A stretch of DNA of 64,000 nt, taken from contig NZ_JQJY01000003.1 of NCBI RefSeq assembly GCF_000745775.1, positions 248,001-312,000 on the forward strand. Direction: 5' to 3'. Below are positions 1 to 64,000 of the stretch, piece after piece. Origin of the DNA: Flavobacterium sp. ASV13 (GTDB lineage Bacteria > Bacteroidota > Bacteroidia > Flavobacteriales > Flavobacteriaceae). The position numbers were made by a program, and so were the translations under genes. The stretch's first letter is position 1. Every line of letters starts with the position of its first letter. A model generated the notes under the pieces. It had not been told where the DNA came from. It was given only the letters and a program-made list of their open reading frames with translations, and made no database searches.

Positions 1-36
1 ATGATTTTTAATTTTTGAGAAAAATGGATTCATAGT

Positions 37-468
37 TTATTCACTTTTCTTTCTATCCAAAACCATATTCGTCAATTTGCAGAGCGAAACTAAATTTCCA
101 GCTTCATCTGTAATTTTGATTTCCCACAAATGAACAGTTCTTCCTTTGTGAATAATTCTTGCAGTACCAAAAACATAACCTTCACGGATGCTTTTTAAAT
201 GATTTGCCGAAATTTCAATGCCTCTTACCTCCTGCTCTTTCGGATTAATAAAAAAGAAAGAAGCTGCACTTCCGACACTTTCCGCCAAAGCAACAGAAGC
301 GCCGCCGTGCAATAATCCCATTGGCTGATGAACGCTTGGATTTACTGGCATTTTTGCAGTTAAAAAATCTTCTCCCGCGTCGATATATTCAATTTTCAGC
401 GTTTCCATTAATGTGTTTTTAGAAAACTCATTACAGCGCGCCAAAATCTGCTCTTTTGTATAATTCAT
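37..468 (-). CDS. Hotdog-fold acyl-CoA thioesterase, PaaI/YdiI (MenI) type
   Basis: A 143-residue single-domain hotdog protein, the usual length for the PaaI/YdiI/EntH group. The helix motif HGGASVALAE is visible, with H54, G55, G56 and E63. E63 is at the position of the catalytic Glu known in EntH and YdiI. The family hydrolyses acyl-CoA or aroyl-CoA thioesters in the cytoplasm. The 1,4-dihydroxy-2-naphthoyl-CoA thioesterase role in menaquinone synthesis is plausible because menE is also on this chromosome segment, but menE is about 59 kb away, so the substrate is inferred. The gene diverges from the lipoprotein gene at 593. The few bases after its stop are too short to show whether it is the first gene of an operon. 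Confidence 0.85.
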   Translation of the reverse strand: MNYTKEQILARCNEFSKNTLMETLKIEYIDAGEDFLTAKMPVNPSVHQPMGLLHGGASVALAESVGSAASFFFINPKEQEVRGIEISANHLKSIREGYVFGTARIIHKGRTVHLWEIKITDEAGNLVSLCKLTNMVLDRKKSE

Positions 469-592
469 TAAAATGGACTTTAAAATCGTAAAATTAAAGA
501 AAGATAAGACATAAATCTAAAAACCGATTCTAAAATTTAAAATTCAACTTCAAACCTGTAGGTTTTTTGCTATTTTTACAAAAAGAATTCAA

Positions 593-2104
593 ATGCGTCA
601 ATACTTTACACTTTTCATCATTGGTTTAATTTTAGCTTTCAGTTCCTGCCGTACTGATTTTGACACTGTTGCCAGCACTGGAGATTTAAAGTTCTCAAAA
701 GACACTGTTTATTTGGATACTGTTTTTAAAAACATTGGTTCAAGCACTTATCAATTGAAAGTGTATAACCGCAGTAAAAATGATATTTCAATTCCGATTA
801 TTCAGTTGAAAAATGGATTGAATTCAAAATACAGAATGACCGTTGACGGAATGAGCGGAACAAATGGAAAGATTTTTAAAGATGTTACGCTTTTAGCAAA
901 AGATAGTCTTTACATTTTTATAGAAACTACTGCAGACGTTACCGATGCTAATCCAACTGATTTTTTATATACCGATGAAATTCAGTTTGACAGCGGAGCC
1001 AATCTTCAAAAAGTAGCACTAGTTACCTTAATTCAGGATGCCATATTTCTTTATCCGAATCAAAATCCTGACGGCACAAAAGAGAAAATCAAAATTGACG
1101 GCAAAGAAGTTGATGGATTTTATCTGAATGAAAATGATGCCGTAAACGGAAACGAACTTCTTTTTACCAAACAAAAACCTTATGTTATTTATGGATACGC
1201 GGGTGTTCCAGAAAATAAAACCATAACTTTTGAAGCAGGTGCAAGAGTTCACTTTCATGCTAATTCTGGTTTGTATATTGCAAAAAATGCTTCTCTTCAA
1301 ATTAACGGAACTGTTTCAACAACCGAAAAACTAGAAAACGAAGTTATTTTTGAAGGCGATCGTTTAGAATCACTTTATTCTGATATTCCAGGACAATGGA
1401 ATTCGGTTATTCTTGAAAACGGAAACGCCAATCATTCCATCAATCATCTTACCTTAAAAAATGCCGTAACTGGTTTAGAAATAAGAAATACAACGAATAT
1501 TATTCCGATTAAAAGTAGTCAGTTTTATAATTTTGTGGAATATGGAATTCTAACTAAAAATGCCCGAATAAATGCAGAAAATTTAGTTATAAATTATGCC
1601 GGAATTGCGAGTTTATCTTGTCTTTATGGCGGTAATTACAGTTTTGTGCATTGTACATTCAATAACAATTGGCAAAACAGTTCTCATTTTGCAGTTAACT
1701 TGAGTAATAGTTTGGCAGGCGCAACGCCGGAAACAAATCCGCTTACACAAGCGACTTTCAATAACTGTATTATTTATGGCTCAGGCACAAACGAGTTTAA
1801 TTTAAGTAAAAATACCAATACCGCATTTGTTTATCAATTAAATAACTGTCTTCTAAAATTCAGTAGTTCGTCTACAAATCCTGATTATCAATTTAAAACA
1901 GATACACAACATTATAACAACATCATTTTGAATGAAAATCCGAAGTTTTATAATGTTAGTCAGAACAAATTCAACATTGATAAAACTTCATCCGCTTTCG
2001 CGAAAGGGAATCAGGCGTTTATAATTCCGAAAGATATTTTAGGAATTACAAGAACTTTACCTCCGGATTTAGGCGCTTATCAGAGTCAAGATTTTCCGAA
2101 ATAA
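593..2104 (+). CDS. Conserved Bacteroidota lipoprotein with predicted right-handed beta-helix
   Basis: A 503-aa protein with a lipoprotein signal (hydrophobic segment then SSC, Cys19), so probably anchored in the outer membrane or facing the periplasm. Residues ~25-150 look like a beta-sandwich. Residues ~200-480 carry repeated short beta-strand segments rich in Asn, such as TLKNAVTGLEIRNTT and FNNNW, as in parallel beta-helix (pectate-lyase-like) proteins. No catalytic signature of a known polysaccharide lyase is evident, so the function is not assigned. The next gene starts only 12 nt after the stop and is probably co-transcribed. Confidence 0.7.
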   Translation: MRQYFTLFIIGLILAFSSCRTDFDTVASTGDLKFSKDTVYLDTVFKNIGSSTYQLKVYNRSKNDISIPIIQLKNGLNSKYRMTVDGMSGTNGKIFKDVTLLAKDSLYIFIETTADVTDANPTDFLYTDEIQFDSGANLQKVALVTLIQDAIFLYPNQNPDGTKEKIKIDGKEVDGFYLNENDAVNGNELLFTKQKPYVIYGYAGVPENKTITFEAGARVHFHANSGLYIAKNASLQINGTVSTTEKLENEVIFEGDRLESLYSDIPGQWNSVILENGNANHSINHLTLKNAVTGLEIRNTTNIIPIKSSQFYNFVEYGILTKNARINAENLVINYAGIASLSCLYGGNYSFVHCTFNNNWQNSSHFAVNLSNSLAGATPETNPLTQATFNNCIIYGSGTNEFNLSKNTNTAFVYQLNNCLLKFSSSSTNPDYQFKTDTQHYNNIILNENPKFYNVSQNKFNIDKTSSAFAKGNQAFIIPKDILGITRTLPPDLGAYQSQDFPK

Positions 2105-2116
2105 ATTTAAAGATTT

Positions 2117-2701
2117 ATGAAATTATTTTTTTCGCTTGTCATTTGTCATTTATTCTTTAGCAATGCATTTTCTCAAAATACAACTATAATTAAGTGTGAT
2201 TCTATTTATAAAAATAAAGGAATTGCGATAAAACTTGCAACTTTCAACGACAGAGAAGATATCGAAGATGACGAAAAAAATGCGACTCTGACAATCACTC
2301 AGCAATTAAACGGCAAAAAAACAATATTATTAAAAGAAAATCTTCATAGTAGTAATCAGGAAATTGAATTTAGAGATTTTAATAACGATAAAATAAAAGA
2401 TCTTTTAGTTCAAAATTATTCAGATGTTCGAAGCAATTGGACTTATAGCTTATATCTATATAATTCCAAAACAAATAATTTCAAAAAAGTAGTTGGTTTT
2501 GAAGAAATCAAAAACCCAATATTAAATACTAAATATAATATTATTGAAAGTCACGTAGTTTCCGGGACCAATTGGGCTTCCTTTTATAAAATAAAAAACA
2601 ATAAAGTAATTGATTTTAATATCGTCATAACTGATGACGGTAGTTCTAAATCTGAAAAAGAATATAGAAAAGCCATTAAAAAAATAACTTCAATAAAATA
2701 A
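2117..2701 (+). CDS. Secreted hypothetical protein, XAC2610/FG-GAP-like
   Basis: A 194-aa protein with an N-terminal signal peptide ending near SNAFSQ. The middle contains EFRDFNNDKIKDLLVQNYSD, a calcium-binding-like DxNxDxxxD stretch seen in XAC2610-type and VCBS-like proteins, followed by beta-rich sequence with Trp and Tyr. It is probably periplasmic. It lies 12 nt after the lipoprotein gene in the same orientation, which suggests a two-gene operon. The molecular role is unknown. Confidence 0.6.
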   Translation: MKLFFSLVICHLFFSNAFSQNTTIIKCDSIYKNKGIAIKLATFNDREDIEDDEKNATLTITQQLNGKKTILLKENLHSSNQEIEFRDFNNDKIKDLLVQNYSDVRSNWTYSLYLYNSKTNNFKKVVGFEEIKNPILNTKYNIIESHVVSGTNWASFYKIKNNKVIDFNIVITDDGSSKSEKEYRKAIKKITSIK

Positions 2702-2894
2702 ACTTCAAGCCTTAGTGCCTTCGCGGTAGTTAAAAAATCACTCGTAAGAAAATCTATCTAAATTTAAACTTACCGTAACGTTTTGCATCTTAAAAAGTAG
2801 TAGTTTTGTTACATATTAAAATTTAAAACATTTAAAATCAATATTTTAAATTAGTAAATTTTTAGTATTTCAAACCAAATCTTAAACTACTTTT

Positions 2895-4748
2895 ATGAAA
2901 AAAAACTACTTTTTACTGTTATTGCTTCTTACCACAATTGGTTTTGCCCAAATTCCATCTGGATATTACAGCACTGCTACCGGAACTGGTTATACTTTAA
3001 AAACACAATTGTACAACATTATTAAAGGCCATACAGACAATGGTTATGCAGGTTTGTACACAACCTATCAAACTTCAGATGTCGATAATTTTTATGAAAA
3101 TGACGGAACCGTTTTAGACATGTATTCCGAAAATCCATCCGGAACAGATCCTTACAATTATAGCACAGGAAGCACACAACGATGCGGAAATTACTCTGTT
3201 GAAGGCGATTGCTACAACAGAGAACATATTATCCCGCAATCTGTTTTTAATGAACAATCTCCAATGGTTGCCGATGCGCATTTCATAACACCAACCGATG
3301 GAAAAGTAAACGGAATGCGTTCTAATTATCCACATGGAACTGTAGCTTCTGCAACCTATACTTCTCAAAATGGAGGTAAATTAGGATCAAGTTCTGTTTC
3401 TGGATATTCAGGAACTGTTTTCGAACCTATCAACGACTTTAAAGGTGATATTGCCAGAATGTATTTTTACTTCGCAACACGATATGAAAATACGGTTGCG
3501 GGTTATTCTTACGCCATGTTTAATGGTTCAAGCAATCAAGTTTTCACAACAGCTTTCTTAAATATGCTTTTGGCTTGGCACGCACAAGATCCTGTAAGCG
3601 CAAGAGAAATTGCAAGAAACAATGCAATTTATGCGCGTCAAAATAATCGTAATCCATTTATTGATCATCCGGAATATGTAAATCAAATTTGGGGCGGAAC
3701 TCCTTCTGGAGATACTCAGGCGCCAACTACTCCAACAAGTTTGGCTTCGACTTCAAAAACAGCAACTTCAATTTCACTTTCATGGACAGCATCTACAGAT
3801 AATGTAGCCGTAACGGGTTATGATGTTTATGCGAATAGTGTTTTAAAAACTACCGTTTCTGGAGTTACAACAACAATTACAGGTTTAACTGCTTCTATAG
3901 CTTATTCTATTTATGTAAAAGCAAAAGATGCAGCTGGAAATGCTTCTGCATCAAGCAATACTATTTCGGTTACAACGAACAGCAGCGGAACGGGAACTGC
4001 AACAGATTTGCTTTTCTCTGAATATATTGAAGGTTCAGGAAATAACAAAGCATTGGAAATTGCCAACAATACCGGAAGTTCAGTAAGCTTAGCTGCTTAT
4101 ACAATTAAAAAACAAACTAATGGTGCTGGCGCATGGAGCACAGGTTTAGCTTTAAGCGGAACATTAACTACAGGAAGCAAATTTGTTATTGTAAACAGCT
4201 CGATTTCTTCAACATGTTTTTCTCCAAGTTCAGCCAACATTTCAACAACGGCAACTGAATTAACTTTCAACGGAAATGATGCTGTAGGTTTATTCAAAAA
4301 TGGAGTTTTAATAGACATCATCGGAACTTTTAACGGCGGAACTGCAAATTTTGCTGTCGATGTTACTTTAAGAAGAAAATCAACTGTAACTTCTCCAAGT
4401 GCTACTTTTAATTTAAGTTCGCAATGGGATTCATTTACACAAGATACCTGCAACAATTTAGCAAGCAAAATGGCTAAACCAATTGAAGAAGAAAAAGAAG
4501 AAATTGTAGAACTTTCAGATGAAATTGTGGTTTTCCCAAATCCTTCAAACGGAGTTTTCAATATTGTTTTAGGCAATTCAGATTCTCCTTATTCGATAGA
4601 AATTCTTTCTTTTACCGGACAAAAAGTTTTCGAAAAACAAAACACAACAGATCCTGTAATAGCTGTAAGTCATCTTTCAAGAGGAATTTATGTTGTTAAA
4701 ATCGTGAAAGATTCAAAAACTACAATTAAAAAAATAGTAATCAAGTAA
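2895..4748 (+). CDS. Secreted endonuclease I with Fn3, lamin-tail and T9SS sorting domains
   Basis: A 617-aa multidomain exported nuclease. A signal peptide (ending GFAQ) precedes an endonuclease I (EndA/NucM-like) domain at about 25-265 with the signature CYNREHIIPQSVF, whose His is the expected metal-dependent catalytic residue. Then come a fibronectin type III domain (~275-360, SWTASTDNVAVTGYDVY), a lamin-tail domain (~365-500, LLFSEYIEGSGNNKALEIAN) and a C-terminal type A T9SS sorting domain (~540-617, VVFPNPSNGVF to IKKIVIK). It is therefore expected to be released or surface-anchored through the type IX system and to degrade extracellular DNA or RNA for nutrients. It stands alone, 147 nt before the repeat-rich region upstream of purL begins to thin out. 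Confidence 0.9.
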   Translation: MKKNYFLLLLLLTTIGFAQIPSGYYSTATGTGYTLKTQLYNIIKGHTDNGYAGLYTTYQTSDVDNFYENDGTVLDMYSENPSGTDPYNYSTGSTQRCGNYSVEGDCYNREHIIPQSVFNEQSPMVADAHFITPTDGKVNGMRSNYPHGTVASATYTSQNGGKLGSSSVSGYSGTVFEPINDFKGDIARMYFYFATRYENTVAGYSYAMFNGSSNQVFTTAFLNMLLAWHAQDPVSAREIARNNAIYARQNNRNPFIDHPEYVNQIWGGTPSGDTQAPTTPTSLASTSKTATSISLSWTASTDNVAVTGYDVYANSVLKTTVSGVTTTITGLTASIAYSIYVKAKDAAGNASASSNTISVTTNSSGTGTATDLLFSEYIEGSGNNKALEIANNTGSSVSLAAYTIKKQTNGAGAWSTGLALSGTLTTGSKFVIVNSSISSTCFSPSSANISTTATELTFNGNDAVGLFKNGVLIDIIGTFNGGTANFAVDVTLRRKSTVTSPSATFNLSSQWDSFTQDTCNNLASKMAKPIEEEKEEIVELSDEIVVFPNPSNGVFNIVLGNSDSPYSIEILSFTGQKVFEKQNTTDPVIAVSHLSRGIYVVKIVKDSKTTIKKIVIK

Positions 4749-4753
4749 TTTTT

Positions 4754-4952
4754 TTTCTCGCAGATTTAGCAGATTAAGAAATCTTAAATAATTATCGACA
4801 CAGATTTATTGATATTCAAATAAATTAAATCTGCACAATCTGCTAAATCTGCGAGAAACAAAAAAACTTTGCGACTTTGCGAGATTAAATACCTTTTTTG
4901 CGAGAAAACCTTCAATATGAGAAGACGCACTGCTGTGCGCCTCTACAGATGG
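4754..4952. repeat. Mosaic of dispersed intergenic repeats between the nuclease gene and purL
   Basis: Most of the 309-nt gap 4749-5057 is repeat-like. A perfect 22-bp inverted repeat has arms at 4754-4775 and 4837-4858 (arm contains CTCGCAGATTTAGCAG). A string of TTTGCGACTTTGCGAG-like words follows at 4866-4890. Next, at 4919-4946, is a degenerate copy of the GACGCACTGC palindrome that is perfect at 25901. No ORF is supported here; the long hairpin could end transcription of the nuclease gene. Confidence 0.6.
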
Positions 4953-4996
4953 CAAAAAAGGTCATTACATTTTTTTGTAAAGAGTTTGTTATCAAA

Positions 4997-5028
4997 TTTG
5001 CGCTTACTATTTATTTAAACTAAATTTG
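4997..5028 (+). promoter_or_regulatory. purL promoter, Bacteroidota type
   Basis: TTTG at 4997-5000, a 20-nt spacer, then TAAATTTG at 5021-5028: an exact match to the Bacteroidota -33/-7 consensus. It places the transcript start about 25 nt before the purL ATG. No purine riboswitch can fit in so short a leader. Confidence 0.7.
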
Positions 5029-5057
5029 CAGCTCAATACAACAAACTACACATCACA

Positions 5058-8000
5058 ATGATCCATTTCTTTGAAAACCAAAGCAAAACTGTTTTTGCCG
5101 TACAGACGCAAAACGAAATTTCAGCTCAAGACATTTCAAAATTAAACTGGCTTTTTGCCGACTCTAATAAGATCGAAAAATCCGCACTGACGGGTTTTTT
5201 TGTTGGTCCCCGTGCCACTATGATCACACCTTGGAGTACAAATGCTGTAGAAATCACTCAAAACATGGGTGTTCCGGGCATTATCAGAATTGAAGAATTT
5301 CATCCAGCAACGGAAGATTTTACTGATTTTGATCCGATGCTTTTCCAAAAATTCAATGAATTAGATCAGGAGATTTTTACTATCAACATTCAGCCGGAAC
5401 CAATTCTGGAAATTGATGATATTGCCACTTACAATAAAGTTGAAGGTTTAGCTTTAAGCGAAGAAGAAGTAGAATACTTAAATAATCTTTCGACTAAACT
5501 TGGAAGAAAATTAACTGATTCTGAAATTTTTGCTTTCTCGCAAGCGAATTCAGAACACTGTCGTCACAAAATTTTCAATGGAACATTTGTAATTGATGGT
5601 GAAGAAAAAGAAACCTCTCTTTTTAAATTAATCAAAAAAACATCTCAGGAAAATCCTAACGATATTGTTTCTGCTTACAAAGACAACGTTGCTTTTGTAA
5701 AAGGACCAAAAGTGCAGCAATTTGCACCAAAATCGGCTGACAAACCTGATTTTTACGAAATAAAAGAATTTGATTCGGTTATCTCATTAAAAGCCGAAAC
5801 ACACAATTTCCCAACAACAGTGGAACCTTTCAACGGAGCCGCAACAGGTTCTGGAGGAGAAATTCGTGACCGTTTAGCTGGAGGTCAAGGTTCGTTACCA
5901 TTAGCAGGAACTGCGGTTTACATGACTTCGTATTCTCGTTTGAACAACGACAGAAAATGGGAAAATGCCGTTGAAGAAAGAAAATGGTTGTACCAAACTC
6001 CAATGGATATTTTAATCAAAGCTTCAAACGGAGCTTCTGATTTCGGAAATAAATTTGGTCAGCCGCTTATTACAGGTTCTGTTTTAACTTTCGAACATTC
6101 AGAAAACGACCGTAAAATTGGTTATGATAAAGTAATCATGCAAGCGGGAGGAATTGGATACGGAAAACTAGATCAATCAATTAAAAAGAAACCACAAGAA
6201 GGCGATAAAATCGTAATTCTTGGAGGAGAAAATTATAGAATCGGAATGGGTGGTGCTGCAGTTTCTTCTGCAGATACTGGAGCTTTCGGATCAGGAATCG
6301 AGTTAAATGCGATTCAGCGTTCAAATCCTGAAATGCAAAAACGTGCTGCTAACGCCATTCGTGGTTTGGTAGAAAGCGACAACAATCCAATTGTTTCAAT
6401 TCACGATCACGGAGCTGGAGGACACTTAAACTGTCTTTCGGAATTGGTGGAAGAAACTGGAGGTTTAATCGATTTGGATAAATTACCTGTTGGAGACCCA
6501 ACGCTTTCTGCAAAAGAAATTATTGGTAACGAATCTCAGGAAAGAATGGGATTGGTTATTGGTCAAAAAGATATTGATACCTTACAAAGAATTGCTGACA
6601 GAGAGCGTTCGCCAATGTATCAGGTTGGAGATGTAACGGGAGATCATCGTTTTACATTCGAATCAAAATCAAATGGTTCAAAACCGATGGATTACGCTTT
6701 AGAAGATTTCTTCGGAAGTTCTCCAAAAACGGTTATGACAGATAAAACTGTTGACAGAAAATATGCTGAAGTTTCGTATTCTGCAAATGATTTCGAAAGT
6801 TATTTAAAAGACGTTTTACGTTTAGAAGCTGTTGCTTCAAAAGACTGGTTGACTAATAAAGTGGACCGTTGTGTTGGTGGAAAAGTAGCTAAACAGCAAA
6901 ATGCAGGTCCGTTACAATTGCCTTTAAATAATGTTGGGGTTATGGCTCTGGATTATTTAGGAAAAGAAGGTATTGCAACTTCTATTGGCCACGCTCCTAT
7001 TGCTGCTTTGATTGATCCTGTTGCAGGATCTCGAAATGCTATTGCAGAATCATTATCAAACATTATCTGGGCTCCAATTAAAGATCAATTAAAAGGTATT
7101 TCATTATCTGCAAACTGGATGTGGGCTTGTAAAAACGAAGGTGAAGATGCTCGTTTGTACGCTGCTGTTGAAGGTTGTTCAGAATTTGCAATCGAATTGG
7201 GAATCAATATTCCGACAGGAAAAGATTCACTTTCGATGAAACAAAAATATCCAAACGACGAAGTAATTGCACCGGGAACGGTTATTATTTCGGCTGGAGG
7301 AAACTGTACAGATATTAGAAAAGTAGTTGAACCTGTTTTACAGAAAAACGGAGATTCTATTTATTATATCAATTTGTCTCAGGATGATTTCAAATTAGGA
7401 GGTTCTTCTTTTGCACAAATCAGAAATACAATCGGAAACGAAACGTCTACAATTAAAGACGCTTCTTTCTTCAAAAATGTATTTAACACAATCCAGGAAT
7501 TAATCGGCGAAAGCCAAATTTTAGCCGGACACGATATCGGAAGCGGTGGTTTAATTACTACTTTATTAGAATTGTGTTTTGCTGATGTGAATTTGGGAGC
7601 TAAAATTGATTTCTCTGCTTTCGCGGAAAAAGACTTATTGAAAATCCTTTTCGCTGAAAACATCGGAATCGTTTTCCAAGCAAAATCTGACGCAGCTGTT
7701 GAAGCTAAATTGAAAGCTAATAATATCGAATTCTTCAAAATTGGTTCTGTAACTTCTACAGCTACTTTGGAAATTGGAAATTGGAATTTAGACATTCCAA
7801 CTTACAGAGACGTTTGGTTCGAAACTTCTTATTTATTAGACCAAAAACAATCTAAAAACGGAAGAGCTCAAGCACGTTTTGAAAATTATAAAAACCAAGT
7901 TTTAAATTATACTTTCCCTGAACATTTTACAGGAAAGAAACCAGAAATCGACAATTCTAAACCAAGACCAAAAGCGGCTATTATTCGTGAAAAAGGAAGT

Positions 8001-8711
8001 AATTCTGAGCGTGAAATGGCAAATGCAATGTACTTAGCTGGATTTGATGTAAAAGACGTTCACATGACCGATTTAATTTCTGGTCGTGAAACGCTTGAAG
8101 ACATTCAATTTATTGGAGCTGTTGGTGGATTCTCTAATTCAGATGTTTTAGGTTCTGCTAAAGGTTGGGCGGGAGCTTTCTTATACAACGAAAAAGCAAA
8201 AACAGCTTTAGATAAATTCTTCAAAAGAGAAGATACTTTATCTGTTGGAATTTGTAATGGATGCCAGTTGTTTATGGAATTGGAAGTGATTAATCCAGAA
8301 CACGAAGTTCACGGAAAAATGCACCATAACGAAAGTAACAAACACGAAAGTATCTTTACTTCTGTAAAAGTACAAGAGAATAACTCGGTTATGTTATCGA
8401 CTTTGGCTGGAAGTACTTTAGGAGTTTGGGTTTCTCACGGAGAAGGTAAATTCAAATTGCCATATTCAGAAGACCAATACAACATTGTTTCTAAATATGC
8501 TTACGAAGGTTATCCTGCAAACCCTAACGGCTCTGATTATAACACAGCAATGATGTGTGATAAAACTGGAAGACATTTGGTTATGATGCCTCATATTGAG
8601 CGTTCGACTTTCCAATGGAACTGGGCTCATTATCCAAAAGACAGAAATGACGAGGTTTCGCCTTGGCACGAAGCTTTTGTTAATGCCAGAAAATGGATTG
8701 AGAAAAACTAA
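5058..8711 (+). CDS. purL: Phosphoribosylformylglycinamidine synthase, large single-chain form
   Basis: A 1217-aa enzyme of de novo purine synthesis that converts FGAR, glutamine and ATP to FGAM in the cytoplasm. The length is typical of the fused (E. coli-type) PurL, with an N-terminal domain, two ATP-grasp-like AIRS halves and a C-terminal glutaminase. Visible landmarks are [15 protein letters not shown] (~165-180), [16 protein letters not shown] (~245-260), a second AIRS half containing [10 protein letters not shown], and the glutaminase nucleophile in [12 protein letters not shown] (~1070-1080) with a late His and Glu (MPHIERS). It is a single-gene unit with its own promoter and terminator. 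Confidence 0.97.
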
Positions 8712-8729
8712 GAAATATATTTTATTAAA

Positions 8730-8757
8730 ACGCCCGAATTTTATCGGGCGTTTTTTT
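8730..8757 (+). terminator. Intrinsic terminator of purL
   Basis: Stem CGCCCGA/TCGGGCG with a short AT loop, followed by a run of seven T, 19 nt after the purL stop. Confidence 0.85.
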
Positions 8758-8826
8758 ATAGCCACGAATTCACGAATTTTTATTTTCAAAAATAGAATCA
8801 AGAAAATTCGTGAATTCGTGGCTATA
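8757..8826. repeat. Perfect 24-bp inverted repeat after purL
   Basis: Arms at 8757-8780 and 8803-8826 are fully complementary (arm contains GCCACGAATTCACGAATTTT) around a 22-nt AT-rich spacer. The wording GCCACGAATTCACGAAT looks like a dispersed flavobacterial intergenic repeat rather than a second terminator. That family assignment is from memory and not tested. Confidence 0.6.
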
Positions 8827-8916
8827 AAAACTATTTAAAACTATTCTAAGATTAATTTAATAGTATCTTAAGACAGCTTAAGCAAGCGTAAACATTCTGG
8901 TAAATATCTTTGTCTC

Positions 8917-11322
8917 ATGAAAAATATGATACGCAAAATATACCTTCCAATTCTCTTATTCACTATAAGCCAATTTTCCTTTGCTCAAAAAACGACTGCC
9001 ATAAAAGGAAATATCACTGACGGAAAACTTCCTGTCGAATTTGTTGATGTTGTTTTAAAAAAAGCCAGCGATTCTACCAAAATAGCCAATTATGCTGTAA
9101 CCGATGTTATGGGAAATTTTGCTTTAGAGAATGTTCCTTCTGGCGATTATCAGCTTCAATTTAAATTAATTGGTTTTAAAACTATTTCTCAAAAGATAAA
9201 AGTTGCTGAGAGTCCAATTTCCATTGGAACAATCAAATTGCAAAACGATGCTAATTTACTGAATGACGTTGTTGTACAATCTCAGAAAAAACAAATTCAG
9301 AAAACGAACGAAGGTTTTATTTTTAATGCTGTTTCGAATATTTCACAATCCGGCGGAACTGCGACAGATATGCTGAAAAGCATTCCGACAGTTGCTGTAG
9401 ATGCGGAAGGCGGAATTACATTAAGAGGAAAATCGCCCATGATTTTGATTAACGGAAAAAATTCGGCCATTACCAATATGGATCAGATTGCGGCAAGCAG
9501 TATTGAAAGCATCGAAATAATAAGTAATCCAACCGCGAAATATGATGCTAATGCCGAAAGCGGTATTATTAATATTAAATTGAAGAAAAACAATCAAAAC
9601 GGTCTTAATGGCGCTGTGGTTTTAGGAGGCGGTTTTGGCGCAAAAGGCAGAGTGAATAGCTCGGTTCTTTTAAATAATAAAACAGAAAAATGGAACATTG
9701 GTTTAGGATACGACAATCGTTTTGCCGGAAGAACTAAAAAGATTAACGCTGACCGAACAAACTATTTTATTGATGATGAACATTACATTCATCAGCACAG
9801 AGATGACGCCCGCACGGAAGGTTTACAAAATCTAAAATTCAATGTTGATTTTACTCCAAACGACAAAAATTCATTTTCATTTGAAGCTTTAGGAAACATT
9901 GAAACTCAGGATAACGACGAAACTTTGTACACGCAGGTAAATACAAGTACAAATGCATTCTTCTCAAGTAACAGAAGGCATTCTTTAGAATTGGAACGCT
10001 CAAAAGTTGGGGAATTGTCTTTTAATTATGAACGGAAATTTTCTGATGAACGAAAAAGTTTAAATACTTCAATCACTTCGTCATTCGGGAAACACAGAGA
10101 AAACACTGATATCGACACTTATAATTACGATGAATATCAACAACAAATTGGCGAAGCTAAATTACAGCGCACGCACAATTATGAAAACCAAAATATCTCT
10201 AATGCAATTGTAAATTATGCTTTTCCAGTTTCAGAAAAAACAACTGTAGAAACAGGTTACAAAGGAACATTTCGCTTTTTTAATTCTGATTTTGAAAGCG
10301 CTGATTTAGTTAATGGTGATTATGTTGTAAATCCTATTGCTAGCAATACTTTCGAATTTAATGAACAAATAAACGCTGTTTACGGAATGCTGAATTCATT
10401 TATTGGCGAAAGCGAAAATCCAAAATGGAAATACAATTTAGGTTTGCGTGCAGAAAATGTTTCAAACACTGGAGCAACGCAAAATAATAGCGATCGCTTT
10501 AGTAATAATTATTTGAAACTTTTTCCATCGGCTTCGTTGCAATTGAATTTAAAAGCAGATGAATTTTTCAAAATCGGCTATAGCAAACGTATCAATCGCC
10601 CAGATTTAGACGATTTAAATCCGTTTATTGATATTACAGATGCGTTAAATCCACATGGTGGAAATCCGTATTTGAAACCTGAGATTATTCATATTGCCGA
10701 AATGAGTTACAATAAAGACTGGCAAAATTATTCGTTATCAGCCAATGCATTTTACAGAAATACAACAGACGCAATCAGACAATATGCTGAATTACTAGAT
10801 AATGGTGTAATTTTTCTCCAACCAAGAAACATTGGAAGCACTGTTACTTATGGTTTAGAAACTATTTTCAGTCTGAAACCAATTGGTTTTTATGATGCGA
10901 ACATCAGCTTGACTGCTTTTCAGCAAAATATTAATGCATCGAATTTAGGCGAAGATGTTGTAAATAATGCTTTTAGCTGGTATGGAAAAATCATCAATAA
11001 TTTTGTTCCTTGGAAAGGCGGAAAGCTGCAGATTATTGGAAATTATAATTCGGCTTTAGCAACTGCACAGGGAAAAAGAATTCCGATTTATAATGTCGAT
11101 ATGGGATTTCAGCAAAAACTCGGAAAAGGAAATGCTCGTTTAGGTTTGGTTGTCACCGATATGTTTAATACGCTTGAAAGTGGTTATAAAAACAATACCG
11201 CATTGTTCAGTAATAACAGAACCAACAAATCAGACACTCGCGCTTTGATGCTTACGTTTGCGTATACCTTTAAATCTGATTTTAAAGAAAAACTACTAGA
11301 AAATCAGTTTTCGACAGAATAA
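8917..11322 (+). CDS. TonB-dependent receptor, outer-membrane beta-barrel family (CarboxypepD_reg-like)
   Basis: An 801-aa outer-membrane protein. A signal peptide (ending SFAQ) is followed by a carboxypeptidase-regulatory-like beta-sandwich (~25-110), a plug-like region with LRGKSPMILINGKNS and SSIESIEIISNPTAKYDANAESGIINI (~165-215), and a large barrel (~230-800). The short plug and barrel resemble the OMP_b-brl_3 receptors common in Bacteroidota. The substrate is unknown, and no SusD-like partner is adjacent. The gene stands alone. A second ATG lies three codons in, so the exact start is uncertain. Confidence 0.85.
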   Translation: MKNMIRKIYLPILLFTISQFSFAQKTTAIKGNITDGKLPVEFVDVVLKKASDSTKIANYAVTDVMGNFALENVPSGDYQLQFKLIGFKTISQKIKVAESPISIGTIKLQNDANLLNDVVVQSQKKQIQKTNEGFIFNAVSNISQSGGTATDMLKSIPTVAVDAEGGITLRGKSPMILINGKNSAITNMDQIAASSIESIEIISNPTAKYDANAESGIINIKLKKNNQNGLNGAVVLGGGFGAKGRVNSSVLLNNKTEKWNIGLGYDNRFAGRTKKINADRTNYFIDDEHYIHQHRDDARTEGLQNLKFNVDFTPNDKNSFSFEALGNIETQDNDETLYTQVNTSTNAFFSSNRRHSLELERSKVGELSFNYERKFSDERKSLNTSITSSFGKHRENTDIDTYNYDEYQQQIGEAKLQRTHNYENQNISNAIVNYAFPVSEKTTVETGYKGTFRFFNSDFESADLVNGDYVVNPIASNTFEFNEQINAVYGMLNSFIGESENPKWKYNLGLRAENVSNTGATQNNSDRFSNNYLKLFPSASLQLNLKADEFFKIGYSKRINRPDLDDLNPFIDITDALNPHGGNPYLKPEIIHIAEMSYNKDWQNYSLSANAFYRNTTDAIRQYAELLDNGVIFLQPRNIGSTVTYGLETIFSLKPIGFYDANISLTAFQQNINASNLGEDVVNNAFSWYGKIINNFVPWKGGKLQIIGNYNSALATAQGKRIPIYNVDMGFQQKLGKGNARLGLVVTDMFNTLESGYKNNTALFSNNRTNKSDTRALMLTFAYTFKSDFKEKLLENQFSTE

Positions 11323-11464
11323 TAATTCGCAAAATAAAAATCTGATAATTTTTTCATTCTTGTAATTGGGATTTATTTTTTCTATGGAAATTTAAAGTAT
11401 ATTCGCCTTGAAAATCAGCCACTGATTTTTATAAAAGACTAAAAACACTTAAACCTACTATAGA

Positions 11465-11896
11465 ATGAAATCTGTACACGTATTGCTTATTGCTCTATTT
11501 TTTGTTGTTGCGAAATCTTATTCGCAAGTTGAAGTAAATCAAATCACTCATAATTCTAAAGAACGCTATATTACAACCACGATTGGTTTTCCAGTTTCCG
11601 GAACTTATGCGCCAATTGGCCAAAAAGAGCCAATTAGCCAATTAAATCCAGATGGAACAGGATTTATTCAATCTGTTGATATGAGCAAAAAGAAAATTAA
11701 CTGGGGAATTGAATGTACAGAAGAGGGAATTCCTGTTTTCAAGGAAGGGTTCAATAGTAAATCGTACACTTTTTGGTACAGACCAAATGACAGCGACGAA
11801 TGGTCGTATTCTCAATTTTCTATCCATTTTGCGAAGAAAAAAATGTTTCTGATGGGAGAAAGAGTCAAAGAATATGAAGATTTTAATGTGCAATAA
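11465..11896 (+). CDS. Small exported hypothetical protein
   Basis: A 143-aa protein with a clear N-terminal signal peptide (hydrophobic residues 5-17, then YSQ). The mature part is beta-rich with many aromatic residues and no recognised motif. It follows the TonB receptor by 142 nt on the same strand, without an obvious terminator between them. Its function is unknown. Confidence 0.55.
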   Translation: MKSVHVLLIALFFVVAKSYSQVEVNQITHNSKERYITTTIGFPVSGTYAPIGQKEPISQLNPDGTGFIQSVDMSKKKINWGIECTEEGIPVFKEGFNSKSYTFWYRPNDSDEWSYSQFSIHFAKKKMFLMGERVKEYEDFNVQ

Positions 11897-12079
11897 TCTC
11901 TAAAAAAATACTATTTTTTTTAATTTGATAATTTCTTGTTTTTTCGAAAATTTACTACAAAAAAGAAAACGTTTTCGTTGATTTTTAAGAGTCCCTATAA
12001 ATTTTCCCATAAAATTCCACAAAATTAAAAATTATACCTATTTTTTATTTAATTTGCGATAAAATTCAATATATTAAAC

Positions 12080-13858
12080 ATGGTTTCAATCACACGCCTT
12101 TTTGATTTTCCCTATTATCAACAAGAAACTTATAACCTTCCGGTTGCTTTAGCAACAAAAAAAAACGGAGTCTGGGAAAAAACATCTAGCCAGGAATATA
12201 TTGCAAAAGCAAATGCAATTTCGAGAGCATTATTACGAATGGGCATTCAAAAAGATGACAAAATTGCCCTGATTACATCAAATAACCGTACCGAATGGAA
12301 TATCATGGATATTGGTATTCTGCAAACAGGTGCGCAGACGGTTCCAATTTATCCAACAATATCTGAAGAAGATTACGAATATATATTGAATCACAGTGGC
12401 AGTATGTACTGCTTTGTGTCTGATGAAGAAGTGCTTCATAAAGTAAATCTTATCAAAGCAAATGTACCGACTTTAAAAGAGGTTTATTCTTTCAATGAAA
12501 TTCCAGGTTGTAAACACTGGAGCGATTTATTGTTGTCAGGCGAAGACGAAAGCAATCAAAGCGAAGTTGAAGCCAGAAAAGACAGCATTCAAACAGTTGA
12601 TTTAGCGACTATTATTTATACTTCCGGAACAACAGGAAGACCAAAAGGCGTTATGCTTTCGCACAAAAACATTGTTTCAAATGTTTTAGACAGTGCGCCT
12701 AGAATTCCGTTTGATCCGGGAAAAAGCACTGCATTGAGCTTCTTGCCTATCTGTCATATTTTTGAAAGAATGATCTTGTACATTTATCAATATTATGGAG
12801 TTTCGGTTTATTTTGGAGAATCAATTGACAAAATCAGTGATAACTTAAAAGAAGTTCGTCCTACTGTAATTACAGCTGTACCAAGACTTTTAGAGAAAGT
12901 TTACGATAAAATTTATGCAAAAGGAACTGAATTAACTGGCATCAAGAAAAAACTGTTTTTCTGGGCGATTGATTTAGGTTTAAAATACGAACCATACGGA
13001 GCAAATGGTGCTTGGTATGAATTTCAATTAAAAATTGCCCGCAAATTGATTTTCAGCAAATGGAAAGAAGGTTTGGGTGGAAATTTAGATTTAATGGTTT
13101 CTGGAAGTGCCGCTTTACAGCCACGTTTGACTAGAGTTTTTGCAGCTGCAGAAATTCCAGTTATGGAAGGTTACGGATTATCTGAAACTTCTCCGGTAAT
13201 TGCGGTTAACGATCAAAGAAACAAAGGTTTCAAGATTGGAACTGTTGGAAAAGTAATTCGCAATGTAGAAGTTAAAATTGCAGAAGACGGAGAAATTCTT
13301 TGCAAAGGACCAAACGTTATGTTAGGTTATTTTAAAGATCCTGAAAAAACGGCTGAAGCTTTACAAGATGGTTATTTCCACACCGGAGATATTGGAGAAA
13401 TCGACAGTGAAGGCTTCTTGAAAATCACCGATCGTAAAAAAGAAATGTTCAAAACTTCGGGAGGTAAATATATTGCACCACAAATCATTGAAAATGCCAT
13501 GAAACAATCTCGTTTTATTGAGCAGATTATGGTGATTGGTGATGGCGAAAAAATGCCAGGCGCTTTTATTCAGCCAAATTTTGAATTCGTAAAAGAATGG
13601 GCAAAAATCCATAAAATTACTTTAGGAAAAACAGATAAAGAAATCAGTGAAAATCCAGATGTAATCAAACGCATCGACGAAGAAGTTGAAAGCATCAATG
13701 AGAAATTTGGAAACTGGGAAAAAATCAAACGTTTTGAGTTAACTCCAGATGTTTGGTCTATCGACGGCGGACAACTTACTCCTACTCTAAAATTAAAACG
13801 TAAAATCATTAAAGAAATTTACAAAGATCTTTACGCTAAAATCTATGGTCATAATTAA
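12080..13858 (+). CDS. Long-chain fatty-acid-CoA ligase (AMP-forming)
   Basis: A 592-aa ANL-superfamily enzyme that activates long-chain fatty acids to acyl-CoA with ATP. The P-loop-like signature TIIYTSGTTGRPKGVMLSHK is at about residues 178-197, the A5 motif GYGLSETSP in the middle, and GYFHTGDIGEIDSEGFLKITDRKKE near the C-terminus with the adenylation Asp and hinge Arg/Lys. The length and the late lysine segment fit the eukaryotic-like FAA1/bubblegum branch (COG1022). It would feed the fad operon at 27.3-33.9 kb, but it is not linked to it. It is followed by a shared bidirectional terminator. Confidence 0.93.
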   Translation: MVSITRLFDFPYYQQETYNLPVALATKKNGVWEKTSSQEYIAKANAISRALLRMGIQKDDKIALITSNNRTEWNIMDIGILQTGAQTVPIYPTISEEDYEYILNHSGSMYCFVSDEEVLHKVNLIKANVPTLKEVYSFNEIPGCKHWSDLLLSGEDESNQSEVEARKDSIQTVDLATIIYTSGTTGRPKGVMLSHKNIVSNVLDSAPRIPFDPGKSTALSFLPICHIFERMILYIYQYYGVSVYFGESIDKISDNLKEVRPTVITAVPRLLEKVYDKIYAKGTELTGIKKKLFFWAIDLGLKYEPYGANGAWYEFQLKIARKLIFSKWKEGLGGNLDLMVSGSAALQPRLTRVFAAAEIPVMEGYGLSETSPVIAVNDQRNKGFKIGTVGKVIRNVEVKIAEDGEILCKGPNVMLGYFKDPEKTAEALQDGYFHTGDIGEIDSEGFLKITDRKKEMFKTSGGKYIAPQIIENAMKQSRFIEQIMVIGDGEKMPGAFIQPNFEFVKEWAKIHKITLGKTDKEISENPDVIKRIDEEVESINEKFGNWEKIKRFELTPDVWSIDGGQLTPTLKLKRKIIKEIYKDLYAKIYGHN

Positions 13859-13881
13859 AATTCCAAAATAGTTAACCAAAG

Positions 13882-13914
13882 AAAAAGGCTGTCTTTATTG
13901 AGACAGCCTTTTTT
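13882..13914. terminator. Bidirectional terminator between acyl-CoA ligase and exonuclease genes
   Basis: Stem AAGGCTGTCT/AGACAGCCTT (13886-13910), with A-tract on one side and T-tract on the other, between convergent genes. Confidence 0.85.
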
Positions 13915-14458
13915 AATTTTGCAGACACCAATGCAAAATCTTTGCGATGTTTTTAGCATCATCAATCCCACGGTGATGCGTTCCTTCTAACGGAATATTA
14001 AGCAGTGCCAAAGCACCATTCATTCCGGTTGGTTTTACCAAACCAAATTTTTCGGCAAAATGCTCTTTAACATTAATATGTTCATCTGCCATTGGATAAG
14101 AAATATCGAACGATTTACACTGCTTTTTAAGCATATTCAAATCGTATTGGCCGTAACTTGCCCAAGTATATAAATCGGGATTGTATTCGTCTATCAACTC
14201 ATTAATCGCTTCTTCAAAACTGACACCATTTTCATCCAGTAAATCCTGAGTTATCGTTGTCAATTCTGTACAAAACGGACTAACGCTAGAACGTTGCGGT
14301 TTTATCAAAATTCCTTTATTCTTGGAAATTTCGCCTGTCGCAGTATCTAAGACCGCTAATCCGATTTCAATAATTTCATTTTCCTGTCCGCTCGGAACTG
14401 CGCCTTGCCAACATGTGGCTTCTAAATCGATAATAATAATTTTATCTGTTGTTTTCAT
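13913..14458 (-). CDS. DEDDh 3'-5' exonuclease, ERI-1/KapD-like
   Basis: A 181-aa RNase T/DnaQ-fold nuclease. ExoI motif IIIDLEATCW holds D11 and E13, ExoII is around WASYGQYDLNMLK, and ExoIII HRGIDDAKNIA holds the late His and Asp. Cysteine-rich ATCW and the compact size match the ERI-1/KapD group, which trims structured RNA ends. The substrate in this organism is unknown. Convergent with the acyl-CoA ligase gene. Confidence 0.85.
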   Translation of the reverse strand: MKTTDKIIIIDLEATCWQGAVPSGQENEIIEIGLAVLDTATGEISKNKGILIKPQRSSVSPFCTELTTITQDLLDENGVSFEEAINELIDEYNPDLYTWASYGQYDLNMLKKQCKSFDISYPMADEHINVKEHFAEKFGLVKPTGMNGALALLNIPLEGTHHRGIDDAKNIAKILHWCLQN

Positions 14459-14489
14459 TTTTTTTTAATTTTAATAATTGTGTGTATTT

Positions 14490-14640
14490 AACCGCAAAGA
14501 ACGCAAAGGTTTACGCAAAGGAGCGCTAAGATTTGTTTCACGCAGATTCAGCAAATTTGAGCAGATTTTAAAAATCCTTTTAATCTTTATAATCTGTGGC
14601 AAAAAAACTTTGTCTACTAGTCCCGATAGCTATCGGGATA
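14490..14640. repeat. Mosaic of dispersed intergenic repeats
   Basis: This holds ACCGCAAAGAACGCAAAGG-type words, then CACGCAGATTCAGC and TAATCTTTATAATCTGTGGC, then the perfect palindrome CCCGATAGCTATCGGG at about 14623-14638. Similar words occur in many flavobacterial intergenic regions (recalled, not searched). No coding potential is supported. Confidence 0.5.
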
Positions 14641-14652
14641 GTGGCAAAAGCC

Positions 14653-15138
14653 CTAGAAAAAGAAACTTTTAAAATCTCGGAAGAAACTTCTTTTCTTAGA
14701 CTTTTTTTCAGCGCTCTTCTTTTCAAAAATTGCTTTCGCTTTCTCAATTTTTTCGATTGGTTTTGCTTTCTCCGTTTTAGAATTTTCGTAAAACTTTTTG
14801 AAAGGACGCAATTCAAAATCAACCAAAATCGCAGCCATATTGATAGCGTCAATGTTTGACGGATCTGTTTCACCTTTAAAGAACGTTTCGATCGGTCTGA
14901 ACTTATCTTTCTTCTCCTTAAACTTATTCTTTTTGGTGTGATCGAAATCTAAACCCAAAAGGTTACTGAAAACATTCAAATCTTCTTTTGTTGGGTTATT
15001 TTCGAAAATCAACCAGCACAAATCACGAAGTTTTCCACGAGAAGGTTGGTACAAATAATCAAAGTATTTCCCTTCTTTTTCGATTTCGTATTTTTTTCTA
15101 ATTGCGTTTTTATATTGTTGTAATGTATTGTTTTGCAT
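14653..15138 (-). CDS. Conserved hypothetical protein with Lys-rich C-terminus
   Basis: A 161-aa soluble protein. Residues 1-115 look globular and mostly helical (YKNAIRKKYEIEKEGKYFDYL, then LRDLCWLIFENNPTKEDLNVFSNLLGLDF). Residues ~118-155 are a Lys/Glu-rich coiled or disordered tail that could bind nucleic acid. No signal peptide or known domain. The N-terminal part resembles small flavobacterial proteins of unknown role. Confidence 0.55.
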   Translation of the reverse strand: MQNNTLQQYKNAIRKKYEIEKEGKYFDYLYQPSRGKLRDLCWLIFENNPTKEDLNVFSNLLGLDFDHTKKNKFKEKKDKFRPIETFFKGETDPSNIDAINMAAILVDFELRPFKKFYENSKTEKAKPIEKIEKAKAIFEKKSAEKKSKKRSFFRDFKSFFF

Positions 15139-15247
15139 GGTATTTTGATTTTGTAATTCTTGGGAATCTCAGGAAATCGAAGGCTTTTCTAAGAAATCCA
15201 ATATCACATAAGTTCAAAAGCACCATTGCTTTACCAGAGAAATATCT

Positions 15248-15406
15248 CTACATGATATATATAATTTTCCTAAAATTCACCTTTTCCTTCCATAGGTTAA
15301 TAAGTTCTAAATCCATCTCTCTACTCGAGGCAAATGGCGACTCACTAAATTCCACTTTATCTGTTTGACCACTATAGTCTGACCTAAGTCCTATTTTTTG
15401 ATTCAT
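15248..15406 (-). CDS. Possible small protein, 52 aa
   Basis: The minus strand from the ATG at 15406 encodes 52 residues beginning MNQKIGLRSDYSGQTDKVEF. It is hydrophilic with a mixed charge pattern and ends in an aromatic/basic tail. AAGG directly precedes the ATG, too close for a good ribosome site, and no clear promoter is seen. It could equally be the remnant of a longer gene. No family recognised. Confidence 0.3.
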   Translation of the reverse strand: MNQKIGLRSDYSGQTDKVEFSESPFASSREMDLELINLWKEKVNFRKIIYIM

Positions 15407-15526
15407 CCTTAAATTTTTTTTTAGTTTCTGAGAGACTAAGATGCTGAGATACTAAGTTTTTTCTTTTAGTACTCCGAACCTTTGTCACTTTGTTTCTTTG
15501 TTCCTTTGTTCCTTGCCTTTAAGGCA

Positions 15527-15554
15527 TAAAAAAAGCACCCAATTAAAGGTGCTT
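15527..15554 (-). terminator. Intrinsic terminator after micro-ORF 1
   Basis: On the minus strand, AAGCACC/GGTGCTT with a TTTAATT-like loop is followed by seven T, about 25 nt after the stop of the 31-aa ORF. Confidence 0.75.
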
Positions 15555-15578
15555 CATAACAAATACGATATAACTATC

Positions 15579-15674
15579 CTATTGCTTATATTGATGCACC
15601 GACATGTAAAAGCTTTCACGATCCGAAATCGAGGCTGCTAATCCTGGGTTGTGTATGTATAATTTAAAACTCAT
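15579..15674 (-). CDS. Micro-ORF 1, 31 aa, with own promoter and terminator
   Basis: From the ATG at 15674 the minus strand encodes 31 residues beginning MSFKLYIHNPGLAASISDRE and ending in a Tyr/Gln-rich tail. A consensus promoter lies 64 nt upstream and an intrinsic terminator follows, so this is a complete short transcription unit. The start context is A-rich (AATAAAATG), as usual in Bacteroidota. No homologue is recognised. The unit could also be a small RNA whose ORF is incidental. Confidence 0.4.
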   Translation of the reverse strand: MSFKLYIHNPGLAASISDRESFYMSVHQYKQ

Positions 15675-15737
15675 TTTATTTATTTTTTATAATTGTTGTT
15701 GTTGTTTTATGAAACGCTATGTTTCAATTTTGTTTGG

Positions 15738-15770
15738 CAAAGATAGGATAGAAAAAATCATATTTCCAAA
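15738..15770 (-). promoter_or_regulatory. Promoter of micro-ORF 1
   Basis: Minus strand TTTG (15770-15767), a 21-nt spacer, then TATCTTTG (15745-15738): a full match to the Bacteroidota promoter consensus. Confidence 0.6.
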
Positions 15771-16040
15771 TCTTTTTTAAGATTAATTTTCTGATTATCA
15801 ATTAGTTATATTCAAAATTTAAACAAAGAAATTCCTGTCCGCAAACTGGTGCAGATCTTACCTTTACATCAAATGACTGTTACTCATCAGATTACTTTCC
15901 AAGACTATATCTTCCTATTTTTATTAATCATTAAACATTTTGGTCAATTATTTTTTTAGTTTTTTTTAGTTCTGGTTTGTTTTTCTATCATTTTAAGCCT
16001 CTTTCTTGTCATGTTGAACAAATTCAAATTGCTCTAAAAC

Positions 16041-16074
16041 AAAAAAAGCGTCCTACAATGTGGACGCTTTTCTA
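16041..16074 (-). terminator. Intrinsic terminator after micro-ORF 2
   Basis: Minus strand stem AAAAGCGTCC/GGACGCTTTT around an 8-nt loop, followed by a T-tract, about 30 nt after the stop of the 32-aa ORF. Confidence 0.75.
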
Positions 16075-16100
16075 TTTTATGATGAGTTTGATTCTAAATC

Positions 16101-16199
16101 TTACATTTCAATTTCACAAAAAATACATACGCATCCTGAGCTTACAGCTGGAGAATCTCCGGCTAAAGTTTCAAAATTTTTGCTTATTGATAGTATCAT
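16101..16199 (-). CDS. Micro-ORF 2, 32 aa, Cys-rich end, with own promoter and terminator
   Basis: From the ATG at 16199 the minus strand encodes 32 residues. It starts MILSISKNFETLAGDSPAVS and ends with SGCVCIFCEIEM, giving three Cys (22, 24, 27) close to several Ser. A consensus promoter is 31 nt upstream and a strong terminator follows. The coding strand also forms a hairpin, AGCCGGAGA/TCTCCAGCT, inside the ORF. The Ser/Cys-rich end resembles a modified-peptide core, but no modification enzyme is adjacent, so that reading is speculative. Confidence 0.4.
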   Translation of the reverse strand: MILSISKNFETLAGDSPAVSSGCVCIFCEIEM

Positions 16200-16229
16200 T
16201 GTGTTTTTTTATGTTTTTAATTACAGATA

Positions 16230-16262
16230 CAAATGTAGTATATTTTGTGATAATTTAACAAA
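16230..16262 (-). promoter_or_regulatory. Promoter of micro-ORF 2
   Basis: Minus strand TTTG (16262-16259), a 21-nt spacer, then TACATTTG (16237-16230). The spacer length equals that of the micro-ORF 1 promoter. Confidence 0.6.
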
Positions 16263-16422
16263 TATTAATAAAAATAAAATTTTTATAACAAATACTACGA
16301 GTTGATATTTGCAGGATTTATTGATGTAATTGTTCTCTGATTATTAAGGTTTGAATAATTTTCATCATGTGTACGAGCGGGACGCTCAGCCCAGCAGGGT
16401 ATTTTAGCTCTATAAATTTCAA

Positions 16423-19400
16423 TTAAAAGTTATTTAGCCAAACTCTTATTTTATTTTTATTATTTGATTTAGCCTCTCCTGCAATCTTTTTTGCTTGTAA
16501 AATTTCAATAAATTGCCAATTGATTTCATTCTCTTCAAAAAGTATTTGAGATTTAGAACGAATATCTTTATATGGTTTTTCCATTAAATCTTTTAAAATT
16601 AGAATCTCTTCTTTAGTCAGTTTATTGCCAACTGAATTTATTAGCTTAACTTTCATACTAGTTTCCAATTTATTAGAGAAAATATTTTTTAATCTATTAA
16701 AATTCAACCATAAATCGAAATTTTTAATCTTGTTTTTACTATTAATTAATAACTGAGAAACTTCGATTGCTAATTCTTCATTTAATAAATAGTCATCCAA
16801 AATTTGATCTTTGATAATATAATTCTTCAATTCTTCTTTAAGAGTAAAATCTTTTAAAAGCAGAATAAAATCCTCAACTTCTAATTCTTTTTTATATTTT
16901 TTATAAAAGTCTAGATAACTAGCCCAATTTCTTATTAACAATTTTATTTGTACTCCTGGATAAACTGATTTTATTTCCTTAAAGCTGTAAACATTGAGTG
17001 GAATTATATCGTATTGAATAAGTTTTTCAACTTTATCTTTACTAATTAATTTGTAATCAAATTCATCAGCTAATTTATACTGCTTTGGAATGCTTTTTTT
17101 CACAAAAACACTATATGCTTCTATTGTTAAACTATCATTACTTATTAATTTTAAAATAAATTCATTTTGTAATTCTTTTTCTTTATCAACTTTAATAACT
17201 GTTGAAGCTAAAATTAGGTAATTTTCATTCAGAAAAGTATTAAGAATTTCATTAAAAGAATTATCATAATTCCAGTAATAATCATATACATTTATCCAGC
17301 TTGCTTTTATTTTATTTTCTTTAACTAACAAATCACAGTCAATTAATTTGTCAATTTCATTAAAATCTAACAACTTATTTACTTGCTTTTGTAAAAATAT
17401 AAGCTTTGTATCTTCTTCTACATTTATATTATTAAGAATATATAAAACATAAAGGGCAGTTTCATTTTGATCATATTCTAATTGTGAATAAATATTCCTA
17501 GCATATAAATTATAATTATCTAATTGTAAATATTTTATAATTTCATCAAGATTGTTTTCGTAAATATAAGTCAGATTCGATTTATTAAATCTTTCTAAAT
17601 CAAATGAGGCACCCAACTTATATTCCATTACTGTTTTTAGATTGTTATATGTAATCTCATATCTATTATTTTCATAAACAATATCAAACAGTTTATTGAA
17701 TTCATTATTAAAAGATAATAGTTCTCTAAATTTAACATCAAGAACTTCCTTACCTAAAATATTTTGAACTCTATCAAAAGAGTTTTGTTCATGAAAATCA
17801 TGCAAAATACTAAAATCATTAGCTATGTATGAACTTAATTCTTTATTTTTATTTGTATATAATAAAGTGGCGTCATCAGCAACACTTAATAATATATATA
17901 ATATCCGCTTTTTGTCCTCATCAATAAAATTAGGATCTTTTTCTATAGTGTTCCAAAACTTATCCCAACTTTTGGCTAACTCAGTTATAAATACTTTACT
18001 TTGATTTCCTTCATATATAAAATAACTCAAAAAATCCCAAATTCTTCTACTATTCCAATTTGCAATTGTATCTAATAGAGCTTGAAATTTCTCTTGATAA
18101 TTTAATTTAAAGGCTGTTATATGACTTACTAAATCAACGTTTAAAATTCGATCATTCTTAAAATTATTGAGAGGCAATTCTTCTATTATGTCATCAAGAT
18201 TTGATAATTCATAATCAAAAGATTTAGGCTCGCTTATTCTCGAAATAATATTAATTTTAAATTTTTGATCTGTTTCGTTTATTCCTCCCTTTTGAAAGAT
18301 CGAAATATATTCTTTATAATGTTCGTCAATATATCCATTTAATAATAAAAAAATCAATAGTGGATCATTGTAGATTCTGTCTTTTTCTTCTATAGAGATT
18401 TCCTCATAAAAACTATCAAGTTCTTTTTTTAATTTTTCTTTTGATAAATCTTTATTTTCAAGTATTTCCTTTAATGTCCAATTATTTAAATCATTTTGAT
18501 TATCTCGATTCTCCTTGATTTCATCTTCTTTTTCAAGAATTCTTTTATCGAGATTTAATATCAAATCATGCTTTTCAGAGTACAAATAACCAGTATTGAC
18601 ATCAATATCATTAAGTTTTAAACCTGTTGGATGATCGGAAGCATTGTTAAAGTATCTTATTTCGTTATCATAGAATTTATTTAAATCTAAACCATTATTA
18701 ATGATAATTTTAAAAGTTTTACGTTCAGAATTATACATCAATCCTCTAATAGATGAATCATTGATATGTTCTTTAATATGATACAAATAAATTGTATTCA
18801 AATCACTTATTTTCTTAATATTATCATTCTTTATATTTTTTATTTCTTCTTTAATTAAATTTACTTTTTCCTTTAAATCAACTAAAGAGTTTTTAATTAA
18901 TAGTTCCTTATTAAAAAACATTAAATCAATATTACTTTTACTAACATGTAATCTTGAAAAATCTTTCGGTCTTAAATTTTTATAAATTATGAGAGCTAAT
19001 AACTTTTCGGGGCTTAATTCTTCTTTTTCTAGTTTTTGCTGTTCTTTATATACTATGAATTCATTAATAATGTTTTTGAGAGTTCTATTATCAGTTATAA
19101 AGGAAGAAACTGTATTTATAAATTCTTTCGTAGGTTTGTTAAAAATATCCTTCCCCACAAAAATTTTATCTAATTTCTCATTCAAAACATTTTTTGAATT
19201 ACTATAATTAACAAACGGTATAGCTGGAATAATTAAATCAAAAAATTTTGTTCTATCTAATTCATTTAAAAAAAGATCATCTTTTATAGCGTACAAAAAG
19301 GTAACTTTACGAGGATCATTAGGTTTAATATTGCACAAATAGGAATTAAGAATAAAATTAATCTCCCTTAGTGTCCTATATATTTCTGTAGTATTAAATC

Positions 19401-20172
19401 TATCTAAATCTTCTATAACAACAATATCAATTGAAATTTTTTCAAAAAAATATAAAATTTCATCAATATGCTTGTTTAGTAAATCTTTACTTTCTGCCTT
19501 ATTTCCAAATTCAGCATCTTTTAGACTAATTTTATTTATTCTCAAATTTTTTAATAGCTCAATAAAAATTTGACCTATAACAGACATTGATGCAAGAGAT
19601 AGAACTATTAAAATAAAACAACTAAAATTAAAATCATCTGTTAACTTCCAATTATTAGGATTCAATTGATAACTGTAAAAACTCAATAACAAGTACGATG
19701 ATATTATAAGTAATAAAAATGCAGTTACTTTAATCCAGTTTTTAGGATCCAATACATTTAATTCACTAATTCGACTTATTCTCGATTCTGGTAATTTTTC
19801 TGCTTTTTGGCTGTAAATAATTTGTTGCAGGATATTTAGTTGAATTTGATCTTTAAATGTATCATATTCATTGGTTTCATTAAATGATGCAAGTGAAATA
19901 TTTAAAATTTCCAAATCAGGATACTGAGATTTGAAAGATTTTATTATTGTACTTTTACCAGAACCATATACACCTGATAATGCAAGATTTTTAACATCTT
20001 CATTATCAATTGCATTTTTTAAATGCCTCAAATATTTTTTAACTTTCGGATCATCCTTTTTATCTAAAGGAGAAAGAATTTCTAATTCAATTTCTTTCTT
20101 TTGATCATCATTCATTATTTCAGAAGAATTTTCATCTTCTTCAATATTTTGATTTACGTTTTGATCTATCAT
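16423..20172 (-). CDS. YobI/KAP-like membrane-anchored P-loop NTPase
   Basis: A 1249-aa protein. Walker A GVYGSGKST is at residues 67-75 in a KAP-like N-terminal NTPase. Two hydrophobic segments (~148-170 and ~182-206) are inserted between Walker A and Walker B (IDIVVIEDLDRF, ~247-258), an arrangement known for KAP and YobI NTPases. A helical remainder of about 900 residues follows, with no recognised nuclease motif. It probably sits at the inner membrane with both ends cytoplasmic. KAP-type NTPases include phage-exclusion proteins (PifA), so a defence or membrane-surveillance role is possible but inferred. The gene looks more AT-rich than its neighbours and stands alone, which suggests acquisition by transfer. 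Confidence 0.7.
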   Translation of the reverse strand: MIDQNVNQNIEEDENSSEIMNDDQKKEIELEILSPLDKKDDPKVKKYLRHLKNAIDNEDVKNLALSGVYGSGKSTIIKSFKSQYPDLEILNISLASFNETNEYDTFKDQIQLNILQQIIYSQKAEKLPESRISRISELNVLDPKNWIKVTAFLLLIISSYLLLSFYSYQLNPNNWKLTDDFNFSCFILIVLSLASMSVIGQIFIELLKNLRINKISLKDAEFGNKAESKDLLNKHIDEILYFFEKISIDIVVIEDLDRFNTTEIYRTLREINFILNSYLCNIKPNDPRKVTFLYAIKDDLFLNELDRTKFFDLIIPAIPFVNYSNSKNVLNEKLDKIFVGKDIFNKPTKEFINTVSSFITDNRTLKNIINEFIVYKEQQKLEKEELSPEKLLALIIYKNLRPKDFSRLHVSKSNIDLMFFNKELLIKNSLVDLKEKVNLIKEEIKNIKNDNIKKISDLNTIYLYHIKEHINDSSIRGLMYNSERKTFKIIINNGLDLNKFYDNEIRYFNNASDHPTGLKLNDIDVNTGYLYSEKHDLILNLDKRILEKEDEIKENRDNQNDLNNWTLKEILENKDLSKEKLKKELDSFYEEISIEEKDRIYNDPLLIFLLLNGYIDEHYKEYISIFQKGGINETDQKFKINIISRISEPKSFDYELSNLDDIIEELPLNNFKNDRILNVDLVSHITAFKLNYQEKFQALLDTIANWNSRRIWDFLSYFIYEGNQSKVFITELAKSWDKFWNTIEKDPNFIDEDKKRILYILLSVADDATLLYTNKNKELSSYIANDFSILHDFHEQNSFDRVQNILGKEVLDVKFRELLSFNNEFNKLFDIVYENNRYEITYNNLKTVMEYKLGASFDLERFNKSNLTYIYENNLDEIIKYLQLDNYNLYARNIYSQLEYDQNETALYVLYILNNINVEEDTKLIFLQKQVNKLLDFNEIDKLIDCDLLVKENKIKASWINVYDYYWNYDNSFNEILNTFLNENYLILASTVIKVDKEKELQNEFILKLISNDSLTIEAYSVFVKKSIPKQYKLADEFDYKLISKDKVEKLIQYDIIPLNVYSFKEIKSVYPGVQIKLLIRNWASYLDFYKKYKKELEVEDFILLLKDFTLKEELKNYIIKDQILDDYLLNEELAIEVSQLLINSKNKIKNFDLWLNFNRLKNIFSNKLETSMKVKLINSVGNKLTKEEILILKDLMEKPYKDIRSKSQILFEENEINWQFIEILQAKKIAGEAKSNNKNKIRVWLNNF

Positions 20173-20454
20173 AAGTACATTTGATTTTTTACTTTATAAT
20201 CCCAAAAACTTTTAAAAAGTAATAATATTTTTTGTTTAAAATTTAGCCTCTCTGTTTCATTTCATTTTTGTATTTTCTTTATTCATTAATAAAGATTAAA
20301 GATGCACAAAAATTCATAAACACCTTACGATTTTCCATAATAAAAACAATCATTTAAGTTATTGCTACTCTCCAAATATATACAAACAAAAAGCCTTCAA
20401 ACCAAGTACAAACACCTGATTTTAAAGCCAACAAATAATCTTTCTAATTAAAAC

Positions 20455-21252
20455 CTAAATCCCAAAAAAGCTTTTAGAATTCCTAGTCGTTTCCTCTGCC
20501 ACTTTAGCTAAAGTAATCCCTTTAAACTGTGCAATTGTTCCGGCTACATACGGCAGAAAAGCAGGTTCGCAACGACGTTCGTGATATTTCTTTAAGAGAC
20601 TGTTCGGGACATTTTTAGGAAGCATAAACGGCGCATCAGTTTCAATCATCATTCGGTCTAGCGGTACGTACTGAATGACTTCTTTTAAAGGACTGAAACG
20701 TTTGGCATCTGAAATCGCTCCCGTAAAACCCAAATAAAATCCGTTATCGAGATAGGTTTTGGCTTCCTGCATCGTGCCCGTAAAACAATGCACAACGGCT
20801 TTGGGCAATTGCGGTAAATAGTCTTTGGTAATATTCATAAAAGAATTGAAAGCGCTTCTTTCGTGCAAAAACAAAGGTTTCTGAACTTCAATCGCCAATT
20901 CTAATTGGGCTTTATAACATTCTTCCTGTTTGTTTCGGGGCGAAAAGTCACGATCAAAATCGAGTCCGCATTCGCCAACCGAAACTACGTATTTCAGTTC
21001 TAATAATTTCCTGAGTTTCGAAATACTCTGCGCATCAAAACTTTTCGCATCATGCGGATGTATTCCCGCCGTAACGTACAACACGCCCGGATACTGTCTC
21101 GCAATCTTCGCCGATTCTTCGCTATTTCGTACGCTGGTGCCTGTGAGTATCATTTGCGATACATCGGCATCGAGCGCGTCTTGTACGACATCGTCTATGT
21201 CGTTTTGGAATTGTTTGTTGGTCAAATTAATTCCGATATCTATATAAGTCAT
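20455..21252 (-). CDS. TatD-family metal-dependent DNase
   Basis: A 265-aa TIM-barrel hydrolase. The start is set at MTYIDIGINLT, because the eight residues upstream in the longer frame do not belong to the family. Metal-site landmarks are seen: GIHPHDAKSF, SVGECGLDFDRDF (Glu), LFLHERSAF (His), VVHCFTGT (His) and MIETDAPFMLP (Asp). The family is a 3'-5' exonuclease on DNA and RNA and is linked to DNA repair and quality control. It follows rtcB on the same strand after a 217-nt repeat-filled gap, so co-expression with the RNA-repair genes is uncertain. Confidence 0.9.
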   Translation of the reverse strand: MTYIDIGINLTNKQFQNDIDDVVQDALDADVSQMILTGTSVRNSEESAKIARQYPGVLYVTAGIHPHDAKSFDAQSISKLRKLLELKYVVSVGECGLDFDRDFSPRNKQEECYKAQLELAIEVQKPLFLHERSAFNSFMNITKDYLPQLPKAVVHCFTGTMQEAKTYLDNGFYLGFTGAISDAKRFSPLKEVIQYVPLDRMMIETDAPFMLPKNVPNSLLKKYHERRCEPAFLPYVAGTIAQFKGITLAKVAEETTRNSKSFFGI

Positions 21253-21329
21253 ATTTTTAAAGTTACAAAGGCTCAAAGGGACAGAGGGACAAAGGTTTCT
21301 TCTCTTTGAGTCTTTTTGTTATTTTTTTA

Positions 21330-21469
21330 AGATTTTTAGAAGAAAGAAGCAAGAGACAAGACTTTTCAATCTTTCTTCTTGGCTCTTGTATCTTCTTTTC
21401 TAAATATTCAAAGAAGCAAGAAAGAAATCTCAAAAATCTTGCTTCTTGCCTCTTGCTTCTTGTTTCTTC
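21330..21469. repeat. Repeats of TTGCTTCTTG type between rtcB and tatD
   Basis: GAAGAAAGAAGCAAGAGACA at the left is complementary to two later, imperfect copies (TCTTTCTTCTTGGCTCTTG and TCTTGCTTCTTGCCTCTTGC), so the region can form alternative long hairpins. It reaches to the rtcB stop and may attenuate transcription into tatD. The repeat family is non-coding. Confidence 0.5.
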
Positions 21470-22891
21470 TTAGTCCTCTCGGCTTCCGTCATCTGCCATT
21501 CTAACCAATTTTGGAGTAAACTTCGCTACAACATCAACCAAATCCTGTTGTGCTTCCATCACCTGATGGATATCTTTATACGCCATTGGAGCTTCGTCCA
21601 GACCTGCTCCGATAAGCGTAACGCCATGATCTTTCAGGATCGATTTCATCTCGGTTGGTGTGATGTTTTTTATCGCTTGGGTTCTGCTCATTTGTCTTCC
21701 TGCTCCATGCGAAGCCGAATTAATGGCGTTCTCCTCGCCTTTTCCTCTCACCAAAAATCCCGGTGCGGTCATACTTCCCGGAATGATTCCCATAACGCCT
21801 TTTCCGGCTGGGGTTGCTCCTTTTCTATGTACGATCACTTCTTCGCCATTCCAGATTTCTTTCCAGGCAAAATTATGATGGTTTTCGACTTTGGCTAAAA
21901 TCGTCGCACCCAAAGCGCGTTCCATTTTGTTATGGATAATCTCGTGACAAGCCGAAGCATAATCTCCCGCCAAATTCATCGCCATCCAGTATTCCTGACC
22001 CAATTGCGAATTCATATCTAAATACGCTAAGTTTTTTGCCACTTCTGGAAGTTTACATTCGTCTTTGGCGATTTTAGTATAATGTCCCGCAATTGTGGCT
22101 CCCATTCCGCGTGAACCGGAATGCGTTAACAAAGCGACGTATTTTCCTTTTGGGATATTCAAAACGGCATCGTCTTGCGCAAATTCCATGATTCCGAATT
22201 CCACAAAGTGATTTCCACCACCCGAAGATCCTAATTGCGACCAGGCTTTATCTTTCAAATTCTTCACAAACGGATTCATATTGAAAGTCTCATTCTCCAA
22301 AACCGCATGATCTGATTTGTATTGACCGTGAAATCCGTGACCTGCTCCAAAAATGGAATTCGCAATTAATTCTTTTTTGAATTTGGCTTCGTTTTCAAAG
22401 TAAAAATCTTCTGGAATATCATAAACTGATAATGCCATTCTACATCCAATATCAACTCCAACACCATACGGAATAATAGCATTTTTTGTAGCAAGAACTC
22501 CGCCAATCGGTAATCCGTAACCTTGGTGCGCGTCTGGCATTAAAGCTCCGGCAACCGTAACAGGAAGTTTCATGGCGACTTCCATTTGTTTTCTGGCTCC
22601 GTCTTCGATATGATCTAATCCATAAGCCGAATACGCATTTGGTTTTTCATTTAAAGCAATGAAATCTTCTGGCTTTTCATTCGATTTTTCGATCAAAGCC
22701 ACAGCCAGTTTGCTGAAGATTTTATCTTCTATATAGTTTTCTGGAGTTTCTAAGACATTTTTGAAATTGGTAATCATTTCGTCTCTTGTGAATCCGTTTC
22801 TTTTGCTGTTTATTTTTAATGCGATTCCAATTATTTTTCCTTCTGGGAATCCTAATTCTAATATATCTGTACCGTTTATTTGTGTTTTCAT
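21470..22891 (-). CDS. rtcB: RtcB RNA ligase (3'-phosphate/5'-OH, GTP-dependent)
   Basis: A 473-aa ligase that joins RNA 3'-phosphate or 2',3'-cyclic phosphate ends to 5'-OH ends using GTP and Mn2+. The catalytic set is intact: D147 and C150 (GVGVDIGC), N227-H228 (GGGNHFVEFG), H257 (LTHSGSRG), H338/H339 (ENHHNFAW), and the guanylylated His at 395 (SASHGAGRQMSRTQA). It lies downstream of rsr and the Y-RNA-like array on the same strand, an order close to the rsr-yrl-rtcB operons known in other bacteria. No rtcA cyclase or rtcR activator lies nearby. Its likely job is to repair cleaved tRNA or other RNA. Confidence 0.96.
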   Translation of the reverse strand: MKTQINGTDILELGFPEGKIIGIALKINSKRNGFTRDEMITNFKNVLETPENYIEDKIFSKLAVALIEKSNEKPEDFIALNEKPNAYSAYGLDHIEDGARKQMEVAMKLPVTVAGALMPDAHQGYGLPIGGVLATKNAIIPYGVGVDIGCRMALSVYDIPEDFYFENEAKFKKELIANSIFGAGHGFHGQYKSDHAVLENETFNMNPFVKNLKDKAWSQLGSSGGGNHFVEFGIMEFAQDDAVLNIPKGKYVALLTHSGSRGMGATIAGHYTKIAKDECKLPEVAKNLAYLDMNSQLGQEYWMAMNLAGDYASACHEIIHNKMERALGATILAKVENHHNFAWKEIWNGEEVIVHRKGATPAGKGVMGIIPGSMTAPGFLVRGKGEENAINSASHGAGRQMSRTQAIKNITPTEMKSILKDHGVTLIGAGLDEAPMAYKDIHQVMEAQQDLVDVVAKFTPKLVRMADDGSRED

Positions 22892-22908
22892 TTTTTTTCT
22901 TTTTTTAA

Positions 22909-22988
22909 GATTATAGAATAAAGAGAATAGAAAATAGACTTATCCAAAGCCTCAAAATCTATATTCTATTCTCTTTATTCTATAATCT
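22909..22988. repeat. Long inverted repeat (ATAGAATAAAGAGAATAG family) in front of rtcB
   Basis: Arms at 22909-22940 and 22957-22988 are complementary over about 32 bp with only one or two mismatches. The hairpin lies between the last Y-RNA-like element and the rtcB start, 17 nt from the ATG. The same word family recurs at 30257, 31536 and 32040. It could act as a processing site or partial terminator that uncouples the RNA array from rtcB. Confidence 0.65.
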
Positions 22989-23027
22989 AATTTCTATACT
23001 CTAATTTCTTTTTTAATTAATAATTTT

Positions 23028-23099
23028 AAAAGAGGTAACATTTAGGAATGGTTTAAATTTCTTTGGAACGAAGGAACCATTTCCTGACGACACTCTTTT
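23028..23099 (-). ncRNA. Y-RNA-like element 5 (no tRNA-like domain)
   Basis: About 72 nt. Lower stem AAAAGAG/CTCTTTT, then internal loop TGTCGTC opposite AAATGTTAC, then upper stem AGGAAATGGTT/AACCATTCCT with one extra A on the 5' side. The apical part carries TTCCTTCG, the variant of the YTACTTCG shared by the other elements. The loop pairs GU with AC and leaves a C unpaired, like the bulged C of Ro60-binding stems. It is the last of five tandem copies and ends about 40 nt before the hairpin in front of rtcB. Confidence 0.65.
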
Positions 23100-23101
23100 T
23101 T

Positions 23102-23186
23102 TAAGAGTAATATTCTATAAGCGACTTTTAGGATTCGAACCTAATATTATCATGCCACGAAGTAGCGCTTTATAGACGGCATCTTA
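23102..23186 (-). ncRNA. Y-RNA-like element 4, with isolated tRNA T-arm
   Basis: About 85 nt. Lower stem TAAGA/TCTTA, internal loop TGCCGT opposite AATATTAC, upper stem CTATAAAGCG/CGCTTATAG with a bulged A, then CTACTTCG. The apical region holds a perfect T-arm at 23128-23144: stem TTAGG/CCTAA with 7-nt loop TTCGAAT. No D-arm or acceptor-like stem is present, so this looks like a reduced copy of element 1. Confidence 0.7.
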
Positions 23187-23192
23187 TTTTTT

Positions 23193-23261
23193 GAAAAAGC
23201 AATACTTTATAAGAGTTAATATTCAATCTAAACGAAGTAGCTCTTATACACGACATTTTTC
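23193..23261 (-). ncRNA. Y-RNA-like element 3 (no tRNA-like domain)
   Basis: About 69 nt. Lower stem GAAAAA/TTTTTC, internal loop TGTCGTGT opposite AAAGTATTGC, perfect upper stem ATAAGAG/CTCTTAT (23241-23247 with 23209-23215), and the shared CTACTTCG. The apical loop is short and AT-rich with no tRNA-like arms. It may represent the bare Ro60-binding module. Confidence 0.65.
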
Positions 23262-23267
23262 AGTTTT

Positions 23268-23403
23268 AAAAAGAAGTAAAAAGCAATAAGAGAAACGGGG
23301 CTTGTCTTGCCAGAGTCGAACTGGATAACCTTGCTGATTTTACAACTTCGCTATTCCTCCCCTAAATGGTGACGAAGTAACTCTTATTTACGACATTCTT
23401 TTT
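23268..23403 (-). ncRNA. Y-RNA-like element 2, with partial tRNA-like domain
   Basis: About 136 nt. Lower stem AAAAAGAA/TTCTTTTT, internal loop TGTCGTAA opposite TGCTTTTTAC, perfect upper stem ATAAGAG/CTCTTAT. TTACTTCG can pair with a later CGAAGTTG. Inside is a T-arm at 23310-23324 (stem CCAG/CTGG, 7-nt loop TTCGACT) and a GGGG (23359-23362) that can pair with CCCC (23297-23300). A TAGC-type D-arm start is visible but its stem is poor. Part of the tRNA mimicry has therefore decayed or been remodelled. Confidence 0.7.
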
Positions 23404-23411
23404 TTATTTTT

Positions 23412-23554
23412 AAAACAAGGCAACTGGCAATAAGTGACATATCCTGCTCTAACCACTGAGCTACATTTCTGTAATTAAACAGAATTGGTGGGGATCGAAC
23501 CCACGTCCCGGGCGTTATCAATGCGAAGTAACACTTATCTACGACACTTGTTTT
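23412..23554 (-). ncRNA. Y-RNA-like element 1, with circularly permuted tRNA-like domain (YrlA-like)
   Basis: About 143 nt, first in the array. Lower stem AAAACAAG/CTTGTTTT, internal loop TGTCGTAG opposite TGCCAGTTGC, perfect upper stem ATAAGTG/CACTTAT (23532-23538 with 23430-23436), then TTACTTCG. Inside, reading 5'-3' on the minus strand: a T-arm (23504-23488; stem GTGGG/CCCAC, loop TTCGATC); an acceptor-like stem CAATTCT/AGAAATG with one A-A mismatch, extended by 2 bp and closed by a 6-nt loop (23487-23464); the TA expected for U8-A9; and a D-arm (23461-23446; GCTC/GAGC, 8-nt loop AGTGGTTA with GG). Acceptor ends are thus joined and the RNA opens at the anticodon side, as in YrlA RNAs. Confidence 0.85.
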
Positions 23555-23586
23555 TTATTCTATTTTCAATGAACTTATTTCTTTTA

Positions 23587-23624
23587 CAAATATTCAAATC
23601 ATACTGCGCAATTATTTTGCGCAG
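23587..23624 (-). promoter_or_regulatory. Operator-promoter of the Y-RNA array
   Basis: The palindrome CTGCGCAA-N5-TTGCGCAG at 23604-23624 is followed on the minus strand by 9 nt and AATATTTG (23594-23587), a near -7 box. There is no good TTTG at -33. The same layout, with an identical palindrome and spacing, precedes rsr. The site is 12 nt after the rsr stop, so the array can be transcribed apart from rsr. Confidence 0.65.
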
Positions 23625-23636
23625 AAGATTCTTTTT

Positions 23637-25154
23637 TTACAATTCTATTCGGTTAATGTAATTCAAAGCGCTGTTTTTATCCTCTAAAACATTTAAAACA
23701 TCAAATACTTTATCAGACCAGCCGGCTATTAAATATACATCGTTTTTTTCGATGTTTATTGGCGACTGACCGTAACCTGCCAAATCGAACAAATACAATT
23801 TTGCATTTGGAGCGATCTTTTTGTATCGGTTCCAGGAGTTTGCAAATGAGTCTTTTGTGTAAGCATTGTTCCACATTTGAACATCTGTAAACAACATTAC
23901 TTTGTCTACAATTTCTTTTCGACTTATTAAATCTTCCAAAACCAAATGACCATTTGTAGCGTAACCCACTTCACCTTCACGTTTGTAATATTCATTGACA
24001 TTTGCCAATATACTTCGTTTTGGCATATTGATTATTTTCCAACGATCACCAAACATACCGCTTACCACATTTTTACAACGGCTTTGCATCAACATACCCA
24101 ACATTAAACCGATATCATAAAGCAATACTTTACTTTTTAGCGAAATTGGCTGTTGCATTGAACCTGAAACGTCACAAGCGATTACAACTGATGTGTTTAC
24201 ATCAAAACCTTTTATGTTTTGTGAACTGATTGTAACGGCATCTTCCAAAGCATCTAAAACCATTGAAGTGAATTTAAAATTCAAATCTTTCAGTTCACGA
24301 TAAGCAGATAAAAATCGGAATGGCAATTGTTTGGAGTTTACGACTGCTTTTTCGTTAGAAAGATAATCGCATACTTTCAACATATGAAAACCTGAAACAT
24401 TCGCTTCTAAGATATTTCGTAAGTTACGCAACAAAGCCATGTAACCTATTTTACCGCTGTCGATTAATTCTTCCCATTTTTGAGTGAATGCTTTTTGTTT
24501 TTCAAATTCATTACCAAACTTTATTTGACCTAATTGCGACAACTCCGTTTCCCAAGTATATGGCGTTTGCAAAGTGTTACTCGCAACTTTATTAAAGATT
24601 GCTTGCTGTGCTTCGTCTTTTGCTTTCGGGTGAACCAAAAACAATGCGTCTTTTAATTTAACCGCGCCATCGCGATTGTATTTTGCCAATTGGTATTCAT
24701 CAAATTTATTGAAGGAAACTGCCAAACCTTTTTGTATTTGTTTTGACAAACGGTTTAATTTTTTAATACCATTACGTTCGTTTGCCATTTGGTAATACGC
24801 TAACAATTCTGTTATCTCGTCTGCACGCTGAATTACGTGTGTTATCATTTTACTGATTAATGAATCGCCAGAATAAATCTTAGCCAATTCTACAACCAAA
24901 ACCAATGGCACAGAACGCATATGCATTTCGTTACGGGCATAAACCGCCAGCTTTGCCACAAATTCCGGATTACATTTTTTGATTAAGCTTTGTATTCTTT
25001 CTAAACGAGCTTTATCCTTTTCATAAAACGAAGCATTCAAACTTGTAGTTACAACTGCTGCATACAATTCATATTCTGATGTTAAAGAAAAAGCTGGAGC
25101 ATTTTCATGATTAACTATATTGTTTTTCTCTTTTGCTAAAAAATTGAATTTCAT
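23637..25154 (-). CDS. rsr: Ro60-family TROVE/vWA RNA-binding protein (Rsr)
   Basis: A 505-aa bacterial Ro60 orthologue, close to the usual 500-540 aa. A HEAT-like TROVE ring covers about residues 25-315 (VKLKDALFLVHPK is typical). A von Willebrand A domain covers about 322-500 with the MIDAS set D328, S330, S332 (CDVSGSM) and LFTDVQMW. Ro60 binds Y RNAs on its outer surface and misfolded RNA ends in its central hole, and with Y RNA can gate exonucleases such as PNPase. Here it is directly upstream of five Y-RNA-like elements and rtcB, so ring, guide RNAs and ligase form one module. Confidence 0.95.
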   Translation of the reverse strand: MKFNFLAKEKNNIVNHENAPAFSLTSEYELYAAVVTTSLNASFYEKDKARLERIQSLIKKCNPEFVAKLAVYARNEMHMRSVPLVLVVELAKIYSGDSLISKMITHVIQRADEITELLAYYQMANERNGIKKLNRLSKQIQKGLAVSFNKFDEYQLAKYNRDGAVKLKDALFLVHPKAKDEAQQAIFNKVASNTLQTPYTWETELSQLGQIKFGNEFEKQKAFTQKWEELIDSGKIGYMALLRNLRNILEANVSGFHMLKVCDYLSNEKAVVNSKQLPFRFLSAYRELKDLNFKFTSMVLDALEDAVTISSQNIKGFDVNTSVVIACDVSGSMQQPISLKSKVLLYDIGLMLGMLMQSRCKNVVSGMFGDRWKIINMPKRSILANVNEYYKREGEVGYATNGHLVLEDLISRKEIVDKVMLFTDVQMWNNAYTKDSFANSWNRYKKIAPNAKLYLFDLAGYGQSPINIEKNDVYLIAGWSDKVFDVLNVLEDKNSALNYINRIEL

Positions 25155-25203
25155 AATTTCTGGTTTTTAAAATTAGACAATGGTTATTGTTTTATTTCTT
25201 GAG

Positions 25204-25241
25204 CAAAGATTTCGGAACTACTGCGCAATTATTTTGCGCAG
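25204..25241 (-). promoter_or_regulatory. Operator-promoter of rsr
   Basis: The palindrome CTGCGCAA-N5-TTGCGCAG (25221-25241), a 9-nt gap and AATCTTTG (25211-25204) on the minus strand lie 50-87 nt before the rsr ATG. The palindrome plus two flanking bases (23 bp) is identical to the copy at 23602-23624. With a weak -33 region, an activator or a de-repressed weak promoter is likely. Confidence 0.65.
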
Positions 25242-25263
25242 TAAAAAAAGAATTTTAAATTTG
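25233..25263 (+). promoter_or_regulatory. Promoter of the HD-WYL unit, overlapping the rsr operator
   Basis: TTTG at 25233-25236, a 19-nt spacer and TAAATTTG at 25256-25263 match the consensus. The -33 TTTG lies inside the right arm of the palindrome, so a protein bound there would affect both divergent units. The transcript would start only a few bases before the ATG at 25277. Confidence 0.6.
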
Positions 25264-25276
25264 AGTAAAAAACAAG

Positions 25277-25891
25277 ATGAATTTAAAAGAAATCTATTCT
25301 GAATTACTCTCAAAAATTGGCTTTTCAGCAAATGAAATTCAGCAAAAATGGAAAGATTTAGAAAAGGCATATTCAGGAAAATCAAGGCATTATCATAATC
25401 TTAACCATTTAAAAGAAATGATTGAGAGCTTTGAAATCTATCGGGACAAACTTGAAAACCCAAACGAAATATTATTTTCTATTTTTTATCATGATTTTGT
25501 TTATTCGGCTTCTAAAAAAGATAATGAACTCAAAAGTGCCGAATATGCTTTGACTATTTTAACTGAGAATATTGATCTAAATAAACAATTGGTTTTTGAT
25601 GCAATCTGTGCCACACAGCAACATCAGCAAAATGTAATAGAAGATATTAATTGGTTAATCGATTTTGATTTGAAAATCCTTGCTAAAGATTGGGAAGATT
25701 ATAAAATCTATTTCGAACAAATTCGAAAAGAGTATCGCATTTATCCTGATTTTCTATACAAACCTGGAAGAGCAAAAGCTTTAAAACACTTTCTGGAAAA
25801 TGAATTTATTTTTCAAACCGAGGAATTTAGGAGTTTATATGAGGAGAAAGCGAGAATTAATATTGAAAAAGAAATTTCATTTTTAATATAA
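25277..25891 (+). CDS. Predicted metal-dependent HD phosphohydrolase (COG4339-like)
   Basis: A 204-aa soluble all-helical protein. Metal-site landmarks are RHYHNLNHLKEM (~37-48) and the HD pair in IFYHDFVYS (~72-80), with further Asp residues in INWLIDFDLKIL. This is the COG4339 group of predicted HD phosphohydrolases, whose substrate is not established. It diverges from rsr across a 122-nt region with the shared palindrome and precedes the WYL gene, so it is likely part of the RNA-repair regulon. Removing cyclic phosphates or hydrolysing a nucleotide signal are both possible roles and purely inferred. Confidence 0.8.
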   Translation: MNLKEIYSELLSKIGFSANEIQQKWKDLEKAYSGKSRHYHNLNHLKEMIESFEIYRDKLENPNEILFSIFYHDFVYSASKKDNELKSAEYALTILTENIDLNKQLVFDAICATQQHQQNVIEDINWLIDFDLKILAKDWEDYKIYFEQIRKEYRIYPDFLYKPGRAKALKHFLENEFIFQTEEFRSLYEEKARINIEKEISFLI

Positions 25892-25900
25892 AGTATATCT

Positions 25901-25928
25901 GTAGAGACGCACTGCAGTGCGTCTCTAC
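25901..25928. repeat. Perfect 28-bp palindrome
   Basis: GTAGAGACGCACTG and its exact reverse complement meet without spacer. A degenerate relative is at 4919-4946. It lies 9 nt after the HD gene stop and may act as a terminator or an exported-mRNA end, but no T-tract follows. It seems to be a dispersed repeat. Confidence 0.6.
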
Positions 25929-25984
25929 GGGAAATTGTAACGAAAATAAAAATCATTGAAAACAAGATTTCATTATTAACGTAA

Positions 25985-26090
25985 ATGCGTGAGGGATTGA
26001 AGTGGAGCTCTTTTTTAAGGCGATTTTTCTTCGCCTTAAAAAAAAGCGGGAACGTAAAGCCCGGCCCGGAGGGACACGCCCAAAAAAACA
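25985..26090. repeat. GC-rich repeat-like element in front of the WYL gene
   Basis: The element starts near GAGGGATTGAAG, contains a perfect 13-bp hairpin (26011-26023 with 26031-26043, TTTTTTAAGGCGA) and ends with AAAGCCCGGCCC and GGGACACGCCC. It is much richer in GC than its surroundings. It is open in frame with the WYL gene, which makes that ORF look 37 codons too long. This wording resembles repeats seen in many Flavobacteriia intergenic regions (recalled, not searched). Confidence 0.5.
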
Positions 26091-26095
26091 TTCTT

Positions 26096-27133
26096 ATGTC
26101 ACAAAATAAAAATGCCTTAATTCGGTACAAGACAATCGATAAATGTCTGCAGAATAAATACCGGCAATGGACTCTTGAAGATTTAATTGAATGTTGTTCT
26201 GAAGCTTTATTTGAATATGAAGGACGACAAAATCCAATTAGCAAGCGAACGATTCAGATGGATATTCAGTTGATGCGAAGTGAAAAACTTGGTTATAATG
26301 CGCCGATCGTTGTTTACGACAAAAAGTATTATAAGTATGAAGACGAAGATTTTTCGATAACGGATATTCCATTGACGGAAACAGATATGAATGTTTTGAC
26401 CGAAACGGTTTCGATGTTGAAACAGTTTAAAGACTTTTCTCTTTTTAATGATGTATCCGATATTCTACAGCGATTGGAGGACAAAATCTACGCCGAAAAA
26501 TCGCACACAAAGCCAGTAATCTATTTGGATAAAAACGAAAATTTAAAAGGCTTACATTATTTAGATGAAATTTATCAGGCGATTATTAAAAAGGTTGTAC
26601 TTATAATTACCTATAAATCTTTTAAATCGCGAGAAGAAACCAAATTCCATTTTCATCCTTTTATATTAAAGGAATTTAATAATCGCTGGTTCTTGATTGG
26701 TAAAACCAAAAGTTCACAACCCATTACCAATTTAGCACTTGATCGTATAATGGGTATTGATTATGATTTTAATGTTCAATATCTCGAAGAAGATTTTGAT
26801 GCCGAGTCCTATTATAAAGACATCATTGGTGTGACCGTTAATGCAGGTTTAAAACCCAGACCCATTGAACTTTTGATTGATGCCAGTAATGCGCCTTATG
26901 TGCTCACAAAACCCTTGCATCCATCACAACGACTGATTATGGAAAATGAAGATAAAAGCATCATTGTGCATTTATTTATTTCGCCCAATTATGAAATGGA
27001 ACGCCTTTTATTAGGTTTTGGAGATTCTATTGAAATTCTCCGACCTGAAAACTTGCGAAACAGAATGAAAAAGATTCTGCAGAATGCATTGTGCAAATAC
27101 GAAACAGAGCATAAAACAGATTTAAACGCATAA
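26096..27133 (+). CDS. WYL-domain transcriptional regulator
   Basis: A 345-aa protein. The start is set at MSQNKNALIRYKTID, because the frame upstream runs through a repeat. The N-terminal ~75 residues are an HTH-like region (WTLEDLIECCSEALFEYEG, SKRTIQMDIQLMRSEKLGY). A WYL-type ligand domain lies at about 165-260, with VVLIITYKSFKSREETKFHFHPFILKEFNNRWFLIG, and a WCX-like C-terminal part follows. WYL proteins sense nucleic acids or nucleotides and often control RNA-repair and defence genes. Its place beside the rsr-rtcB locus makes it the best candidate to bind the shared palindrome. Confidence 0.88.
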   Translation: MSQNKNALIRYKTIDKCLQNKYRQWTLEDLIECCSEALFEYEGRQNPISKRTIQMDIQLMRSEKLGYNAPIVVYDKKYYKYEDEDFSITDIPLTETDMNVLTETVSMLKQFKDFSLFNDVSDILQRLEDKIYAEKSHTKPVIYLDKNENLKGLHYLDEIYQAIIKKVVLIITYKSFKSREETKFHFHPFILKEFNNRWFLIGKTKSSQPITNLALDRIMGIDYDFNVQYLEEDFDAESYYKDIIGVTVNAGLKPRPIELLIDASNAPYVLTKPLHPSQRLIMENEDKSIIVHLFISPNYEMERLLLGFGDSIEILRPENLRNRMKKILQNALCKYETEHKTDLNA

Positions 27134-27300
27134 TTTTTTAAATAATACCGAATTAAAACGCGTTTTAAAATCAAAAAAGTTTTTTTACCGCATGAATTTT
27201 GTTAAAATTTCAAAAAAGAATAGTATATTTCAGTTAAAATTTAACCATAAAACCCTAGAAACCAAAGGCATTTTTTAATTAACCAAAAATTTATTTAAAA

Positions 27301-27336
27301 ATAATATGCATGCATAGTATTTTTTAATTATATTTG
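27301..27336 (+). promoter_or_regulatory. Promoter and probable MarR operator of the fad operon
   Basis: A 20-bp near-palindrome at 27301-27320, centred on ATGCATGCAT with one mismatched pair, lies where the -33 element of the -7 box TATATTTG (27329-27336) should be. A dyad of this size at the promoter of a MarR gene fits autorepression, with release by acyl-CoA or fatty acid as a likely signal. Confidence 0.5.
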
Positions 27337-27354
27337 AAATCGATATAGTTACCT

Positions 27355-27813
27355 ATGAAAGATAAAACGATAGATTATATTTTGAGAGCGACATGGCAAG
27401 CTGTTTCAAGAATGTATAATGAAGAAGCTGCAAAATACGATGCCACAATGGCGACAGGATTTGCACTTTTAAGCATGGACAAGGAAGAAGGAACACCATC
27501 GACCGCTTTAGGCCCAAGAATGGGAATGGAAGCCACAAGCTTAACCAGAACGCTCAAATCTATGGAAGAAAAAGGTTTAATTGTTCGCAAGAAAAACCCA
27601 AGTGACGGCCGAGGTGTTTTAATTTACCTGACCGAATTTGGAAAAGAAAAAAGAGATTTATCTAAAAATACCGTTCTAAAATTTAATGAGACCGTTAGAA
27701 AACATGTATCAGACGAAAAGCTGAAACATTTTATCGAAGTTTCTGAAATTATAAACGAACTGATTCACGATAAAAACATATTTAATCAAACAGAAAATAC
27801 AGAAAATGAATAG
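27355..27813 (+). CDS. MarR-family transcriptional regulator of fatty-acid degradation
   Basis: A 152-aa winged-helix protein of normal MarR size. The recognition helix is around MGMEATSLTRTLKSMEEKGLI and the wing contains RKKNPSDGRGVLIYLTEFG. It is the first gene of the operon that runs into fadN, fadA and fadE, 55 nt before fadN, so it most likely represses the pathway and itself. The inducer is inferred to be an acyl-CoA. Confidence 0.88.
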   Translation: MKDKTIDYILRATWQAVSRMYNEEAAKYDATMATGFALLSMDKEEGTPSTALGPRMGMEATSLTRTLKSMEEKGLIVRKKNPSDGRGVLIYLTEFGKEKRDLSKNTVLKFNETVRKHVSDEKLKHFIEVSEIINELIHDKNIFNQTENTENE

Positions 27814-27868
27814 TATTTCTTTTCAGGAGATAATTCAGATTCTAGCTTACAAAACAAATTAACAAACT

Positions 27869-30259
27869 ATGAAACGCACAATTAAAAAAGTTGCTGTAAT
27901 TGGATCCGGAATTATGGGTTCAGGAATAGCTTGCCATTTTGCCAATATTGGTGTTGAAGTTTTACTTCTTGACATCGTACCGCGCGAATTGACCGAGGCT
28001 GAAGCTAAAAAAGGATTAACTCTTGAAAGTAAAGCTGTTCGCAACCGAGTGGTAAATGAGCACTTGGCGAATTCATTAAAATCGAAACCATCTCCTATTT
28101 ACAGTCAAAAATTTGCAAACCGAATCACAACTGGAAATACGACAGACGATATGGCAAAAATTGCTAATGTTGACTGGATTATCGAGGTTGTTGTAGAGCG
28201 TTTAGACATTAAGAAATTAGTTTTTGAACAAATCGAGAAATTCCGTAAACCGGGAACTTTAGTTACATCTAATACTTCTGGTATTCCAATTCATTTTATG
28301 AGTGAAGGAAGAAGCGAAGATTTTCAACAACACTTTTGCGGAACACACTTTTTTAACCCTGCGCGTTACTTAAAATTATTTGAAATTATTCCTGGTCCAA
28401 AAACTTCAACTGAAGTATTGGATTTCTTAAACGAATACGGATCTAAATTCTTAGGAAAAACATCTGTTGTTGCTAAAGATACTCCGGCGTTTATTGGAAA
28501 CAGAATTGGTATTTACGGAATCCAGAGTTTATTCCATTTAGTTAAAGAAATGGGATTAACTATCGAAGAAGTTGATAAATTGACTGGTCCGGTTATTGGT
28601 CGTCCAAAATCGGCTACTTTCCGTACTGTTGACGTTGTTGGTTTGGATACTTTGGTACACGTTGCTAACGGTATTTACGAAAACTGCCCGAACGACGAAC
28701 AACACGAATTGTTCAAACTTCCAGATTTCATCAACAAAATGATGGAGAATAATTGGTTAGGAAGCAAAACCGGACAAGGTTTCTACAAAAAAGTAGATAA
28801 AGATATTCTTTCTCTTGACTTAAATACATTAGAATACCGTGCTGCAAAAAAAGCAAATTTTGCAACTCTTGAGTTGACAAAAACTATCGATAAACCAATC
28901 AATCGTTTTAAAGTTTTAGTAAAAGGAACAGATAAAGCGGGAGAATTCTACCGTAAGAGTTTCGCTGGAATGTTTGCTTATGTGTCAAACAGAGTTCCTG
29001 AAATCTCAGACGAATTATACAAAATTGATGATGCCATGAAAGCTGGTTTTGGATGGGAAAATGGTCCATTCGAAATCTGGGATGCTATTGGTGTTGCCAA
29101 AGGAATTGAAATCATGAAAGCTGAAGGTTTAGCGCCTGCTGCATGGGTTACTGAAATGTTGGCTTCTGGAAGTGACAGTTTCTATACTGTAAAAGAAGGA
29201 GCTACTTATTTCTATAATATTCCAACAAAATCTCAAGTAAAAGTTCCTGGACAAGATTCATTCATTATTCTAAACAACATTCGCGAAAGCAAAAAAGTTT
29301 GGAGCAATAGTGGTGCAATTATTCAGGATTTAGGAGACGGAATCTTAAACTTAGAATTCCAATCTAAAATGAATACAATTGGTGGTGACGTTCTTGCTGC
29401 AATCAATAAAGCAATCGACTTATCTGAAAAAGAATATCAAGGTTTAGTTATTGGAAACCAGGCAGCGAATTTCTCTGTTGGGGCTAATATCGGAATGATT
29501 TTCATGATGGCGGTTGAACAGGAATACGATGAATTGAACATGGCAATTAAATTGTTCCAAGACACCATGATGCGTGTTCGTTACTCTTCTATTCCAGTAG
29601 TAGTTGCACCTCACGGAATGACTTTTGGTGGTGGATGCGAAATGAGCTTACACGCTGATAAAGTGGTTGCTGCTGCAGAAACGTACATGGGATTAGTTGA
29701 ATTTGGTGTTGGTGTAATTCCTGGTGGTGGTGGTTCTAAAGAAATGACTTTAAGAGCTTCAGATTTATTCCGCAAAAACGATGTGGAATTGAATGTTCTT
29801 CAAGAGTATTTCTTGACAATCGCAATGGCTAAAGTTTCGACTTCTGGTTATGAAGCTTTTGACACTGGACTTTTACAGCACGGAAAAGACGTTATTGTAG
29901 TAAACAAAGATCGTCAGATTGCTGAAGCTAAAAAACATGCATTGTTAATGGCGGAAGCTGGTTACACACAACCAATCAGAAGAACTGATGTGAAAGTATT
30001 AGGAAAACAAGCTTTAGGTATGTTCTTAGTTGGAACAGATCAAATGGAAGCTGGAAAATACATTTCTGAGCACGACAAGAAAATCGCTAACAAACTGGCT
30101 TATGTAATGGCTGGAGGTGATTTATCTGAAGCAACTTTAGTATCTGAACAATATTTATTAGATATCGAACGTGAAGCTTTCTTGAGTTTATGTACAGAAA
30201 GAAAAACTCTGGAGCGTATTCAATATATGTTAACTAAAGGAAAACCGCTTCGTAACTAG
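27869..30259 (+). CDS. fadN: 3-hydroxyacyl-CoA dehydrogenase / enoyl-CoA hydratase fusion
   Basis: A 796-aa bifunctional beta-oxidation enzyme. The N-terminal Rossmann domain starts VAVIGSGIMGSGIACHFAN (~8-26) with dehydrogenase signatures such as GTHFFNPARYLKL and DTPAFIGNRIGIYG. The C-terminal crotonase part (~490-720) holds the oxyanion-hole segments AANFSVGANIG and TFGGGCEMSLHAD. The order dehydrogenase-then-hydratase is that of FadN (B. subtilis-type), not FadB. It hydrates enoyl-CoA and oxidises the 3-hydroxyacyl-CoA, feeding the thiolase encoded next. Confidence 0.93.
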   Translation: MKRTIKKVAVIGSGIMGSGIACHFANIGVEVLLLDIVPRELTEAEAKKGLTLESKAVRNRVVNEHLANSLKSKPSPIYSQKFANRITTGNTTDDMAKIANVDWIIEVVVERLDIKKLVFEQIEKFRKPGTLVTSNTSGIPIHFMSEGRSEDFQQHFCGTHFFNPARYLKLFEIIPGPKTSTEVLDFLNEYGSKFLGKTSVVAKDTPAFIGNRIGIYGIQSLFHLVKEMGLTIEEVDKLTGPVIGRPKSATFRTVDVVGLDTLVHVANGIYENCPNDEQHELFKLPDFINKMMENNWLGSKTGQGFYKKVDKDILSLDLNTLEYRAAKKANFATLELTKTIDKPINRFKVLVKGTDKAGEFYRKSFAGMFAYVSNRVPEISDELYKIDDAMKAGFGWENGPFEIWDAIGVAKGIEIMKAEGLAPAAWVTEMLASGSDSFYTVKEGATYFYNIPTKSQVKVPGQDSFIILNNIRESKKVWSNSGAIIQDLGDGILNLEFQSKMNTIGGDVLAAINKAIDLSEKEYQGLVIGNQAANFSVGANIGMIFMMAVEQEYDELNMAIKLFQDTMMRVRYSSIPVVVAPHGMTFGGGCEMSLHADKVVAAAETYMGLVEFGVGVIPGGGGSKEMTLRASDLFRKNDVELNVLQEYFLTIAMAKVSTSGYEAFDTGLLQHGKDVIVVNKDRQIAEAKKHALLMAEAGYTQPIRRTDVKVLGKQALGMFLVGTDQMEAGKYISEHDKKIANKLAYVMAGGDLSEATLVSEQYLLDIEREAFLSLCTERKTLERIQYMLTKGKPLRN

Positions 30260-30340
30260 AAAATAGAACAAAGAGAATAGAATATAGATTTAAGACTTTG
30301 TAAAGTCTATTTTCTATACTCTATCTTCTATACTCTTAAA
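30257..30340. repeat. ATAGAATAGAATATAG-type inverted repeat between fadN and fadA
   Basis: Left arm 30257-30291 and right arm 30305-30338 are imperfectly complementary. It belongs to the same word family as the hairpin before rtcB. It sits inside an operon, so it must allow read-through; it may be a spacer or an RNA-stability element. Confidence 0.55.
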
Positions 30341-30352
30341 AAACAAAAACAA

Positions 30353-31534
30353 ATGAAAACAGCATATATAGTAAAAGCATATAGAACAGCAGTTGGAAAA
30401 GCTCCAAAAGGTGTTTTTAGATTTAAAAGACCTGATGAATTAGCTGCAGAAACGATCCAATTTATGATGGATGAACTGCCTGATTTTGATAAAAAACGCA
30501 TCGACGACGTTATGGTAGGAAATGCCATGCCGGAAGCAGAACAAGGTTTAAACGTTGGACGTTTGATCTCTTTAATGGGACTAAAAGTGGAAGATGTTCC
30601 TGGAGTTACGGTTAACCGTTACTGCGCATCTGGATTAGAAACTATCGGAATGGCGACTGCTAAAATCCAATCAGGAATGGCAGATTGTATCATCGCTGGT
30701 GGTGCAGAAAGTATGAGTTTTATTCCGATGGGAGGTTACAAACCAACTCCGGATTATAAAGTTGCCGCTGCAGGTCACGAAGATTACTATTGGGGAATGG
30801 GTTTAACTGCTGAAGCGGTGGCTAACCAATACAAAATCTCAAGAGAAGATCAGGATGAGTTTGCTTATAACTCTCATATGAAAGCGTTGAAAGCGCAAGC
30901 AGAAGGAAAATTTGACAAACAAATCGTTCCAATTACTGTTGAGCAGACTTTCATCAATGAAAATGGTAAAAAAGAAACTAAATCATACGTTGTAAATAAA
31001 GACGAAGGTCCAAGAGCTGGAACTTCTAAAGAAGCTTTAGCAGGTTTAAAACCAGTTTTCGCTGCTGACGGAAGTGTAACTGCTGGTAACTCTTCTCAAA
31101 TGAGTGACGGTGCTGCATTCGTTTTAATCATGAGCGAAGAAATGGTAAAAGAATTAAACCTTGAGCCAATCGCACGTTTAGTAAACTTTGCTTCTTCCGG
31201 TGTTGAGCCAAGAATCATGGGTATTGGTCCTGTAAAAGCAATTCCGAAAGCTTTGAAACAAGCGGGATTAACATTAAACGATATCGAATTAATCGAATTA
31301 AACGAGGCTTTTGCTTCACAGGCTTTAGCAGTTACTCGTGAGTTAAACATTAATCCGGAAATCGTAAACGTAAACGGTGGAGCTATCTCTTTAGGACACC
31401 CTCTGGGTTGTACAGGTGCTAAACTTTCTGTTCAGTTATTCGACGAAATGAAACGCAGAGGTAACAAATACGGAATCGTTTCGATGTGTGTGGGAACTGG
31501 ACAAGGAAGTGCTGGTATTTACGAGGTTCTTTAA
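30353..31534 (+). CDS. fadA: Acetyl-CoA acyltransferase (3-ketoacyl-CoA thiolase)
   Basis: A 393-aa thiolase with all catalytic landmarks: the acylated Cys in VNRYCASGLETI (~90), ELNEAFASQAL, VNGGAISLGHPLGCTGAK (His), and the second Cys in GIVSMCVGTGQGSAGI near the C-terminus. It cleaves 3-ketoacyl-CoA with CoA to acetyl-CoA in the last step of each beta-oxidation round. It is the third gene of the MarR-fadN-fadA-fadE operon. Confidence 0.95.
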   Translation: MKTAYIVKAYRTAVGKAPKGVFRFKRPDELAAETIQFMMDELPDFDKKRIDDVMVGNAMPEAEQGLNVGRLISLMGLKVEDVPGVTVNRYCASGLETIGMATAKIQSGMADCIIAGGAESMSFIPMGGYKPTPDYKVAAAGHEDYYWGMGLTAEAVANQYKISREDQDEFAYNSHMKALKAQAEGKFDKQIVPITVEQTFINENGKKETKSYVVNKDEGPRAGTSKEALAGLKPVFAADGSVTAGNSSQMSDGAAFVLIMSEEMVKELNLEPIARLVNFASSGVEPRIMGIGPVKAIPKALKQAGLTLNDIELIELNEAFASQALAVTRELNINPEIVNVNGGAISLGHPLGCTGAKLSVQLFDEMKRRGNKYGIVSMCVGTGQGSAGIYEVL

Positions 31535-31535
31535 A

Positions 31536-31585
31536 AAGAGAATAGAACATAGAATATAGAGAATAGATGTTTTCTTTGAGAATAA
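31536..31585. repeat. ATAGAATATAG-type repeat left of the four-helix gene
   Basis: AGAGAATAGAACATAGAATA and neighbours match the left-arm wording of the 22909 and 30257 repeats. The complementary wording appears right of the four-helix gene at 32040, so that gene is bracketed by inverted copies. Confidence 0.5.
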
Positions 31586-31685
31586 AGAGATATACTTTTT
31601 TAGAATAATAAAATGTTCTAAAAACAAATAAAATAGTAATAATCCTACTTTTTTATTTTAATTTCTTAAATTGACTCAAAAAAAT

Positions 31686-32036
31686 ATGAGACATAATTAT
31701 AAGAACTTAAAGATTTGGAAGATCGGAATTTCAATTGCTAATGAAATTTCAGATGTATTAATAGAATTTCCTAAACACGAACGATACGATTTGAGCTCTC
31801 AAATAAGCAGATGTTCAGTTTCGATGCCTAGTAATATTGCGGAAGGATCTTCAAGAACCGATAAGTCTTTTAGTCATTTTATAGACATTTCTCTTGGTTC
31901 TTCATTTGAACTAGTTACACAATTATTGATTGCTAAACATAGAAAATATATAAACGAGATACAATTTAACCAATTAGAAATTAAAATAGAAGAATTCCAA
32001 AGAATGACAATGAGTTTCCAAAACGGGCTAAAGTAA
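31686..32036 (+). CDS. Four-helix-bundle protein (23S rRNA intervening-sequence / S23 family)
   Basis: A 116-aa protein that starts at the ATG of MRHNYKNLKIWKIGIS; an upstream TTG is less likely. The family signature is visible: LKIWKIGISIANEI, then FPKHERYDLSSQISRCSVSMPSNIAEGSSR (20 of these residues alone are diagnostic). Such proteins are encoded in rRNA intervening sequences of some spirochaetes and occur free in many Bacteroidota; their function is unknown. It interrupts the fad operon and is flanked on both sides by the same repeat family, which suggests a small mobile or hitch-hiking cassette. Confidence 0.88.
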   Translation: MRHNYKNLKIWKIGISIANEISDVLIEFPKHERYDLSSQISRCSVSMPSNIAEGSSRTDKSFSHFIDISLGSSFELVTQLLIAKHRKYINEIQFNQLEIKIEEFQRMTMSFQNGLK

Positions 32037-32039
32037 AAG

Positions 32040-32073
32040 TCTATTTTCTATACTCTATTTTCTATTTTCTTTC
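32040..32073. repeat. CTATTTTCTATACTCTATTT-type repeat right of the four-helix gene
   Basis: It is the complementary-strand wording of the repeat at 31536, also present as the right arm at 30305-30338. It ends 18 nt before the fadE start. Confidence 0.5.
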
Positions 32074-32091
32074 ATAAAAAACAAAAACAAA

Positions 32092-33897
32092 ATGGCAGAT
32101 ACAATCGAAAAAAACGTGACTCGTGGTGGTCAGTTTTTAGTTAAAGAAACAAAATGCGAAGATATCTTTACACCAGAAGATTTCTCTGAAGAGCAGTTAA
32201 TGATGCGTGACTCTGTAAAAGAGTTCGTTGACAAAGAATTATGGGCGCACAAAGATCGTTTTGAGAAAAAAGATTACGCTTATACAGAATCATCTATGCG
32301 TAAAGCAGGTGAACTTGGACTTCTTGGAGTTGCAGTTCCAGAAGAATACGGCGGATTAGGAATGGGATTTGTTTCTACAATGTTAGTTTGTGACTACATT
32401 TCTGGAGCAACTGGCTCTTTCTCAACTGCTTTTGGTGCGCATACAGGAATTGGAACTATGCCAATTACACTTTACGGATCTGAAGAACAAAAGAAAAAAT
32501 ACGTTCCGAAATTGGCTTCTGGAGAATGGTTTGGAGCTTATTGTTTAACTGAGCCAGGCGCAGGATCTGATGCTAACTCAGGAAAAACAAAAGCTGTTTT
32601 ATCTGAAGACGGAACTCATTATTTAATTACAGGACAAAAAATGTGGATTTCGAATGCAGGTTTCTGCAGCGTTTTCATCGTTTTTGCTCGTATTGGAGAT
32701 GATAAAAACATTACAGGTTTCATCGTAGAAAACGATCCTTCAAACGGAATTTCTATGAATGAGGAAGAGCATAAATTAGGAATCCGTGCTTCTTCTACTC
32801 GTCAGGTTTTCTTCAACGACACAAAAGTTCCTGTTGAAAACATGTTGTCTGAAAGAGGAAACGGTTTCAAAATCGCAATGAACGCTTTAAACGTTGGTCG
32901 TATTAAATTGGCTGCTGCATGTTTAGATGCTCAAAGAAGAGTTACTTCTGGAGCTGTTAAATATGCTAACGAAAGAATTCAGTTCAATACTTCTATTTCA
33001 TCTTTTGGGGCTATCCGTTCTAAATTAGCTGAAATGGCAACTAACGCTTACGCTGGAGAAAGTGCTTCTTACCGTGCTGCAAAAGACATCGAAGACAGAA
33101 TCGCTGCTCGTGAAGCTGAAGGAACAAGCCATCAAGAAGCAGAATTGAAAGGTGTTGAAGAATATGCTATTGAGTGTTCTATCTTGAAAGTAGCAGTTTC
33201 TGAAGACGTTCAATCTTGTTCTGATGAAGGTATCCAAATTTTTGGTGGAATGGGATTCTCTGAAGATACTCCAATGGAAAGTGCTTGGAGAGATGCGCGT
33301 ATCGCTCGTATCTACGAAGGAACGAACGAAATCAACAGAATGCTTTCTGTAGGTATGTTGATCAAAAAAGCAATGAAAGGTCACGTTGATTTACTTGGAC
33401 CAGCAATGAAAGTTCAGGAAGAATTAATGGGAATTCCATCTTTTGATACTCCAGATTTCTCTGAATTATTTGCTGAAGAAAAAGTAATCGTTGCTAACCT
33501 GAAAAAAGTATTCTTGATGGTTGCTGGTAGCGCTGTTCAAAAATATGGTCCTGAATTAGATGCTCACCAACAATTATTGATGGCTGCTTCTGATATCTTA
33601 ATCGAAATCTATATGGCTGAAAGCACAATCTTGAGAACTGAAAAATTAGCAAAAACTCAAGGCGAAGATAAAGTTCAGGAGCAAATTGCTATGGCAAAAT
33701 TATACTTATACAAAGCGGTAGATATCGTAAACTTAAGAGGAAAAGAAGGAATTGCTTCTTTCTCTGAAGGTGACGAACAACGTATGATGTTAATGGGATT
33801 AAAACGTTTTACAAAATACACTAACTTACCAAATGTTGTAGCGTTAAGAGAAAAAATCGCAGCAAAATTAGTAGCAGAAGATACTTACTGCTTCTAA
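32092..33897 (+). CDS. fadE: Acyl-CoA dehydrogenase
   Basis: A 601-aa flavoprotein that introduces the first double bond in acyl-CoA during beta-oxidation. Signatures are YCLTEPGAGSDANSGKTKA (~148-166), KMWISNAGFC, QIFGGMGFSEDTPMESAWRDARI and IYEGTNEINR. The ~190 extra residues at the C-terminus are typical of the very-long-chain-like branch found in Bacteroidota. It is the last gene of the fad operon, followed by a strong terminator. Confidence 0.93.
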   Translation: MADTIEKNVTRGGQFLVKETKCEDIFTPEDFSEEQLMMRDSVKEFVDKELWAHKDRFEKKDYAYTESSMRKAGELGLLGVAVPEEYGGLGMGFVSTMLVCDYISGATGSFSTAFGAHTGIGTMPITLYGSEEQKKKYVPKLASGEWFGAYCLTEPGAGSDANSGKTKAVLSEDGTHYLITGQKMWISNAGFCSVFIVFARIGDDKNITGFIVENDPSNGISMNEEEHKLGIRASSTRQVFFNDTKVPVENMLSERGNGFKIAMNALNVGRIKLAAACLDAQRRVTSGAVKYANERIQFNTSISSFGAIRSKLAEMATNAYAGESASYRAAKDIEDRIAAREAEGTSHQEAELKGVEEYAIECSILKVAVSEDVQSCSDEGIQIFGGMGFSEDTPMESAWRDARIARIYEGTNEINRMLSVGMLIKKAMKGHVDLLGPAMKVQEELMGIPSFDTPDFSELFAEEKVIVANLKKVFLMVAGSAVQKYGPELDAHQQLLMAASDILIEIYMAESTILRTEKLAKTQGEDKVQEQIAMAKLYLYKAVDIVNLRGKEGIASFSEGDEQRMMLMGLKRFTKYTNLPNVVALREKIAAKLVAEDTYCF

Positions 33898-33929
33898 TGT
33901 AAAAATAGTTTTTAGCTTTTAATTTGTTT

Positions 33930-33970
33930 AAACCCGCACAAGTCCGAAACTGTGCGGGTTTAATTTTTTT
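33930..33970 (+). terminator. Intrinsic terminator of the fad operon
   Basis: Perfect 11-bp stem AAACCCGCACA/TGTGCGGGTTT, a 10-nt loop, then a T-rich tract. Confidence 0.85.
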
Positions 33971-33976
33971 ATAACA

Positions 33977-34014
33977 GTTGCAAAAGACAAATTGCGTCGC
34001 AATATTTTTGCAAC
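33977..34014. promoter_or_regulatory. Nested inverted repeat upstream of the chitinase gene
   Basis: An outer 9-bp pair GTTGCAAAA/TTTTGCAAC (33977-33985, 34006-34014) encloses an inner pair ATTGCG/CGCAAT (33991-34003, one-base centre). All four arms contain TTGC or GCAA. It has no T-tract and lies after the fad terminator, 107 nt before the chitinase ATG, so an operator is more likely than a terminator. Confidence 0.4.
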
Positions 34015-34120
34015 TATTTGCAAAATATTCGTTAAAATCAACTTTTGCAGACCTATAAAATGATTAAATATTGAATGTATTGCTTTATATTTAACATTCT
34101 AAAACTTCAAAAAATAAAAA

Positions 34121-35212
34121 ATGAAACAAATTAACCTAATTGCATTTTTATTTCTCTGCGTTTTTTCTATTTCAACTTTTGCTCAGAAAAATAAAAAATT
34201 GGACATTATCGCTTATTATACAGGCGATTCCAAATTAATTGACGAATACGAAGTCAATAAACTAAATCAGATTATCTTTAGTTTCTGTCATTTAAAAGAT
34301 GGAAAATTGAGCGTCGATTCTCCTAAAGATTCTATTACAATCAAACATTTGGTTACGCTTAAAGCAAAAAATCCACAACTAAAAATTATTCTTTCACTTG
34401 GTGGCTGGGGCGGTTGTGAGCCTTGTTCTGCTGCTTTTTCTACAGCTGAAGGGAGATTAAAATTTGCAAAATCAGTAAAAGAAGTTAGCGATTATTTTAA
34501 AGTTGACGGATTAGATTTAGACTGGGAATATCCAGCAATAGAAGGACTTCCGGGACATTTGTATCAAGCAGTAGACAAACCAAATTTTACTGAATTACTT
34601 AAAATTCTTCGTTCTACTTTAGGAAAAAAATATGAATTGAGTTTTGCTGCAGGCGGTTTTCAAAAATACTTAGATGAATCTATTGATTGGAAAGCCGTAA
34701 CTCCATTAGTAAATCGCATTAATATTATGAGTTATGATTTAGTAAATGGCTATTCTAAAGTTACTGGACATCACACACCTCTGTATAGCACAAATCCAAA
34801 AGAAGAATCTACGGACAGAGCAGTTACTTATTTATTAAATCAAGGAATTCCTGCTGAAAAATTAATTATTGGAGGCGCATTTTATACCAGAACTTGGAAA
34901 AATGTAGAAAACGTAAATAATGGCTTGTATCAATCTGGTGAACATACCGAAGGAGTTCAATTTAAAAATTCCTCAACTTTCTATACTGAAGCAAATGGCT
35001 GGAAATATTTTTGGGATGATAAAGCAAAAGCGCCATATTGGTATAATGAAAAAGAAAAAGTTTTTGCAACCGGAGATGATTTAGCTTCAATAAAAGCTAA
35101 AACGGAATATGTAAAAACTAAAAAATTAGGCGGAATTATGTTTTGGGAACTTCCTCTGGACAAAACCCGTGACGGAATGGTAAATGCCATTTATGAAGTT
35201 AAAAGCAAATAA
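34121..35212 (+). CDS. Secreted glycoside hydrolase family 18 chitinase
   Basis: A 363-aa GH18 enzyme with a signal peptide (ending TFAQ). The substrate-binding motif is SLGGWGG (S92-G98). The catalytic DGLDLDWEYP has D129, D132, D134 and acid E136. MSYDL and the C-terminal GGIMFWELPLD complete the barrel. It hydrolyses beta-1,4-N-acetylglucosamine polymers by substrate assistance. No T9SS sorting domain or carbohydrate module is present, so it is probably periplasmic or outer-membrane linked, perhaps acting on chito-oligomers. It is a single-gene unit with its own terminator. Confidence 0.93.
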   Translation: MKQINLIAFLFLCVFSISTFAQKNKKLDIIAYYTGDSKLIDEYEVNKLNQIIFSFCHLKDGKLSVDSPKDSITIKHLVTLKAKNPQLKIILSLGGWGGCEPCSAAFSTAEGRLKFAKSVKEVSDYFKVDGLDLDWEYPAIEGLPGHLYQAVDKPNFTELLKILRSTLGKKYELSFAAGGFQKYLDESIDWKAVTPLVNRINIMSYDLVNGYSKVTGHHTPLYSTNPKEESTDRAVTYLLNQGIPAEKLIIGGAFYTRTWKNVENVNNGLYQSGEHTEGVQFKNSSTFYTEANGWKYFWDDKAKAPYWYNEKEKVFATGDDLASIKAKTEYVKTKKLGGIMFWELPLDKTRDGMVNAIYEVKSK

Positions 35213-35228
35213 TTAAATCATAAAAGAG

Positions 35229-35265
35229 TAACCTGAAAAAAGATTTTTTCAGGTTATTTTTTTTT
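35229..35265 (+). terminator. Intrinsic terminator of the chitinase gene
   Basis: Stem TAACCTGAAAAAA/TTTTTTCAGGTTA with a 3-nt loop, then nine or more T. Confidence 0.85.
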
Positions 35266-35302
35266 GTAGTATTTTTGATATAACTCTCAAAAACAAACTG
35301 TT

Positions 35303-37810
35303 ATGAAATTTTATACTATTATAGCAAATAGTCTTATTTATAAAATTGAAAAACGACAGTTCTTAATTTCAAAAACATTTACGACTCTATTTTTCTTTCT
35401 TTTTCAATTTTATGTATCGTATTCTCAAAATCAAACATCTGCTGATTCTGCAAAATCAGAAGATAAAAATTCCAAATACAATAAAATTGAAAACTTATTA
35501 AAACTAGATGAAGAAAAAAGCAATACACTTTTCAAGGAAAATCAAATAAGCAGAGAGCGCGCAGAATTATTTGATGCCATTTCTAAAAACATCCAAAAAG
35601 CAGATCTTACCTTAAAAACCGGAATTGATTATAAAGGTTTTACTTCAGAATTAGATTATGTCATTAAGCTCAAAAAAACAGCAATTGATGGTATTATCAA
35701 AAACAAAAATGATTTTCAGACACTTAGAAACATTACCGTTACATCAATAATGCTGAAAGAACTTCAGACAAGAGTAGAAATTCAGCTTGCAAAAATCAAT
35801 AAGAATAGATTAGAATTGAGTGAAATGCAAAGTATAATTGACTCTTTAAACATAAAAAAATCTCTTTTTACGCTTCCAAAAGATTCCCTTAGAAAAACAT
35901 TGTATTATGAAAGATATTCACAGATGAATTCGGATGTTGGACAACTCAACAAACGATTTAAGGACGCATTAGACAGCATCAGTAAACTTCAAATTATTGG
36001 AAGCCGATTTAAATATGACCTTCAAAATGATATTATAGAAACAGATAATATCAGAAAAAATGAATTCCAAAACCTGTTGAATTCTGATGGAGAAATTTTT
36101 AATACAAATGAAGGCAATAATTCTTTTATCGGAGCCTTCTTTTATTCATTGACCAAGGTATTAATCATTCTGTTGTTTTTCATTACAAACCATTTTAATG
36201 CAATTATTTTAATGCTTTTGGCAACTTTCTGTTTAATAATCTATTTACTGTTTTTAAAAAATAAATATATAAAAGAAGGTTTATATGATACTATAAATTT
36301 ATCAAAACAAATTTTCGTACATCCCGTCAGCTGTGCTATATTAGTTTCGTTTACCGTATTTAATTTTCTATTTATTTTTCCGCCATTTGCCTTTACATCA
36401 ATAATTTGGCTAATTTCGGCTATCGCACTAACCGTGGTAAACAGAGAACATTTTTGCAAAAAAGAAAAATTTGTTTGGAAAATTTATGTTCTTCTAATTC
36501 TTCTTGGTTTATACGACAACAATATTTTAATTCACTCTGTAACTGAAGTTTATTTCATTCTGTTTATTGCAGCTGCTTCTGCACTATTCAGCACTTACAA
36601 TCTAAAAAAGAATAAAGAAATTCTAAATCCTTTTTTCAAGTACAGCCTTATTGTTATGATTATTTGCGAATTAGGCTCTATATTTTTCATTCTATTTGAC
36701 AGCAATTATAATTTGGGGAAATTATTAATGATCAACGGAATTATTACGATTCTAATGTACTATCTCTTTACGAATACCTATCGTTTAATTCTTGACATTA
36801 TTAAGTATTCTAATTTTTTGAAGGAGACAAATGAAGGAAAAACATTGGAAGCAAACGAACTTGAAACCATTCATTACAGCCCTTTAATCAATACTTTATT
36901 TATAATTGGCTGGTTCATTTCAATTGTAAAAAACTCTTACTTTTTTCATGCAATCCTGGATCCAATTATTAGTTTTTTTAACGAACCAAGAACGATCGGA
37001 GACATTAATTACTCGTATCAGAGTATAATCGTTTTCTTTTTCATTATTACAACTTCTGTGCTTATTGCTAAAATTGTTTCCTTTTTAACGAGCAGTTCTT
37101 CAAATTCATTTAGTACTAATCGAAAAAATCGGTTTGGAAGCTGGATTCTTCTTATTCAAATTGCAATTTTCAGTATTGGCATCAGCTTAGCATTTATATC
37201 TTCGGGAATTCCTGTTGATCGTTTGACTATCATTATTAGTGCCTTAGGAGTTGGAATTGGATTTGGACTCCAGACTTTAGTCAACAATTTGGTAAGCGGA
37301 CTTATTATTGCTTTTGAAAAACCTGTAAATATAAATGATACAATTGAAATTGGAGGACAAACCGTAACAATGAAATCTATCGGAATTCGGAGCAGCGTTG
37401 TGGCTACTTTTGATGGTGCCGATGTAATTATTCCGAATGGCGATTTATTAAACCAACATTTAACAAACTGGACCTTATCAAATAATAAAAAAAGAACTGA
37501 TATTACGATTGGTGTTGCATACGGAACAAATCTGGAAGAAGCAAAAACAATATTAGAAGAGATCCTAAAAAGTCATGATTTAGTATTAGAAAATCCTGCA
37601 CCAATAATTTGGTTTAAAGATTTTAATACAAGTGCAATTGACATTGTGATCAAGTTTTGGGTAAGTCATATCAACTTCGCAAATGATGTAAAGAGCGATT
37701 TGATTATTTCTATCGATAAAAACTTTAGGGAAAACAATATTGAAATTCCTTTTCCGCAACAGGATATTCACATTATAAAAAAAGAGAATAAAGAATCCGA
37801 AAAAGAATAA
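35303..37810 (+). CDS. Large MscS-family mechanosensitive channel
   Basis: An 835-aa inner-membrane protein. After an N-terminal hydrophobic segment (~25-42) comes a long helical periplasmic region (~50-275). Then about ten transmembrane helices follow, ending with the pore helix and MscS beta domain (~620-740): SALGVGIGFGLQTLVNNLVSGLIIAFEKPVNINDTIEIG, whose Gly/Ala-rich helix is diagnostic. The layout is like MscK/YbdG-type large channels without a recognised ligand domain. It releases solutes under hypo-osmotic shock. Monocistronic. Confidence 0.88.
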   Translation: MKFYTIIANSLIYKIEKRQFLISKTFTTLFFFLFQFYVSYSQNQTSADSAKSEDKNSKYNKIENLLKLDEEKSNTLFKENQISRERAELFDAISKNIQKADLTLKTGIDYKGFTSELDYVIKLKKTAIDGIIKNKNDFQTLRNITVTSIMLKELQTRVEIQLAKINKNRLELSEMQSIIDSLNIKKSLFTLPKDSLRKTLYYERYSQMNSDVGQLNKRFKDALDSISKLQIIGSRFKYDLQNDIIETDNIRKNEFQNLLNSDGEIFNTNEGNNSFIGAFFYSLTKVLIILLFFITNHFNAIILMLLATFCLIIYLLFLKNKYIKEGLYDTINLSKQIFVHPVSCAILVSFTVFNFLFIFPPFAFTSIIWLISAIALTVVNREHFCKKEKFVWKIYVLLILLGLYDNNILIHSVTEVYFILFIAAASALFSTYNLKKNKEILNPFFKYSLIVMIICELGSIFFILFDSNYNLGKLLMINGIITILMYYLFTNTYRLILDIIKYSNFLKETNEGKTLEANELETIHYSPLINTLFIIGWFISIVKNSYFFHAILDPIISFFNEPRTIGDINYSYQSIIVFFFIITTSVLIAKIVSFLTSSSSNSFSTNRKNRFGSWILLIQIAIFSIGISLAFISSGIPVDRLTIIISALGVGIGFGLQTLVNNLVSGLIIAFEKPVNINDTIEIGGQTVTMKSIGIRSSVVATFDGADVIIPNGDLLNQHLTNWTLSNNKKRTDITIGVAYGTNLEEAKTILEEILKSHDLVLENPAPIIWFKDFNTSAIDIVIKFWVSHINFANDVKSDLIISIDKNFRENNIEIPFPQQDIHIIKKENKESEKE

Positions 37811-37846
37811 AAAAACGGCAACCGTTTATTAACTGTTGCCGTTTTT
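37811..37846. terminator. Bidirectional terminator between mscS-like and 161-aa genes
   Basis: Stem AACGGCAAC/GTTGCCGTT with A and T tracts on either side, between convergent genes. Confidence 0.85.
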
Positions 37847-37870
37847 CTATTTTATAAATTATAAAAAAGT

Positions 37871-38356
37871 TTACTGAACTTTTGTCTTATCTAATTCTCC
37901 AATAAACGGAATTGCTTCTAAAATCTCACTTCTTATAATCGTTTGAAGATAAACCTCAAGCTGAATAAATTTCGCTGCATTTATAGCACCAATTGCTTTT
38001 TTAGCCTGACCATAGGTTTTCTCATATAGTTTTTCGTATGCAATATGATTTTTCAATGTCCCTTTTGCCAATTCATCTGCTTTGGCATCAGTTAAAGTTG
38101 CATAATTAGCTGCATAATCATTGATAAGCTGAAATTTATTCTGTCCTAAAGCTTTGCGTTGTGTTTCGTAATTGTCGTAAACTTTCGTAAAAGCAACTGA
38201 CTGTTCATCAGATAAATTCATGTATTGTTTCACCAAATCACTTTTCGATTTTCCGTACACACTTTGTAAAACTTCCACATCTTCTTTGAAGGAAGATTGC
38301 GCATTAACTGAAAACGTGGCAATTGCCATAATAAAAATAAGACTTAACTTTTTCAT
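37871..38356 (-). CDS. Periplasmic helical hypothetical protein
   Basis: A 161-aa protein with a signal peptide (ending VNAQ). The mature part is almost fully helical, with MNLSDEQSVAFTKVYDNYETQRKALG resembling the LTxxQ-type helices of Spy/CpxP-like proteins. A chaperone or stress role is possible but weakly supported. It starts a run of minus-strand envelope genes reaching to 40343, although no overlap proves an operon. Confidence 0.55.
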   Translation of the reverse strand: MKKLSLIFIMAIATFSVNAQSSFKEDVEVLQSVYGKSKSDLVKQYMNLSDEQSVAFTKVYDNYETQRKALGQNKFQLINDYAANYATLTDAKADELAKGTLKNHIAYEKLYEKTYGQAKKAIGAINAAKFIQLEVYLQTIIRSEILEAIPFIGELDKTKVQ

Positions 38357-38439
38357 AGTTTTGATTTTTAATTTGTTCTTAAATAATTATGCACTATTAA
38401 ATATACTGATTTTAAATATTTTTACATTTAATTTCTATT

Positions 38440-39330
38440 TTAGAAAAAAGAATACTGATAGACGGCTGATAAAGCATAATAATCCAAACCATTATTGGTA
38501 AAAGCCCCAACATGATATTGAAACCTAATAGATTGTCCTTTTGCTATAGGTGTCGAAAATGTACCTCCTACTCTCCAGTTATCAATTTGGCTGGCTTCAG
38601 GAACTCCATCGATTATTGTTTTTCCGCCAAAGAACCAAGTCGTATTAAAACCAACCCACATCTGATTTTTAAAATAATAACTAGCATGTGCCTGTAAACT
38701 ATAAGTTGGTTTTTGCTCCATTTTTTTTCCTAAAAAATCATTATTGTCGGTATAAAACCAAACGCCTCCATAAGCCTCTGCATATACATGAGCGAACCGT
38801 TTTGAAATACCAATTTCAGGTTTTATTCCCCATCGGTTTGTACCGATATTAACTCTCTTATCGTCATAATATCTTCCTGTCGGAATTGAAGTTACCAGAC
38901 TCACCCCTAAAATTGTTTTTTGCTGAAAAGCCCTAAACTCACTTTTATCAAGAGCAGGAGAACCTAGCAAGTTAACACCAAAGCGCACTTTTGTGTCGGC
39001 AAAACCAGTTCTTGAACCTGTCACTAAATCACCCGCTACTAATGCAGAACCATCCATAAAAGTAAACGGGAGGGAAACCTGTATTCGTGCCAGTTTATTT
39101 GCCAAACCAAAAGTCCTGATATAACTCGCCGCAATATTATGACTCTGAATTTTAAAATCAGAAATAGGCAGAGACGGCTCAGTTACTACATTTCCGTCCA
39201 TAAATACATATCCGAACGCCGCTACATTTAGTTTTTTGGGAACATTGGCATAAGCTCTTGGCTCTAAGTCCTGTCCATAACATAAAATCGAAAACAAAAA
39301 TAAAGTCACACAGAAGTATTTTTTTGGCAT
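38440..39330 (-). CDS. Outer-membrane beta-barrel protein, MetA-pathway/transporter-like
   Basis: A 296-aa protein with the start set at MPKKYFCVTLF, which gives a normal signal peptide (ending CYGQ). The mature part has alternating amphipathic strands ending in an aromatic Phe (YQYSFF), as in outer-membrane barrels. Segments such as FADTKVRFGVNLLG and SIPTGRYYDDKRVNIGTNRW are typical of the Phenol_MetA_deg/transporter family. The substrate is unknown. Confidence 0.7.
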   Translation of the reverse strand: MPKKYFCVTLFLFSILCYGQDLEPRAYANVPKKLNVAAFGYVFMDGNVVTEPSLPISDFKIQSHNIAASYIRTFGLANKLARIQVSLPFTFMDGSALVAGDLVTGSRTGFADTKVRFGVNLLGSPALDKSEFRAFQQKTILGVSLVTSIPTGRYYDDKRVNIGTNRWGIKPEIGISKRFAHVYAEAYGGVWFYTDNNDFLGKKMEQKPTYSLQAHASYYFKNQMWVGFNTTWFFGGKTIIDGVPEASQIDNWRVGGTFSTPIAKGQSIRFQYHVGAFTNNGLDYYALSAVYQYSFF

Positions 39331-39365
39331 AAATAAAAGAATTGGCAATAAAACAATTAAACATA

Positions 39366-39887
39366 TTAATTTTTAACTTCTTTTGTCTTAGGTGCTTCTA
39401 CTTCACCATCATAAGAAATTGGCGCTCTGTTATTGCTGGTTACTGACAGAGAAGCACCTCCATTAAAAAAAACATTCAACAAAAGATCATACACATCATT
39501 TTTGCCTTTCACTGTCGCTCTTACAGTATATTTTTTCTTTGCTTTTTCAATTCTAATATTTTCAGGAACACCTTCAAATTTGATTCCGCCATCGCCTCCA
39601 TACGCTACATTATAAGCTCGTCCAAAAAAGGGAAGGTCGCAAGTCGTATTAGTTTCATTAAATTTTAGAAAATAGGTATTGTAATCAAGATTCAAAAGTC
39701 TTCCGCCTTGTGGCGTAGCTTTTTGCGCTTCAAAAACAAAATTTTTAGAATCTATTAAAGCTTCGATTTCTTTTTGTTTTTTCAATTCTTGTTCAGCTTT
39801 AAGTTCTTTTTTAGTTTTTTCCTGAGCAAATGCCGGAAAACTAAAAAAGCTAACGAACACTAATAAAATGGATAATTTAACTGACAT
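39366..39887 (-). CDS. DUF4251-type exported protein
   Basis: A 173-aa protein with a signal peptide (ending AFAQ) and a charged helix (KTKKELKAEQELKKQKEIEALIDSKNFVFEA), then a beta-sandwich with LPFFGRAYNVAYGGDGGIKFEG. This matches the DUF4251 family of Bacteroidota periplasmic proteins of unknown function. It lies 36 nt upstream of the barrel gene on the same strand, so the two are probably co-transcribed. Confidence 0.75.
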   Translation of the reverse strand: MSVKLSILLVFVSFFSFPAFAQEKTKKELKAEQELKKQKEIEALIDSKNFVFEAQKATPQGGRLLNLDYNTYFLKFNETNTTCDLPFFGRAYNVAYGGDGGIKFEGVPENIRIEKAKKKYTVRATVKGKNDVYDLLLNVFFNGGASLSVTSNNRAPISYDGEVEAPKTKEVKN

Positions 39888-39920
39888 AAAATAAAATTTA
39901 AGAGTTAAAATAGAATGCTT

Positions 39921-40343
39921 TTATTTTTTGGTAAATCGCATCATAGCAATATCGCCTGAAATAAAATTTAAAGTTTTTCCGTCATCGGTAACGTCATAAG
40001 AAGTTATTTTCTGAAGCGTGCTCATAAAAACCTGTTCGCCTTGCCCGTCCATACACATCATTTTCGTAACTGCCATTGGCTGGGTAAAATCAATTTTACT
40101 TCCTGTAATGTTAAGTTTTCCGGTAAATGAATTACAGCTATTGTTTCCTGAAACCTGATTTTCCTTTGTATTGAAATTGATTGTTGGTTTTTTATTGGGA
40201 TACAAACCATCAAAAGCTATTCTTGGGCCGGTAATATAATTTAGCTCCCAATTTCCATCTAATTTAGAAACTGAATCCGTTTTTTGGCATTTGCATGAAA
40301 TTAGCACTGCAGAAAAGAAAACAAGGGTAAAAAAACTCTTCAT
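39921..40343 (-). CDS. META-domain lipoprotein (HslJ-like)
   Basis: A 140-aa lipoprotein. The start is set at MKSFFTLVFF; two further Met lie upstream. The lipobox ends ISC. The META domain shows LDGNWELNYITG, VSGNNSCNSFTGKLN and AVTKMMCMDGQGEQVF, the usual conserved points. The family includes HslJ, linked to heat-shock or novobiocin response; its molecular job is unknown. It is 33 nt before the DUF4251 gene and probably heads that unit. Confidence 0.82.
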   Translation of the reverse strand: MKSFFTLVFFSAVLISCKCQKTDSVSKLDGNWELNYITGPRIAFDGLYPNKKPTINFNTKENQVSGNNSCNSFTGKLNITGSKIDFTQPMAVTKMMCMDGQGEQVFMSTLQKITSYDVTDDGKTLNFISGDIAMMRFTKK

Positions 40344-40559
40344 CATAACGTTAAGCATTAAAAATTAATGAATTATAAAACGCGATTTGGGAAATTTTTC
40401 GTTAAAAAGCTATACGAATTTAAGCAATATTTTTTTGTTCTGAGCTCAAAGTGTCATTAATTTACGCTTAATAGTTTTAGATTTATTTAACTTTTAGAGT
40501 TAATTATATCGGCTTTTTTATGTTAAATTTACTTAATCTTTAATTTAAATGCCTCACAT

Positions 40560-41087
40560 ATGAAAAAAGCACTTGTTTCTTTCGCTATAATTACAGCCTT
40601 AATTATTGGCTGTAAGACTAATACAAAATCAAATGATGCCAAAACTCTGACTGTAAATTTGGAACCAAAAAGTAACAGTACTGTTAGCGGTACTGCAACT
40701 TTTACCGAAAAAAACGGAAAAGTAACCTTTGTTGCAAAAGTTGTCGGATTACAACCTGGAGTTCATGCTATCCACATTCATGAAAAATCAGATTGTTCTG
40801 CAGCAGACGGAAGTTCTGCAGGTGGACACTGGAATCCAACTTTCAAAAAACACGGAAAATGGGGAGTTGGCGAATATCATAAAGGTGATATCGGGAACTT
40901 TACTGCCGATGCAAAAGGAAACGGAACTATTACATTAACTACTGACGAATGGTGCGTTGGCTGTGGAGATGCAAACAAAGATGTTTTAGGAAAAGGTTTG
41001 ATCGTGCATCAGGGAACAGATGACTTTACAACACAACCTACTGGAAATGCAGGTGGTAGAGTTGCCTGTGCAGGAATCATCAAATAA
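40560..41087 (+). CDS. sodC: Cu/Zn superoxide dismutase, lipoprotein
   Basis: A 175-aa periplasmic enzyme that dismutates superoxide. The lipobox is IIGC. Metal ligands lie in VHAIHIHEKSDCSAADGSSAGGHWNP (two His for Cu, bridging His) and HGKWGVGEYHKGDIGNF. The late GLIVHQGTDDF and GNAGGRVACAGII carry the last Cu His, the active-site Arg and the second disulfide Cys. An insertion NEWCVGC-like (TDEWCVGCGDANKD) with extra Cys is unusual. Own terminator. Confidence 0.93.
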   Translation: MKKALVSFAIITALIIGCKTNTKSNDAKTLTVNLEPKSNSTVSGTATFTEKNGKVTFVAKVVGLQPGVHAIHIHEKSDCSAADGSSAGGHWNPTFKKHGKWGVGEYHKGDIGNFTADAKGNGTITLTTDEWCVGCGDANKDVLGKGLIVHQGTDDFTTQPTGNAGGRVACAGIIK

Positions 41088-41098
41088 TAAAAAATCAT

Positions 41099-41135
41099 AA
41101 TAACCACTATTTTTTCACAAAATCTAGTGGTTATT
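41099..41135 (+). terminator. Hairpin terminator of sodC
   Basis: Stem AATAACCACTA/TAGTGGTTATT with a 15-nt AT-rich loop and a modest T-rich tail. Confidence 0.65.
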
Positions 41136-41198
41136 TCATTTAAAATGAATTCTAAAACAAGAAAAAACAATTAGCTTTGTAGCCTCAAATTAAAGTTA

Positions 41199-42401
41199 AT
41201 GATTAACGCATCGGCACCAGGCTGGATAGATAAGTTTTTTAGTGAACAAAAGTTTTCAGAAGCAATTCCTTTTGAAACTACAGATTCGTTTTACTATAAA
41301 GTAAGAGAAACTGGCTTTATCTATGGACACATCATTTCTATAGATTCGCAAATTCCAATTCCGATAAAAGGCTGGTTTAAGACCGAAATTTCTAAAGTTG
41401 CGTTATTAAATACCTTGTATCATGTTTTTTGTTTGGAAAAAAGAAGCTCTGAACCCAATAACTTTATTTCAGAAGCATTAAAATTTTACAATCAGATGAA
41501 TCCGGAAGGCTTCAACTTGTTTAAAATTTTACTTCCAAAAGATACTCCTTCTCTTTCATTAGAAAACATAATCGATCAAAGAGTTCAGACAAATGACAGT
41601 ATTATCAGTAAAAACTTTTCGCATTTAGTTACAAATGCTTTGTTATTTATTGATGTTTTGGCCTTTAGACAATATCTGGAACACGGTGCTATTCCTGACA
41701 AATATTTAAAACGTATTGAAGAAACTGTTTTAGGAATCGTAGGACTTGCGTTAAAAACAAAAACGGTCAAATCACAACACGACGATTTATTGATAAAACT
41801 TTTTGAAGCTTCAATTCGTTATTCTAAATTTTCGAAAGTTACTGTTGAAACGTTAGAAACATTGTCTCTGGATTATTATAGCAATACATTAGAACATTAC
41901 TATTTAATCGATATGGCCGGAATGGCATTATGGAGCGATGGCGTTGTTGAAAATGAAGAGGCTTATTTCTTGTATTCATTAGGTTCGATGATGAATACTT
42001 CAGATGAATTTGTGACAAATAGTATTGCAACAACAAATACATTTATTACTACTCATAAAAAGAAGATTCCGTATTTCAATTATTCAAATCCGGTAAAGCA
42101 TTTTTACGATCAAATGACACACACTGTTGTAAAATTGATTATAAGAAACAAAAACCGATTGGTAAAAGAAATCGTTCAGAGTAAAGAGTTAATGGTTCTT
42201 TTGGCTTATTCTACAACTAGAGATCTGGATGCCAAAGAAAAGAAAAAAGTCAAAAAACAACTTTTAGATATCTGTAAAACGATTCCGTCATTGACGATCT
42301 TTTTGCTTCCAGGAGGAAGTTTGTTATTGCCAATCTTAATCAAATTTATTCCAACAATGCTTCCGTCAGCTTTTAATGAAAATCTTGACGAAAACGAATA
42401 A
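41199..42401 (+). CDS. LETM1-related protein, flavobacterial
   Basis: A 400-aa protein with no signal peptide. The C-terminal ~55 residues, KKVKKQLLDICKTIPSLTIFLLPGGSLLLPILIKF, carry the LETM1-like hydrophobic segment after a basic helix. The middle (~230-300) has a TerB-like acidic pattern (DMAGMALWSDGVVENEEAYFLYSLG). Flavobacterial homologues have been labelled LETM1-related and biofilm-associated. A membrane-associated ion-linked role is only inferred. Confidence 0.72.
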   Translation: MINASAPGWIDKFFSEQKFSEAIPFETTDSFYYKVRETGFIYGHIISIDSQIPIPIKGWFKTEISKVALLNTLYHVFCLEKRSSEPNNFISEALKFYNQMNPEGFNLFKILLPKDTPSLSLENIIDQRVQTNDSIISKNFSHLVTNALLFIDVLAFRQYLEHGAIPDKYLKRIEETVLGIVGLALKTKTVKSQHDDLLIKLFEASIRYSKFSKVTVETLETLSLDYYSNTLEHYYLIDMAGMALWSDGVVENEEAYFLYSLGSMMNTSDEFVTNSIATTNTFITTHKKKIPYFNYSNPVKHFYDQMTHTVVKLIIRNKNRLVKEIVQSKELMVLLAYSTTRDLDAKEKKKVKKQLLDICKTIPSLTIFLLPGGSLLLPILIKFIPTMLPSAFNENLDENE

Positions 42402-42403
42402 AA

Positions 42404-42435
42404 AAAAATCGCCCTTTTGAGGCGATTTTTTATTT
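42404..42435. terminator. Bidirectional terminator between LETM1-like and carbonic anhydrase genes
   Basis: Stem AAAAATCGCC/GGCGATTTTT with a 7-nt loop. Confidence 0.85.
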
Positions 42436-42439
42436 TCTA

Positions 42440-43075
42440 TTATAAATCCAGCTGATAAACTGAATCAAGCTCGTCATTTGAACTGATTGTAACATTCAAA
42501 TCAGTTACAAAACCAGAATTTAATCCGTAAACCCATCCGTGAAGCATCAAATCCTGACCGCTTTTCCAAGCTCCCTGAACGATTGAAGTTTTAGCTAAAT
42601 TATAAACTTGTTCTTTAGCATTGATTTCAACAAAAGCATTAAAACGCTCTGTTTCATCCTCGATTGAGTTCAAGTATTTATCATGCAAACGGTATTCATC
42701 TTTAATATGGCGAATCCAGTTATCAATAATTCCAACTGATTGATTTCCCATTGCAGCTTTTACACCACCACATCCATAATGTCCACAAACAATAATATGC
42801 TTTATTTTTAAAACATTTACTGCGTAATCCAAAACGCTCAGCATGTTCATATCAGAGTGAACAACCATGTTTGCAATATTTCTGTGTACAAAAACTTCTC
42901 CTGGTTTTGCACCAACAATTTCGTTTGCAGGAACACGGCTATCAGAACATCCAATCCATAATAATGGTGGTTGTTGTCCTTTTGCCAGATCAGCAAAATA
43001 ATTAGGATCTTTTGCTAATGAAGTCTCAACCCATTTTTTATTGTTTTCTAATAACTGCTTATAAAACTCTTTCAT
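42440..43075 (-). CDS. Beta-carbonic anhydrase
   Basis: A 211-aa zinc enzyme that interconverts CO2 and bicarbonate in the cytoplasm. Zinc and catalytic residues are visible: C43, D45, R47 (CSDSRVPANE), H99 and C102 (GHYGCGGVKAA). It follows the SulP transporter gene by 118 nt on the same strand. The pair suggests bicarbonate uptake with interconversion inside the cell, which supports carboxylation reactions. Confidence 0.94.
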   Translation of the reverse strand: MKEFYKQLLENNKKWVETSLAKDPNYFADLAKGQQPPLLWIGCSDSRVPANEIVGAKPGEVFVHRNIANMVVHSDMNMLSVLDYAVNVLKIKHIIVCGHYGCGGVKAAMGNQSVGIIDNWIRHIKDEYRLHDKYLNSIEDETERFNAFVEINAKEQVYNLAKTSIVQGAWKSGQDLMLHGWVYGLNSGFVTDLNVTISSNDELDSVYQLDL

Positions 43076-43193
43076 TTTTTTTTATTTTTTGAATGGTATT
43101 TCTATTGTTTAAGTCACCAAAAAAGAACTTATGTAAAGTTACCTAATTTTTGACGGTTCCCACAACATTAAAAATACTTTAATTGTTTATTTG

Positions 43194-44843
43194 TTAAAAT
43201 TGTTCTTTTGAAGTTTCCTTTTTTACCAAAGCTCTTTTAGCAACGTCATAATAATGTTCAATTGTAACATGATTATTGTTCTCTGGTGTATTCTCCAATT
43301 CGTATGCTTCTTTAAAACCTTTCAGTTTCACCTTGATATTTTCGTCGATAGCTCGGGTTTCTTTAAACTCACGAATCAAGTCCAAAACGTCATGAGCAAT
43401 ATACTCTGTATCATGAGCATTGATTATTACTTTAGAATTTTCCGGAATCTCACTTAAAGTTTGCTTAATCGCAGCTTTATTCAAAAATGAAACCTCCTGA
43501 GCTAAGTCAATATGAATGATGTCACCATCTTCATATTCTTCTTTTTTGAAAATATAAGCTCTTTTTAAGTTACCTCTCAGCACAAAAATAATACTGATGA
43601 TAATTCCCAACGCAACCCCTTTCAGCAAATCTGTAGCAACAACAAAGACTAAAGTTGCTATAAAAGGCACAAATTGATATTTCCCCTTTTCCCAGAAATG
43701 CATGAAAGTTGCTGGTTTAGCTAATTTATAACCTACTAAAATTAAAACTGTAGCCAAAGTTGCTAATGGAATCTTATTTAAAATTGCCGGAATCGACAAA
43801 ACACTTATCAGTAAAAGCACGCCATGAATAATTGATGACATTTTTGATTTTGCACCTGCATTATTATTTGCAGATGATCTAACCACTACAGATGTCATTG
43901 GTAAACCGCCCAAAAGCGAACTTATCATATTACCAATTCCTTGTGCTCTAAGCTCAACATTGGTATCAGTATAACGCTTTTGAACATCCATTCTGTCAGA
44001 AGCCTCGATACATAATAATGTTTCAATAGAAGCTACAATGGCAATTGTGATAGCAACAACCCAAACCTGAGGATTTGTAACTGCGCTGAATTTTGGAAGA
44101 ATCAAAATAGATTTGAAATCATCAAAAGATTTTGGAACAGGTAAAGAAACCAAATGCTCTTTTGCAATTGCCAATGAACTTCCTGAAGAAACAAAAACTT
44201 CATTAAGCACTACTCCGGCAACAACTGCAACCAATGCACCTGGAACTAATTTTAAGTTCTTTAAAAATGGAACTTTATCCCAAGCAAGAAGTATAACCAA
44301 TGAAATCGCTGATATTACTACCGCTCCTAATTGAATATGATTAATGACATTAAACAAAAACGAAAACGAATTGCTTCCATCATTTTGAATAAAAGCCTGA
44401 TCACCTTCAAAATCAGCATCATAACCAAATGCGTGCGGTAACTGTTTTAAAATGATAATAATACCAATACCTGCCAGCATTCCTTCAATTACATTGGTAG
44501 GAAAATAATTTGATATACTTCCGGCTTTTAAAAATCCCAATGCTAATTGAATTATTCCTGCGATAAAAACAGACAGCAAAAACACATCAAAAGCACCAAA
44601 ATCAGTAATAGCGGTTAAAATAATTGCTGTTAATCCAGCAGCCGGACCTGAAACGCTAATATGTGACTGGCTTAAGTAACCTACTACTATTCCACCAATA
44701 ACACCCGCTATAATTCCAGAAAATAAAGGCGCTCCAGAAGCCATTGCTATACCTAAACACAATGGAAGAGCCACCAAAAAAACCACCAAACCTGAGGCAA
44801 AGTCAGATTTTAGGTTAGCAAAAAGATTGATTTTTTTTGTCAT
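43194..44843 (-). CDS. SulP-family anion transporter, probably bicarbonate
   Basis: A 549-aa inner-membrane carrier. Some 12 hydrophobic helices run from about residue 15 to 410, with the SulP signature GLVVFLVALPLCLGIAMASGAP, VSGPAAGLTAI and the conserved RAQGIGNM-SLLGGLPMTSVVVRSS. A short cytoplasmic STAS-like domain follows (~440-520). SulP proteins next to a beta-carbonic anhydrase (BicA-like) usually carry bicarbonate; sulfate is the alternative. Confidence 0.9.
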   Translation of the reverse strand: MTKKINLFANLKSDFASGLVVFLVALPLCLGIAMASGAPLFSGIIAGVIGGIVVGYLSQSHISVSGPAAGLTAIILTAITDFGAFDVFLLSVFIAGIIQLALGFLKAGSISNYFPTNVIEGMLAGIGIIIILKQLPHAFGYDADFEGDQAFIQNDGSNSFSFLFNVINHIQLGAVVISAISLVILLAWDKVPFLKNLKLVPGALVAVVAGVVLNEVFVSSGSSLAIAKEHLVSLPVPKSFDDFKSILILPKFSAVTNPQVWVVAITIAIVASIETLLCIEASDRMDVQKRYTDTNVELRAQGIGNMISSLLGGLPMTSVVVRSSANNNAGAKSKMSSIIHGVLLLISVLSIPAILNKIPLATLATVLILVGYKLAKPATFMHFWEKGKYQFVPFIATLVFVVATDLLKGVALGIIISIIFVLRGNLKRAYIFKKEEYEDGDIIHIDLAQEVSFLNKAAIKQTLSEIPENSKVIINAHDTEYIAHDVLDLIREFKETRAIDENIKVKLKGFKEAYELENTPENNNHVTIEHYYDVAKRALVKKETSKEQF

Positions 44844-44923
44844 AACACAATACTAAAAAAATTATTCATTAAAGATTGACCGCATTTATGTAAATGCAGT
44901 TCAGTTCAAAATAATCGGAAGTA

Positions 44924-45208
44924 TTATGCCAAGTTGGGTGGTGGAGCAAATATGCTCGGAGAGATATTCTCTAATTTTACAATATTTTCAGACGCTATTG
45001 TCTTTTTTTCAATATAAACTGGCATTACAACTTCATGTTGAAGTATTGCCGGATAAACAGCAGCCTTAAGTTCTTTGTGTGAGTGCTCCTCTTCAGAAAA
45101 ACTGAAAAACATAGACGTATCATTACTTTTCTTTAATAGCGTCACCACAGTTGGCGTTGCCAGGAAAGCAATAAATATGAATAATAATATGCGAGCGACT
45201 AATTTCAT
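44924..45208 (-). CDS. Small exported or membrane-anchored hypothetical protein
   Basis: A 94-aa protein with an N-terminal hydrophobic segment (ARILLFIFIAFLATPTVVTLL) and a short mature part with a His-containing acidic stretch (SEEEHSHKELK), ending in a Pro-rich tail. It is 80 nt upstream of the SulP gene on the same strand. The acidic/His patch may bind metal, but no family is recognised. Confidence 0.55.
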   Translation of the reverse strand: MKLVARILLFIFIAFLATPTVVTLLKKSNDTSMFFSFSEEEHSHKELKAAVYPAILQHEVVMPVYIEKKTIASENIVKLENISPSIFAPPPNLA

Positions 45209-45330
45209 TGAGGCAAAAATAGCGTTAAAGAAATAAAATCAAAGTTTTTTTTATAGAAATTTAACATTAACAAAAAAGCAGAACACAATTTTCATGTCGT
45301 TCTGCTTTTAATAAATTAAAATACAAATAC

Positions 45331-45810
45331 TTAAATCGTTTCTTCAAGCCATGCATTCATCATCCAGATTGTTTTTTCTTGCTCTGCAATGAAGTCACTC
45401 ATCATAGAATTTGTTCCTTCATCATTAATTTCACCAGACTTATTTAAGATTTCTCTTTCTATTTTTAATAAATCAGACAATGAATGAACAATCAATTGAA
45501 CTGCTTTTTCATCATTTGAAATATTTTTTCCAACTGTCAATTTATTGTTTTTGATATAATCTTCGAAAGTATGTAAAGGAGTTCCGCCAATAGTCAAAAC
45601 TCTTTCAGCTATCATATCTATTTTTAGCTGAGAATCTGTATATAACTCTTCAAATTTTACATGAAGATCAAAGAAACGCTTTCCGCGAATATTCCAGTGA
45701 ATTCCTCTTAGATTTTGATAATATACTTGAAAATTGGATAGCAAAATATTCAGTTCTTTTACTAACAATTCTGATTCTTTAACTGGTAATCCTAAAATAT
45801 TTGTTTTCAT
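45331..45810 (-). CDS. dps: Dps-family ferritin-like DNA-protecting protein
   Basis: A 159-aa four-helix ferritin-fold protein of normal Dps length. The ferroxidase set at the dimer interface is visible: H38 (GIHWNIRG), H50 and E54 (FFDLHVKFEELYTD). It stores iron using H2O2 and protects DNA under oxidative stress. It is divergent from oxyR across 107 nt, an arrangement that supports OxyR control. Confidence 0.93.
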   Translation of the reverse strand: MKTNILGLPVKESELLVKELNILLSNFQVYYQNLRGIHWNIRGKRFFDLHVKFEELYTDSQLKIDMIAERVLTIGGTPLHTFEDYIKNNKLTVGKNISNDEKAVQLIVHSLSDLLKIEREILNKSGEINDEGTNSMMSDFIAEQEKTIWMMNAWLEETI

Positions 45811-45837
45811 AATCTAATTTTTTACACTAATTTACTA

Positions 45838-45897
45838 CAAATTTAAAGTAAGTTTCATGAAAATTATATAAATAAAAATTATATTTTCTTATTTTTG
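45838..45897. promoter_or_regulatory. Divergent dps/oxyR promoter region
   Basis: On the minus strand TAAATTTG (45845-45838) serves dps; on the plus strand TATTTTTG (45890-45897) serves oxyR, about 20 nt before its ATG. The 44 nt between them are AT-rich and are the natural place for an OxyR site, although no clear ATAG-N7-CTAT word stands out. Confidence 0.5.
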
Positions 45898-45917
45898 CAT
45901 CAAAAATTACTATCAAT

Positions 45918-46862
45918 ATGACTATAACTCAATTGCAATATGTATTAGCTGTTGCAGAACATAAAAATTTCACTCTGGCTGCTGAAAAGTGTTTTGTAAC
46001 ACAGCCCACTTTAAGCATGCAGATTCAGAAAATTGAAGAAGAACTCAATATTTTAATTTTTGACAGAAGCAAGAAACCCATACAGCTTACCGATATTGGA
46101 CAGAAGATTGTAAACCAGGCCAAAAATATTGTAAACGAAGCTGACCGAATCAAAGATATTGTTGAACAGCAAAAAGGTTTTATTGGCGGTGAATTTCGTT
46201 TAGGAATTATTCCGACGATCATGCCAACGCTTTTGCCAATGTTTTTGAATAATTTTATTAAAAAATATCCAAAAGTTAAACTCTTAATTGAGGAATTAAA
46301 TACGGAAGAAATTATCCTAAAATTAAAAAACGGACATTTGGATGCAGCGATTGCGGCAACTCCGCTTGAAGATGAAAAAATCAAAGAAATCGTTTTGTAT
46401 TTTGAGCCATTTGTTGCCTACATCCCAGAGCATCATGCAATTTTTGAAAAACAAGAAATTGAAGTTGCCGATTTAAATCTAAATGAAATTTTGCTTTTAC
46501 AAGACGGACATTGCTTTAGAGACGGAATTTTAAATCTTTGCAAAAGCGTTTCTGATGCCGATCAAAATAATTTCCAGATTCAAAGCGGTAGTTTTGAAAC
46601 GCTAATTAAATTGGCCGACGAAGGTTTGGGCACAACATTACTTCCGTACTTGCACACCTTAGACTTAAAAGAATCCGATAAACTGAAACTCCGTAACTTT
46701 AAGGAACCAAAACCTGCTCGAGAGGTAAGTTTGATTTACCCAAAGAGCGAATTAAAAATGCAAATCATTGACGCAATCAGATCTACAATTGCCGGCGTTG
46801 TAAAAGGAGCAATTGTTTTTCAGAATGTTCAAATCATAAGTCCGCTACAAAAGAAAGCGTAA
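45918..46862 (+). CDS. oxyR: LysR-type peroxide sensor OxyR
   Basis: A 314-aa LysR regulator. The N-terminal HTH begins MTITQLQYVLAVAEHKNFTL. The redox Cys pair is at C199 and C208 (LLLQDGHCFRDGILNLC), the same numbers as in E. coli OxyR, so disulfide switching by H2O2 is expected. It faces dps and probably activates it. Followed by a shared terminator. Confidence 0.94.
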   Translation: MTITQLQYVLAVAEHKNFTLAAEKCFVTQPTLSMQIQKIEEELNILIFDRSKKPIQLTDIGQKIVNQAKNIVNEADRIKDIVEQQKGFIGGEFRLGIIPTIMPTLLPMFLNNFIKKYPKVKLLIEELNTEEIILKLKNGHLDAAIAATPLEDEKIKEIVLYFEPFVAYIPEHHAIFEKQEIEVADLNLNEILLLQDGHCFRDGILNLCKSVSDADQNNFQIQSGSFETLIKLADEGLGTTLLPYLHTLDLKESDKLKLRNFKEPKPAREVSLIYPKSELKMQIIDAIRSTIAGVVKGAIVFQNVQIISPLQKKA

Positions 46863-46865
46863 TAA

Positions 46866-46893
46866 AAAAGGAGCCAATTTGGCTCCTTTTTTT
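46866..46893. terminator. Bidirectional terminator between oxyR and a 65-aa gene
   Basis: Perfect 10-bp stem AAAAGGAGCC/GGCTCCTTTT with a 5-nt loop and T-tract. Confidence 0.85.
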
Positions 46894-47089
46894 ATACTTT
46901 TATCAGTAGTAGACTTTGTTTTAATTCTGGTTTTTCTATTACAAAACTTAACAACCATTCTTGTAATTGTTCCATTTCATAAGGTAACAGTGTTTTGATA
47001 GCTTTTTCTAACTCTTTGCAGAAAAGTACCGGATCGAAACTTACTCTTTCAAGTATTGATTTCGTGTAATCAAACATCATTTTTGACAT
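46892..47089 (-). CDS. Small acidic hypothetical protein, 65 aa
   Basis: A 65-aa soluble helical protein with LFCKELEKAIKTLLPYEMEQLQEWL. No signal or known domain. A terminator directly at its end, shared with oxyR, supports that it is a real gene. An internal Met at residues 4-5 could be the start. Confidence 0.5.
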   Translation of the reverse strand: MSKMMFDYTKSILERVSFDPVLFCKELEKAIKTLLPYEMEQLQEWLLSFVIEKPELKQSLLLIKV

Positions 47090-47255
47090 AATAAAATAAG
47101 ATTTTTGGGGTTATCTAATTTTTTAAACTCGCACCAAATTTAAACAAATAACCTTTATAACAACTCTTTTTAACTATTTTTTTTAAAAACTTTAGCAACG
47201 AATACGTTTTCTTAAAATATATACTTCAATATAGAATCATTCTAAACAACTCGTT

Positions 47256-47921
47256 TTAAGCGTCTTTAAAGGCGCGAAACATCTCTCGTTTTCCCGGAGG
47301 ACCAGCTAATTTTTCGACTCTAAATCCAACAGAAATCATACTTCTTTTAACAACTCCGCGGGCGGCATATGTTACTAAAACGCCATTCGGTTTTAAACTA
47401 TTGTACATTTTCTGAAAAATTTCAGTACTCCAAAGCTCCGGCTGAACGCGATATCCGAAGGCATCAAAGTAAATCAAATCAAAAATTTCTAAATCATCGA
47501 TTTCATCAAAAAATTGTTTCCTTTTGGTTAACGAGAATTTTTCGCTAAGTTCGGTTTTCTGATTCCATTCGCTTTTATGCATTTTCTCAAAAATGTTGTC
47601 AAATTCCAACGCTTCTAATTCGGCAACATAATTCATCGCCAAAACTTCTTCCGCATTTACCGGATATGCTTCTACTCCAACATAATCAATAGTTTGCTGT
47701 TTATTTTCTGACTCTAAAAAAGTAATAAAAGCATTAAGACCAGTTCCAAAACCAATTTCTAAAATTGTTACTGGTTTATCTTCAAATAATGAAAGTCCAT
47801 TTTTTATAAAAACATGCTTCGCTTCCTGTATAGCGCCATGTTTTGAGTGATAACTTTCATTCCATTCTTCCAAATGAATTGTCGTTGAGCCATCTAGCGT
47901 TTTAATTATTTCTCTTTTCAC
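47256..47921 (-). CDS. mnmD: tRNA (mnm5s2U34) methyltransferase, MnmD type
   Basis: A 221-aa SAM-dependent Rossmann methyltransferase corresponding to the MnmC2 domain alone. Motif I is ILEIGFGTGLNAF, and the family motif IYFDAFGYRVQPELWS follows. It adds the last methyl in 5-methylaminomethyl-2-thiouridine at the tRNA wobble position. The FAD-dependent MnmC1 domain is absent, as in stand-alone MnmD proteins. Monocistronic. Confidence 0.88.
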   Translation of the reverse strand: MKREIIKTLDGSTTIHLEEWNESYHSKHGAIQEAKHVFIKNGLSLFEDKPVTILEIGFGTGLNAFITFLESENKQQTIDYVGVEAYPVNAEEVLAMNYVAELEALEFDNIFEKMHKSEWNQKTELSEKFSLTKRKQFFDEIDDLEIFDLIYFDAFGYRVQPELWSTEIFQKMYNSLKPNGVLVTYAARGVVKRSMISVGFRVEKLAGPPGKREMFRAFKDA

Positions 47922-48231
47922 AATTTTCGAATTTTACAATGCACTTTAACTGATTTTCAGTCCGTTTTATTGATCAAAATTAATCAAAACAAATGCGTAA
48001 AGCCTTAAAAAACTGTAGTTTTTTCATAAATAATTTATAAAACTTAGCCAAAATTTTAGGTTTATTATAAGATAAATAAATCTCAGTCAAATGCAGGAAT
48101 TAATGCAGTTTTACCAAGTAAATTACATATTTTTCCGTAATTTTGCATTCAACAAAAACCTATTCTTCATCAGATCATTACGTTATATTTTCATCTGTTA
48201 AGAATTCAATTCGATAAAACTTTACATAATT
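47922..48231. other. 310-nt region between mnmD and ilvE
   Basis: AT-rich with no supported ORF. A -7-like TAATTTTG at 48138-48145 is the best candidate for the ilvE promoter, giving a leader of about 85 nt. No terminator-antiterminator pair or Ile/Leu/Val-rich leader peptide was found. Confidence 0.4.
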
Positions 48232-49302
48232 ATGAGTACAACTCAAACAAGCAAAATTGAAATCAGAAAAGCTACTTCTTCTAAGATAAGTTCTGTAGAC
48301 TTTGAAAACTTAAGCTTTGGTGCTGTATTTACAGACCATTTATTTGAATGTGATTACAAAAATGGACAATGGCAGACTCCGGTCATTAAGCCTTATGCTC
48401 CTATTTTGATGGATCCTTCTTCTAAAGTCTTTCATTATGGACAAGCGATTTTCGAAGGAATGAAAGCTTATAAAGACGAAAGCAATGATGTTTGGTTGTT
48501 TAGACCTGATGAAAACTACAAACGTTTCAACAGTTCTGCTGTTCGTATGGCAATGCCAGAAGTTCCGGAAGATATTTTTATGGAAGGTTTAAATGAATTA
48601 TTAAAAATCGACCAGGAATGGATTCAGAGAGGAAACGGTGCTAGTATGTACATTCGTCCTTTTATGATTGCTACAGGACCTGGAGTTATCGCAAATCCAT
48701 CTGATGAATATAAATTTATGATTTTACTTTCTCCTGCAAAATCATACTATGGAGGTGAAGTAAAAGTAATTATCGCAGAACATTATAGTAGAGCTGCAAA
48801 CGGTGGTATTGGAGCTGCAAAAGCTGCAGGAAACTACGCAGCGCAGTTTTACCCAACTAACTTGGCAAACAAAGACGGTTTCCAGCAAGTTATCTGGACT
48901 GACGATGCAACGCACACTAAACTTGAAGAAGCCGGAACAATGAACGTTTTCTTTAGAATTAATGATACTTTACTAACTGCTCCAACAAGCGAAAGAATTT
49001 TAGATGGTATTACCAGAAAAAGTTTGATTGCAATGGCAGAAAAAGAAGGATTAAATGTTGAAGTTCGCCCTGTAATTGTTTCAGAATTAGTTGAAGCTGC
49101 TAAAAACGGATCTTTAAAAGAAATATTTGGAGCTGGAACTGCAGCGGTTATCAGCGTAATCAAAGGTTTCTCTTATAAAGGTGAATATTATGAAATGACT
49201 CCGATCGAGAATTCATACGCTTCATTCTTAAAAGAAAAATTAACAAGTCTTCAAAACAAACTTTCTGAAGATACTTATGGATGGACAGTTAAAGTACAAT
49301 AA
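48232..49302 (+). CDS. ilvE: Branched-chain amino-acid aminotransferase
   Basis: A 356-aa fold-type IV PLP enzyme that interconverts Leu, Ile and Val with their 2-keto acids. The catalytic Lys is in GGIGAAKAAGNYAAQFYP (~residue 200). Other landmarks are VFHYGQAIFEGMKAY, MYIRPFMIATG and EIFGAGTAAVISVI. The length fits the eukaryote-like BCAT branch found in Bacteroidota. Single gene with its own terminator. Confidence 0.95.
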   Translation: MSTTQTSKIEIRKATSSKISSVDFENLSFGAVFTDHLFECDYKNGQWQTPVIKPYAPILMDPSSKVFHYGQAIFEGMKAYKDESNDVWLFRPDENYKRFNSSAVRMAMPEVPEDIFMEGLNELLKIDQEWIQRGNGASMYIRPFMIATGPGVIANPSDEYKFMILLSPAKSYYGGEVKVIIAEHYSRAANGGIGAAKAAGNYAAQFYPTNLANKDGFQQVIWTDDATHTKLEEAGTMNVFFRINDTLLTAPTSERILDGITRKSLIAMAEKEGLNVEVRPVIVSELVEAAKNGSLKEIFGAGTAAVISVIKGFSYKGEYYEMTPIENSYASFLKEKLTSLQNKLSEDTYGWTVKVQ

Positions 49303-49320
49303 ACCAAAATCAATAAAAGA

Positions 49321-49354
49321 AAAACCCGATAGATTTAAAAATTTATCGGGTTTT
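49321..49354. terminator. Bidirectional terminator between ilvE and MazG-like genes
   Basis: Perfect 10-bp stem AAAACCCGAT/ATCGGGTTTT with a 14-nt AT loop. Confidence 0.85.
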
Positions 49355-49359
49355 CAGTT

Positions 49360-49740
49360 TTATAAAAGTTTCGAAAAATCAGGTTTAAAATAATTTGGTC
49401 CTTTCATTACTTTTCCGTCTTCACGGTAAATTGGCTGTCCGTCTTCTCCTAATTTACTCATATTACTACGCTGAATTTCATCAAAAACGGCTTCAATTTT
49501 ATCCTGCAATCCATGCTCAATTATTGTTCCGCACAAAATATACATCATATCTCCAAGAGCGTCAGCAATTTCGACTAAATCATTATTTTGAACAGCTTCA
49601 AGATATTCCTCGTTTTCTTCTTTCATCAAATTATAACGAAGCAGTTTTTTAGTTGCTCCCAAATCAGCAATTGGAGTCTGACTATGACCTATTTTAAAAG
49701 CCGTATGAAATTCCGTTACGGCGTCCAGTTGTTTCTTCAT
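49360..49740 (-). CDS. MazG-like nucleotide pyrophosphohydrolase
   Basis: A 126-aa all-alpha NTP-pyrophosphatase-like protein. The metal-binding pattern is seen as EENEEYLEAV, then IADALGDMMYILCG, the ExxE/ExxD arrangement of MazG and phosphoribosyl-ATP-pyrophosphohydrolase-like folds. It probably cleans the nucleotide pool; the substrate is unknown. Confidence 0.82.
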   Translation of the reverse strand: MKKQLDAVTEFHTAFKIGHSQTPIADLGATKKLLRYNLMKEENEEYLEAVQNNDLVEIADALGDMMYILCGTIIEHGLQDKIEAVFDEIQRSNMSKLGEDGQPIYREDGKVMKGPNYFKPDFSKLL

Positions 49741-49821
49741 GTTTTTAATTGATTAAATGAATTGGCAAATTAGCAACAATTCGTGTACAATTCTCTAAAT
49801 TTGCCAAAAATAATTTTAACT

Positions 49822-50010
49822 ATGTTTAGTCAGGGACAATTAATATTCGGAGTCTGTTTTTTTATTGCTTTTGTAATCGTTATGATTTTTGCTTATCGAA
49901 AAGATCTTGCGCTTCATAAAATATTCTACAAAGGAAATTACAAAGTTTTACTTGTATTTTTACTCTTCATTGCTCTTTTATTTGTGATCAAAATCTTTTT
50001 CAAAAGATAG
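49822..50010 (+). CDS. Small two-helix membrane protein
   Basis: A 62-aa protein with the start set at MFSQGQLIFGVCFF, because the upstream Met would overlap the promoter region of the divergent gene. Two transmembrane segments (LIFGVCFFIAFVIVMIFAY and VLLVFLLFIALLFVIKIFF) flank a short basic loop (RKDLALHKIFYKGNYK). No function known. Divergent from the MazG-like gene. Confidence 0.65.
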   Translation: MFSQGQLIFGVCFFIAFVIVMIFAYRKDLALHKIFYKGNYKVLLVFLLFIALLFVIKIFFKR

Positions 50011-50198
50011 ATAACGAATCCCGATTTTTACTTTCATAAAATAAATTTCAAAAATTATAATTAAACGCTTTCAAAATCGTTTAATTTGAATATTTTTTGA
50101 TCAAAATAATTTATAAAGTGTATTTTTATCGTGGTGCTATTTTTAGTACTACTAGTAATAAAAATTTATAACTTTACGACACCAAACAATCTACCCAA

Positions 50199-51422
50199 AT
50201 GAAGATTCTAAAATATTTATTTCTTTTAGCATTATTAAGCTTAGTTGCTCTTACCGTTTTTGTTGCTACTCAAAAAGGAATTTTTGATGTAGAAAGAAGC
50301 AAAGTAATCAATTCACCAAAAGCTACTGTCTACAATTATATAAATGATTTTAGAAATTATGAAGATTTTGAATCATGGGCTCTTGAAGATCCGTCATTAA
50401 ACTTTACTTTCCCAAATAAAACAGCTGGAAACGGCGCATCATTTTACTGGACAGGAACTGAAGGTTCTGGAAATGCAATCACTCTCAAAACAAAAGATGG
50501 AGAAAGCATTCAGCAAAAAATGAAATATGATGGTACAGAGGCCGACGTAAACTGGACTTTCAAAGATACTTTAGCGGGAAAAACAAAAGTTACCTGGAAA
50601 GCAAAAGGGACAATGAGCTTTTTGTTCAAAATCTATACAGCCCTAAATGGAGGTTCAAACAAGGTTATTGGAACAATTTATGAAAAAAGCCTTGCCAACA
50701 TTGACAAAAATCTGGATTACGAAACTAAAACCTACAATATAAAAGTAGACGGTGTAGTACAAAAAACCGAAACACCTTATATTAAACAGACTTTTACAAG
50801 TGAAATTTCTAAAATAAATAAAAATGCAAGAATTGTCATTCCGAAACTTATTCATTTTAGCGAAACCAATGCGCTGCAAACAACAGGAAAGCCTTTCATT
50901 ATTTATCACACTTACGATACGACAACAGGATTAGCTAAGATTTCAATCTGTTTACCAATAAATAAAGAAATTTCGATTAGTTCAGGAAGTGATATCTTAT
51001 CAGGAAAATTAAATGGCTTTGAAGCTGTAAAAACAACTTTAACAGGCGACTATTCACATACAAGTGAAGCAATTGCTAAAACAACAGCTTATATAAACAA
51101 TCAAAAAATTATGCCAGATTTAAGCTGGTCGCATCTTGAAATATTAACTGTAAGCAAATTAGACACAAAAAGTTCGTCTAAATTACTTACAGAGATTTAT
51201 TTCCCTACAAAACCTAAAGTTGTTCCTGTAACAACAGCGCCAACTACTGATGTTTACGGTTCTCAGCCTGAGCCAACGGAAACAAATACAACAACCGCAG
51301 ATCCTGCTGCAACAAATCCGACAGCAACGACACCTGTTGTAAAAAAACCAGTGAAACCAAAACCGGCAGCACCAAAACCTGTCACTACTCCACCAGCAAA
51401 ACCTGAAGAAGACGAATTCTAA
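50199..51422 (+). CDS. SRPBCC (START-like) domain protein with Pro-rich tail
   Basis: A 407-aa protein. An N-terminal membrane helix (~5-25, LFLLALLSLVALTVFVATQ) is followed by an SRPBCC/polyketide-cyclase-like domain (~30-170, INSPKATVYNYINDFRNYEDFESW). A GyrI/AraC-effector-like second domain follows (~190-345), then an unstructured Pro/Thr/Lys tail (~350-407) that may interact with the cell wall. The ECF sigma gene starts 58 nt later on the same strand. Confidence 0.78.
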   Translation: MKILKYLFLLALLSLVALTVFVATQKGIFDVERSKVINSPKATVYNYINDFRNYEDFESWALEDPSLNFTFPNKTAGNGASFYWTGTEGSGNAITLKTKDGESIQQKMKYDGTEADVNWTFKDTLAGKTKVTWKAKGTMSFLFKIYTALNGGSNKVIGTIYEKSLANIDKNLDYETKTYNIKVDGVVQKTETPYIKQTFTSEISKINKNARIVIPKLIHFSETNALQTTGKPFIIYHTYDTTTGLAKISICLPINKEISISSGSDILSGKLNGFEAVKTTLTGDYSHTSEAIAKTTAYINNQKIMPDLSWSHLEILTVSKLDTKSSSKLLTEIYFPTKPKVVPVTTAPTTDVYGSQPEPTETNTTTADPAATNPTATTPVVKKPVKPKPAAPKPVTTPPAKPEEDEF

Positions 51423-51480
51423 AATAAAGACTTTTAAACCTTTAGCTTAAAATTCATTCTAATACGATAAATGAAAAAGT

Positions 51481-52023
51481 TTGACAGACGAGAAGGAATT
51501 TATACAAGAATTATTAAATCCTAAAACGCAAAACGCTGCGTTTCAAAAACTCTTGTCTGATTATCAAAAACCGCTGTATTCTCATATTCGGAACATTGTT
51601 TTGAATCACGATGATGCAGATGATGTTTTGCAAAATACTTTTGTAAAGGTTTTTCAGTATTTAAAAAATTTTAAAGGCGAAAGCAAGCTTTTTTCCTGGA
51701 TGTATCGCATTGCAACAAACGAAGCTTTGACCTTTTTAAATCAAAAAGCAAAACTAAGCGGATTAACATCAGAAGCTTTACAGACAAAAACGATAGAAAA
51801 TTTAAAATCTGATATCTATTTTAATGGAGATGAAATTCAAATAAAGCTCCAAAAAGCCATAATCACTCTGCCCGAAAAACAACAATTAGTCTTCAAAATG
51901 AAATATTTTGAAGAATTAAAATATGAAGAAATTGCTGAAATTTTAGGAACTTCAGTAGGCGCATTAAAAGCATCTTATCATCATGCGGTAAAAAAAATTG
52001 AATTATATGTTACATCAAATTAA
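51481..52023 (+). CDS. ECF-type RNA polymerase sigma factor (TTG start)
   Basis: A 180-aa sigma-70 family protein. Region 2 is LNHDDADDVLQNTFVKVFQYLKNF to LFSWMYRIATNEAL, and region 4 is LPEKQQLVFKMKYFEELKYEEIAEILG. The start is TTG at 51481; the nearby ATG at 51471 is out of frame and would give only 17 codons. It is followed by a membrane protein and a Spy-like protein in one unit, as in many Bacteroidota ECF loci. Confidence 0.9.
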   Translation: MTDEKEFIQELLNPKTQNAAFQKLLSDYQKPLYSHIRNIVLNHDDADDVLQNTFVKVFQYLKNFKGESKLFSWMYRIATNEALTFLNQKAKLSGLTSEALQTKTIENLKSDIYFNGDEIQIKLQKAIITLPEKQQLVFKMKYFEELKYEEIAEILGTSVGALKASYHHAVKKIELYVTSN

Positions 52024-52056
52024 ACCTTTTGTAAAAAAAACTATCTTATAGACATT

Positions 52057-52470
52057 ATGAAAGCATTTAAATTAGAAAACGAACCGAAAATCAAATCTGG
52101 ATTTAAAACTCCAGAGCATTATTTTGATGATTTATCGGCAAAAGTTTTACAGCAGATTAACGAAAAAGAAGTAAAAGTAATACCGTTTTACAAACGTAAG
52201 AATGTAATTTCAATCGCTGCGGCCGCAGTAATTGTTTTTGCACTTATGATTCCTATAGTCAATAATTACAATGCCACTTCTAAAGAACTTGACGAAGCCA
52301 CTTTAGAAACCTATTTATCTTATCAGTCTAATTTGAATCAATATGATCTGATTCAGAATCTGGACACAAAAGATATTCAAAAACTAAATAAAAATGTTGC
52401 TATTGAAGATGAAACTCTTGAAGACATCCTGGCATCAAATCCAAACATCGAACACTTAATTTCTGAATAA
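52057..52470 (+). CDS. Putative anti-sigma-like single-pass membrane protein
   Basis: A 137-aa protein with a soluble N-terminus containing GFKTPEHYFDDLSAKVLQQINE, one transmembrane helix (~55-70, VISIAAAAVIVFALMIPIV) and an acidic C-terminal part with repeated LETYLSY/LEDILASN words. Its position 33 nt after the ECF sigma gene and its one-pass topology fit an anti-sigma factor, though no zinc-binding HxxxCxxC is present. Function inferred from context. Confidence 0.65.
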   Translation: MKAFKLENEPKIKSGFKTPEHYFDDLSAKVLQQINEKEVKVIPFYKRKNVISIAAAAVIVFALMIPIVNNYNATSKELDEATLETYLSYQSNLNQYDLIQNLDTKDIQKLNKNVAIEDETLEDILASNPNIEHLISE

Positions 52471-52487
52471 AAAACAAAACTTAAAAG

Positions 52488-52946
52488 ATGAAAATCAAAA
52501 ACATATTGCCGATAATTTTATTCCTGGTAAGTTTTTCATTTTATGCGCAAAGCGGTAAAACAGATGAAAAACGTGAAAAGATTAAAGCTTATAAAGTTTC
52601 TTTTTTAACAACCGAATTAGAACTGACTCCCACAGAAGCTGAAAAATTCTGGCCCATTTACAATGCCTATGATGATAGACAATTTGAATTGAGGCATCAA
52701 AAAATGAAAGCCTATCTAGAGCGTCTGGATGATGATAATATCAATTCAATTTCAGAAAAAGAAGCTGCAGTCCTGCTTGCACAAATGGAAAGCACTGATA
52801 AGGAATTATATCTTTTACGCGAAAAATACAATTCGAACTTAAAGAAAATACTTTCAGCCAAAAAGATATTAAAGCTTAAAAAATCTGAAGACGACTTTAA
52901 CCGAAAATTATTAAAACAATATCGCGATAAAGCTGCAAAAGATTAA
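52488..52946 (+). CDS. Periplasmic Spy-like partner of the ECF sigma locus
   Basis: A 152-aa exported helical protein (signal ending FYAQ) with LTTELELTPTEAEKFWPIYNAYDDRQFELRH, the LTP-x-EAEKFWP motif typical of proteins encoded after Bacteroidota ECF sigma factors and probably sensing envelope state. It is 17 nt after the membrane protein gene, so all three are one operon, closed by a terminator. Confidence 0.78.
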   Translation: MKIKNILPIILFLVSFSFYAQSGKTDEKREKIKAYKVSFLTTELELTPTEAEKFWPIYNAYDDRQFELRHQKMKAYLERLDDDNINSISEKEAAVLLAQMESTDKELYLLREKYNSNLKKILSAKKILKLKKSEDDFNRKLLKQYRDKAAKD

Positions 52947-52962
52947 GAAAAGTACAACAGCG

Positions 52963-53016
52963 ACAAACCCCCTATATAATAATACTTACTTTATTATTTA
53001 GGGGGTTTGTTATTTT
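52963..53016. terminator. Terminator after the ECF sigma operon
   Basis: Stem ACAAACCCCCTA/TAGGGGGTTTGT with an AT-rich inner part, followed by T-rich sequence. Confidence 0.8.
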
Positions 53017-53032
53017 TAAGAATACTGTGTGA

Positions 53033-54094
53033 CTATATAAAAGTGATTCGGATTAACTTATTATAACCCGCAGCGATTGCAGTATTTTTATTAACGAATC
53101 GGATAGTAAAAAGCTTAGAATCATCTGATAATTGTTTCCATGTTGCACCTCCATCCTGAGAATACTGGATTCCTGAAGAACCCACACAAACTAATTCTCT
53201 GGCATTACTTCCTGGAACATATTGAACACATGACGCATATCCAAAACCTTGATTCTGTCCTACTAATTCCCATGTTTTCCCTCCGTCTTTAGTACAAATT
53301 TTGTTTTCAGCATTTTTCTCTGGAAATTCATAATCTCCGCCTGCTGCAAAACCATGTTTGGCATCATAAAAATCAGCTGTAAAAATACCAGTCATTTCTT
53401 TGCCCTGCATAATTGGAGTATCAACGACTTTCCATGTTTTTGCTTTATCAGGAGAATAAAAAACACGAGCTTTTTTTCCACCAGAAACCAGCCAGGTATC
53501 ATTTCCTTTAATTACAATATTGGTGTTACTTGCTGCAAAAGCTGCTTCACCTTGAGTGTTTGTAGGCAATTTATCAGATAATAGCTTTGTCCAAGTTTCA
53601 CCTCCATCACGAGTAACAATCATAGAAAAAGTATCTTCTGTAGGATCACCAATTGCAATTCCTTCTTTGTCATTCCAAAACTGCATACTGTCGTAAAACA
53701 CTTTCGAATTAACTTCTTTATAAACTAATTTTACTTTTCTAGTTTTTTTATCAACCTGATACAATAAAGCAGGATTTCCTACACTTAACAAAAACACGCT
53801 TTTTGTGTTTTGCGCAATACTTCTAAACTCTAAATTAAGTGTATCACGATAAATATGATCTTCAAATTTCTCTCTCTTATCTAAATCAAAACAGCCAAAA
53901 CGGGAATTATCGGCTCCGTACCAAACTTTATTATTATCAATTGAAATAGCTCTGATGCTGATTTTATCCTGAAACAAAATTTCTGTCTGCATCGAAACAA
54001 AACCGCCTGTTACTGGCGCTTTATCACTATTTTTCAATGCTTTAAAAGACACCAACAAAACAAATAAACTAAAAAATAATATAATTTTTCTCAT
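53033..54094 (-). CDS. Exported BNR/Ycf48-like beta-propeller protein
   Basis: A 353-aa secreted protein with an N-terminal signal segment. Asp-box (S/T-x-D-x-G-x-T-W) repeats occur as VTRDGGETWTKL, YSPDKAKTWKVV, CTKDGGKTWELV and YSQDGGATWKQL, so it folds as a beta-propeller of sialidase or photosynthesis-system-assembly type. No sialidase Arg triad is obvious. Bacteroidota homologues are often labelled oxidoreductase without proof. Function unknown; it may aid protein assembly in the periplasm. Confidence 0.72.
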   Translation of the reverse strand: MRKIILFFSLFVLLVSFKALKNSDKAPVTGGFVSMQTEILFQDKISIRAISIDNNKVWYGADNSRFGCFDLDKREKFEDHIYRDTLNLEFRSIAQNTKSVFLLSVGNPALLYQVDKKTRKVKLVYKEVNSKVFYDSMQFWNDKEGIAIGDPTEDTFSMIVTRDGGETWTKLLSDKLPTNTQGEAAFAASNTNIVIKGNDTWLVSGGKKARVFYSPDKAKTWKVVDTPIMQGKEMTGIFTADFYDAKHGFAAGGDYEFPEKNAENKICTKDGGKTWELVGQNQGFGYASCVQYVPGSNARELVCVGSSGIQYSQDGGATWKQLSDDSKLFTIRFVNKNTAIAAGYNKLIRITFI

Positions 54095-54330
54095 GTAGGT
54101 TAGATTTAGTATTTGCTAAAATACAATTATTTATAACATATAAAATAGCTTTTGTTTTTTTTGATAATAAAATTTTTGAACACTATTTTTTGTCAAGGCA
54201 AAAATAAAAACAATCCAATAAAACACAACTATTTAACACTAAGCTTTTTAATAGAATCAGACATACAAATTATTTTTTTGGCACAGTAATTGGATATTCT
54301 ACAATAATTAATTTTTCAATATTATTTGCC

Positions 54331-55602
54331 ATGAAAGCGAACCTACTTATACTAGCATTTTTAACTATCGGACTTAGTTCTTGTTCAGCACAAAATCAAG
54401 CCACTGTTTATGCAAAAAATTCAGACATCAGCGATAACTTAGATTTAAGAGCTGTTGCTTCAATGTTTGGAGAATCATCAAATCTTCAGGATTTTGAAAG
54501 AAGATTGAATGATCCAAAATATCAAATATCAAATCTTGATTTAAATGGAGATGATCAAGTTGATTATTTACGTGTAATCGAATCTGTAGAAAACAGAACT
54601 CACGTTGTAATTATCCAGGCAGTTTTAGATCGTGATGTTTACCAAGACATTGCAACAATAGATGTAGAAAGAGACAACTATAACAAAGTAACTGTACAGG
54701 TTGTAGGAAACACTTATTTATACGGAGCAAACTATATTTATGAGCCTGTTTACAATGTTGTTCCAGTAATTTACGGTTCGTTTTGGGTAACAAATTACAG
54801 ACCATACTGTTCTACTTGGAATTGGGGGTATTATCCAACTTATTACACAGCGTGGAGACCTTACCCTGTTTACAGATATAGAAACAACGTAAATATTTGC
54901 ATCAACGCAAACTACAGTTACAACTATGTAAATTACAGAAGAAGTTACAGAGCTCCGGTTCTTTACGAATCAAGACGTACTTATGGATACGAAAGAATGA
55001 GACCTAATTACAGCTTTGCAGACAGACACGTGAATACAAGCAACAGATATGATTTGGACCAAAGAAGAGCAACAAGCAGAAACTATAATGCTTCTCAAAA
55101 CAATGACAATCCAATCAGATCAAATTCTGGAAGACCTCAATATGGAGAAAACAGAGTTTCAGATAGAAACTATAATTCAGACAGAAGTTATAACAATACA
55201 AGCCGTCCAGCTGTAAACAACAGAGAAAATAACACACCTGTTGCTACTCCTTCAAGACCAGATTACAGCAGAAACAATCCCGCTGTTTCTGTTCCAAGAG
55301 GAAATTCAGAAAACAGAAATTATGCAGACAGACCAGCATCTCAAAACAATAATCCTTCAAGAGGTTATTCTGAAAACAGAGGAAACTCAATGAACAGACC
55401 AAGCGTTGAAAGAACTGCTCCTGCACCACAAGCGCAGCCATCAAGAAGTTACTCTGAAAACAGAGGAAACTCAGAGAACAGATCTTATAGTTCAAGACCA
55501 CAAAGCGCACCTCGTTCTGAAGCTCCACAAATGAGACAAGAATCTAGAAGCAGTGAACCACAAAGAGAAAACGGATCTAGAGGTGGCGGCAGAAGAGGAT
55601 AA
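54331..55602 (+). CDS. Lipoprotein with Asn/Arg/Ser-rich repetitive C-terminus
   Basis: A 423-aa lipoprotein (lipobox LSSC). Residues ~30-130 form an EF-hand-like or beta-rich domain with SNLDLNGDDQVDYLRVIESVE. A Tyr/Trp-rich stretch follows (~145-210). From ~240 to the end the sequence is low-complexity, with repeated SRNYN, SENRGNS and SRPQ words and a basic Gly/Arg end. This disordered tail is likely exposed on the surface. Function unknown. Confidence 0.65.
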   Translation: MKANLLILAFLTIGLSSCSAQNQATVYAKNSDISDNLDLRAVASMFGESSNLQDFERRLNDPKYQISNLDLNGDDQVDYLRVIESVENRTHVVIIQAVLDRDVYQDIATIDVERDNYNKVTVQVVGNTYLYGANYIYEPVYNVVPVIYGSFWVTNYRPYCSTWNWGYYPTYYTAWRPYPVYRYRNNVNICINANYSYNYVNYRRSYRAPVLYESRRTYGYERMRPNYSFADRHVNTSNRYDLDQRRATSRNYNASQNNDNPIRSNSGRPQYGENRVSDRNYNSDRSYNNTSRPAVNNRENNTPVATPSRPDYSRNNPAVSVPRGNSENRNYADRPASQNNNPSRGYSENRGNSMNRPSVERTAPAPQAQPSRSYSENRGNSENRSYSSRPQSAPRSEAPQMRQESRSSEPQRENGSRGGGRRG

Positions 55603-55631
55603 TCAAAATATCACAATTTTTATTTAAAATT

Positions 55632-55666
55632 AAAAGCACAATTTGGGGATTGTGCTTTTTTTTATC
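55632..55666 (+). terminator. Terminator of the 423-aa lipoprotein gene
   Basis: Stem AAAAGCACAAT/ATTGTGCTTTT with a 6-nt loop and eight T. Confidence 0.85.
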
Positions 55667-55704
55667 TTTTTAATTATAATTGTCTCTAATTTGTTTTAAA
55701 ACAG

Positions 55705-55712
55705 TAAATTTG
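55705..55712 (+). promoter_or_regulatory. -7 box of the kup promoter
   Basis: TAAATTTG lies 25 nt before the chosen ATG at 55737, with a weaker TTG 22 nt upstream at 55680-55682. It lies inside the longer open frame, which excludes the Met at 55680 as the start. Confidence 0.5.
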
Positions 55713-55736
55713 CAACCGTCTTTTATAAAATCAAAC

Positions 55737-57713
55737 ATGAGCGCAGCGCATAAAAACTTACATAGTAAGTTGTCTATAGGGGGTCTATTGATCACATTAG
55801 GAATTATTTATGGAGATATTGGCACCTCTCCATTGTATGTAATGAAAGCCATTCTTGGTGAATATGCAATAAATTCGGATATTGTTTTAGGGGGGATTTC
55901 CTGTGTTTTTTGGACTCTTACTCTTCAAACTACAATAAAATATGTACTTATTACTTTAAGTGCTGACAATCATGGTGAAGGTGGAATTTTTGCTCTTTAT
56001 GCTTTAGTCAAAAAAACAAAAATTCAATGGCTCATTGTGCCCGCCATTATTGGGGGAAGTGCACTTTTGGCCGATGGAATTATCACACCTCCAATTTCAA
56101 TTTCATCTGCAGTTGAAGGAATCAGAGCTTTCTATCCTACAATGGAAACGGAAACCATTATTTCTATTGTAATTGCCATTCTATTTATTTTATTTACGAT
56201 ACAGCAATTTGGAACAAAATTGGTTGGAAAATTTTTCGCACCAATGATGTTGATATGGTTTGCAATGCTTGGAACTTTAGGAGCAATTCAGATTTTTCAC
56301 TATCCTGAAGTTATCAAAGCGGTAAATCCATATTATGCTTACCATTTATTATCTATTCATCCTGACGGATTTTTTGTTCTTGGTTTTGTATTCCTTTGTA
56401 CGACAGGAGCTGAAGCTTTGTACTCTGACATGGGGCACTGCGGAAGAAAAAACATTCGTATCAGCTGGATTTTCGTAAAAGCTACTTTAGTATTAAACTA
56501 CTTTGGTCAGGCGGCTTATTTAACACATCACGAAGGAAGCACTTTACAGCAATTAGGCGGAGAAAATGGAAACCCATTTTACTTAATCATGCCACACTGG
56601 TTTCTTCCATTCGGAATTGTAGTAGCAACTTTAGCAGCTGTAATTGCATCACAAGCATTAATTAGCGGTTCGTTTACTTTGATTAATGAAGCAATGCGTC
56701 TGAATTTCTGGCCAAAAGTAAAAATCAAATATCCGACAGAAGTTAAAGGTCAATTATACATTCCGTCAATTAACTGGTTATTGTTTTTTGGATGTGTTGG
56801 AATCGTACTTCACTTCGAAAAATCAGGAAATATGGAGCATGCTTATGGTCTTGCCATTATTTTATGTATGATCATGACTACTATTCTATTGAATTATTAT
56901 TTGATCATGAAGCGTGTAAAACTATATTTTATGGTACCGTTGATCACGATTTATTTATTGATTGAATTCAGTTTCCTTTTTGCCAATATTACAAAATTTG
57001 CCGAAGGCGGTTATGTTACTTTGATTATTGCAATTTTATTGATTTCAATTATGACGATTTGGTATCTGGCTAAGAAAATTAACAAAAGCTATACTAAAAT
57101 CATCAAAATTGACGATTATAAAAAGGTATTAGTAGAACTGAGTAAAGATTTATCAATTCCAAAATACGCGACGCATTTGGTATATATGACGAATGCCAAT
57201 CGTGTTGATGAATTAGAGGAAAAAGTAATTTATTCGATCCTGCAAAAGCGCCCAAAAAGAGCTGATATTTACTGGTTTGTACACGTAAATATTCTTACTG
57301 AGCCTTATAAAACTGAATATAAAGTTACTGAAATTGCCAGAGATGACATTTACAGAATTGATTTTAACTTAGGATTTAGAGAGCCTACAAAAATCAATTT
57401 AATGTTCAGAGAAGTAATCCGTGATATGGTAAAACGTGGTGAAGTTGATATTACCAGCCGTTATGAATCATTGAACAAAAACAATATTATTGGAGACTTT
57501 AAATTTGTATTGTCTGAGAAATTCTTATCAAACGACAATGATTTAAGATGGCACGAAAATATTATCATGAACTCTTATTTCTTTATCAAAAAACTGAGTT
57601 TGTCTGAAGAAAGAGCATTTGGTTTAGATAGTAGTTCGGTTAAAATAGAGAAATTCCCAATGGTGCTTCACGCTCCGGAAAACATCGGATTGACCCGAAT
57701 TATAAAAAATTAA
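55737..57713 (+). CDS. kup: KUP-family potassium transporter
   Basis: A 658-aa K+/H+ symporter of the inner membrane. The start MSAAHKNLHSKLS precedes the family signature LITLGIIYGDIGTSPLYVMKAIL (first helix). GVVFWTLTLQT-like text and DNHGEGGIFALYALV follow, then about 12 helices to residue ~445 and a soluble C-terminal domain (~450-658) as in other KUPs. It takes up K+ under low-K+ conditions. Single gene. Confidence 0.94.
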   Translation: MSAAHKNLHSKLSIGGLLITLGIIYGDIGTSPLYVMKAILGEYAINSDIVLGGISCVFWTLTLQTTIKYVLITLSADNHGEGGIFALYALVKKTKIQWLIVPAIIGGSALLADGIITPPISISSAVEGIRAFYPTMETETIISIVIAILFILFTIQQFGTKLVGKFFAPMMLIWFAMLGTLGAIQIFHYPEVIKAVNPYYAYHLLSIHPDGFFVLGFVFLCTTGAEALYSDMGHCGRKNIRISWIFVKATLVLNYFGQAAYLTHHEGSTLQQLGGENGNPFYLIMPHWFLPFGIVVATLAAVIASQALISGSFTLINEAMRLNFWPKVKIKYPTEVKGQLYIPSINWLLFFGCVGIVLHFEKSGNMEHAYGLAIILCMIMTTILLNYYLIMKRVKLYFMVPLITIYLLIEFSFLFANITKFAEGGYVTLIIAILLISIMTIWYLAKKINKSYTKIIKIDDYKKVLVELSKDLSIPKYATHLVYMTNANRVDELEEKVIYSILQKRPKRADIYWFVHVNILTEPYKTEYKVTEIARDDIYRIDFNLGFREPTKINLMFREVIRDMVKRGEVDITSRYESLNKNNIIGDFKFVLSEKFLSNDNDLRWHENIIMNSYFFIKKLSLSEERAFGLDSSSVKIEKFPMVLHAPENIGLTRIIKN

Positions 57714-57730
57714 CCTTTTCAAAATATTCT

Positions 57731-57770
57731 AAAAAACACTCTTTTAAAACTTTATCAGAGTGTTTTTTTC
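57731..57770 (+). terminator. Terminator of kup
   Basis: Stem AAAAAACACTCT/AGAGTGTTTTTT with a 14-nt loop and T-tract. Confidence 0.8.
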
Positions 57771-57832
57771 TTTTTAAATGAAAGTCAAATGAACAATCAG
57801 CATTAAAAATTTAACTTTCAATCAATTAATAG

Positions 57833-57840
57833 TACCTTTG
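57833..57840 (+). promoter_or_regulatory. -7 box of the rRNA methyltransferase promoter
   Basis: TACCTTTG lies 17 nt before the ATG at 57858, with a TTTA at a 19-nt spacing as a weaker -33 element. Confidence 0.45.
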
Positions 57841-57857
57841 CAACTCAAATTATAGAA

Positions 57858-59072
57858 ATGAGATTACACAGAAATTTAGTTTATACTACCATCGATTCTT
57901 TAAATGCAATTTTCAATGAAGGAGAATATGCAGATAAAGTGGTAGCAAGAGCATTAAAAAAAGACAAACGTTGGGGAAGTTCTGACAGGAAGTTTGTTGC
58001 TGAAACAATATACGAAATTGTTCGTTGGAAGCGTCTTTACGCAGAAATTGCGGAAGTAAAAGAACCATACGACAGAGATAATTTATGGAGAATGTTTGCG
58101 GTTTGGGCTGTTTTAAGAGGATACCCAATCCCGGACTGGAGACAATTAGAAGGAACTCCTGAAAGAAAAATAAAAGGTCGTTTTGATGAGCTTTCGAAAG
58201 TGAGAGCTTTAAAAGAATCTATTCCAGATTGGATGGATGAATTAGGTGTAAAAGAATTAGGCGAAAAAGTTTGGTCTAAAGAAATTGCAGCTCAAAACCA
58301 ACCGGCAAAAGTTATTTTAAGAACAAATACACTTAAAGGAACTAAAGAAAACTTAAGAAACACGTTGATGGATTTGAATATTGAAACAGAATATTTGAAA
58401 GATCAGCCCGAAGCTTTGGTTTTAAAAGAAAGAGCAAATGTGTTTTTGACAGATGCTTTTAAACAAGGTTTGTTTGAAGTTCAGGATGCCAATTCGCAAT
58501 TGGTCGCAGGATTTCTGGACGTAAAACCAGGAATGCGTGTTGTTGACACCTGCGCAGGAGCGGGAGGAAAAACATTACACATGGCTTCTTTGATGGAAAA
58601 CAAAGGTCAATTGATTGCAATGGATTTGTACGAAAGCAAATTGAAGCAATTAAAATTAAGAGCTAAAAGAAATGGCGCTTTTAATATTGAATACCGCATT
58701 ATTGACAGCACAAAAGTCATCAAAAAATTACACGAAAAAGCTGATCGTGTTTTAATTGACGCACCATGCAGCGGATTGGGAGTTTTAAAAAGAAATCCAG
58801 ATTCGAAATGGAAATTACAGCCTGAATTTATTGACAACATTCGTAAAGTTCAGAGTGAGGTTTTAGAAAGCTATTCTAAAATTGTAAAACCAGGCGGAAA
58901 ATTAGTTTATGCAACTTGTTCTGTATTGCCTTCTGAAAATCAGGAGCAAGTAGAGAAATTTCTAAAAACAGAAATAGGAAAACAATTTAAATTTATTGAA
59001 GATCGCAAAATGCTGGCTTCTGAATCTGGTTTCGACGGATTCTATATGGCACTTTTAGAGCGTAAAGCATAA
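57858..59072 (+). CDS. RsmB/NOL1-type rRNA m5C methyltransferase
   Basis: A 404-aa SAM enzyme that methylates cytosine C5 in rRNA (or possibly tRNA). A helical NusB-like N-terminus (~1-150) precedes a Rossmann domain with motif I VVDTCAGAGGKTLHMASLM, motif IV DAPCSGLGVLKRNPDSKW (catalytic-release Cys) and motif VI YATCSVLPSENQEQV (nucleophilic Cys). The two Cys arrangement is complete, so the enzyme should be active. Which cytosine is modified cannot be told. Confidence 0.9.
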   Translation: MRLHRNLVYTTIDSLNAIFNEGEYADKVVARALKKDKRWGSSDRKFVAETIYEIVRWKRLYAEIAEVKEPYDRDNLWRMFAVWAVLRGYPIPDWRQLEGTPERKIKGRFDELSKVRALKESIPDWMDELGVKELGEKVWSKEIAAQNQPAKVILRTNTLKGTKENLRNTLMDLNIETEYLKDQPEALVLKERANVFLTDAFKQGLFEVQDANSQLVAGFLDVKPGMRVVDTCAGAGGKTLHMASLMENKGQLIAMDLYESKLKQLKLRAKRNGAFNIEYRIIDSTKVIKKLHEKADRVLIDAPCSGLGVLKRNPDSKWKLQPEFIDNIRKVQSEVLESYSKIVKPGGKLVYATCSVLPSENQEQVEKFLKTEIGKQFKFIEDRKMLASESGFDGFYMALLERKA

Positions 59073-59091
59073 GACTTTAATTCACATATTT

Positions 59092-59138
59092 AAAATCCCA
59101 AATTTCAATCGCAGTTATTGAAATTTGGGATTTTTTAT
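59092..59138. terminator. Bidirectional terminator between methyltransferase and menE
   Basis: Perfect 18-bp stem (arm AAAATCCCAAATTTCAAT) with a 7-nt loop, between convergent genes. Confidence 0.85.
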
Positions 59139-59147
59139 TTTAGGGTT

Positions 59148-60191
59148 TTATGCTTCTAAAGTTGGCTTTCGCAATAACTTTCCGTTTTCGTTTTCTTTAA
59201 ATTTTGGAACAAAAACAATTTCTTTTGGCTTTTCAAATTTTCCTAAAACATCAAAAAAATCAGGTGCAAATTCCTGTTTTTCACCTTCTATAACCAAAAT
59301 TAATTTTTCACCCAAAATTGAATCCGGAACTCCGGTAACAAAAAATCGATTTGGAATTTTGCCGACCAATTTTGCTTCAATCTGTTCAGGAATCAGCTTC
59401 ACTCCTCCACTATTAATCACATTGTCGATTCTTCCTAAAAAAACAAATTGTTTATCATTTATCAATTCGACCAAATCATTCGTAATAATTGGTTCCTCAG
59501 AAATAGACGAAACATAAATTACAAGACAACCGCGATCGTCTTTTTCGATTTTTACATTTGGTAAGATTGAGAAAGCACTTTCTCCAACTTTTTTGGCGGC
59601 AATATGCGTTATGGTTTCGGTCATTCCATACGTTTCGTATATTTCGCCATTTAATTTTAGTAATTCTGCTTCAAGTGCTGAATCCATTTTTGCTCCGCCA
59701 ATAATTAATTTCTTTACATTTTTAAGCTTTTCAATTGAATTCTGAACTTGTAAAGGAACCATTGCTACGAAATCATACTTTTCAGAATTAAAAGCTAATG
59801 GTTCAGTACTCGGGGCTTTAACATCAATATCAAGTCCTAAAATCAAACTTCTTACCAACATCATTTTTCCGGCAATAAACTGTGTCGGCAAACACAACAA
59901 CGCTCTGTCTCCTGGCTCCAAACCAAAAAAATCTCCAGTTGCCAAAGCCGACTGAATCATAGCTTGTTTTTCTAATCTGACCAATTTTGGAAGTCCGGTT
60001 GTACCCGAAGTCGTCATTTCGATATAATCCTTATTATCAAACCAATCCAGAAGAAACTCACCTATTGCACGCTCATAAACATCACCTTCTTTTATGAAAC
60101 TGTACCCAACGCGGCATAAATCTTTCGCATTTAAATGATATCCGTTGATTTTAAAATAATTATGTACATTTTTATGTGTTAACTGTGTCAT
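59148..60191 (-). CDS. menE: o-Succinylbenzoate-CoA ligase
   Basis: A 347-aa AMP-forming ligase, short as usual for Bacteroidota MenE. The nucleotide-binding motif is MTTSGTTGLPKLVRLEKQAM (~57-76), the A5 region YETYGMTETITHIA, and the hinge and C-terminal part LGRIDNVINSGGVKLIPEQIE. It activates o-succinylbenzoate in menaquinone synthesis, the main quinone of this group. The CPBP protease gene ends 10 nt upstream, so both are one unit. Confidence 0.9.
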   Translation of the reverse strand: MTQLTHKNVHNYFKINGYHLNAKDLCRVGYSFIKEGDVYERAIGEFLLDWFDNKDYIEMTTSGTTGLPKLVRLEKQAMIQSALATGDFFGLEPGDRALLCLPTQFIAGKMMLVRSLILGLDIDVKAPSTEPLAFNSEKYDFVAMVPLQVQNSIEKLKNVKKLIIGGAKMDSALEAELLKLNGEIYETYGMTETITHIAAKKVGESAFSILPNVKIEKDDRGCLVIYVSSISEEPIITNDLVELINDKQFVFLGRIDNVINSGGVKLIPEQIEAKLVGKIPNRFFVTGVPDSILGEKLILVIEGEKQEFAPDFFDVLGKFEKPKEIVFVPKFKENENGKLLRKPTLEA

Positions 60192-60201
60192 GATTATTAA
60201 A

Positions 60202-61128
60202 TTAAAGATTTTTAAGAGTTATCTCACCAGTCAATTTTTCTTTCCAATTTGTCCATTTATATTTTTTGCTGAAAATAAAAAGCAAAATAGGATATACAAT
60301 TACAACCGGTAATATTACGTCAAGACCCGCTGAAGGCTCAGACATATCTTTGAAAATAGAATGTGTTTGAAAAACGGTCCAATCTGACGTTACCAACAAA
60401 GCGCCAGTCAAATTATTTGCAGCATGAAAACCAAGTGCCAGTTCTATTCCTTCATCCATAAGAGTTATGATTCCTAAAAACAACCCGGTTCCGATATAGT
60501 AAACCATAATAATATAGCCCATTTTTGCTACTTCGGGATTAAAAACATGCATAGAACCAAAAATAAGAGAAGTCATCATTAAAGGAAACCATCTGTTTTT
60601 AGCCAAATTTGCAAAACCCTGCATTAAATATCCTCTAAAAATATATTCTTCGGTACTGGTTTGTATCGGAATAAGCAAAGTTCCTATGACAACTAAAATC
60701 AAGAAAGGAACTAATTTAAAATTCCATATAAAATTCTGAGGATCATTCAAATAAAGAACACCAAAACTCAAAGTAGAGAAAACTGCCCAAAGTACAAATG
60801 AAAATAAAATTCGGTTCCAATCGACTTTCTTTCGTGATGTCGTTACTGATAAAAGAGTTTGACGATGAAGATATTTTACAACCAAATAAATACCTGCAAA
60901 CGCAAAAACAAAAGAAATCATAACCAAAAACAAAGTCAGATTAGGTTCAAATACTTTTAAAACCGCGTCATTACCAGTCGGGATTTCTGTTTTATTTTTA
61001 AAACTGGAGTAAAGAACCGCCACAGAAAGCGGAATCTGGCCAATAAACGAAGCTACTATAATAATTATTGAACCAATCAGATACAGAAAAAATTTATTGT
61101 GAGGCTTAATTCCTTGTTCTAAAAACAT
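60202..61128 (-). CDS. CPBP-family intramembrane metalloprotease
   Basis: A 308-aa inner-membrane protein with about 8 transmembrane helices. The CAAX-protease/bacteriocin-processing (CPBP) motifs are present: EEYIFRGYL (motif 1, ~170), FGSMHVFNP (motif 2 His), and LGFHAANNL (motif 3 His and Asn). It may cleave membrane proteins or process peptides; the substrate is not known. It precedes menE by 10 nt, but a functional link is not evident. Confidence 0.86.
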   Translation of the reverse strand: MFLEQGIKPHNKFFLYLIGSIIIIVASFIGQIPLSVAVLYSSFKNKTEIPTGNDAVLKVFEPNLTLFLVMISFVFAFAGIYLVVKYLHRQTLLSVTTSRKKVDWNRILFSFVLWAVFSTLSFGVLYLNDPQNFIWNFKLVPFLILVVIGTLLIPIQTSTEEYIFRGYLMQGFANLAKNRWFPLMMTSLIFGSMHVFNPEVAKMGYIIMVYYIGTGLFLGIITLMDEGIELALGFHAANNLTGALLVTSDWTVFQTHSIFKDMSEPSAGLDVILPVVIVYPILLFIFSKKYKWTNWKEKLTGEITLKNL

Positions 61129-61240
61129 TTATATATAATTTTAAAATGAGAATTCGATTTAATAAGTAAATAGTATTTTTGGTCCTGCGAAAATACCTAA
61201 TTTTTGCGTTAACTATCTTACAATTCCTAAATATAACAAA

Positions 61241-61585
61241 ATGATACAAATTTATCATAATCCACGCTGCGGAAAATCAAGAAGCTGTTTGGCTTTTATT
61301 GATCAGTCAAAAGAAGAATATGAAATTATTCCTTATTTAACAGATACTCCAAGTTTCTCAGAATTAAAAGATTTACTAGCAAAATTAAATCTGGAACCAA
61401 TTCAGTTAGTTCGAATTAAAGAAAATATCTGGATAGAAAATTACAAAGGAAAAAACCTTACTAACGACGAAATTATTCAGGCAATGGTTGAAAATCCAAT
61501 TTTAATTGAAAGACCAATTGTTGTTAAAGATGGAAAAGCTATTATTGGAAGAGATCTTAATCTGGTAGCCGATTTTCTGGATTAA
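61241..61585 (+). CDS. ArsC/Spx-family thioredoxin-fold protein
   Basis: A 114-aa thioredoxin-like reductase of the ArsC family. The active segment is YHNPRCGKSRSCLAF with C9 and C15, and VENPILIERPIVV carries the conserved Arg-Pro near the active site. It may use glutaredoxin-like chemistry to reduce arsenate. No other ars gene is near, so an unrelated redox role is possible. Divergent from the CPBP gene. Confidence 0.86.
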   Translation: MIQIYHNPRCGKSRSCLAFIDQSKEEYEIIPYLTDTPSFSELKDLLAKLNLEPIQLVRIKENIWIENYKGKNLTNDEIIQAMVENPILIERPIVVKDGKAIIGRDLNLVADFLD

Positions 61586-61677
61586 TTTTAAAAGTCGAAT
61601 TAACATTTTTTTGTGATTTCCCCTTTAAACCAAACGCTAAATTTTCGGTCTAAACAGGAAATGAAACCAAAAATAAA

Positions 61678-64000
61678 ATGAAGAAAATCAAATTTGCTGT
61701 ACTGCTTGTTCTTTTTTTTACAAGTTTTTACAACTATGCACAACAGGCGCCTCCTGGTAAAAACAAGGTAAAAGTTACTGGAAAAGTTTTCGAAAAGGTT
61801 AGCAAACAGCCACTTGAATATGCTACTATTTCGTTTATGGCGCCAAACGACACAAAAGTTGTTGCCGGCGGAATCACAAATCCAAAAGGGGAATTTGAAG
61901 TAGCCGTTGTACCTGGAACTTATGATATTAAAGTAGAATTCATTTCGTTTAAATCAACTGAAATCAAAGGAAAAACTATTTCTGGCGATATGAGTTTGGG
62001 CGTTGTGAATTTATCAGAAGATGCAGCACAATTGAACGAAGTTGTCGTTCGTGCAGAAAAATCGACTGTAGAAATAAAACTGGACAAAAAAGTATACAGC
62101 GTTGGTCAGGATATGATGGTAAAAGGAGGAACTGTAAGTGATGTTCTTGACAATGTTCCGTCTGTTTCTGTTGATACTGAAGGAAATGTAAGTTTAAGAG
62201 GAAGCGACAATATTAGAATTCTGATTGACGGACGACCTTCAAACGCTATTAATATTGCTGAAGCTTTACGTCAGCTTCCAGCTGATGCGATTGACAAAGT
62301 AGAAGTTATTACCAATCCATCTGCTCGTTACGATGCTGAAGGTGGATCTGGTTTGATCAATATTATTCTTAAAAAAGGTAAAAATCAAGGTTTCAACGGA
62401 ACTTTTATAGCTTCAACGGGAATTCCTGAAACTTACGGTTTAAGCGGAAATTTGAACTACAAAACTGAAAAATTAAATTATTTCACAACTTTAGGATACA
62501 ATCACAGAACAAACGAAGGAGCTGGTTTAACCAACACTGAATATTTGAATGCTGACGGAACTCCTAAAGGTTTCTTGGATGAAGATCGTGATACTAAAAG
62601 AACTTCAGATGGTTTTAACGGAAGAGCGGGAATCGAATGGACTGTAGCGCCAAATACCTATTGGACAAATGCCATTAACTATCAAAAAAATTCAGGTGAT
62701 ACACGTGATTTAATCAATTACAACAATTTTGATGCATCGCATGCTTTTACAGGAACTTCTTTCCGTTTAAATGATGGTGAAACTGGAAGTCAAAACGTTG
62801 AGTATACTTCTAATTTAATTAAAAACTTCAACGACAAAGGGCATAAACTGACAGCTGACTTATCGATTTCTAAAAACGATGATGACAGCAACAGTACTAT
62901 TACTGCTTCCCCAAATTACAATACTACATTAAATAATCAAGTTCAAAAGCAAGTATTATTCCAAGCCGATTATGTTTTGCCATTAGGAAAAGGAAGTCAG
63001 TTTGAAGCAGGATATAAAGGTAGTTTTGGCGATTTGAACAATGAATATTTTGTAACAGATGAAAATGGACTAAAAGATCCAAATCTTTCCAATACATTAG
63101 AATACAAAGAAAACATCAACGCACTTTACACACAATATGGTTTCAAAATAAATAAATTCTCTTACTTATTTGGACTTCGTTGGGAGGATACAAATATTCA
63201 TGTGAATTTATTGGAGACAAGCGATTTCAATACTAAAAAATACAACAACTTGTTTCCAAGTGCTTTCATTAGTTATGAAATCTCAGATCAAAGCAGTTTT
63301 TCTGCTAGCTACAGCAAGCGTTTAACTAGACCAAGAGGGCGTTTCATGAACCCGGCTGTAAATTACTCAAGTAACATCAATATTTTTCAAGGAAATCCAG
63401 ACTTAGATCCTTCATTGACTGATAAATACGATATTGGATATATTAAACGTTGGAGCAAATTGACTTTCAATACATCAGCTTATTTTGAAGACACAAAAGA
63501 TGTTTTCAGTTTTGTACGTACTCCAAATGGTAATTTCGTAAATGGCATTCCAGTTATTTTAAACCGACCAATCAATCTTGGAAAAGAGCAAAAATTCGGA
63601 TTTGAATTTACATTGAATTATACGCCATTCAAAATCTGGAGAATCAACAGTAACTTCAATTTTTACAACGTAAAAACAACTGGAGAAAACACTTATGTTG
63701 ATTTTAACGGAAATACTGTAGTGCAAAATCTTGACAATCAAGCTAACACTTGGTTTGCAAGAATCAACTCAAAGTTAACTTTGCCATACAAAATTGACTG
63801 GCAGTTAAGTGCAAACTACAATGGTTCACAAAAAACAGCTCAAGGGAAAAACTTAGACATGTTTGGTATGAATACAGCATTGAGCAAAGATGTCATGAAA
63901 GACAAAGCAACAATTGCATTCAACATCAGCGATATTTTCAATTCTAGAATTATGAGATCATATACATATCTGCAAAATTCTACAACACTTGAAAGCCAAA
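61678..64000 (+). CDS. TonB-dependent receptor, outer-membrane beta-barrel family (cut by window end)
   Basis: An open frame from the ATG at 61678 runs past the last base, so 774 residues are visible and the C-terminus is missing. A signal peptide (ending YNYAQ) is followed by a CarboxypepD_reg-like domain (~28-115), a plug with VSLRGSDNIRILIDGRPSN and VEVITNPSARYDAEGGSGLIN (~175-230), and a barrel. It is related in domain order to the receptor at 8917. The substrate is unknown. Confidence 0.88.
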   Translation, partial: MKKIKFAVLLVLFFTSFYNYAQQAPPGKNKVKVTGKVFEKVSKQPLEYATISFMAPNDTKVVAGGITNPKGEFEVAVVPGTYDIKVEFISFKSTEIKGKTISGDMSLGVVNLSEDAAQLNEVVVRAEKSTVEIKLDKKVYSVGQDMMVKGGTVSDVLDNVPSVSVDTEGNVSLRGSDNIRILIDGRPSNAINIAEALRQLPADAIDKVEVITNPSARYDAEGGSGLINIILKKGKNQGFNGTFIASTGIPETYGLSGNLNYKTEKLNYFTTLGYNHRTNEGAGLTNTEYLNADGTPKGFLDEDRDTKRTSDGFNGRAGIEWTVAPNTYWTNAINYQKNSGDTRDLINYNNFDASHAFTGTSFRLNDGETGSQNVEYTSNLIKNFNDKGHKLTADLSISKNDDDSNSTITASPNYNTTLNNQVQKQVLFQADYVLPLGKGSQFEAGYKGSFGDLNNEYFVTDENGLKDPNLSNTLEYKENINALYTQYGFKINKFSYLFGLRWEDTNIHVNLLETSDFNTKKYNNLFPSAFISYEISDQSSFSASYSKRLTRPRGRFMNPAVNYSSNINIFQGNPDLDPSLTDKYDIGYIKRWSKLTFNTSAYFEDTKDVFSFVRTPNGNFVNGIPVILNRPINLGKEQKFGFEFTLNYTPFKIWRINSNFNFYNVKTTGENTYVDFNGNTVVQNLDNQANTWFARINSKLTLPYKIDWQLSANYNGSQKTAQGKNLDMFGMNTALSKDVMKDKATIAFNISDIFNSRIMRSYTYLQNSTTLESQ

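What the first reader, a model, noticed from the sequence alone, without database searches (positions are those of the whole stretch)
23028..23554. Tandem array of five Y-RNA-like genes between rsr and rtcB
Seen directly: five minus-strand units at 23412-23554, 23268-23403, 23193-23261, 23102-23186 and 23028-23099, separated by only 2-8 nt. Each has perfect lower-stem arms, a TGYCGT-containing 5' loop strand opposite a 3' strand that ends TT(A/G)C, an upper stem closed by CNCTTAT-like partners, and YTACTTCG (CCTTCG in the last). Compensatory changes are visible: lower stems differ in sequence (AAAACAAG, AAAAAGAA, GAAAAA, TAAGA, AAAAGAG), yet each pairs with its own partner. Known: Ro60 proteins bind Y RNAs through a stem with a bulged C, and bacterial rsr, yrl and rtc genes cluster. 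Inference: these are five Y RNAs for the adjacent Ro60. Known loci that I recall carry one or two, so five with graded apical domains looks new. Automatic annotation would leave this 745-nt gap empty.
Basis: partly seen in the sequence, partly recalled or inferred. Interest (0 to 1): 0.95.

Follow-up and report, generated by a model that had tools for sequence, protein, structure and literature searches.

The report
Five-gene Ro60 Y RNA array
Next to a bacterial Ro60 gene lie five small RNA genes that share one predicted Ro60-binding stem but carry different heads, several of which imitate parts of transfer RNA, and in some related bacteria one head copies a piece of ribosomal RNA.

Summary
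The five minus-strand units between rsr (Ro60) and rtcB are real, at the stated coordinates, and very probably Y RNA genes. Each has a lower stem, a bulged U, two base pairs, an internal loop, an upper stem and a (U)ACUUCG-like motif; covariation is strong in the three classes tested. Such arrays lie downstream of Ro60 in much of Bacteroidota: 98 of 115 non-redundant loci have at least 3 units (up to 10). Of 299 genus genomes, 26 of 27 with Ro60 have at least 3 motif hits on one strand, against 2 of 272 without, both dispersed. In 14 of 115 loci a further unit type carries a 23S rRNA stretch (H69-H71 region; 25-33 nt at 85-100% identity in 13). An exact palindromic operator, twice in the 5.28-Mb genome, precedes Ro60 and the array. 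Arrays of several Y RNAs are not new in kind; the repertoire of heads seems to be. Expression, processing and Ro60 binding are untested.

The parts
23637..25154 (-). rsr: Ro60/TROVE protein, 505 aa, with a vWA MIDAS-like DVSGSM
   Evidence: Pfam TROVE 110.1 bits (cut-off 23); NCBIfam Rsr model only weakly (26.8 bits, cut-off 900); PDB TROVE proteins 9l5y/9kop E 2.8e-21; DVSGSM read in the translation
25222..25240 (.). palindromic operator TGCGCAA-N5-TTGCGCA between divergent rsr and the 25277-25891 ORF
   Evidence: a matching element upstream of Ro60 in 65 of 115 loci
23605..23623 (.). second exact copy of the operator, between the rsr stop and unit 1
   Evidence: the only two exact matches of the degenerate palindrome in the 5.28-Mb genome
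23587..23594 (-). AATATTTG, a -7-box-like element (Bacteroidota TAnnTTTG, recalled) with TTTG 14 nt after the operator
   Evidence: TTTG at offset 13 or 14 in 40 of 43 distinct operator sites downstream of the Ro60 stop and 46 of 59 upstream of Ro60, background about 0.3 per position; a second, smaller peak at offsets 5-6 (16 and 11 sites) is unexplained
23412..23554 (-). unit 1: Y RNA with circularly permuted tRNA-like head
   Evidence: (YrlA 25.4 bits)
23488..23504 (-). unit 1 T-arm mimic GUGGG-UUCGAUC-CCCAC
   Evidence: helix 3: 4 of 5 pairs with changes on both sides
23464..23487 (-). unit 1 acceptor-like stem CAAUUCUG...CAGAAAUG (one A-A mismatch in the window)
   Evidence: helix 4: 7 of 7 pairs with changes on both sides across the class
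23446..23461 (-). unit 1 D-arm mimic GCUC-AGUGGUUA-GAGC
   Evidence: helix 5, almost invariant, so its pairing is not tested by covariation
23268..23403 (-). unit 2: Y RNA with linear tRNA-like head
   Evidence: covariation 0.439 against 0.200 shuffled and at most 0.101 slid; 22 of 34 pairs with double changes
23297..23362 (-). unit 2 head: GGGG/CCCC closing stem, inner stem AUAGC/GUUAU plus GUUG/CAGC hairpin, T-arm CCAG-UUCGACU-CUGG at 23310-23324; no D-arm seen
   Evidence: closing stem paired in 95.8% of cells but nearly invariant (2 of 4 pairs, one sequence each, with double changes); the free consensus fold did not draw it and paired CUUCGUC with part of GGGGAGG instead
23193..23261 (-). 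unit 3: Y RNA with short plain head
   Evidence: its class was not tested on an alignment of its own
23102..23186 (-). unit 4: Y RNA with T-arm-only head (T-arm at 23128-23144)
   Evidence: its class was not tested on an alignment of its own
23028..23099 (-). unit 5: Y RNA with short plain head
   Evidence: covariation 0.353 against 0.116 shuffled and at most 0.079 slid
21470..22891 (-). rtcB RNA ligase
   Evidence: Pfam RtcB 280.6 bits
25985..27133 (+). WYL-domain regulator (first ATG of the ORF; true start may be further in), divergent to rsr; candidate reader of the operator (inference)
   Evidence: Pfam WYL and WCX; a homologue upstream of Ro60 in the held flank of 25 of 70 named loci

Best explanation
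The locus encodes five Y RNAs for the adjacent Ro60. Shown by comparison: the units share a Ro60-type stem (lower helix, one bulged U, two base pairs, asymmetric internal loop, upper helix, UACUUCG-like motif) and differ in the head. Inferred: they are made as one transcript from the operator-controlled promoter before unit 1 and cut into separate RNAs at the short spacers; each is held by Ro60 through the common stem near the ring's opening; the head then gates the ring and presents a look-alike of part of a tRNA (units 1, 2, 4) or a plain loop (units 3, 5). The tRNA-like heads would bring tRNA-handling enzymes or PNPase to Ro60, or compete with broken tRNAs, so that one Ro60 can form several RNPs with different partners, induced together and, where rtcB lies beside them, with RNA repair. 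In relatives the same stem carries a 23S rRNA H69-H71 look-alike, extending the principle to ribosomal RNA.
For: Ro60 and RtcB neighbours. Array and Ro60 co-occur: at least 3 motif hits on one strand in 26 of 27 Ro60-positive and 2 of 272 Ro60-negative genus genomes, the latter far apart. Covariation: unit-1 class 22 of 32 pairs with double changes, score 0.427 against 0.195 shuffled and at most 0.114 slid; unit-2 class 22 of 34, 0.439 against 0.200 and at most 0.101; unit-5 class 7 of 14, 0.353 against 0.116 and at most 0.079. The Y-R pair next to the bulge switches C-G/U-A in these three classes. tRNA mimicry: unit 1 aligns to YrlA; T-loop UUCRA and D-loop GG are invariant or nearly so in 25 sequences; 97 of the 109 loci with units have a unit with a T-arm followed by a D-arm by a strict rule, 99 by a looser one. 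Operator and promoter before the array. A bulged-U core of the same layout fits four units of a Xanthomonas phage Ro60 locus (the script required T and UU), two stretches of which align to YrlA at E 6e-9 and 6e-6. Published: the YrlA basal stem tethers Rsr and the tRNA-like domain binds PNPase (PMC8394870, passages).
Against: No RNA-seq or binding data. Folding energies of units 1-4 are no better than shuffles. YrlA's gathering score is not reached in the window (25.4 against 69) or in 12 other array loci looked at. Six of 115 loci show no unit by this parse; two of them end within 200 bases of the Ro60 stop. In the 23S-type class the Y-R position is U-U in 3 of 14. The bulge is U, not the C recalled for vertebrate Y RNAs. 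Adaptor, decoy and gating roles cannot be told apart here. RtcB is within the held flank in only 16 of 70 named loci, none of them called Chryseobacterium, so a tie to RNA repair is not general.
Confidence: 0.72

Rival explanations
1. The array is a structured untranslated leader or attenuator that controls rtcB in cis and is never cut into separate RNAs.
For: Units are only 2-8 nt apart, in the rtcB orientation, with one operator-promoter before unit 1.
Against: Arrays of the same units lie downstream of Ro60 where no rtcB is found in the held flank, in all loci called Chryseobacterium among the 70 examined; the set and order of head types differ between loci, odd for an attenuator; some relatives have an operator of their own just before rtcB (L042, L044).
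Confidence: 0.1
2. Tandem decayed tRNA genes or a mobile repeat, without Y RNA function.
For: T-arm and D-arm pieces resemble tRNA; in L051 two units recur as a pair.
Against: ARAGORN finds no tRNA in the window; arms occur in permuted order and covary inside a conserved outer stem; arrays go with Ro60.
Confidence: 0.04
3. They are Y RNAs, but the heads are decoys that soak up tRNA- or ribosome-attacking nucleases rather than adaptors for Ro60 partners.
For: Salmonella work raises YrlA as a possible competitive inhibitor of a tRNA anticodon nuclease (PMC7790460, passage); a 23S H69-H71 copy fits a decoy for a ribosome-targeting enzyme; head repertoires vary between species.
Against: The window's heads lack an anticodon arm; fragments of YrlA were not seen in that work, so it is not cut by that nuclease (PMC7790460); PNPase tethering is the published role (PMC8394870).
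Confidence: 0.3

Closest known systems
YrlA bacterial Y RNA (Rfam RF02553; Salmonella rsr-yrlBA-rtcBA)
   Same: Ro60-adjacent, closing stem for Rsr, circularly permuted tRNA-like head with T-, acceptor- and D-arms (unit 1), rtcB neighbour
   Different: Five units instead of two; four units have other heads; below Rfam's gathering score; a WYL gene and a palindromic operator where Salmonella has RtcR
Deinococcus radiodurans Y RNA / RYPER
   Same: Proposed tether and gate on Ro60 (review passages)
   Different: Head types and unit number; no PNPase tethering shown here
Y RNA arrays of phage Ro60 loci (Xanthomonas phage Olaya; phage csAssE-Sib)
   Same: Bulged U, two pairs, UACUUC and 3' UU core; several units next to Ro60
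   Different: Sequence of the two pairs (GG/CC), and in csAssE-Sib apparently complete tRNA-like heads
Vertebrate Y RNA (RF00019)
   Same: Ro60 stem with a one-base bulge followed by a short helix and internal loop (recalled)
   Different: Bulged base U instead of C; no Rfam match up to E = 10

Membership tests
Bacterial Y RNA (Ro60-associated small RNA, as a kind) | Encoded beside a Ro60/Rsr gene | tested here: met
   association across 299 genomes
Bacterial Y RNA (Ro60-associated small RNA, as a kind) | 5' and 3' ends pair in a stem with a bulged, conserved protein-binding site | tested here: met
   structure only; bulge is U; same layout fitted in a Xanthomonas phage Ro60 locus
Bacterial Y RNA (Ro60-associated small RNA, as a kind) | At least one Y RNA with a tRNA-like domain (criterion recalled from Chen 2014) | tested here: met
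   unit 1; 97-99 of 109 loci with units
Bacterial Y RNA (Ro60-associated small RNA, as a kind) | Discrete transcript bound to Ro60 in cells | not testable with these tools
   needs RNA-seq and co-purification
Rfam RF02553 YrlA as curated | Score at or above the gathering cut-off of 69 bits | tested here: not met
   25.4 bits in the window; 36.8 at best in L050 and 33.9 in L148; none at the cut-off in 10 more array loci; the Xanthomonas phage locus also stays below (50.0, 39.6)
Vertebrate Y RNA (RF00019) | Match to the Y RNA model; bulged C (recalled) | tested here: not met
   no match up to E = 10; bulge U in 516 of 520 hits
Ro60 / TROVE protein | TROVE domain above Pfam cut-off | tested here: met
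   110.1 bits against 23
RNA repair operon with RtcR | RtcR sigma-54 activator and rtcA beside rtcB | tested here: inconclusive
   of the five neighbours scanned the only regulator is WYL; rtcA and RtcR were not searched for elsewhere in the genome

The most novel reading that the evidence does not exclude
Ro60 in Bacteroidota is served by a co-regulated, swappable library of RNA look-alikes on one standard stem: permuted tRNA, a D-armless linear tRNA, a bare T-arm, plain loops and, in relatives, a copy of the 23S rRNA H69-H71 region. Y RNAs would then be a general platform for presenting mimics of structured RNAs to Ro60 and its partner enzymes or toxins, and the 23S type would be the first rRNA-mimicking Y RNA.
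Probability: 0.45. Interest if true: 0.88.

Novelty: new variant of a known kind. Interest (0 to 1): 0.74.

Why it matters
Why Ro60 needs Y RNAs, and what the tRNA mimic in them is for, is open. A locus with five heads on one stem, with natural relatives that lose, add or swap heads, gives a direct test: delete single units and see which Ro60 partners and substrates change. The 23S-like head gives a concrete lead to the reported role of bacterial Ro60 in 23S rRNA maturation (only a title in the reference list of PMC8394870, seen).

Tried and rejected
Rejected: tRNA gene cluster (ARAGORN 0 genes); that folding energy alone proves structure; that the whole 23S-type head derives from 23S (nhmmer of the part after the 23S stretch against one rRNA operon: best E 1.2), so only the short stretch is claimed. 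The 23S-type head was not found in 395 phylum-wide genomes at E 1e-12, but that sample held no known positive, and one exact pattern found nothing in viral contigs. Matches to miRNA families around 22907-22988 are far below their cut-offs and fall on a long AT-rich hairpin. Paper searches (listings of 10-30 rows each) showed no paper on Y RNAs of Flavobacterium or Chryseobacterium or on an rRNA-mimicking Y RNA, but Chen 2014, Sim and Wolin 2018, and Boccitto and Wolin 2019 are not held and may report more than I recall; I did not ask for Wang 2018. I did not model Ro60 or dock RNA. The own-versus-permuted arm pairing is biased, because the parse selects paired arms; the chimera control and the slid controls replace it. 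The unit scan looked only downstream of Ro60; in L140 (Prevotella MAG) four motif hits lie about 4.6-5.0 kb before the Ro60 stop and were not counted.

Full report
What was checked. The stretch between rsr (23637-25154, minus) and rtcB (21470-22891, minus) holds five tandem units on the minus strand at the coordinates given. The neighbours are a TROVE/Ro60 protein (110.1 bits, cut-off 23) and RtcB (280.6 bits); a WYL regulator lies divergent upstream.

Anatomy. In all five units the 5' arm is followed by a single T, then G-Y, then CGT and a few bases, the upper 5' arm, and TACTTCG or CCTTCG; the 3' side has the upper 3' arm, a loop strand ending in TT, then R-C, then the lower 3' arm. Consensus folding of three classes shows that G and Y pair with C and R, with the T left as a bulge, and that the Y-R pair changes between C-G and U-A. 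The bulged base is T in 516 of 520 hits of a motif that allowed any base there, and in all 489 that also score 30 or more. This is the layout of a Ro60-binding Y stem (helix, one-base bulge, short helix, internal loop), with U in place of the vertebrate C (recalled).

Is it more than chance? I collected Ro60 loci: 27 of 299 genus genomes carry Ro60, 2 of 299 in a family-wide sample, one of them the window's own, 24 of 395 phylum-wide (20 regions fetched, three already held, one left out), and 80 named loci from the species-genome collection (the best 80 of 379). After removing 13 duplicates, 115 loci remained. One parse, scoring lower stem, upper stem and the TTRC end, gave 513 units at score 30 or more on the sense strand and 10 on the antisense strand of the same stretches. 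Units per locus: 0 in 6, 1 in 4, 2 in 7, 3 in 17, 4 in 14, 5 in 34, 6 in 21, 7 in 8, 8 in 2, 10 in 2; 98 of 115 have at least 3 and 67 at least 5. These loci are related, many from Chryseobacterium, so the counts are not independent. A motif search of the 299 genus genomes found at least 3 hits on one strand in 26 of the 27 with Ro60 (the other, G232, has 2) and in 2 of the 272 without a Ro60 match: G136, whose three hits lie at least 0.4 Mb apart, and G291, whose three lie on different contigs.

Covariation. Unit-5 class, 21 sequences: 95.7% of cells paired, covariation 0.353 against 0.116 (500 shuffles) and at most 0.079 with partners slid. Unit-1 class, 25 sequences: 95.7% paired, 0.427 against 0.195 and at most 0.114; 22 of 32 pairs have changes on both sides. 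Unit-2 class, 24 sequences including a few poorly aligned ones: 96.6% paired, 0.439 against 0.200 and at most 0.101; 22 of 34 pairs. Units 3 and 4 were not tested as classes of their own. Cross-unit chimeras lose the pairing: median score 24 against 38. Most of each structure was derived from these alignments, which favours it. Folding energy alone would not have shown it.

The heads. Unit 1 has T-arm, acceptor-like stem and D-arm in that order, the circularly permuted tRNA mimic of YrlA; Rfam YrlA aligns to it at 25.4 bits, E 0.0047, below its cut-off of 69. Unit 2 has an inner covarying stem-hairpin and a T-arm in normal tRNA order, with no D-arm that I can see, inside a GGGG/CCCC stem; that stem is nearly invariant, is paired in 95.8% of cells when named, and was not drawn by the free consensus fold, so it is the weakest part of this reading. 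Unit 4 has a T-arm alone. Units 3 and 5 have short loops. With P permuted tRNA, L linear, s short, T T-arm only, the window reads PLsTs; 12 other loci read the same and 4 read PPLsTs. Of 109 loci with units, 97 have a T-arm followed by a D-arm by a strict rule (99 by a looser one) and 107 some T-arm.

A ribosomal look-alike in relatives. Two Flavobacterium loci (L050, L051) carry a unit of about 235 nt whose head begins with a piece of 23S rRNA. In L051, 30 of 31 letters match six rRNA genes of its own genome, G232, and eight of G239, 32 of 33 by a wider alignment; in L050 it is 25 of 29 against its own operon. Altogether 14 of the 115 loci have this unit type, in Flavobacterium, Chryseobacterium and MAGs labelled Limnohabitans and Prevotella. 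Against one Flavobacterium operon (G239) the stretch is 25-33 nt at 85-100% identity in 13 of them (33 of 33 in C. arachidis, L154) and 17 of 19 in the Prevotella MAG (L140, E 0.029). The class is conserved over its whole length (mean column identity 80%), and the consensus fold draws the 23S piece as an H69-like hairpin followed by the H70/H71 strand (helix names recalled, 16 of 61 pairs with double changes, no shuffle control). The rest of the head does not match 23S by sequence. The window's own array lacks this unit.

Control of the locus. The palindrome TRCGYAA-N5-TTRCGYA occurs exactly twice in the 5.28-Mb genome: 25222-25240 before rsr and 23605-23623 before unit 1. With one mismatch allowed there are 8 further sites, and the reversed control pattern gives 16 against 10, so only the exact form is informative. 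In the 115 loci the element recurs upstream of Ro60 in 65, and in 27 of 109 between the Ro60 stop and the first unit; TTTG of a Bacteroidota -7 box follows at 13 or 14 nt in 46 of 59 and 40 of 43 distinct sites. So rsr and the array appear to be two promoters of one regulon; the WYL protein, with a homologue upstream in 25 of 70 named loci (one of them partial and 5.6 kb away), is the likely reader of the element (inference).

Comparison with the known. A review states that YrlA's basal stem tethers Rsr, that its tRNA-like domain binds PNPase, and that DusA and TruB modify it (PMC8394870, passages); Salmonella has rsr-yrlBA-rtcBA (PMC7790460, passages). From memory, Chen et al. 2014 report Y RNAs near Ro60 in more than 250 bacteria and phages, at least one per species with a tRNA-like domain; that paper is not held. 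As an outside check I read a Xanthomonas phage Ro60 locus: two places align to YrlA at 50.0 and 39.6 bits, and four units with a bulged-U core of the same layout lie in tandem upstream of the Ro60 gene (the script required T and UU there). So tandem Y RNAs are not new in kind; what seems new is the size and constancy of the Bacteroidota arrays, their head repertoire, and above all the 23S-like head.

Mechanism and limits. The sequence supports a common Ro60 stem with exchangeable heads. That the heads recruit enzymes, gate the ring or act as decoys is inference; I hold adaptors somewhat likelier than decoys. No transcript, processing or binding was seen.

Noticed in passing
L050:4337-4572, L051:6078-6309, L101:9004-9232, L113:8351-8576, L114:10450-10674, L125 about 9007-9232, L128:9542-9773, L129:9524-9751, L140:12555-12769, L142:9588-9814, L146:9665-9893, L148:10522-10749, L149:9295-9520, L154:9603-9834: Y units of about 215-236 nt whose head holds a stretch of the 23S rRNA H69-H71 region (25-33 nt in 13, 19 nt in L140) plus a conserved scaffold for which I found no match in an rRNA operon.
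   Followed up: partly
L201:2107-2233 and L201:2251-2382 (phage csAssE-Sib): Genes annotated tRNA-Tyr and tRNA-Lys lie inside Y-type stems (bulged T, GG/CC, TTACTTCG) next to a Ro60 gene, so they look like whole-tRNA heads of Y RNAs rather than ordinary tRNA genes.
   Followed up: partly
L200:1833-2442 (Xanthomonas phage Olaya): Four tandem Y units upstream of the phage Ro60 gene; no feature is annotated there.
   Followed up: partly
L113, L114, L119, L121, L124, L128, L132, L141, L146, L148, L154 arrays (Chryseobacterium): A recurrent head of unknown likeness with a core like CYGAATAACAGTAAGGA ... GGTGCA; no Rfam match up to E = 1 at the one in L148.
   Followed up: no
L050 near 3660-3795, L051 near 3913-4040, and L101, L102: A conserved head of another unknown type (CGCTAGAG...TAGTTTAA...).
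   Followed up: no
L051 about 3018-5020: Two Y units recur as a pair, each pair preceded by a similar small open reading frame and followed by an operator-like element (by eye): looks like cassette duplication.
   Followed up: no
L140, about 4.6-5.0 kb before the Ro60 stop (Prevotella MAG): Four further motif hits upstream of Ro60, probably a second array.
   Followed up: no
window 22907-22988: Long AT-rich inverted repeat before rtcB; a second copy (86% identity) lies at about window 30257-30339, with weaker partial matches elsewhere: a local repeat element.
   Followed up: partly
window 25974-26070: Flavo-1 RNA (RF01705, 44.4 bits, cut-off 42) at the start of the WYL open reading frame; another lies just after Ro60 in L128, on the opposite strand.
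   Followed up: no
Rfam RF02553: The YrlA gathering cut-off (69 bits) is not reached in any of the 13 array loci looked at here, nor by the two Xanthomonas phage matches, so annotation with it would leave these genes blank.
   Followed up: partly
window 16423-20172 minus: 1249-aa protein with no NCBIfam match (Pfam not run), GSGKST near the N-terminus by eye, two genes downstream of rtcB: possible NTPase or defence gene.
   Followed up: no
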